IMG/VR virus record: IMGVR_UViG_3300009507_000119
Span: 1-24,796 of that record
Length of the DNA stretch: 24,796 nt
Source: a virus
Strand: one strand, 5' to 3'
The position numbers were made by a program, and so were the translations under genes. Below the pieces are notes generated by a model that worked only from the letters and a program-made list of their open reading frames with translations, did no database searches and was not told the origin of the DNA. Below, piece by piece: positions 1 to 24,796 of the stretch (the first letter of the stretch is position 1; each line of letters begins with the position of its first letter).

Positions 1-221
1 ATAATAGGATCACCAAAGTTTCCACAAAAGTAAAAACCATTTATTTGTTCAAGTACATCTATTGATAATATCTTTTTAAAATCTTCTAATGTCCAGTCAT
101 TGTTTTTGATAAGAGGATTTTCAAGTCCCCCATGATAGTTTCTACTACACATTGGACAACTTGCTTGGCAGCGATTTGTAATTTCTAAGTGTATATCTTT
201 TAAATCACTAAAACTAAACAT
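1..221 (-). CDS. Radical SAM enzyme, 3' end cut by window edge
   Basis: This is the N-terminal 73 residues of a radical SAM protein; the rest lies beyond the window edge. The core cluster motif CxxxCxxC is visible at Cys18, Cys22 and Cys25 (context TNRCQASCPMC). It would bind the 4Fe-4S cluster that cleaves S-adenosylmethionine. Near residue 66 a CGNFGDP segment occupies the place of the usual GGEP SAM-binding motif. The ATG at 221 is preceded by AGG eight bases upstream and overlaps the end of the methyltransferase gene by 8 bases, so it is probably translated from the same message. The substrate cannot be inferred, and any C-terminal SPASM or twitch domain would lie outside the window. The family assignment is firm; the function is unknown. 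Confidence 0.88.
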   Translation of the reverse strand, partial: MFSFSDLKDIHLEITNRCQASCPMCSRNYHGGLENPLIKNNDWTLEDFKKILSIDVLEQINGFYFCGNFGDPI

Positions 222-819
222 TCTTTTTACCTATTATCATATAACGATCATATTTTGGCATATCGAGTGTTCCCCTGTAATAGGGTTTTATTTTACTCAT
301 ACGGGTAAAGTCATCTAAATCTGTACTGCATCTAATATGTTCGTCTAGATCAAAATAGTTATTGCTTTGTAGTACAATTAGTGCATTGTCAGGTTGATTA
401 TCTAACCATTGATCGTATTGCTCTTGTGTTATGTGTTCACAACTTGTATTAATTACAACATCTGCCCCTGTAACGTACTTACACATGTCATGTGTAACAG
501 CTTCAAATTTACCTAACATTTCATAACGCTTGTTTACTGTGTTTGCTATATCTTCGCACACAGGGTCTATATCCACGCTTGTAATGCGTTTTAAAGGTAG
601 GCGACTGTTAAACAGTATACTTGCCAGCACTCCGTTCCAACCACCGTATATAACTATATTATTCTTCTTTGTTTTGGATATTGTTTTATATAACTCGGTT
701 GCTAGCCATACTTTACTGTTTACTTGCCCTTTCCAAAAACTTTCAAGTGTGCGATATTGATCATCGCTATTGCGGATTGCATCCATCCAAAATAATACGT
801 CTTGTATATCAATTTTCAT
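214..819 (-). CDS. Class I SAM-dependent methyltransferase
   Basis: This 201-residue protein has the hallmarks of a Rossmann-fold methyltransferase. A glycine-rich motif I (VIYGGWNG) lies at residues 56-63, an acidic motif (VDIDP) at 82-86 that would hold the SAM ribose, and an aspartate at 111 in the motif II region. A strand-4 motif, VINTSCEHI, follows at 122-130. I recall the TSCEH motif from methyltransferase-like proteins of marine myoviruses, which is memory rather than a search. An AGG precedes the ATG by about seven bases. The gene overlaps the radical SAM gene on either side, by 11 bases upstream and 8 downstream, so it probably works in the same pathway. The acceptor (sugar, peptide or small molecule) cannot be read from sequence. 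No DNA-methylase catalytic motif such as DPPY is present. Confidence 0.8.
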   Translation of the reverse strand: MKIDIQDVLFWMDAIRNSDDQYRTLESFWKGQVNSKVWLATELYKTISKTKKNNIVIYGGWNGVLASILFNSRLPLKRITSVDIDPVCEDIANTVNKRYEMLGKFEAVTHDMCKYVTGADVVINTSCEHITQEQYDQWLDNQPDNALIVLQSNNYFDLDEHIRCSTDLDDFTRMSKIKPYYRGTLDMPKYDRYMIIGKKNV

Positions 820-1798
820 ATTTTACCTTTGGTATTTTGCTATCAGCACTACTTACACAACTAGGAGTAATACACTTAGATGGTGCTTTAAACAGCTCAA
901 ATCCGCCGTCTAACGTGCCTAAGGGTTCGTCATGGCAACTATAGCTTCGCTTAACTTCGTTCTCACGTATAACACATCCTTGGTATCCTGCATTACATGT
1001 CCAACCTTTAAACTTGTTAAAGCCAAATGCGTTAAACCGTTCTGCTTGATCTAACTCGTAAGTTACTCCTTGAGCATCTTTGAGTTCGATTTGAGCGATT
1101 GTTTCGCCTTGGATTTGTTGCGGGAATCCGGTTTGCATTCTTGTGATCTGGTCTTCACTATATCCATGTACCACGTAGGAGGCGGTTGGATCGGACTGGG
1201 GCTTGAGAGTGACGTTAATACCTCTGGTGGCAAATCGTTCAAGCCTTTCGTAAAGATCTTCAAACATTTCTGGAACCATAACTTGATTAATCGTAACATG
1301 TACACCTGCTTTCATAAGTTGAAGACATTTGTCTCCAAACTCTTGTTCATTAGCAAACTCTGCGTGATAGCTTGCTGTAATACTTCTACGCTGAAGTTTG
1401 CTTGTTGATTCTATCCATCTATTCCACCATTTGCTCCCAGGAGACAAATTAGTAGTCATATGTATACTTTGATATTTAGGATCGCTATCATTACAATAAT
1501 GATCAATAACATCTCCAAAGTATTTATATGCTGTAGGTTCGCCTCCACTAAAACTAAAATGGAAGTCTGTAAACCCGTTTGCGCGAGCCTGTGCTTTGAT
1601 ACTATCTATGGTCTTTAAGTACAATTCTAAATCCTGATGGTCAGGGGTACTAGATCTAGCGTATGGCCAGCAATAACTGCATGAATAATTACAAAATCTA
1701 GCCAGGATCCACGAAACCGTGAAAAGATGGCTCTTTAGGAGAGTTTTCTGGCCAAACTCAGTAATATTATCCCAGGGTATGTTTTGAAAATTGTTCAT
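809..1798 (-). CDS. Radical SAM protein with C-terminal cysteine-rich (SPASM/twitch-like) tail
   Basis: This is a 329-residue radical SAM enzyme. The core CxxxCxxC motif sits at Cys36, Cys40 and Cys43 (FCNYSCSYC), and FSGGEPT at residues 83-89 is the SAM-binding motif. The C-terminal part carries cysteines at 268, 275, 288, 309 and 314, a spacing that could hold an auxiliary Fe-S cluster as in SPASM or twitch proteins. The layout is therefore the classical one, catalytic barrel first and auxiliary domain last, unlike the three enzymes encoded between 5211 and 10619. The gene starts inside the end of the glycosyltransferase gene (32-base overlap) and runs 11 bases into the methyltransferase gene. 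No good Shine-Dalgarno site is visible, so translational coupling is likely. The substrate is unknown. Confidence 0.9.
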   Translation of the reverse strand: MNNFQNIPWDNITEFGQKTLLKSHLFTVSWILARFCNYSCSYCWPYARSSTPDHQDLELYLKTIDSIKAQARANGFTDFHFSFSGGEPTAYKYFGDVIDHYCNDSDPKYQSIHMTTNLSPGSKWWNRWIESTSKLQRRSITASYHAEFANEQEFGDKCLQLMKAGVHVTINQVMVPEMFEDLYERLERFATRGINVTLKPQSDPTASYVVHGYSEDQITRMQTGFPQQIQGETIAQIELKDAQGVTYELDQAERFNAFGFNKFKGWTCNAGYQGCVIRENEVKRSYSCHDEPLGTLDGGFELFKAPSKCITPSCVSSADSKIPKVKYEN

Positions 1799-2453
1799 AT
1801 AACCAATCGAAGTCGTTAATTAATTTTAACTTATCTGGTGAATTGATAGCACTATAACCAAAGTCGCGGCCATTGCAAGCACCACGAATAGCGTATTTTC
1901 CAAACAGTGAATCTGATCCCAGTTCGCACCAGGTCTTAAGTCTTTGTTCTGTTTCTTCATCATTTTGTCCTTGTATTGTTTTACTTGCTAATTTAGTGCA
2001 TTCTCTAAATGCACCCTTCCAGGCTTCAAACTCACTTGTGTTAAATGCTGTAACATTTGATATGTCTGGCATGGCTTTAAAATATGTACTAATACTAGTA
2101 GTCATATCTGTCTTAGTAAGATCCATATTTATTGTAAGTTTCCTCGGAAGTAGTTTTACACCTCCGTAACCATAAACTAAACCATTAATAGGATTGCTAC
2201 TACGCCATACATGCACAGTTTCTAAATCATACTCATCAACTTTATAATCAAAATTAAATGTATCAAGTATCTGTGCATCAGCATCAACTACCCAAAACAT
2301 TTTAGTAAAACATTTCTTAGCAGCAACAATGTGCGCCTGATGTATACCTTTAACACCGTCAACACGTTTTGCTCTAGGAAATCTTGACTTTAGTTGTTGC
2401 CAATTTTCGTCTGCGTTTGTTTCATTATAACTTATGAAGACAATATCATACAT
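1767..2453 (-). CDS. GT-A-like glycosyltransferase with DAD motif
   Basis: This 228-residue protein begins with a short beta-strand (DIVFISYNE) and has a DxD-type metal and nucleotide-sugar motif, WVVDADA, at residues 54-60. It resembles the 296-residue protein encoded at 10616-11506. Shared features are the opening segment (IVFISYNETNA versus IIFLSYDEPNA), an AKRV-plus-GV stretch, the DAD motif, and a later NGLxYGxGGxK segment that could bind acceptor or sugar. Both are probably GT-A fold transferases using NDP-sugars, though no retaining or inverting mechanism can be assigned. It is the first gene after a consensus sigma70 promoter whose -10 box ends only six bases from the ATG, and no ribosome binding site is visible, so the message may be leaderless. 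It overlaps the following radical SAM gene by 32 bases. Confidence 0.68.
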   Translation of the reverse strand: MYDIVFISYNETNADENWQQLKSRFPRAKRVDGVKGIHQAHIVAAKKCFTKMFWVVDADAQILDTFNFDYKVDEYDLETVHVWRSSNPINGLVYGYGGVKLLPRKLTINMDLTKTDMTTSISTYFKAMPDISNVTAFNTSEFEAWKGAFRECTKLASKTIQGQNDEETEQRLKTWCELGSDSLFGKYAIRGACNGRDFGYSAINSPDKLKLINDFDWLYEQFSKHTLG

Positions 2454-2459
2454 GCTACT

Positions 2460-2487
2460 ATTATACTACCTTTTTATTTTTTGTCAA
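2460..2487 (-). promoter_or_regulatory. Consensus sigma70 promoter inside a gene end
   Basis: On the minus strand TTGACA (2487-2482) is followed by a 16-base spacer and TATAAT (2465-2460), both perfect hexamers. The -35 box lies in the last codons of the radical SAM gene (2474-3469), and the -10 box lies in the 20-base gap before the next ATG at 2453. The expected transcription start falls at or next to that ATG. This is a sequence match only. Confidence 0.75.
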
Positions 2488-3469
2488 CCATAAAATCACG
2501 TAAACTAAAGTTTGTACCTAACATATGATCTGTACTTGCTTTTTTGTCGTTGCTCCAAACTAGTACTTCAGGATCTTCATATAAAAAATCACAATTTTTA
2601 CAATAGTCTATACTATCAAAGTCTTTCATTTCATGTGCTTTACGAAGTTTGTTGTATTCGTCTCCGTACCATATTTCTTCTATAGTTTGTACTTGTGTAT
2701 GTCCTAGTACACTTTTACTTTCATTAGGTGGTCCCATTGTTTGACAGCAAGGAGTTACAGCACCTTTTAATCCTCCAATGCCTCCTGAACGTATTGTAAT
2801 CTCTGGAGCAAATGGTCTGCCGCATGTTCTACGCTTACTAGGGTCACGTACATACAATGGTTGGTAGTTGCCGCTCCAGTTGTGCATTTTCCATATGTAT
2901 CCTATTGTACCTGTAGGACCTATAAAGTTATTTCTGTATTGATCAACTTCGTATTCAATTTGATTGTTATCTAATATTAAATGGTAACTGCTTATTTCGC
3001 ACTTACTGTTAGTTTCTTTGATATACTGTTTTGCTTTGATTACATTTGTTTTTAGTAGTTCAAAATTATCAACGGCCATCCATTCTTTATATTTTTCTTT
3101 GTCATAGCCTATACAACTAAATCTTGCAAAACTAAGTCCTGCATCAATACAGTCCTGCATAAAGTGTCCGCTAAAGAAACTTCCGTTGCTGTACATAAAA
3201 CTAGGCAAGCCGCGCTTGGTACACGCTTCAATATAACGTGGTAAGTCCTTTGCCATTGTTGGCTCGCCTGATCCTTCTAAGTTGATCACAGGCTTACCAG
3301 GTAACTGATCTAAAATGTTTTCAAACATTTCAAACGGCATCTTACGAGTCCACTCTTTACCTCTTCCAATAGTCTGTGGACACATTTGACATTTGTAATT
3401 ACAGCCGCCAAATACTTCGACTACTGCACGTTCTAAATCAGGTACGCTCATTGTCCCCACTTGTCCCAT
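2474..3469 (-). CDS. Radical SAM/SPASM protein
   Basis: This is a 331-residue radical SAM enzyme with a C-terminal SPASM-type domain. The core cluster is at Cys23, Cys27 and Cys30 (GGCNYKCQMC). The SAM-binding motif reads EGSGEPT (65-71) instead of the usual GGEP. Candidate auxiliary cluster ligands are Cys216, Cys241/242, Cys290 and Cys293, the last two as CKNCD. The TIEEIWYGDEYNKLR stretch before them is typical of SPASM proteins. A second start at Met7 (position 3451) forms an ATGA overlap with the upstream stop codon and follows a GGGG run, so it is a credible alternative to the ATG at 3469. The family acts on peptides, sugars or other substrates, so the substrate is open. The gene end carries the -35 box of an internal promoter. 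Confidence 0.9.
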   Translation of the reverse strand: MGQVGTMSVPDLERAVVEVFGGCNYKCQMCPQTIGRGKEWTRKMPFEMFENILDQLPGKPVINLEGSGEPTMAKDLPRYIEACTKRGLPSFMYSNGSFFSGHFMQDCIDAGLSFARFSCIGYDKEKYKEWMAVDNFELLKTNVIKAKQYIKETNSKCEISSYHLILDNNQIEYEVDQYRNNFIGPTGTIGYIWKMHNWSGNYQPLYVRDPSKRRTCGRPFAPEITIRSGGIGGLKGAVTPCCQTMGPPNESKSVLGHTQVQTIEEIWYGDEYNKLRKAHEMKDFDSIDYCKNCDFLYEDPEVLVWSNDKKASTDHMLGTNFSLRDFMVDKK

Positions 3470-4413
3470 ATATCTGTAAGAAGATTAACATAATGTTCAT
3501 CGTTGTGTCTAAAATCATATTCTATTCTTTTGTTATTGTACTCAATACTATAAAAATCTGTATACTCTTTAAAGAACTCTCGTGCTTCTAAGTCAGGTAA
3601 GTTTTGTATTTTTCCAACTGGAGCATATCCAAGTGCTAGTTGTTCATCTTTAGGATCAACACCCTTTGACTCTAACCAACTTGTAAACTTATCGTCTGAT
3701 GGTAGTTCATATCCTGTACCAAAGTAAAAATTAAATTCACCGCTAATTACACGATGTTCGGAAATACCATCTGCTGTGACTACATCATCATTATCAAGAT
3801 ATGCTTCGTACCAAGTTTTACCTGTTTGTGCGTAATGCAAATATACCATACCGTCTTCAACATCTTTAGTAAATTGCTTTTTAAACTTTGGATCTAATTC
3901 AATGCGTTCCTGTATGCCTAGTAGATTATAATAAAAGTAACCATTCCGATATCCGTCTGCTTCTATAGCTGTTGTTTCGTACCATGCCTCAAGTTCGTGA
4001 CAGCAATGATTTAAATAACAAATTGCCAATCTAGTTTTTCCGTTAGCATTTGCTAGTACACTACTAGGGTTCCAAAGTTGCCCTTGTGCTGTTTCAAAAT
4101 GATGATGAAGTACGTTTAATAACTCTTGATCACAACTATAACGCAATGCATCAAAGTTATCTGTAATTTTATAGTCTGAATAATAATTTATAGTTGCAAT
4201 GCTTCTGTCTAAGTCATCACAAATATGTTCTACTGTTCGATAGTCGTTATGAACTCCTAACAAACTAAAATTTTTTTGAAATATCTTTTTTTGATGTGTT
4301 TCTAGTAGCCTATCAAATTGTGCTAACCATACGTTTGCTAACTCACTATCGTCTGGTTTGATATGAATATGTTTCACTTCATCTTTGACATTTCTAAACC
4401 CAAGCTCTATCAT
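3448..4413 (-). CDS. Uncharacterised 321-residue protein of the radical SAM cluster
   Basis: I do not recognise this protein. It is soluble-looking, acidic and rich in Tyr, His and Asp, with no signal peptide or membrane segment. The middle part has clustered aromatic and polar residues, including LNVLHHHFETAQG near residue 105 and a His/Cys-rich LNHCCHELEAWYE near 140. The second half has ISEHRVISGEFNFYFGTGYE near 215 and a charged C-terminus. The histidines and acidic residues could bind metal, but no known catalytic motif can be named. The ATG at 4413 has AAGG about six bases upstream. It overlaps the SGNH gene by 20 bases and the SPASM enzyme by 22 (or 4 from Met7), so it is probably co-translated with them. 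It could be an enzyme of the pathway or a partner or substrate protein. Confidence 0.75.
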   Translation of the reverse strand: MIELGFRNVKDEVKHIHIKPDDSELANVWLAQFDRLLETHQKKIFQKNFSLLGVHNDYRTVEHICDDLDRSIATINYYSDYKITDNFDALRYSCDQELLNVLHHHFETAQGQLWNPSSVLANANGKTRLAICYLNHCCHELEAWYETTAIEADGYRNGYFYYNLLGIQERIELDPKFKKQFTKDVEDGMVYLHYAQTGKTWYEAYLDNDDVVTADGISEHRVISGEFNFYFGTGYELPSDDKFTSWLESKGVDPKDEQLALGYAPVGKIQNLPDLEAREFFKEYTDFYSIEYNNKRIEYDFRHNDEHYVNLLTDIWDKWGQ

Positions 4414-5224
4414 GGAATGCCTTTATAATTTGCTCTGCATGTGCCGCCTGAGACTTTGGACCTGGGTGCATTTTATCTCTTGCACACTTGTCATCAATAT
4501 TTGGAAAGGGGTCTATAGTGTTATTAGGAAATGCTTCTTGACAAAATTCATTTTGTGGGTGGTCCCAACTTGACAAAATTAGTTTTATTCCTTTATATTT
4601 TGCTATATCATATATCCAGTTTATAGATGTTGCTGCTCTTACAATATAGTAGTCTTCATCTAATGATGTTAACAAGTTAGACATTTTTTCAAAACCGTTA
4701 TGCGGATAATTCGGTATTAAGTTTATCATAGTTCCATACGAATCCATATGTAATTGTCTGTGCCACCCAGGCAAAGTAACAACAGCATATTCAAAGTCTA
4801 TTAACGAAGTTGCTGCGCTAAATAATCTTGCAACACGTTCAACTCCGATACCTGCAGAACCAAAATTAAACGGATTTAAATTTAATTCTTTACTTACAAC
4901 GTCTACAAAAGTATCTTCTTGTTTTATTCCTTCGCCAAATGTAAAACTACAACCAAAAAAACCTATATTTTGTTTGTTAGATGTTAGATCCCAATTATTC
5001 CTAAAGTTATATTGTCCTATGTTATAAGACCACGGATCTTTTTTAAAACCGGCAAGCTCAGAATCTTGAACAGTATCTATCGTAACAGAGTCGACACCAT
5101 CTTTAAATCTAATATTATAACTTTTTTCGCTAAAAAACCCAAAAGGTATTAAGTCTTCAATACACTTAACCTTAGAAGGCATTAGCTTTGTATAAGGTTT
5201 TAATTGTTGTCTACGAAGGGGCAT
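4394..5224 (-). CDS. SGNH/GDSL-type hydrolase or acyltransferase
   Basis: This 276-residue protein shows two SGNH family signatures. The nucleophile block is FFGCSFTFGEG at residues 89-99, with candidate catalytic Ser93. The C-terminal block is DKMHPG at 250-255, with candidate Asp250 and His253. A block II-like FGSAGIG lies at 121-127; a canonical block III GxND is not evident. Such proteins hydrolyse or transfer acyl groups, often O-acetyl groups on glycans. There is no signal peptide, so it should act in the cytoplasm. It sits among radical SAM and glycosyltransferase genes and overlaps them by 14 and 20 bases, which favours a role in decorating a sugar polymer. An alternative start is Met15. 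The fold is fairly secure; the substrate is inferred from context. Confidence 0.8.
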   Translation of the reverse strand: MPLRRQQLKPYTKLMPSKVKCIEDLIPFGFFSEKSYNIRFKDGVDSVTIDTVQDSELAGFKKDPWSYNIGQYNFRNNWDLTSNKQNIGFFGCSFTFGEGIKQEDTFVDVVSKELNLNPFNFGSAGIGVERVARLFSAATSLIDFEYAVVTLPGWHRQLHMDSYGTMINLIPNYPHNGFEKMSNLLTSLDEDYYIVRAATSINWIYDIAKYKGIKLILSSWDHPQNEFCQEAFPNNTIDPFPNIDDKCARDKMHPGPKSQAAHAEQIIKAFHDRAWV

Positions 5225-6482
5225 TATTAAGTTCCGGGTTTAAAGCAAAAACATCAGTACCTCTAATATCATCTATCTGCTTTGATTTCCATTTAAACTG
5301 TTTCCATAGATAACTATTATCATGTTGATACATAAAGTCTATAATATTTTGCCAACCACTGAATGGTATTCCTGTATCAGCTTCTAACTTCTTACCATAT
5401 TTTGTAATCTTGTCAGCTGCTTGCTCTTTTAATAATTCAGGTAATACAGTAATACTATAATACTCAGGAGTAAACAAAGGGTTAATATGGAATCTGTCAA
5501 CCCAATAGTTTTCCATAAAAAATCCACGATGTGGATGAACTGATTCTAAAGGCATTAAATCGTTTATGTGCAATTCATGATGTAGTTCAGTAAGTCTAAA
5601 TATATTAAGTATACTAACAGTAGGATGAAACCAATAATCAACAGCACGACTAGCTCTAATCTTTTTAAGATTTTCTAGTGTTTGATCCCATTTACCTTTA
5701 TAACGTATATGTTCAAAAGCATCTCCTTCGCCGTCGATACTTATACTTAGATGAACATAATCAAATTTCTTCCACATTTCCATTACGTCTTGCTTTTTTG
5801 TACCAAGTGTTGTGCCGTTTGTACTGTAACGTAACGCAATGTCGTATTTTTGTTTTTCGTCTAGCATTTTAAGAATGCGCCAATGCTCAGGCATAATCAA
5901 GGGCTCGCCACCTGCAAAATGAATTTCTTTCATAGTGTCAAGATTTTCTTCAATGTCTCCCCAAAATACATTTGCTTCTTTTAGATCAATAAGTTGAGTT
6001 TCACTGTACTTGTCTGCACCAGGATGTAATTTTTGAAAATCCTTTGACCACTGTGTACTAAACAAAGGCGAACATGTTGTACATGCAAGGTTACAATAAT
6101 TACTAAATCTAAAATCCCAATACTTTAACTGTAATTCTGAAAGTGTACCATCTTCAGATGTTTTTGCAATTAAATCTTTTGTTTCATCAAACCATTTAGA
6201 ATTTAATCCAGTACGCATAGTATTCAGATTATTTTGTTGTTTTGAAACACATCGTTCACAAGCACTAGGTAAAGGCTTGCCATCTAACATATCCTTTCGC
6301 ATTTTCTTAGCTTTAGGACTATTAACAATATCTATTAATTTTTCATGTTTAACATTTCCAAAACTATTTTCTTCACGCAACGGAGTTTGACAACATGCAA
6401 AAGATCTTCCGTCATTGATAACATGCAAGTGCATCCAAGGTGCAACACAAAAATTAGGGCTATTTTTTAAATCATCATTCAT
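5211..6482 (-). CDS. Radical SAM protein with N-terminal auxiliary (twitch/SPASM-like) domain
   Basis: In this 423-residue enzyme the auxiliary domain comes first. Cys12 (FCVAPWMHLH), Cys30/31 (FACCQTP), and Cys75 and Cys78 (SACERC) form an Fe-S binding pattern usually seen after the catalytic domain. The radical SAM core follows with CxxxCxxC at Cys130, Cys134 and Cys137 (YCNLACTTC) and the SAM motif HFAGGEPL at 188-195. The order matches proteins that databases call twitch domain-containing radical SAM proteins. The C-terminal 100 residues are rich in Trp and Lys and lack cysteines. It overlaps the SGNH gene by 14 bases and the gene upstream by 8. It is a distant relative of the two enzymes encoded at 7805-10619. 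The substrate is unknown. Confidence 0.92.
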   Translation of the reverse strand: MNDDLKNSPNFCVAPWMHLHVINDGRSFACCQTPLREENSFGNVKHEKLIDIVNSPKAKKMRKDMLDGKPLPSACERCVSKQQNNLNTMRTGLNSKWFDETKDLIAKTSEDGTLSELQLKYWDFRFSNYCNLACTTCSPLFSTQWSKDFQKLHPGADKYSETQLIDLKEANVFWGDIEENLDTMKEIHFAGGEPLIMPEHWRILKMLDEKQKYDIALRYSTNGTTLGTKKQDVMEMWKKFDYVHLSISIDGEGDAFEHIRYKGKWDQTLENLKKIRASRAVDYWFHPTVSILNIFRLTELHHELHINDLMPLESVHPHRGFFMENYWVDRFHINPLFTPEYYSITVLPELLKEQAADKITKYGKKLEADTGIPFSGWQNIIDFMYQHDNSYLWKQFKWKSKQIDDIRGTDVFALNPELNNAPS

Positions 6483-7830
6483 ATTTCATCTCACTAAAGA
6501 GTTTTTCAAATTTTCGTCCATGTTTCATATTAAAAAACTTCTGTTTATTTCTATCCATATAAGGTATTAATTCTTCTACTTTATCTTGTATTTCTCTTTC
6601 ACTTAACTGTGCCATATTACTTAGATTATCACACATTAAACTAACTTTATTAGGAGTCTTTGAAACTCTATCATAAAAGTGGTTGGTAATTGGTGTAGGA
6701 AGAAAGTATCCTTCACCGCTTACATGTCCCATTGTATTTAAACATCCGAGCGCCATGAATGGGTGCCCTTTGGCTATTTGTCTCCAAATACCTAGACCCG
6801 GAGCACACACATTAATTTCATCTAAGTATTGTTTGTTAAACATGGGCGAAAAAGAACCACTAACAACTGTTATAAGGCTGTCTTCATAATACTTTTTATT
6901 AAAATCTAATGGACGTCTATTAATTGCATCTAATGTGCTATCAAGGCATTTCTTAAATATTAAACTATTAATTATTTCCTTCTTTTTATTAATGTATTCA
7001 ATGCTTTGATTTTTATCAATTATTCTAAAATTATCATAACTTTTAGGTTTTAAGTTATTAGACAAGTTATAACTATATTCTCCGTAAGAATCAAGCTCTC
7101 TATATATTAGTTCACTAATAAATGCTGTATTGTGTAATGCTGTATTTCCGGTAAGAGCTGTAAATATGTGCTTAGGTTTCCAATTTTCAAATTTAAAGTT
7201 TTCTTTTTCAAATTGATCTTCATTTAATTTTAAAAATGTTGGGTTTCTAAAAACCCAGAAATAATCTTCTTCACCATATCTACTTTTGTATGCTAATTGT
7301 GCATATATTTGCCACCAATCAATACCGTATACATTTGGATTGTCAAAGCATTTTCTATAGGATCTACTTACATCGCCTAATACAATATAAATCTTATCTC
7401 GTGTAACACCCTTGCTACCTAATGTATCGAGTTTTGTTCGTAGTTTCCACATAACATTAAAATCATAAGACAGAGTTGGTGCGAAAATTAATAATTTCAT
7501 TTTTCCTTTTCTAATCCTATTTAAAGATTTACTAGGAATGTAATCTTCAAATTCAGCATTATACCAAGAAGTGCCTCTACTTAATTCTAAAGGATAAAAT
7601 AAATTCTTTGCCTTTTCGCCGCCCGAGAATAGATTAACCCGTTCTACGTTTAATACTTTTAATGTATTAAATAATACTGTAATAGCATTAATTGGTGCTG
7701 TTTTAGATTTACTTATAGGAGTTCTATGAATATCGTTACTAAATCTATAAGAACTTACGCCGTTAGGAACTGGCATATTGTCTATAATTTTATCATAATA
7801 TAAATTAATCGTAGGACGCAAGTGGATCAT
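6475..7830 (-). CDS. Uncharacterised protein, possibly a divergent glycosyltransferase
   Basis: This 451-residue, lysine- and asparagine-rich protein has no signal peptide or membrane segment. Two stretches recall a family of phage proteins annotated as glycosyltransferase-like. One is HIFTALTGNTALHNTAFISE near residue 222; the other is IWRQIAKGHPFMALGC near 349, which resembles the KPI..GHPFI..G motif of that family. The resemblance is from memory, so function is tentative. An in-frame TTG lies directly before the ATG at 7830. I chose the ATG because GAGG lies seven bases upstream of it and TTG starts are rarer. It overlaps the upstream radical SAM gene by 26 bases and the downstream one by 8. 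It could equally be an unrelated accessory protein of the radical SAM enzymes. Confidence 0.6.
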   Translation of the reverse strand: MIHLRPTINLYYDKIIDNMPVPNGVSSYRFSNDIHRTPISKSKTAPINAITVLFNTLKVLNVERVNLFSGGEKAKNLFYPLELSRGTSWYNAEFEDYIPSKSLNRIRKGKMKLLIFAPTLSYDFNVMWKLRTKLDTLGSKGVTRDKIYIVLGDVSRSYRKCFDNPNVYGIDWWQIYAQLAYKSRYGEEDYFWVFRNPTFLKLNEDQFEKENFKFENWKPKHIFTALTGNTALHNTAFISELIYRELDSYGEYSYNLSNNLKPKSYDNFRIIDKNQSIEYINKKKEIINSLIFKKCLDSTLDAINRRPLDFNKKYYEDSLITVVSGSFSPMFNKQYLDEINVCAPGLGIWRQIAKGHPFMALGCLNTMGHVSGEGYFLPTPITNHFYDRVSKTPNKVSLMCDNLSNMAQLSEREIQDKVEELIPYMDRNKQKFFNMKHGRKFEKLFSEMKYE

Positions 7831-9253
7831 CAATATTCCTCGAGTCGGGTTTCAATATCCACCCTTCTTTTTCAGCAAGTTCCATAATACTTGCATCAGT
7901 GTCTGGAATACTTTCAACCCAGTCTGTTAGTATTTTAGGAAATACACTTAGACTTTTGTTTCTACGTACATCATACTGTTGGTAGAATGTTTTAAAGTCA
8001 CGCCATAGCGTAGTAGGATTACTTGTGCGCCTATGCGGAGCATCTACTGTAACTAAGTAATCTATTAAACGTTCAATACTTGCCTTTTCAAACTCGTGCC
8101 AACCAATATCATCTTTGTGCGCCTCCCACCATGTACTAAATTGATTATGCAAATAATCTTTAATATGGTTAGGTAGTGCTAATGGACTTTGAAAACTTGG
8201 AAAACGTAATAAATTTAAACTTACTGTTGGTGTTCTGCTTTGTGTAAGTTCTTTTAGTTTATACACTTCATCTAAAAAATCAGTAATACTAAACAAGCAC
8301 AAGCTATTAATGGTCATCATAATGTTAATACCATTACAGTTACCTTCTACTAACATACGCTTAATATTTCTAAGCCACTGTTCATAATCTAAACCGTCAC
8401 GAATGTATTCTGCTTGTGCGCCGGTTGCTTCGCAACTAGTATACAAGTCAAAATGTTTCATACCTTGAGTTTTTAGAATTAACTTATCAATGATGTCATC
8501 TTTAGCAATTAAATTACTATTAATAGCAAATCGCATATCAGTTTCTTGCTCATTAAACCAATCAAATAACTTCCAAGTGTTTCCGCTCATCAAAGGCTCA
8601 CCGCCTGTAACACGTAGTTCTTCTAAACTATCTGCTAAGCCGCTATCCCACCATTTCCAAAATGCTTGTATGTATGGATTATCTTCATCATTTTTGTAAG
8701 GCTGTGTCCAACTACCGTCTTGCTTAAATGCACCAGCACCATCACTTACTAAGTTTGTGTACTCGCCGTTCTTCTTAATGTCTTTAGCCCAAGTAGTTGA
8801 GAAACTTGCATTACAATAACTACATGCTAAGTTACACGTTCTGTCAAACGCAATTTCAAACGTTTTAAGATTAGTATTGTCGTCTGCATCGGCTTCATAT
8901 GCTTGCTGTAACTGTTCGTCTGAATAGATAATACTTTTAAAAGTCCTGTCGCTAACAGCATCTTTTTTCATATCTTCCATTTTCCAACAATATTCACATT
9001 CACTAGGACGCTCGCCTTTTTGCATCATACGCCGCATTTCTTTTTTATGCTTAGTATTATGAATTGCAGACGGGTTATCCTGTACTTCAACTAACGGAAT
9101 TTGATGTGCTGGCGGATGATGACAACTAGCTGTTGTTCCACTACCTAACCAAGTAGTAGCATTGTACCATTTAGCACCACAAAAACTTTTGCTTTTGCTA
9201 TCTAATACTCTATCACGATATTGTTGCAGATTTTCTTCAGGCTTTTTCGGCAT
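7805..9253 (-). CDS. Radical SAM protein with N-terminal auxiliary domain, paralogue A
   Basis: This is a 482-residue enzyme. The N-terminal domain has cysteines at 25, 44, 86 and 89 (the last two as SECEYCW) plus a His-rich SCHHPPAHQIPL segment, likely ligands for an extra Fe-S cluster. The radical SAM core has CxxxCxxC at Cys140, Cys144 and Cys147 (TCNLACSYC) and the SAM motif RVTGGEPL at 214-221. The product of the neighbouring upstream gene (9237-10619) is clearly homologous along its whole length, with the same N-terminal cysteine positions, so the two arose by tandem duplication. This copy has a longer C-terminus. AGGA lies five bases before the ATG, and the gene overlaps its paralogue by 17 bases. 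The pair may act in series or as a heterodimer; no substrate can be named. Confidence 0.92.
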   Translation of the reverse strand: MPKKPEENLQQYRDRVLDSKSKSFCGAKWYNATTWLGSGTTASCHHPPAHQIPLVEVQDNPSAIHNTKHKKEMRRMMQKGERPSECEYCWKMEDMKKDAVSDRTFKSIIYSDEQLQQAYEADADDNTNLKTFEIAFDRTCNLACSYCNASFSTTWAKDIKKNGEYTNLVSDGAGAFKQDGSWTQPYKNDEDNPYIQAFWKWWDSGLADSLEELRVTGGEPLMSGNTWKLFDWFNEQETDMRFAINSNLIAKDDIIDKLILKTQGMKHFDLYTSCEATGAQAEYIRDGLDYEQWLRNIKRMLVEGNCNGINIMMTINSLCLFSITDFLDEVYKLKELTQSRTPTVSLNLLRFPSFQSPLALPNHIKDYLHNQFSTWWEAHKDDIGWHEFEKASIERLIDYLVTVDAPHRRTSNPTTLWRDFKTFYQQYDVRRNKSLSVFPKILTDWVESIPDTDASIMELAEKEGWILKPDSRNIDDPLASYD

Positions 9254-10619
9254 TCCATTCCTCTATTAGATTAGCAAATTGCGGAAACGTTTCTACAAAA
9301 TCTTTATCTCTTCTCTTGTCGTATGCATGTATGTATCTTACAAAGTCAGCTCTGTGTTCTATTGCTGGCTCTGTATTACGTAAATAATCACATAACCTTT
9401 GTATTTGATCAAATTCTTCCAAATAAAGTCTAGCGTATTTTTCTTTCGTATAATATTTTAACCATTGTTTACATACATTTTCAATTGTATTTGCTGTTTT
9501 TGTTCGATAATCAATATCAAGCAGCGTACACTGTAAATGTGGTGGCCAATGCATTATATTAATACTTAGTGGTATTCTGTTAACTTCAAAACTTTTATTA
9601 TACTCTTTACGGAAATCCATTACAGTCATTATAAAGTCTAAAAAGGAAGGCAAACTTAAAATGTTTATAGTTGTCATCATTGCAACTGTACTGTTAGTTT
9701 CTTTTAATATTTTATCTACATTTTTAAGCCATTTATAAAAGTCTAAGCCGTCACGGGCATATTCAGCTTGTGCGCCTGTACTTTCTAAACTAGTGTATAC
9801 ATCAACCTTTACGCCTACTTCAGCAAGTTGGTTAACTTTTAAAATTAGTTTGTCAATTAACTTATCTTCAACACACCCGTTGGTGTTAATTGATATGTCT
9901 AAACCCTTGCGTGGATTTTCAATAAGATAGTCTAATAACTTCCAAGTATCTTTTGACATAGTAGGTTCGCCACCTGTAATACGCAATACTTTTAAATGAG
10001 GTAGTGCATCAGGAAACCATTTCCAAAACGCCTCAACGTATGGATTATGTTCTCTATTCTTGTAAGGCATTTTGCCAGACTTTTCTAAATAGTCTAAATT
10101 ATGTGAACCATGTGTAGTTGGATACTCTCCGTTTTGTTTTATATCTTCCATCCATTTACTACTAATCTCAGGTGAACAATATGCACACGCAAAATTACAC
10201 GCATTACTAAATGAAACTTCTAAGTAACTTGGATACACATTGTCTTGCCAGTTACTCTTAGCAATGTCTTCGAATTTATCCCACGCCCAAGTGTCGCTTG
10301 TTTTATAAATTCTGTCACTAAAATAGTCTTTATCTAAATCTTCAATCTTCCAGCAATATCCGCATTCACTAGGGCGGTTGCCTTCTAGCATCATTTTACG
10401 CATTTTCTTTTTGTGTCTACTATTATGTAGTGCCGCAGGATCAGCTTCTATCTCTTGTAATGGAATTTTATGCGGAGCAGGATGATGACAACTATGATTG
10501 TAACCATTCTGTAATAGTAGCGTAGTTTGTAACCATTTAGCCGTACAGAATGAACAACTTACATTGTTAATTTTCTCACGCTTTTCTTCTAGTATTTTTA
10601 TACGCTGTTCGTTACTCAT
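9237..10619 (-). CDS. Radical SAM protein with N-terminal auxiliary domain, paralogue B
   Basis: This 460-residue tandem paralogue of the next gene downstream has N-terminal cysteines at 25, 44, 86 and 89, at identical residue numbers, with an extra Cys22. SCHHPAPHKIPL and RPSECGYCWK are shared with the sister protein. The catalytic core is at Cys141, Cys145 and Cys148 (CNFACAYC), with ITGGEPT at 214-220. Further shared blocks are NPYVEAFWKW near 192 and TGAQAEYARDGLD near 286. The start codon overlaps the glycosyltransferase stop as ATGA, typical of coupled translation. Sequence divergence between the two copies is substantial while cluster ligands are kept, so both are probably active with different roles. 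Substrate and reaction are unknown. Confidence 0.92.
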   Translation of the reverse strand: MSNEQRIKILEEKREKINNVSCSFCTAKWLQTTLLLQNGYNHSCHHPAPHKIPLQEIEADPAALHNSRHKKKMRKMMLEGNRPSECGYCWKIEDLDKDYFSDRIYKTSDTWAWDKFEDIAKSNWQDNVYPSYLEVSFSNACNFACAYCSPEISSKWMEDIKQNGEYPTTHGSHNLDYLEKSGKMPYKNREHNPYVEAFWKWFPDALPHLKVLRITGGEPTMSKDTWKLLDYLIENPRKGLDISINTNGCVEDKLIDKLILKVNQLAEVGVKVDVYTSLESTGAQAEYARDGLDFYKWLKNVDKILKETNSTVAMMTTINILSLPSFLDFIMTVMDFRKEYNKSFEVNRIPLSINIMHWPPHLQCTLLDIDYRTKTANTIENVCKQWLKYYTKEKYARLYLEEFDQIQRLCDYLRNTEPAIEHRADFVRYIHAYDKRRDKDFVETFPQFANLIEEWNAEKA

Positions 10620-11506
10620 CTAGTTCTAATAATCCTTGGAGTGTTTTGATAGACACTCTTAAAAAATTTACTCTGTTCTGGATCTAATGGCTTGGTTGAA
10701 ATATCAACTCCTGTTCCTTTTAATATCTCAAAACCCAAGTTTTCAGCTGTTTCAGTTGGATCTATATCTTTTACTTCTGTTTCCCAAAAGTTGTTTAGCC
10801 ATTCAAAGTCACGTACATTAGCATAGTCCCAAGGTGTACAGTTTGTTAGATAGCATCCTTGTCGTGCGCCTAATATACTCCATATACCATTTTTAACGTC
10901 TGCACCTACTTGACTCCAAATAAGCAAACGTTGATAATTTTGCCACCACACTTTACGTAAATCTTTTGTTTTAGATCCTTGATCTAAACTCATTTTGACG
11001 CCTTCTCTAAATCCAGCTCGCCATGCCTGCCACGGTGTTGCATTAGTATAAGAAGTGCTGAAGTTATCATTGAACTGATAGTACTTGTCATCAAAACAAA
11101 ATTCTACTTTACCACGGTCGTCACCTTCTTCTGAGTGTTCATGCGTTTTCATATTGTGTACAAACTTACGTGTCCACATTTTTAATCCGCCGTTGCCGTA
11201 CATTAGTCCGTTAACATGCAACTTGCCACACCAACTAAACACATGCTCTGCTGATAGTCCTAATGCTTCGTAGTCAACTACTTGGTTTAGAAACTCTGGA
11301 TCAACAATGTTGTCTGCATCTACAGTAACAAAGTATTCTGTTTCACTTAGATCAGCACACGCTTTATGTGCGGCATCTGATCCTTCTACTCCATGTACAC
11401 GCTTTGCCCACGGAATCTTACTACACAAATCTGCATAGTTCTTTTCTGCATTTGGTTCGTCATATGACAAAAAGATAATGTCTTGATCAACTACATTAAT
11501 ACTCAT
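10616..11506 (-). CDS. GT-A-like glycosyltransferase with DAD motif, longer paralogue
   Basis: This is a 296-residue homologue of the protein encoded at 1767-2453. The opening strand DIIFLSYDEPNAE is followed by WAKRVHGVEG and the DxD motif TVDADN (61-66), which would bind a metal-NDP-sugar complex. An NGLMYGNGGLKMW block follows near residue 104. Relative to the shorter paralogue it has about 65 extra C-terminal residues. A strong AGGAGA ribosome binding site lies four bases before the ATG. The gene overlaps its neighbours by 4 bases on each side (ATGA junctions), so it is part of a coupled operon leading into the tandem radical SAM pair. The transferase class is supported by motif and neighbourhood; donor and acceptor are unknown. 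Confidence 0.7.
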   Translation of the reverse strand: MSINVVDQDIIFLSYDEPNAEKNYADLCSKIPWAKRVHGVEGSDAAHKACADLSETEYFVTVDADNIVDPEFLNQVVDYEALGLSAEHVFSWCGKLHVNGLMYGNGGLKMWTRKFVHNMKTHEHSEEGDDRGKVEFCFDDKYYQFNDNFSTSYTNATPWQAWRAGFREGVKMSLDQGSKTKDLRKVWWQNYQRLLIWSQVGADVKNGIWSILGARQGCYLTNCTPWDYANVRDFEWLNNFWETEVKDIDPTETAENLGFEILKGTGVDISTKPLDPEQSKFFKSVYQNTPRIIRTR

Positions 11507-12081
11507 GATGTCTCCTGAATGTGATAATAGTTTTCGAATACTTTACCACAGTATAAACTCACATCAGAGGTTTGGGCAACCTCTTTATCTTGTTCTATCA
11601 TATCAAAACTTTCTGTATACAAAATATTATACATCTTTACATCAATTGTATCCAACAATACTGACGGATTATCTTTTTTTGTAACATAAATTGTTTGATG
11701 TTTGTCTTTATAATACAATGTACTTGTTAATAACTCCCTAAGTTCATTAGTTAAACTTATATTCCAAGTAGCCGTTTTTAAGTTTTGTTTAATTATAAAT
11801 GCGTTATTACTTTCAACATTAGTTACTTTTGGAAGATGATGAATACTTTTATCTACATCAAAAGAAGATAGGTCTTTATGCTTAAATTGTATTTGATATT
11901 TTAATTTCTTATCACTAGACGGAATAACCATATGGTCATCCATCTTTTTTGTTTCTGTAGAAAAGTCCAACATTGTCTGTCTGTCGATTTCAAGATAGGG
12001 AGTAGAAGTATCTAACTCATTAGTTACTTTCCAAATCTCTCCTGTTTCGTCTTTAAAATTAAGGTAAAATTTTAGTTCCAT
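11503..12081 (-). CDS. Uncharacterised 192-residue protein
   Basis: I do not recognise this protein. It is predicted to be mostly beta-strand: many alternating polar and hydrophobic stretches such as LKYQIQFKHKDLSSF and TIYVTKKDNPSVLLDTIDVK, and only one cysteine (near residue 178). No signal peptide or membrane segment is seen. It could be a carbohydrate-binding or virion-like beta-sandwich protein, or a partner of the flanking glycosyltransferases. It lies between a GT8-like transferase and the DAD transferase, overlapping the first by 23 bases and the second by 4 (ATGA). The position inside a tightly coupled operon says it is expressed with the cluster; its role is unknown. Confidence 0.7.
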   Translation of the reverse strand: MELKFYLNFKDETGEIWKVTNELDTSTPYLEIDRQTMLDFSTETKKMDDHMVIPSSDKKLKYQIQFKHKDLSSFDVDKSIHHLPKVTNVESNNAFIIKQNLKTATWNISLTNELRELLTSTLYYKDKHQTIYVTKKDNPSVLLDTIDVKMYNILYTESFDMIEQDKEVAQTSDVSLYCGKVFENYYHIQETS

Positions 12082-12898
12082 TTTCCATCTTCTTTAATAA
12101 TTCATCTGTTAAAAACTCATCTTCTACATAGTGTAACACTCTTGTTTGTAGATAGTTTCCTAAAAATAGTTTCCCTTCAGTAAAATATCTTCCTGTAACC
12201 TTTGTCCATTTTTCAGGCTTATTATACCAACCTTGGACAATTGGTTTCATGTGTGTAAAAGTAACAAAACTATTAGGATCGGTTATATCATTTTCATTGC
12301 CTAAAATTTTACTAGCAATAGCTACTGATACATCTATACTACACCATTTTTGATATTCGTTAGGAGCATACTTAGAATAAAATAATGCCCAATTGTTTAC
12401 AATAATCTCAAGTAAGTTATAAAACTCTTTTGCTGTATCACCTTTTTTAAAATAATGCAATGCACTATATAAGTTAGGTAAATTATTTGCATCAAAAGTT
12501 TTTCTATAATATCTGTCTGTAATTAATTCATCTCTATAAGTTCGTACATTACTTACAAAAAATAAATCTCTTTTTTCTAGCTCTTTCCACCAATGCGTTA
12601 TATCAGAAGTAAACATCATATCGGCCTCTAATACAATAGTTTCATCATACGGACTAGCATGATATACTTTCCATCTGTTTTCTATTTTCCAATCGCTTTC
12701 TTCTGCACTATCAGTCCATGGTATAGGAATAATTTGATCAAATACATTTTGCCATTCATCTGGTACATTGTCATTAGTAATTAAACTAATTTTTTGATCT
12801 TTATTATACAAGTGCAAACTTAGCGCAAGAGCATATGCTTGGCGCACATAGTTTGTCTTAGAATTATTTTGTGCTAATAGACAAAAACCTTTATTCAT
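12059..12898 (-). CDS. GT8-like glycosyltransferase, paralogue 1
   Basis: This 279-residue protein begins with MNKGFCLLAQNN, a strand-loop that in GT-A enzymes contacts the nucleotide. ASPYDETIVLEADMMF (81-96) gives an ExD variant of the DxD metal motif at Glu91-Asp93. It is homologous to the 286-residue protein encoded just upstream (MTKGVLLFAQNN, TPFEETIVMDTDF). Both have an LHYFKKGD or VFYFKKSD block and a similar late LGNYLQTRVLHY or WIGHYHAG segment. The glutamate in the metal motif is unusual and may change metal or donor use. GAGGA lies eight bases before the ATG, which overlaps the upstream gene by 8 bases. It is probably a cytoplasmic transferase using a nucleotide sugar; donor and acceptor are unknown. 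Confidence 0.7.
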   Translation of the reverse strand: MNKGFCLLAQNNSKTNYVRQAYALALSLHLYNKDQKISLITNDNVPDEWQNVFDQIIPIPWTDSAEESDWKIENRWKVYHASPYDETIVLEADMMFTSDITHWWKELEKRDLFFVSNVRTYRDELITDRYYRKTFDANNLPNLYSALHYFKKGDTAKEFYNLLEIIVNNWALFYSKYAPNEYQKWCSIDVSVAIASKILGNENDITDPNSFVTFTHMKPIVQGWYNKPEKWTKVTGRYFTEGKLFLGNYLQTRVLHYVEDEFLTDELLKKMENGTKILP

Positions 12899-13751
12899 TT
12901 ACTAAGTCCTCGTCAATAAATCTATCTAATGCAAATTTATTCATAATATGAATGTTTACATCTTTTACGCAACCTGCATGATAGTGTCCTATCCAATGCT
13001 TTTTATCTAATAAAAATGTATAAGTTTCATCATCTAACTTTATTAATACATCAGCATCACTTGTAAACCATAGCCTACCTGGTAAAACTTTTGGCCAATT
13101 AGTTCTTTGAAAACCGTTTAAAATGTGTATTGCAATACTAAATGCAAAGTCATTACGATATGTTTTATTTGCAATTTGATATGTAAGTCTATAGAAGTTC
13201 CAGTTATCTTTAATATGTGTTATAAGATCAAAGAAGCGTTGCATACTATCTGATTTCTTAAAATAAAATACTGTTGCCCAGTACATATCTATACTTCTAT
13301 CACTAATCTTATTGAATCGATATTCGTCTGGACGATCCATATTAAGATCTGTTATATGCCTAAAAATTAAAAAATCTTGATCTGTATCAAATGCATTTAA
13401 TAATATATCATTACCAATAATAAAATCAGTATCCATTACTATAGTTTCTTCAAACGGAGTAATATCATATGCTGTAGCACGATCATGATTACGCCACTCT
13501 AAATCTTTTTTACTCATTGTGCCGTCACGGTATGTACGCTTTTGTAAACAGTCGTACCAGTCTAGCTCTATTACATGACTAATATATTTTTTGTAATAAG
13601 GAAATTTAGATTTAAGATAATCAGAATTATCTGTTGCAAGTGCTACAGGTATTTTAAGATGTTTTTTAATTTTTTTCGCACAAAATATTGCTTGTTTTAT
13701 ATAATCAACTGAGTGGTTGTTTTGTGCAAATAATAGTACACCTTTGGTCAT
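12891..13751 (-). CDS. GT8-like glycosyltransferase, paralogue 2
   Basis: This is a 286-residue GT-A-like transferase. The N-terminal strand is GVLLFAQNN, the metal motif is TIVMDTDF with Asp107 and Asp109, and a histidine-containing C-terminal WIGHYHAG segment near 250 is placed where GT8-type enzymes often have a metal-binding histidine. An NHDRATAYDITPFEETIVMD stretch (88-107) links acceptor-side residues to the DxD. It is a tandem duplicate of the following gene but keeps the canonical DxD. Its ATG overlaps the stop of the 115-residue gene as ATGA, with GAAGG about 12 bases upstream, so translational coupling is likely. It is the second gene after the sigma70 promoter at 14119-14147. Confidence 0.72.
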   Translation of the reverse strand: MTKGVLLFAQNNHSVDYIKQAIFCAKKIKKHLKIPVALATDNSDYLKSKFPYYKKYISHVIELDWYDCLQKRTYRDGTMSKKDLEWRNHDRATAYDITPFEETIVMDTDFIIGNDILLNAFDTDQDFLIFRHITDLNMDRPDEYRFNKISDRSIDMYWATVFYFKKSDSMQRFFDLITHIKDNWNFYRLTYQIANKTYRNDFAFSIAIHILNGFQRTNWPKVLPGRLWFTSDADVLIKLDDETYTFLLDKKHWIGHYHAGCVKDVNIHIMNKFALDRFIDEDLVNE

Positions 13752-14095
13752 AGATTAACAAGACCTTCTACTTTTCTGTTCTTTTTAATTTCATTATATT
13801 TGTCAAAATATTCATATGACGTAGTAAAATAGATATCTAAGATATCATCTAAAAACTTTTGTAAATCGTCAACTTCAATTGGTGTATTGTTATCATCAAT
13901 TAGAATTGCGCTTGTTTGTTCACTGTTTATAAGTGTATGGCAAAATGTAATTAAGTCTCTGTTTATAGAGAATTTACCACCATTAAGGTAATGTACGCAA
14001 CTTTCTAAAAATTGTTCATGTATAACTCTACGTTGGTTGTTTAAAGTAACCATGTAGTTTGAAAACTCTAATGCTTTTTCTAATCTCTCGTCCAT
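13748..14095 (-). CDS. Small conserved-looking phage protein, first gene of the accessory operon
   Basis: This 115-residue acidic, probably all-helical protein opens with MDERLEKALEFSNYMVTLNN. I recall very similar small proteins in T4-like myoviruses of marine cyanobacteria, where they are annotated as hypothetical; this is memory, not a search. A ILIDDNNTPIEVDDLQKFLD block (79-98) precedes a Tyr/Lys-rich C-terminal helix. There are two cysteines and no membrane segment. It is the first gene after the consensus sigma70 promoter, with GGAGA five bases before the ATG, so it should be the best expressed gene of the operon. If it is a core phage gene, the glycosyltransferase and radical SAM genes were inserted behind it. 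Its function is unknown. Confidence 0.78.
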   Translation of the reverse strand: MDERLEKALEFSNYMVTLNNQRRVIHEQFLESCVHYLNGGKFSINRDLITFCHTLINSEQTSAILIDDNNTPIEVDDLQKFLDDILDIYFTTSYEYFDKYNEIKKNRKVEGLVNL

Positions 14096-14111
14096 ATAAT
14101 TCTCCAGGTAT

Positions 14112-14128
14112 ACTATATATTATATAGT
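14112..14128. repeat. Inverted repeat over the promoter -10 region
   Basis: ACTATATA and TATATAGT flank a single central base, giving perfect 8-base arms. The dyad covers the -10 box (14124-14119) and the predicted transcription start of the accessory operon. It could be an operator or a small RNA hairpin, but all-AT arms of this size can also arise by chance. Confidence 0.45.
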
Positions 14129-14147
14129 CTAAAGAACTATTTGTCAA
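14119..14147 (-). promoter_or_regulatory. Consensus sigma70 promoter of the accessory operon
   Basis: On the minus strand TTGACA (14147-14142) is followed by a 17-base spacer and TATAAT (14124-14119): perfect hexamers at the optimal spacing. It sits in the 55-base gap between the last structural gene and the 115-residue gene, with a start site expected near 14112 and GGAGA at 14105-14101 before the ATG. Such a promoter would be read by unmodified host RNA polymerase, so the operon should be expressed early in infection. Confidence 0.88.
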
Positions 14148-14150
14148 GTG

Positions 14151-15257
14151 TTATGTGAGGCGTAATTCTGTTCGTACAGCACTTGCAGGTGCTTGTACAG
14201 AAACGTGAGATGCTGAAGAAGGACGTTTTAGATCTATTCCACACTGCATATTGCCGCCTGATGCTAATACAGGCTCATCTATTCCTGGACCAATACCAAC
14301 TTGGTCACCTGAGTCATTATCATAAAACTCAAATAAGAATGTAAGCATAGTTCCGGCATTGTTTCTTTTAACATATATTGCTACAAGATTTTCAGCATAC
14401 TCTGTTTGTGATCCATTTTTTTGAAATATTAATTGATAACCTGTAGTTGCTTGAAAGTTGCCTAAAGCACTTTCAATGCCTCCGGCGTTGTCAACGTTAG
14501 TATTACCATCTCTTGCCCGTCCTGAGCCAGATCCTGAAAGTGTTGTAGCATTTTTACCAAATATAACTTGGTCCATATTGCCTAACATTGTACCCCAATC
14601 TGAATCTTTTGCTGTACTACCACTAAGCGATGCACTTAAACGGATTTCTCCTCCTGCATTAAAAAAATGTCGACGATGATCAGCTGCTGATGCTGTTACT
14701 ACTGTTCCATTACTGTTTGTAACATCATATCCGCCTTCAAATTCTACCTCAAGTTCTGAATAAACCATAACATTTAGATTATTCGGAGAACCCCAAGCTG
14801 TAGTTCTTGCAGAACTAACAAATTGCCTTCCAGTAGTAAGAGTAAATTGACCTGTTGATATTGCTGATGAATTACTTTCAATTGAAGCAACTTTAGCATT
14901 AAAATCGTTTATGCCTTCGTCATTATCAGGATTATTAATACTAAACGTATCACCTGAAATTCTAGTAACACTTGTACCAGTAGCATCTGCACCAATGATA
15001 GCACCTGCTGCAATTGAACTTATTCCAGAATTTCCACCGTTTTGATGATTCCAGGCTTTGTTTATATCTGTACGAAGAGAATTCCAAGCATCACTATCAA
15101 TGTTTACACCAGTAGTAACACTTCCTTTATAATCTCGTGCTGATTCAGATACTTGACCATACCCCGTCTGTCCTGATCCGTTACCAAAGACGGCATTCAG
15201 TCTATCAACTAAACCAACGTATTCTGTGTTATTGACAATTCCGCCTACTGCTACCAC
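14151..15257 (-). CDS. Virion structural-type protein, paralogue 1
   Basis: This 368-residue beta-rich, Gly/Ser/Asn-rich protein is probably part of the tail or fibre. It is homologous to the protein of the gene just upstream (15260-16189). Shared blocks are GYGQV (32-36), LRTDINKAWNHQNG (61-74), and DHRRHFFNAGGEI (193-205) followed by DW.T.L.NM. A TTGYQLIF...YAEN..AIYVK segment also recurs. The start is GTG at 15257, supported by AGGAG seven bases upstream; no ATG fits that site. It lacks signal peptide and membrane segments. It is the last gene of the late structural block and has no promoter of its own, so it is probably read from 16219-16226. The exact virion position is unknown. Confidence 0.72.
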   Translation of the reverse strand: MVAVGGIVNNTEYVGLVDRLNAVFGNGSGQTGYGQVSESARDYKGSVTTGVNIDSDAWNSLRTDINKAWNHQNGGNSGISSIAAGAIIGADATGTSVTRISGDTFSINNPDNDEGINDFNAKVASIESNSSAISTGQFTLTTGRQFVSSARTTAWGSPNNLNVMVYSELEVEFEGGYDVTNSNGTVVTASAADHRRHFFNAGGEIRLSASLSGSTAKDSDWGTMLGNMDQVIFGKNATTLSGSGSGRARDGNTNVDNAGGIESALGNFQATTGYQLIFQKNGSQTEYAENLVAIYVKRNNAGTMLTFLFEFYDNDSGDQVGIGPGIDEPVLASGGNMQCGIDLKRPSSASHVSVQAPASAVRTELRLT

Positions 15258-15259
15258 TG

Positions 15260-16189
15260 TTAGGCTCCTGCTGATAAGTCAGATTGTGTACTGTATGCTG
15301 GTGTTGCTACAGAAACATAAGACCCTGTTGGTCTTAATTGCTTGACTATACTAGTTAGTGTCCCTCTTATTAATTCGTCATCGTTGGGGTCTCCAACATC
15401 ATTATCATTAAATTCTACACTGAACTGAATTGCTTGGTTGCTTATTTCTTTAGCATAGATAAAAAATCTATTTTCTGCGTAATAATCAGCTTGCCCTCGG
15501 CGTTCGAATATCTTTTGATAACTTGTTGTTAGATCGTAATTTCCTATAGGTTGTAATAACCCTGATGAACCTGTTTTTTCAGTTGTGCTGGCACTAAATT
15601 TAATAGTTCCCATATTTGTTAATATAGTATTCCAGTCAGCACCTTTTTGTGTTGTATCGCCTTCAATAGTTGCATTCATTTGTATTTGGCCGCCGGCATT
15701 AAAAAATGCACGTCTATGATCTGCATCATCAAAATTTACTGTAAAACTATGTATTATAGTACCATTCCAGGCTGCAAATCTAGTACTAGTAGTTGCTGTT
15801 TCTAATGTTACTTGTGTTCCGTCAACTACTGTTCTGTTAGATTCTAAAATATTAACAACAGCAACAAATTGGTTAAATCCTTTATCAACTACACCTGCAA
15901 TGTCATTAGCACTTACTTTTTCTCCTGGTAATAATTCTAGTAAAGAACTTAAACTTCCAGTTTGGTGTACTTGTATTCTATTAATATCATCTCTTAAGAG
16001 ATTCATGTGTTCAGCTCTAACAATATCGCTTGCTAAAAGCGGTGAACTTACAGGTACTTGTCCGTATCCGTTTACTGAGAATCCTGTACCTAAAATATCA
16101 GCAACAGAAGTTTGTAAATCGTTGTAGTTAGCTGCTGTAATTCTAGAAGCTCCCTGCGGATCACTGGCTCCTCTTACTAAATCTGGCAT
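15260..16189 (-). CDS. Virion structural-type protein, paralogue 2
   Basis: This 309-residue beta-rich protein is the paralogue of the 368-residue protein downstream. GYGQV is at 41-45, LRDDINRIQVHQTG lies near 65-78, and DHRRAFFNAGGQI at 157-169 is followed by DWNTILTNMGTIKF. A TTSYQKIF...YAEN..FIYAK block also matches. It is compact compared with its sister, which carries insertions between these blocks. It sits directly behind a perfect TATAAATA late promoter (16219-16226), with AAGGA about ten bases before the ATG. The late promoter and neighbouring fibre-like genes indicate a virion component made late in infection. No enzymatic motif is visible. Confidence 0.72.
   Translation of the reverse strand: MPDLVRGASDPQGASRITAANYNDLQTSVADILGTGFSVNGYGQVPVSSPLLASDIVRAEHMNLLRDDINRIQVHQTGSLSSLLELLPGEKVSANDIAGVVDKGFNQFVAVVNILESNRTVVDGTQVTLETATTSTRFAAWNGTIIHSFTVNFDDADHRRAFFNAGGQIQMNATIEGDTTQKGADWNTILTNMGTIKFSASTTEKTGSSGLLQPIGNYDLTTSYQKIFERRGQADYYAENRFFIYAKEISNQAIQFSVEFNDNDVGDPNDDELIRGTLTSIVKQLRPTGSYVSVATPAYSTQSDLSAGA
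15265..15269 (-). promoter_or_regulatory. Ribosome binding site that decides a GTG start
   Basis: AGGAG on the minus strand lies seven bases upstream of GTG at 15257-15255 and is inside the last codons of the preceding gene. It is the reason for choosing the GTG as start of the 368-residue structural gene. Confidence 0.75.
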
Positions 16190-16218
16190 GTTATCGCTAT
16201 CCTTTTATTAAGTACTAC

Positions 16219-16226
16219 TATTTATA
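16219..16226 (-). promoter_or_regulatory. T4-type late promoter (perfect octamer)
   Basis: TATAAATA on the minus strand is the exact late promoter octamer of phage T4 and its relatives, recognised by the phage late sigma factor with the sliding clamp. It lies 29 bases before the ATG at 16189. The TAA stop of the upstream gene (16224-16222) forms part of the octamer. Confidence 0.8.
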
Positions 16227-17796
16227 CCTTCAACACACACTCAACTAATTTTTCATTTTCGTCATCATTAGTTGAAAGAGCTATGCCTACTACCGAACCA
16301 CCGTTAATTGATGTACTTGCATAGCCATCATTATCAACATAGACTGGTTGTCCTTTTTTAACACTACCCATAACACGAACTGGAACTCGACCTTTAAGAC
16401 CAATTGCTTGACCTTCACATGCTTTATTCATTAAGTATGCTGGTTCTAAGGAGATAACACCAATTGCTATACATCCTCTGTCAGCTTTAGTTGTTTCTTC
16501 GTCGCCGCCAACGCACATTACTGTACCTACTGGATATTCGTTATCAGTTGTATACTTCTCTGCTAAGTCAGCGTATAGTGCTTCTGTTGCAATACCTTGA
16601 AAATAGTTTGCATAAATGTCACTATCTTGATCTCTTACAACTACTGTATTTGGTGATGCTGTTTTACTAGGTTTTCTTACTAAACTAGTTGGCGGATTAG
16701 CGCCATTTGTAAAGTCAAACACATATGAATCAACATCATCTTCTAGTATTAAGCCTTTTGAAGCTGTTCCTAGACCAATAAAGTCCTTTGCATATGTTTC
16801 TTGCCAAGGATACTGTGAAGTACCCATAGTTGCTAGTACTGGTGTTGGTTTATTTTGTGTTTCTGTACCGTTTGTATAACCTGGAATAATAGCATTTGCC
16901 ATTATTTGTAATGAGTTAATAACTACACCTGAGTTATTTTTAGCTTTAAACGCAATAGTTCCGCCTGTTTCGTTTGCAATAATTGGACGTTCTACTTGTG
17001 TTCCGTTACCTGTAATAATTTCTTGTTTAATTTTTAAGTCATTAGAGTCGCCTACTGAAATACCAAGATCTGAGAAACGAGCTAGTTGACTAAAGTTAGC
17101 ATCTGTTTTTAATACATATTCTGTATCAGCTCTTCCGCCAAGTTTTTCTGCGTTAGTAGATGTACCAACTAATCTCCAGTCACCTGATGTAATACCACCA
17201 CTACTGTTTAATGTATTTTTAAGGGTAAGACCTTTACGTATTCTGTCAAAGCCTGGAATATTTGAATCAACGTCTGCACTATCAATAGTAAAGTCCTGTG
17301 AACTTACAGTAAAGATAACTTCATCGTTTGCCACTGCTGTGATAATACCACGTGCTGTTCCGCCGTCATCTCTAACTGAACGACTTACAATTTGTGTCTG
17401 ACCTGATCCTGCACTTTGGGGTCCTATAAGTACAAAATCTCCGCCATTATATGTGTATAGTTGTTCGTTATCACTATCCCACCAAAAGTCGCCTTCTTTT
17501 AATCCTGTTGGAACTGTAGTACTAACTTCTGCTCCGCCAGTTGTGCGCCATTTAATGCCGTCATAAAATTTTAATTTACTGTTACCTGTATCAAACCAAA
17601 TTTGCCCTGAAATTTTTCTTGGTGGTTCAGTTTGTCCTGCAAAGTTTTCCAGTAAAAATACCATATTTTCATTTTGTATTTCACCGTACCCTGCATAGTT
17701 TTTACCTACTAATTTTAAATCAGTAGTTTGATCAACGGTACCGTCTTCTATTTTCCAAGACCTGCCATTGCTGTATGTATCTATTGTATATGCCAT
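16222..17796 (-). CDS. Tail fibre-like protein with shared N-terminal module and compact C-terminal domain
   Basis: This 524-residue protein is one of three consecutive fibre-like proteins with the same N-terminal module (about 1-128). Marks of the module are GKNYAGYGEIQNENMVFLLE, GQIWFD, GDFWWD and a closing LIGP. The middle has NAEKLGGRADTEYVLKTD (about 216-233), a motif common in phage fibres. The C-terminal 116 residues start with ADLAEKYTTDNEYPVGTVM and include LKGRVPVRVMGSVKKGQPV. I have seen that kind of beta-rich domain at the ends of phage fibres but cannot name its activity. The N-terminal module presumably anchors the protein to the baseplate or to another fibre. A GATAAATA late promoter and an AGGGG ribosome binding site precede the gene. 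Confidence 0.78.
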   Translation of the reverse strand: MAYTIDTYSNGRSWKIEDGTVDQTTDLKLVGKNYAGYGEIQNENMVFLLENFAGQTEPPRKISGQIWFDTGNSKLKFYDGIKWRTTGGAEVSTTVPTGLKEGDFWWDSDNEQLYTYNGGDFVLIGPQSAGSGQTQIVSRSVRDDGGTARGIITAVANDEVIFTVSSQDFTIDSADVDSNIPGFDRIRKGLTLKNTLNSSGGITSGDWRLVGTSTNAEKLGGRADTEYVLKTDANFSQLARFSDLGISVGDSNDLKIKQEIITGNGTQVERPIIANETGGTIAFKAKNNSGVVINSLQIMANAIIPGYTNGTETQNKPTPVLATMGTSQYPWQETYAKDFIGLGTASKGLILEDDVDSYVFDFTNGANPPTSLVRKPSKTASPNTVVVRDQDSDIYANYFQGIATEALYADLAEKYTTDNEYPVGTVMCVGGDEETTKADRGCIAIGVISLEPAYLMNKACEGQAIGLKGRVPVRVMGSVKKGQPVYVDNDGYASTSINGGSVVGIALSTNDDENEKLVECVLKV

Positions 17797-17820
17797 TTAT
17801 AAACCCCTATTGTGACTTAG

Positions 17821-17828
17821 TATTTATC
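17821..17828 (-). promoter_or_regulatory. T4-type late promoter (GATAAATA)
   Basis: GATAAATA on the minus strand matches seven of eight bases of the T4 late octamer. It lies in the 39-base gap before the ATG at 17796, with AGGGG at 17808-17804 as the ribosome binding site. Confidence 0.72.
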
Positions 17829-17835
17829 TGATTTG

Positions 17836-19764
17836 TTAAACTGGGATGGTTCTCTGCCATTGCCATACTCCGCCTACTACTTGATATTCAAATTTCCCTC
17901 TTGTTGGTGACAAGTCTGCAACACCTGAAACTGAGCTAATTGATATGTCTTTAAGTACACTATCAAACTCAGGCGTTGAACTATCATCAGGATCAATATA
18001 AACATTAACTGTAGATTTTGTTAATGCAGAATTGACATCAATTCCGGAAACTGCTGTTCCTATATATGTTGTTGCATATATTCTTGCATACGTACCAGCT
18101 GTTTTAGTTGCTGCTGGATGTAAATATTCTAATGCTTGTCTAATATCCTCATGCGGACCAATATTATCTGAAAATACTGATGACGGATTTGATAATCCGG
18201 TAGCATCAAACGCATATGCTATTACTTGCGCGGCTACTTCTGTATCAACGTATCCTTTAGTAGCAGCACTACTATCAACATCTTCTGTAGCAGCTAACTC
18301 ATTAGCAACACGAGCACTAAGTGGTGTACTTAATCCAGTTATTTTTTGATTATTAACAGTAATTGTTCCGTTACTAGTAATTGCTAGTGCATTACTTACA
18401 ATTAAATTACTGTTAATAGTAACATCACCTGCTACTGTTAAATTTGACAAGTTACCAACTTGTATAAGTCCAGTAGCGTATAATACTGTATCATGTAATC
18501 TATCGCTTGATAACTTAATTTCATTATTAATTCTATAACTATTACTTTCAGTAAGATCTAAACTTTGATTTGATGTCCAGTTTCCTGTTTCAACTTCCCA
18601 AGTTAAGTCTTTACTTCCTTCTGATGAAGCAATAATAATTCCTGCGCCGTCAACTTGTGCATCAGTTCCTTGTGTACTATCATCTAACAGTCCAAGCTCT
18701 ATATTTTTATCTTGAACTCTTAAGTTAGAAACGTTAAGATACGTTGCTTCTCCCTGAATTGTTAAATTTCCTTCAACTTCAAGATCACCAGTAAATCTGC
18801 CGTCGCCGATAACATCTAATTCTACTGTAGGTGTTGTTGTGTAAATTCCTACTCGTTTATTTGTCGAGTCTGCATAGAATGCATTATCAAATAAGTTTCC
18901 TCGACGTGTTCGGATAGTAAAATCTCTATCTAAACGCTGTGTTTCTATTGTAGTAACATAATTTGTATCAACTTTGAACGCTGCATAAACTGTATCACTA
19001 ACTCCTACTGTTAAACCTGCAGCATTTTTAACTGCTAAACTGCCAGTTGTACTAGTATTTCTATCAGTTTTCATAAAGTTAGTTTCTTGGAACTCTTCAC
19101 CAGCGTCACTAACTAATCCTCTTGAAGTTGTAGCTGTGCCTCTAAACCAAAAACTTGTACTTACTGGATTGAATCCAATGCGGATAATTTGACGCTTAGG
19201 AACTCTAGTATCATCAGGATCTTCTGGAAATCCTACAATGTTAACTCTTGGCCTAAACTCTGTTTTAGAATAAATTCCTGATAACGAACCATTTATATAT
19301 AAGTATAGAACTGTTTGGTCTTGGCCGTTAATATCTAATATCGTAAATGCTTCAGTACCAGTTTTACCTTGGCTAGCTGTATACTGTGGGCCAACTAATA
19401 CTATATCAGCGCCGTCAAAGAAATAAAGTTTATTATTTAAACTATCAATCCAAAGATCGCCTGCTACTAAATTAGGTTGTGTTTGACTAACAACTGCTCC
19501 TGCAGCTGATCGAAAAGTACTACCTGTATAAACTTTTAATCTTTCTTCAGCGGTATCATACCAGAGTTGTCCTACAAGAGGTGCGCCTGGAGCACTTGTT
19601 TTAGCAAAATTTTCTAATAATTTAATTAAATTCTCATTAAAAGACTCGCCATAGCTTTTAGAGTTTCTACCAACTAACGTAATATCAGTTGATGTAGTAT
19701 CTAATTGCCCGTCTACTAGATCTACTAATAGTTCTCCGTTACTTTTATTTAATTTATAGCTCAT
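17836..19764 (-). CDS. Long tail fibre-like protein with shared N-terminal module
   Basis: This 642-residue protein starts with the same module as its two neighbours (GRNSKSYGESFNENLIKLLE, GQLWYD, GDLWID, VLVGP). The central part has fibre-type repeats: KRVGIYTTTPTVELDVIGDG, a SNLTVAGDVTINSNLIVS segment, and SAATKGYVD near 500, resembling the DAxTKGYVD motif of tail fibres. There is no collar domain. The C-terminal region ends with FEYQVVGGVWQWQRTIPV and is different from the other two proteins, so it may form the part that contacts a receptor or partner. GAGGG six bases before the ATG gives a ribosome binding site. No own promoter is seen and it is probably read from 22486-22493 together with the two genes upstream. 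Confidence 0.78.
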   Translation of the reverse strand: MSYKLNKSNGELLVDLVDGQLDTTSTDITLVGRNSKSYGESFNENLIKLLENFAKTSAPGAPLVGQLWYDTAEERLKVYTGSTFRSAAGAVVSQTQPNLVAGDLWIDSLNNKLYFFDGADIVLVGPQYTASQGKTGTEAFTILDINGQDQTVLYLYINGSLSGIYSKTEFRPRVNIVGFPEDPDDTRVPKRQIIRIGFNPVSTSFWFRGTATTSRGLVSDAGEEFQETNFMKTDRNTSTTGSLAVKNAAGLTVGVSDTVYAAFKVDTNYVTTIETQRLDRDFTIRTRRGNLFDNAFYADSTNKRVGIYTTTPTVELDVIGDGRFTGDLEVEGNLTIQGEATYLNVSNLRVQDKNIELGLLDDSTQGTDAQVDGAGIIIASSEGSKDLTWEVETGNWTSNQSLDLTESNSYRINNEIKLSSDRLHDTVLYATGLIQVGNLSNLTVAGDVTINSNLIVSNALAITSNGTITVNNQKITGLSTPLSARVANELAATEDVDSSAATKGYVDTEVAAQVIAYAFDATGLSNPSSVFSDNIGPHEDIRQALEYLHPAATKTAGTYARIYATTYIGTAVSGIDVNSALTKSTVNVYIDPDDSSTPEFDSVLKDISISSVSGVADLSPTRGKFEYQVVGGVWQWQRTIPV

Positions 19765-19767
19765 CTG

Positions 19768-21849
19768 TTACCCTCTTCCAGAATATATAATATAATTCAT
19801 TGTTACTGTTGGTGGCATAATATTAAAATCTTGTCCTACAGGGTTAGCACTAATAACATTACCACTGTTTGCTAATTTTTGACCACTGTTTGTAGCTGTA
19901 GGTCCGTCAATACCTGTAACGTTAGTATCCGTTGATGGATCTTGTCTATCCTGTATAGCATAAAATTGATTACGATCCTGGTCTTGTAAATTGTGTTGGT
20001 GTTCAGGTAAATTAGTAACATCTATTACCTTTGTTTCTGAGCCATCTAACGCACCTATAATATCTGCAGATGTTGCTGTTACAGTATTGGCACTTGATCC
20101 GCCCATATTATCTGCACCCATAGGCATTCTACCACGCATATCAGGAACAGCAAAGTTATTAGTAGCAACTTGTGATTCTGGTTTAAACTTATAGCCAATA
20201 ACTTGGAATAATGCTTGATAATCAGTCTTATCAAGCTCTCTACCATCACATAAAATCCAGTCATCACTTGGAGTTACATCACCGCCAAATGGTAGTATAA
20301 CGCCAGCTGGTGTTCTTGGAATAGTTTTTAAGAAATTATCTTTAGTAACACTTTTAAGACCAACTACAGCACCGTCTACATCATTAAACAATAGTAAGTC
20401 ATCGCCAGCAACGTCAATTTCACGTGGCTTTCTTGATATAAATTGATTTGAAATTTCTGTTCTAAATGTTTTTGTTAAAGGAACTTCGCCTACAGCAATA
20501 CCTTCGCCATTATCAAATTGTGGATCTTGATATGCGCCATCAAATTCAATTGGAACTAATGTAGCAACATCACCTGTCATAACAAATGTAGTTTTATTAA
20601 TCAAGTTAGCTGACGAAGTTGATGGTCCGTTAACTTTACCGTTAACTGTTCCATCTAGTGTTCCGATAAAATTAGTTGAATATGTGTTTCTATAATATCT
20701 AGTTGAAGATCCTAAATCTCTAATGTTAGTATCGTCTGGAACAATACTGTTAGAGGTAAGTAAATCTGAAAGTTTTGTTTGGCCGCCAACATTTAAGTTT
20801 TGTCTAATGCCTGCGCCGCCTCTAACTTGTAAAGCGCCGTTATTAATAGTTGTACTCTGTGTAGTAGAGTTAATAATAACATTACCACTTGATTGTATAG
20901 TACCTACAACGTCTAATGCTTGTTCTGGTGCTTCAGTGTTTATCCCAACACGTAGATTAGAATCAACACGTATAACTGTTTTAGCTACATCGTTATTTCT
21001 AACACGCATATCAATGTTTGAGCCACCAATATTGTGTTGAATTACACCAGCATTGCCTTCAACACCTACTGTAAGTTCGGCGTTTACACCATAATTGATA
21101 CCTTGATTGTTTTGAATGTTTAGTGGAAACGTTGAAGTACTTGTAGTATTACCTCTTAAAAAGTTTCCTGCTGCTACAATTTCGTTATTAACAATTAAGT
21201 TTTCTGCTTTTTCTGCTGTACCAAAGAACTTAAAGTTAGTTAAGCCATCATTGTCAGTGTCTTTGTTAATTAAGTTAAATCCAGGATTGATTGCTGCAAA
21301 TCCAGCAATAGTTGTCTTTGGAATAAACGGTGTTGACGAACCACTGATAATACCAATAGTTTGACCCGATACTTCAATTCTTAAAATATTGTATGATATA
21401 TTATCCTGACCAATAATTTGATCAGCTTTTGCGCCTGTTGCTAGGCCATCTGAGAAACTAGGTCCTATTAGTACCCAACCACCACCTGTAAACAAATATA
21501 GTTGTTGGTTGTCTGTATCTACCCATAGGTCGCCAAGTTGTGCAATAGCCGGAGTATTAATTGATTTTGAAATTCCACTTGCTGGAACCCAATTTGTATC
21601 ATTATACACCATTAACTTTTCTTCAGTTAATGTGTTATCATACCAAAGTTGCCCTTCAACAGGACTACTTGGTGGATTGTTTGAAGCAAAACTTTCTAAT
21701 AAATGTAAAAAGTTTTCTGCAATTGTTGCACCGTACGCTGTAGAATTTCTTCCTGGAAAGCCCAGTGTTGTTTCTCTATTGATAGTGCTATCTTGAACTG
21801 TAATAGTACCTTTATTTGCAACATCAGTATAATTAATAGTGTATGACAT
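19768..21849 (-). CDS. Tail fibre/collar protein with phage tail collar domain
   Basis: This 693-residue protein has the shared module first (GRNSTAYGATIAENFLHLLE, GQLWYD, GDLWVD, LIGP), then fibre repeats such as LRVGINTEAPEQALDVVGTI. A phage tail collar domain lies at about 514-575, marked by PAGVILPFGG, WILCDG, YQALFQVIGY, and NNFAVPDMRGRMPMGAD. After it, LPEHQHN at 614-620 contains an HxH pair like that which binds metal in the short tail fibre gp12 of T4, and the end MNYIIYSGRG is typical of this group. The protein probably forms a trimeric fibre of the baseplate that touches the host surface. AGGGG lies six bases before the ATG, three bases after the previous stop. Confidence 0.88.
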   Translation of the reverse strand: MSYTINYTDVANKGTITVQDSTINRETTLGFPGRNSTAYGATIAENFLHLLESFASNNPPSSPVEGQLWYDNTLTEEKLMVYNDTNWVPASGISKSINTPAIAQLGDLWVDTDNQQLYLFTGGGWVLIGPSFSDGLATGAKADQIIGQDNISYNILRIEVSGQTIGIISGSSTPFIPKTTIAGFAAINPGFNLINKDTDNDGLTNFKFFGTAEKAENLIVNNEIVAAGNFLRGNTTSTSTFPLNIQNNQGINYGVNAELTVGVEGNAGVIQHNIGGSNIDMRVRNNDVAKTVIRVDSNLRVGINTEAPEQALDVVGTIQSSGNVIINSTTQSTTINNGALQVRGGAGIRQNLNVGGQTKLSDLLTSNSIVPDDTNIRDLGSSTRYYRNTYSTNFIGTLDGTVNGKVNGPSTSSANLINKTTFVMTGDVATLVPIEFDGAYQDPQFDNGEGIAVGEVPLTKTFRTEISNQFISRKPREIDVAGDDLLLFNDVDGAVVGLKSVTKDNFLKTIPRTPAGVILPFGGDVTPSDDWILCDGRELDKTDYQALFQVIGYKFKPESQVATNNFAVPDMRGRMPMGADNMGGSSANTVTATSADIIGALDGSETKVIDVTNLPEHQHNLQDQDRNQFYAIQDRQDPSTDTNVTGIDGPTATNSGQKLANSGNVISANPVGQDFNIMPPTVTMNYIIYSGRG

Positions 21850-21852
21850 TTA

Positions 21853-22467
21853 TTACCCCTCGTTAAACCCTGTTAAACTTTGTACTCTTACAGTGTAATC
21901 GATTTGAACAAGTCTGTTTAACGATTTTTGTATTGGATGAAAAATAACATGTGTTAATAATCTACCAGTTCCGTCTGGATTGTATCCTCTTAATCCTAAT
22001 TCATCAAATACATATAAACTTTCAGTATTACTTGCTGTATCAAATGCATCCTGACCATTTGGTTCACCGTAATCTAATAAACAAGTAACTAAAATATCAG
22101 TGTAGTTAGTACCGCTAACATGTCTAATATCTATCTTATTACGAGCAGGATCTGTGTTATTAACGCTTCTATCATCAACAACTTTTTGGAATGTTTGATT
22201 GTATAAACTTGCATTAGTTCCTGTACTATTTGGTGTTAGATATGTAATAATACCAGTTGGGTCTAAGCTAGTTCCGCCATTGCCGAAGCTCATTTCATGC
22301 ACCCAACCTTGGCCTGCATTACTTAAACTTTCTGCAAGGGCAATACTCATATTCTCATAATGTATTGCATTACGTTTATTAAGTAGTACTTCCCCAGATT
22401 TTGGATCATGTATTTTTACATGTCCTTCTAAGAATATACCCTGTTTATCTAAAAATTTATCTGTCAT
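21853..22467 (-). CDS. Virion structural-type protein of 204 residues
   Basis: This protein starts with IFLEGHVKIHDPKSGEVLLN, resembling small proteins found next to fibre genes in marine T4-like myoviruses (memory only). It is beta-rich, with a conserved-looking MSFGNGG segment near 60 and LYVFDELGLRG near 150. Acidic and Asn residues are common, and there is no cysteine-rich motif or signal peptide. AGGA lies seven bases before the ATG, behind a GATAAATA late promoter, and the three fibre-like genes follow closely. It is probably a baseplate or fibre-connector component; a precise role cannot be given. Confidence 0.68.
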   Translation of the reverse strand: MTDKFLDKQGIFLEGHVKIHDPKSGEVLLNKRNAIHYENMSIALAESLSNAGQGWVHEMSFGNGGTSLDPTGIITYLTPNSTGTNASLYNQTFQKVVDDRSVNNTDPARNKIDIRHVSGTNYTDILVTCLLDYGEPNGQDAFDTASNTESLYVFDELGLRGYNPDGTGRLLTHVIFHPIQKSLNRLVQIDYTVRVQSLTGFNEG

Positions 22468-22485
22468 TTTTATTTCCTGTCATTG

Positions 22486-22493
22486 TATTTATC
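22486..22493 (-). promoter_or_regulatory. T4-type late promoter (GATAAATA) overlapping a stop codon
   Basis: GATAAATA on the minus strand lies 18 bases before the ATG at 22467. The TAA stop codon of the upstream large structural gene (22491-22489) sits inside the octamer, at the same offset as in the promoter at 16219-16226. It would drive the 204-residue gene and the fibre-like genes behind it. Confidence 0.72.
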
Positions 22494-24796
22494 GCGGTAG
22501 ATCAATACTCTTTCCACGTAAGAAAGTTGCTACTTTTGTATTAGACTGACCTAGTGGTTTATAGTCGCCTGTTGTTTCATCTGTTACTTCATTCCAAATT
22601 AATCCTTGCTTTCTAACTATAGTTAGCACAGTATTTGGTTGTGGAGGTGTAGTTAGGCGTACATAGGCTCCAACGTTTTTATTTACAGCATATTCTGCTT
22701 CTAGGTAGATATCGCCATCTGGACTAAATTGTCCGTTATCTACTGAATATACCTCAATTGGGTTTTTACGCAATCTACGTCCGTTTGCAAATACTTCAAT
22801 ATCTAATGCTTCCCAATAAGTTGCGCTTGGAATACCGCCTTCGTCAAAATCAGTAGTATACCAATCATCTGTAACTGCTGGATTTTGCACTTTGACTGAA
22901 CCATCTGGCCAATATGTAACCGGCTTTGGTGCATACGGTAATAGTATTTGTACATAAGGAATATACTTAGGCACAACTAATGTAGTTGAAGGTCTAAAGA
23001 CTGGTTCTATTTCTCTTGGATTAATAATTACTAAGTCATATGATCCAACTGATAATGCTGGAGTTACAAATGTTAACTGTGTTGCACTAACATATGTTGT
23101 TTCACATTCTACATCTTGAACTAATACAGATACTCCTGGGCGGAATCCTTCTCCGTCTATTGTTGCTATTTGGCCACCTAACGGAAATGCTGTATTATTA
23201 TTAAAGTTATAAGCAATACTTGATACACTCATTTCAATACTATCATTAGGATATACAATTGACATATCCTTATATTCACCGGAAAGTGCTACTACATTTT
23301 CTTCAGTATCAGTATAAGGTATAGTACTATCCTGACTTTGATTGTAAAAACTAGTGCCTGCAGTATGTAGATCTTTAACACCTGTGCCTAATGTGCCTCT
23401 ACGTAATTGTTTAAGTACATTTTCTTCTTTTCTAAAAAATTCAATGCGCTCTCCATCAATAAAGATAACACCTGGAATATTACTCTTTGGATCTGGACTA
23501 GGAAGATTACCTTCTTTTTGAACAACAGTAATTGTTCTATCATGCATATTTAAAGGCTCTGCTAGTACATACTGATCTTCTTTAGCTAGACGTTTATAGT
23601 GCGTTCTGTTAAGCATATCTTTAAACTGTCTCCAACCAAACTTATTTGAAATTGGAGGATTACTAAAGTGTATAATTTCAATAACATCGCCGTCGTCTAC
23701 TGTTCCAGTAAATTCAATGTATTTTTTATTTTCTAAAAGGATGTAATCAGAAGTTGGTGTTAACCATTTGCCATTTAACGATACCCAAACATAATCAACA
23801 CCTACAGCTTCGCTTCTTAATTTGATTAAACCTCTTTTAAGTTGTCTATAATCATAATACCCTTGTGACTGATACGTCATTTCTGTACGCTGTACCACGT
23901 CATATTGTTCTCTTTCAATACCTTGACCATCGTGATTACTAAATTGGTATACTCTTATAATACTATCTTCTTCAAAGGTCCTATCAAAATGTATTATTGA
24001 AGCAGAACTATCGCCGCCGGTAGTATCAATAAATTCGTCAGCTGTATCAAAATATCCAAATCTATATTCGCCATCGTCCATAACAAATACTTCAAGTTTA
24101 TCACCGGCTTCAGCAACACCTCTATTTAAAATAACAGTACTACCTGGTTGTGCGTCTGGGCTAATTGCAGGATTAAACGATTCAGCGCCCTCAAATGTCC
24201 AATCAGTTAAGAACGTAAGTTCTCTTTTATTTAAGAATACCTTCAAACGTGTTCCGGATAGTGTTCCTACCGGAGTTTGCCATACTTTCATTTTATACTG
24301 TAACACATTTTTTTCAACAGTAAATGCTTCACTATATCCTGCTGTTAATACACGCTCAATAATTGTTCCAGGTACTTCTGGTATAGCTGGTGATCCTGCG
24401 CCTGCAACATCAACAACATATCCTGACACGCCTGTGTCATTTTCGCCAAAGATACTTTCTATTGTAGCAAAGTTTGGTTTGCTTAATACTGGAGCAAAAT
24501 ATGTATTGAATAATGCATAACCTAATGGGTTGTTTGCTAACATACCTGCTGGTGTCTTTAAACTATCATCCCATTCAGGACTAAGGGAGCCGCCGTCCCA
24601 ATATACACTCATATCCCACATTGACCAGTTTACCAAGTAGGTGTATTCTGTGTATGCCACTGCCGCCGCTTCTGGGTCTGTATTCCAATCAGTAGCATAG
24701 CCACTTGGATCATATAACCCTGCGTCAATTGCTTCTTTCATAGCAAGATGTAATGCTGTGTTTTGCCAATCGAAACTTGGTTCCATAGAAATTCTA
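22489..24796 (-). CDS. Large virion structural protein with IPT/TIG-like domain, 5' end open at window edge
   Basis: At least 765 residues are visible from an in-frame ATG at 24786. The frame stays open to the window edge and no ribosome binding site precedes that ATG, so the true start may lie outside. The N-terminal part is Trp- and Tyr-rich (TDWNTDPEAAAVAYTEYTYL). A recurring beta module has the pattern VxLNxxxL or VFANGRRL followed by a gap and an acidic strand, near residues 180, 335 and 660. A GVIFIDGERIEFF...QLRRGTLGTG block near 450 is one I associate with structural proteins of marine myoviruses. An IPT/TIG-like fold at about 520-607 is marked by ATIDGEGFRPG, VSATQLTFVTPA and YDLVIINPRE. 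Probably a tail or baseplate component; T4 gene equivalence is not clear. Confidence 0.75.
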   Translation of the reverse strand, partial: RISMEPSFDWQNTALHLAMKEAIDAGLYDPSGYATDWNTDPEAAAVAYTEYTYLVNWSMWDMSVYWDGGSLSPEWDDSLKTPAGMLANNPLGYALFNTYFAPVLSKPNFATIESIFGENDTGVSGYVVDVAGAGSPAIPEVPGTIIERVLTAGYSEAFTVEKNVLQYKMKVWQTPVGTLSGTRLKVFLNKRELTFLTDWTFEGAESFNPAISPDAQPGSTVILNRGVAEAGDKLEVFVMDDGEYRFGYFDTADEFIDTTGGDSSASIIHFDRTFEEDSIIRVYQFSNHDGQGIEREQYDVVQRTEMTYQSQGYYDYRQLKRGLIKLRSEAVGVDYVWVSLNGKWLTPTSDYILLENKKYIEFTGTVDDGDVIEIIHFSNPPISNKFGWRQFKDMLNRTHYKRLAKEDQYVLAEPLNMHDRTITVVQKEGNLPSPDPKSNIPGVIFIDGERIEFFRKEENVLKQLRRGTLGTGVKDLHTAGTSFYNQSQDSTIPYTDTEENVVALSGEYKDMSIVYPNDSIEMSVSSIAYNFNNNTAFPLGGQIATIDGEGFRPGVSVLVQDVECETTYVSATQLTFVTPALSVGSYDLVIINPREIEPVFRPSTTLVVPKYIPYVQILLPYAPKPVTYWPDGSVKVQNPAVTDDWYTTDFDEGGIPSATYWEALDIEVFANGRRLRKNPIEVYSVDNGQFSPDGDIYLEAEYAVNKNVGAYVRLTTPPQPNTVLTIVRKQGLIWNEVTDETTGDYKPLGQSNTKVATFLRGKSIDLPR

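Follow-up and report, generated by a model that had tools for sequence, protein, structure and literature searches.

A radical SAM and glycosyltransferase locus of T4-like marine phages, with homologues in Bdellovibrionota and a possible role in surface-glycan tailoring

The window analysed here, a 24,796-nt viral fragment (IMGVR_UViG_3300009507_000119) whose contig end cuts through the locus, carries six radical SAM (rSAM) genes, all on the minus strand, together with putative transferases and other neighbours (Table 1). An earlier note on this DNA had read CxxxCxxC motifs in six genes and GGEP-type motifs in five, and both readings hold. CX3CX2C is present in all five complete rSAM genes, whose SAM motifs are TGGEP, TGGEP, AGGEP, GSGEP and SGGEP. 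The sixth gene, R5, is in the window a 73-residue stub with no PHROGs or Pfam match; it is intact in G001/L009, a near-identical contig, where it encodes 359 aa, matches Radical_SAM at E 7.6e-12 and replaces GGEP with GNFGDP.

Table 1. Genes and promoter elements of the modification locus in the window.
Feature	Position	Strand	Basis or remark
Late promoter motif, T4-type, TATAAATA	16219..16226	-	29 bases ahead of TF6a
TF6a, tail-fibre-like, 309 aa	15260..16189	-	family common to loci; dN/dS 0.16
TF6b, tail-fibre-like, 368 aa	14151..15257	-	family common to loci
P1, sigma-70, TTGACA-17-TATAAT	14119..14147	-	12/12 match; heads modification genes
F13, 115 aa	13748..14095	-	between TF6 and GT8
GT8-like glycosyltransferase 1	12891..13751	-	alignment A3
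GT8-like glycosyltransferase 2	12059..12898	-	alignment A3
F14, 192 aa	11503..12081	-	between GT8 and GT1 in 44 loci
GT1, GT-A-fold transferase, invariant DxD	10616..11506	-	alignment, structure model, Foldseek
R0a, N-twitch radical SAM	9237..10619	-	NF033640 321 bits; TGGEP
R0b, N-twitch radical SAM	7805..9253	-	NF033640 301 bits
F15, 452 aa	6475..7833	-	dN/dS 0.39, among the block's fastest evolving genes
R4, N-twitch radical SAM	5211..6482	-	NF033640 368 bits
SGNH-type hydrolase, motif level	4394..5224	-	alignment A6
F18, 321 aa, highly conserved	3448..4413	-	dN/dS 0.07
R23, radical SAM with C-terminal SPASM	2474..3469	-	PF04055 42.4 bits, SPASM 38.9 bits, GSGEP
P2, sigma-70, TTGACA-16-TATAAT	2460..2487	-	12/12 match
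GT1-2, second GT-A-fold family member	1767..2453	-	33% identical to 10616-11506
R9, radical SAM, twitch-like	809..1798	-	PF04055 41.1 bits, alignment A10
MT7, class I methyltransferase-like, motif level	214..819	-	alignment A5
R5, radical SAM, cut off by contig end	1..221	-	complete in G001/L009

By motif and core domain, the proteins are assigned to the rSAM superfamily. Four of the five complete ones pass the Pfam Radical_SAM cut-off; the fifth, R0b, scores 22.4 bits against 29.5 and is recognized by NF033640 (301 bits against 170), a cut-off that R9 and R23 miss. In the R4 alignment C12, C31, C75, C78, C130, C134 and C137 are invariant. The first four, which lie ahead of the core, are the auxiliary-cluster cysteines of NF033640 and are unchanged in nine rows, and the auxiliary region of BtrN matches positions 12-96 of the N-twitch profile. 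R9 has four invariant C-terminal cysteines in its own alignment and shares 57% identity with a protein encoded on a Bdellovibrionia chromosome. Of 124 rSAM proteins in related records that reach 280 aa or more, 123 retain CX3CX2C, and the five complete window genes have dN/dS values of 0.05 to 0.15 against G012; the set is therefore more than chance. These genes are under purifying selection, on which ground degraded paralogues were rejected. The profile searches that the earlier note had proposed also speak against housekeeping families, an identity rejected by an NCBIfam search of the window proteins: for the five complete rSAM proteins, every equivalog model among the matches listed stays below cut-off.

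The glycosyltransferases of the earlier note correspond to soluble proteins of sugar-transferase type, two of them GT8-like and two, as putative transferases, members of a GT-A-fold family, whereas its SGNH hydrolase and methyltransferase stand at the level of motifs. The GT8-like alignment matches glycogenin at E 9e-5, over profile positions 16-104 only, and gives no Pfam match. The structure model of GT1 (pLDDT 86) draws GT2-type matches in Foldseek, and its VIA comparison gives Z 9.9 and rmsd 3.3 over 138 residues; nucleotidyltransferases of similar fold rank like glycosyltransferases, and a PDB profile search returns one match (E 0.06). GCSxTxG and RDxMHxG are invariant in four rows of the SGNH alignment, with no Pfam family over cut-off. 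MT7 keeps a Rossmann-motif GW and a DID throughout its alignment, with no match over cut-off in Pfam or NCBIfam and none in the PDB profile search. F15 has no match in Pfam, NCBIfam, PHROGs or PDB, and its model reaches pLDDT 39 from an alignment of only three rows; it has the look of a sugar transferase, as a candidate only. The TF6 proteins are called tail-fibre-like because of their position after tail genes; TF6a has no PHROGs match, and TF6b none in PHROGs or Pfam.

The locus extends beyond the window in G001, a near-identical 65.7-kb contig with 12 rSAM genes within 18 kb (its Pfam search gave 12 rSAM matches, 11 of them among the matches listed), six of which follow the six of the window. 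The count of six is thus an underestimate, and the ‘complete’ pathway of the earlier note is not supported. Five of the twelve are N-twitch enzymes; the other seven have an N-terminal core with extra C-terminal cysteines, one with a SPASM match. In related records rSAM matches reach 20, and NF033640 matches number 4 to 21 per phage record. The long relatives are T4-like: the Gp23 major capsid protein is present in 16 of 33 related records, comprising seven of the eight IMG/VR contigs above 100 kb (the exception is G008, 102 kb), seven of 23 shorter ones and both Vibrio phages. G001, being a fragment, is without Gp23, and the window holds no capsid gene; the window does have a weak baseplate match and homology to a cyanophage baseplate. 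ORFs for script-based counts were called mechanically.

Dozens of contigs, drawn from different metagenomes, show the same gene order. We compared 85 IMG/VR loci, many incomplete, dereplicated at contig level only (6 of 91 dropped), so that several loci, such as L037, L044 and L057, probably represent one phage sampled repeatedly. Among these 85, TF6 adjoins F13 in 57, F13 adjoins GT8 in 58, the two GT8 genes are neighbours in 59, GT1 adjoins R0 in 61, and the R0 pair is found in 71. What emerges as new is a fixed backbone of TF6, F13, GT8, GT8, F14, GT-A transferase and rSAM pair, which leads into variable rSAM cassettes and sets the transferases beside structural, tail-fibre-like genes. A virus-carried multi-rSAM modification locus mixed with glycosyltransferases, as the earlier note had it, is supported. 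A search for GT8 or GT1 among isolate phages gave no match. Elsewhere, we recognized NDP-sugar-type genes by eye in the cluster of G006, and G005 has a carbamoyltransferase gene.

The genes of the block overlap, and its only gaps, of 55 and 20 bases, hold P1 and P2. Of 55 loci, 27 have a T4-type late motif ahead of the first TF6 gene; across the IMG/VR loci none of 38 second TF6 starts and none of 407 rSAM starts has one. P1 lies in the 55-base gap before F13, where a site matching at least 11 of 12 positions occurs in 43 of 58 loci, in 31 different sequences. P2, whose -10 box stops 6 bases short of the second GT1 gene's ATG, is matched equally well in 30 of 36 loci (30 of 34 under a stricter rule). 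Sites of this quality occur in 5 of 1231 random 80-mers and before none of 238 non-R0 rSAM starts. G002 and G003 together contain 26 strong promoter sites. In two long relatives, several of the other strong sigma-70 sites precede genes that look, by eye, like replication or early-type genes. The modification genes have two conserved, near-perfect early-type promoter sequences apart from the TF6 late motif, which is new; a simple late operon spanning the whole block was rejected on these late-motif and sigma-70 counts. The scheme is not universal, since two rSAM genes of G006 have a late motif upstream, at distances of 0 and 6 bases, and one rSAM gene of G003 (R9) has its own sigma-70 site.

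The same modules are found on Bdellovibrionota chromosomes, and a virus-only character is not supported. In a tree built by a quick method, with long branches, the nearest bacterial relative of 41 of 43 phage N-twitch rows belongs to Bdellovibrionota among the matches listed, a tie that is new here. Its phage rows come from six of the ten phage stretches and were limited to proteins of 330-540 aa whose core motif lies past residue 90; its 32 bacterial rows come from one genome scan with flanks, likewise among the matches listed. GT1 occurs in 18 of 290 Bdellovibrionota genomes, a sample drawn around a genome already known to carry a match, and in none of 398 Pseudomonadota or 296 Bacteroidota genomes. 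R9 occurs in 17 of the 290, 14 of them with GT1, and TF6 in one, itself part of the query alignment; alignments A10 and A9 include three and one of the searched genomes, which match by construction, and A2 consists of phage sequences only. Chromosomal modules in G032, G034, G078, G123, G199 and others contain R9, R8, R5, R0, GT1 and MT7 families. In several, R9, R5, R8, MT7 or the R0 pair lies beside genes for GT2 transferases, DegT aminotransferases and GDP-mannose dehydratases; copies in G036 C1, L145 and most of L233 are, by eye, not beside polysaccharide genes. The cluster in G032 contains 11 rSAM genes, and seven regions combine R9, R8 and R5. On G199, a Bdellovibrionota contig, TF6-F13-GT8-GT8-F14-GT1 stands as one block, and apart from this TF6 no phage structural gene was recognized in the chromosomal stretches examined. 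Most homologues outside Bdellovibrionota look solitary. A pair of small membrane proteins beside chromosomal modules, which may resemble SdpA/SdpB, has no Pfam or NCBIfam match. A phage-only gene set was rejected on account of these chromosomal modules. Among the open-licence PMC papers listed we found none on NF033640 and none linking these loci to Bdellovibrionota; a search for Bdellovibrio with radical SAM and glycosyltransferase matched one paper, apparently on Bacillus pumilus.

Taken together, these observations point tentatively (a probability of roughly 0.4) to an early-expressed, phage-borne pathway for tailoring surface glycans, common to and probably used in Bdellovibrionota, with the host envelope as its target. 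Early in infection the transferases would build, within the cytoplasm, a short glycan or its activated precursor. Each rSAM enzyme would then change one sugar position through a SAM-derived radical, usually with an auxiliary [4Fe-4S] cluster, by oxidation, epimerisation, deoxygenation or C-C bond formation, and the methyltransferase and SGNH enzyme would trim or cap the glycan. Host export proteins might carry the product to the envelope, altering the cell surface and, for example, excluding competing phages. We place the product most likely on the envelope because the promoters are of early type and several chromosomal homologues lie in polysaccharide loci. The most likely hosts are Bdellovibrionota, although gene exchange with that phylum is no proof of infection. 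A fuller proposal, that T4-like Bdellovibrionota phages use an early glycan pathway of 12 to about 20 rSAM enzymes, homologous to host surface-polysaccharide loci, to rewrite the host surface, we regard as possible but on balance unlikely. If true, it would be, to our knowledge, the most radical-rich glycan pathway known.

Several observations count against this main reading of an early glycan pathway aimed at the host envelope. The locus follows tail-fibre-like genes, which would fit virion decoration equally, and GT1 is limited to those 18 Bdellovibrionota genomes. A simple hydropathy scan finds hydrophobic segments in none of the 25 block genes of G001, and the phage block shows no membrane protein such as a flippase, polymerase or ligase; in other records a handful of genes, rSAM genes among them, contain one or two such segments. 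Gtr-type phage serotype conversion depends on a membrane flippase, GtrA, and lipid-linked GtrB, and no membrane flippase is found among the 25 G001 genes.

A doubtful but substantial alternative makes the virion the acceptor of the same pathway: TF6 would be glycosylated by the GT8 pair and GT1, and its glycan then tailored by the rSAM enzymes, perhaps for host-surface mimicry or altered adsorption. The near-invariant unit from TF6 to GT1, its presence as one block on G199 and the lack of hydrophobic segments in the G001 block proteins argue for it; the fold neighbours of GT1, which include peptide and protein glycosyltransferases, give a weak hint. Against it, early-type promoters distinct from the TF6 late motif precede the modification genes, and the chromosomal copies, except in G199, lack TF6.

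SPASM and twitch enzymes include many peptide modifiers and often act on peptides, and R23 has a SPASM domain; rSAM enzymes acting on a peptide or protein in RiPP-like fashion, with transferases glycosylating it as in glycocins, would accord with both. L228 and L229 show, by eye, small signal-bearing ORFs near chromosomal loci. We nevertheless consider a peptide product improbable, because the block leaves no room for a short precursor gene; a large or distant substrate would be compatible with that arrangement. Among the matches listed for the five complete rSAM proteins, peptide-maturase NCBIfam models fall far below cut-off, and sugar genes surround several of the chromosomal copies.

A general Fe-S or metabolic function supporting the host, like that of other marine phage auxiliary genes, appears very improbable. 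It draws on the account, in the section concerned, of a T4-like virus with 12 rSAM genes tied to Fe-S assembly genes (PMC5332604). The Fe-S carrier PF01521 is present in only 2 of 33 related records, mostly fragments, and an Fe-S scaffold partner as a rule was rejected on that count; the lack of equivalog matches and the recurring rSAM-transferase link in phage and chromosome tell against it as well. An assembly chimera or decaying gene set, suggested by an in-frame stop in R0b and a split R8 in G001, can be set aside given an R0b intact in the window, low dN/dS and a gene order recurring across loci, the conservation check by which a chimera was rejected.

The glycan-tailoring reading is of interest since these marine viruses carry many enzymes of NF033640, a family to which NCBIfam assigns no function. 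Three window proteins exceed its cut-off with auxiliary cysteines conserved, and the family is now tied to a fixed glycosyltransferase core, two early-type promoters and one bacterial phylum, from which sugar substrates, early expression and Bdellovibrionota hosts are predicted. Bdellovibrionota include predatory bacteria; if the reading is correct, it would mean that surface glycans are subject to radical chemistry and that predatory-type bacteria have T4-like phages.

Part of this picture has precedents. TARA_ERS488813_N000010, a 183-kb T4-like marine virus with 12 rSAM genes, was already known in 2017 and equals G001 in rSAM number, a likeness by description alone; section 14 of that paper frames it as Fe-S biology and offers no explanation, rSAM gene order, partners, promoters, bacterial homologues or function (PMC5332604). 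Pelagimyophages, as described in the sections concerned, are T4-like marine phages that share a large variable host-recognition region with tail fibres, GT8 and rSAM cassettes; there, O-chain modification was proposed for SAR11 hosts, whereas the present loci have a fixed transferase-rSAM core, early-type promoters and a Bdellovibrionota link (PMC7029224). The Bdellovibrionota modules, with the same six families, differ in their lack of recognized phage structural genes outside G199. Vibrio phages K566, K567 and F86 also have several rSAM genes but differ in gene order and share 22-26% identity; in K566 one rSAM gene adjoins, by eye, a GT4-transferase-like gene.

All genes of the modification block lie on the minus strand of the 24,796-base virus fragment and are preceded by tail and baseplate genes. 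The six radical SAM (rSAM) genes claimed for the window in the earlier note are all present. Among the five complete ones, four exceed the Pfam Radical_SAM cut-off and the fifth exceeds that of NF033640, an NCBIfam N-terminal-twitch (N-twitch) rSAM family; the sixth, a 73-residue stub, is the beginning of a gene whose complete copy in the related contig G001 (stretch L009) encodes a 359-aa rSAM protein. The same note's suggestion of a complete pathway is not supported for the window, as the block outruns it and the rSAM run goes on in G001 (65.7 kb). There, near-identical genes are continued by R8, R19, and R33 and then by three convergent rSAM genes, for a total of 12 within about 18 kb. Both R0b and R8 are interrupted in G001 by a stop or frameshift, possibly a sequencing error; R0b is intact in the window. 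A QueE-like rSAM gene, identified from its N-terminal sequence, lies apart from the block in G001.

Positions of features in the window and in related records
Feature	Source	Positions
rSAM stub	window	1-221
Sigma-70 site before second GT1 gene	window	2460-2487
R0b	window	7805-9253
R0a	window	9237-10619
Interrupted R0b and R8	G001 (L099); L009	16386-17375; 17334-18759
QueE-like rSAM gene	G001 (L101)	49628-50527
Phage tailoring cluster	G003 (L106)	
Phage tailoring cluster	G005 (L108)	
Phage tailoring cluster	G012 (L115)	6111-6791
TF6 gene, Bdellovibrionota contig	G199 (L224)	1388-2314
Recurring small protein	L202	1923-3285
Recurring small protein	L227	18248-19682
Recurring small protein	L228	14555-15845
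Recurring small protein	L229	16817-17335

The 12 rSAM proteins take two shapes, namely five N-twitch proteins and seven with the core motif near the N-terminus. An alignment of nine N-twitch proteins shows no variation at GGEP, at the three cysteines of the core, or at four cysteines that precede it. Their N-terminal part gives a match to the BtrN auxiliary domain, which in BtrN is C-terminal. R9 has four invariant C-terminal cysteines, and R23 carries a SPASM domain. Among the transferases, the GT8 pair matches glycogenin, and the predicted structure of GT1 is a GT-A fold of good confidence for which glycosyltransferases and nucleotidyltransferases rank similarly in fold comparison; because its DxD motif is invariant, a glycosyltransferase is favoured. 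The putative SGNH hydrolase and methyltransferase were assigned at the level of motifs, and F13, F14, F15, and F18 carry no family assignment.

The 21 and 70 loci found in two scans of viral contigs come to 85 once six contig duplicates are dropped; many of the 85 are truncated, and some probably represent one phage counted twice. The same gene order, whose survey the earlier note had proposed, recurs among them. Neighbour counts are 57 for TF6-F13, 58 for F13-GT8, 59 for GT8-GT8, 44 each for GT8-F14 and F14-GT1, 61 for GT1-R0, and 71 for R0-R0; a fixed first part, starting from the tail-fibre-like TF6 genes, is followed by variable rSAM cassettes. Whole related records contain 12 to 20 Radical_SAM matches (10 of 19) or 3 to 6 (9 of 19), and all 20 records tested have NF033640 matches above cut-off, against none of 14 named control genomes. 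Of 33 records, 16 have the Gp23 capsid protein: the two Vibrio phages, 7 of the 8 IMG/VR contigs longer than 100 kb, and 7 of the 23 IMG/VR contigs below that length. Among 124 rSAM proteins with 280 aa or more, 123 keep CX3CX2C; of these, 90 also match a loose GxGE pattern. Between the window and G012, dN/dS is 0.05 to 0.15 for the five complete rSAM genes; the fastest block genes are F15 (0.39), the methyltransferase-like MT7 (0.31), and SGNH (0.29).

The motif TATAAATA, which we take to be the T4 late promoter core, occurs in the window in only two copies, fewer than the 5.0 expected, one of them 29 bases before TF6a. In the IMG/VR loci it is found upstream of 27 of 55 first TF6 genes, of none of 38 second TF6 genes, and of none of 407 rSAM genes; it also precedes fam22, the family just upstream of the tail-fibre-like genes, in 10 of 21, with single matches at GT1 (1/97) and SGNH (1/41). 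In the stretch of G006 examined, two rSAM genes follow it at distances of 0 and 6 bases. A perfect sigma-70 site lies in each of the block's only two gaps, one upstream of F13 and the other upstream of the second GT1 gene. With at least 11 of 12 positions matching, such sites recur in front of F13 in 43 of 58 loci (31 distinct sequences) and in front of the second GT1 in 30 of 36 (20 distinct sequences). For comparison, they occur in 5 of 1231 random 80-mers and, among gene starts, at 0 of 238 for non-R0 rSAM genes, 2 of 169 for R0 genes, and 4 of 202 for other genes. Two long relatives, G002 and G003, hold 26 strong sigma-70 sites; besides those at the two block positions, several precede genes of replication or early type by eye, an AAA ATPase and QueE among them; others precede unknown genes, and one precedes R9 of G003. 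Judged by the late motif before TF6 and the sigma-70 sites before the modification genes, expression would be late for the tail fibres and early for the modification genes, the latter from their own predicted promoters. At the second GT1 gene, 5-7 bases separate the end of the -10 box from the ATG in 27 of 30 loci, and the same is seen at 6 of the 26 strong sites of G002 and G003, a spacing that suggests leaderless early mRNAs.

Among the matches listed in a bacterial genome scan, homologues occur in several phyla, and those outside the Bdellovibrionota look mostly solitary. In an 83-row tree with 32 bacterial rows from the matches listed, 17 of them Bdellovibrionota, the nearest bacterial row belongs to this phylum for 41 of 43 phage N-twitch proteins (locus permutation mean 14.3; 41 reached in 0 of 2000 permutations). 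Of 290 Bdellovibrionota genomes, 18 carry GT1 and 17 carry R9, with 14 carrying both (Fisher p 8e-18); GT1 was found in none of 398 Pseudomonadota, 296 Bacteroidota, and 8 further genomes from other phyla. Bdellovibrionota chromosomes carry clusters of these genes: R9, R8, and R5 lie close together in seven of the regions examined (G032, L140, G123, G151, G231, G251, and G308), and a 936-kb contig of G032 combines 11 rSAM genes with GT1, MT7, SGNH-like, PP-loop, and PLP genes in about 27 kb. Several chromosomal copies adjoin polysaccharide-type genes, including Pfam-confirmed GT2 enzymes at L225, L144, and L140, a DegT aminotransferase and GDP-mannose dehydratase at L144, and a flavin amine-oxidase-type enzyme at L225, where the UDP-galactopyranose-mutase match is weak; by eye, no such neighbours were seen at G036 C1, L145, and most of L233. 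A small protein of about 160 aa, hydrophobic by eye and usually followed by a larger hydrophobic one, recurs beside chromosomal modules; neither matched Pfam or NCBIfam.

One contig of the Bdellovibrionota genome G199 reads pheT-like gene, R8, GT1, R9, TF6, F13, GT8, GT8, a gene in the F14 position lacking any profile match, GT1, and rSAM genes, which from TF6 on is the phage order. Among the 290 Bdellovibrionota genomes, TF6 was found in no other. The arrangement fits transfer between such a phage and the G199 lineage. The block may be part of a longer phage insert, as the contig ends directly after it; no further phage gene was recognised in the 28 kb examined. The late motif is absent from this block, and its sigma-70 sites reach 10/12 at most.

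Given the sugar transferases and the homologues in a sugar context, glycan tailoring is the best reading of the pathway, with a probability of roughly 0.7 whatever the acceptor. Early-type promoters and the chromosomal polysaccharide loci lead us to favour the host envelope as acceptor, at low confidence. The constant association with TF6, and a block with no membrane proteins, speak instead for the virion.

Excerpts of published work already describe 12 rSAM genes in a T4-like virus (PMC5332604), rSAM cassettes with GT8 genes in the pelagimyophage host-recognition region (PMC7029224), and rSAM enrichment in Tasman Sea samples (PMC7150976). In the portions of open-licence PMC literature searched, no mention was found of the conserved core, the two promoter classes, or the Bdellovibrionota link, which within that scope are new.

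The tabulated phage clusters of G003, G005, and G012 carry an unusual tailoring set: a QueC-like PP-loop gene, a nitroreductase-family gene, a carbamoyltransferase, and a weak PLP-decarboxylase match. The G006 cluster (L110-L112) is interleaved with genes that by eye resemble those of NDP-sugar biosynthesis, and the 342-kb G007 has a set of rSAM scores matching G006. Vibrio phages K566 (L006) and F86 (L007), with six and four Radical_SAM matches, could offer an experimental handle.
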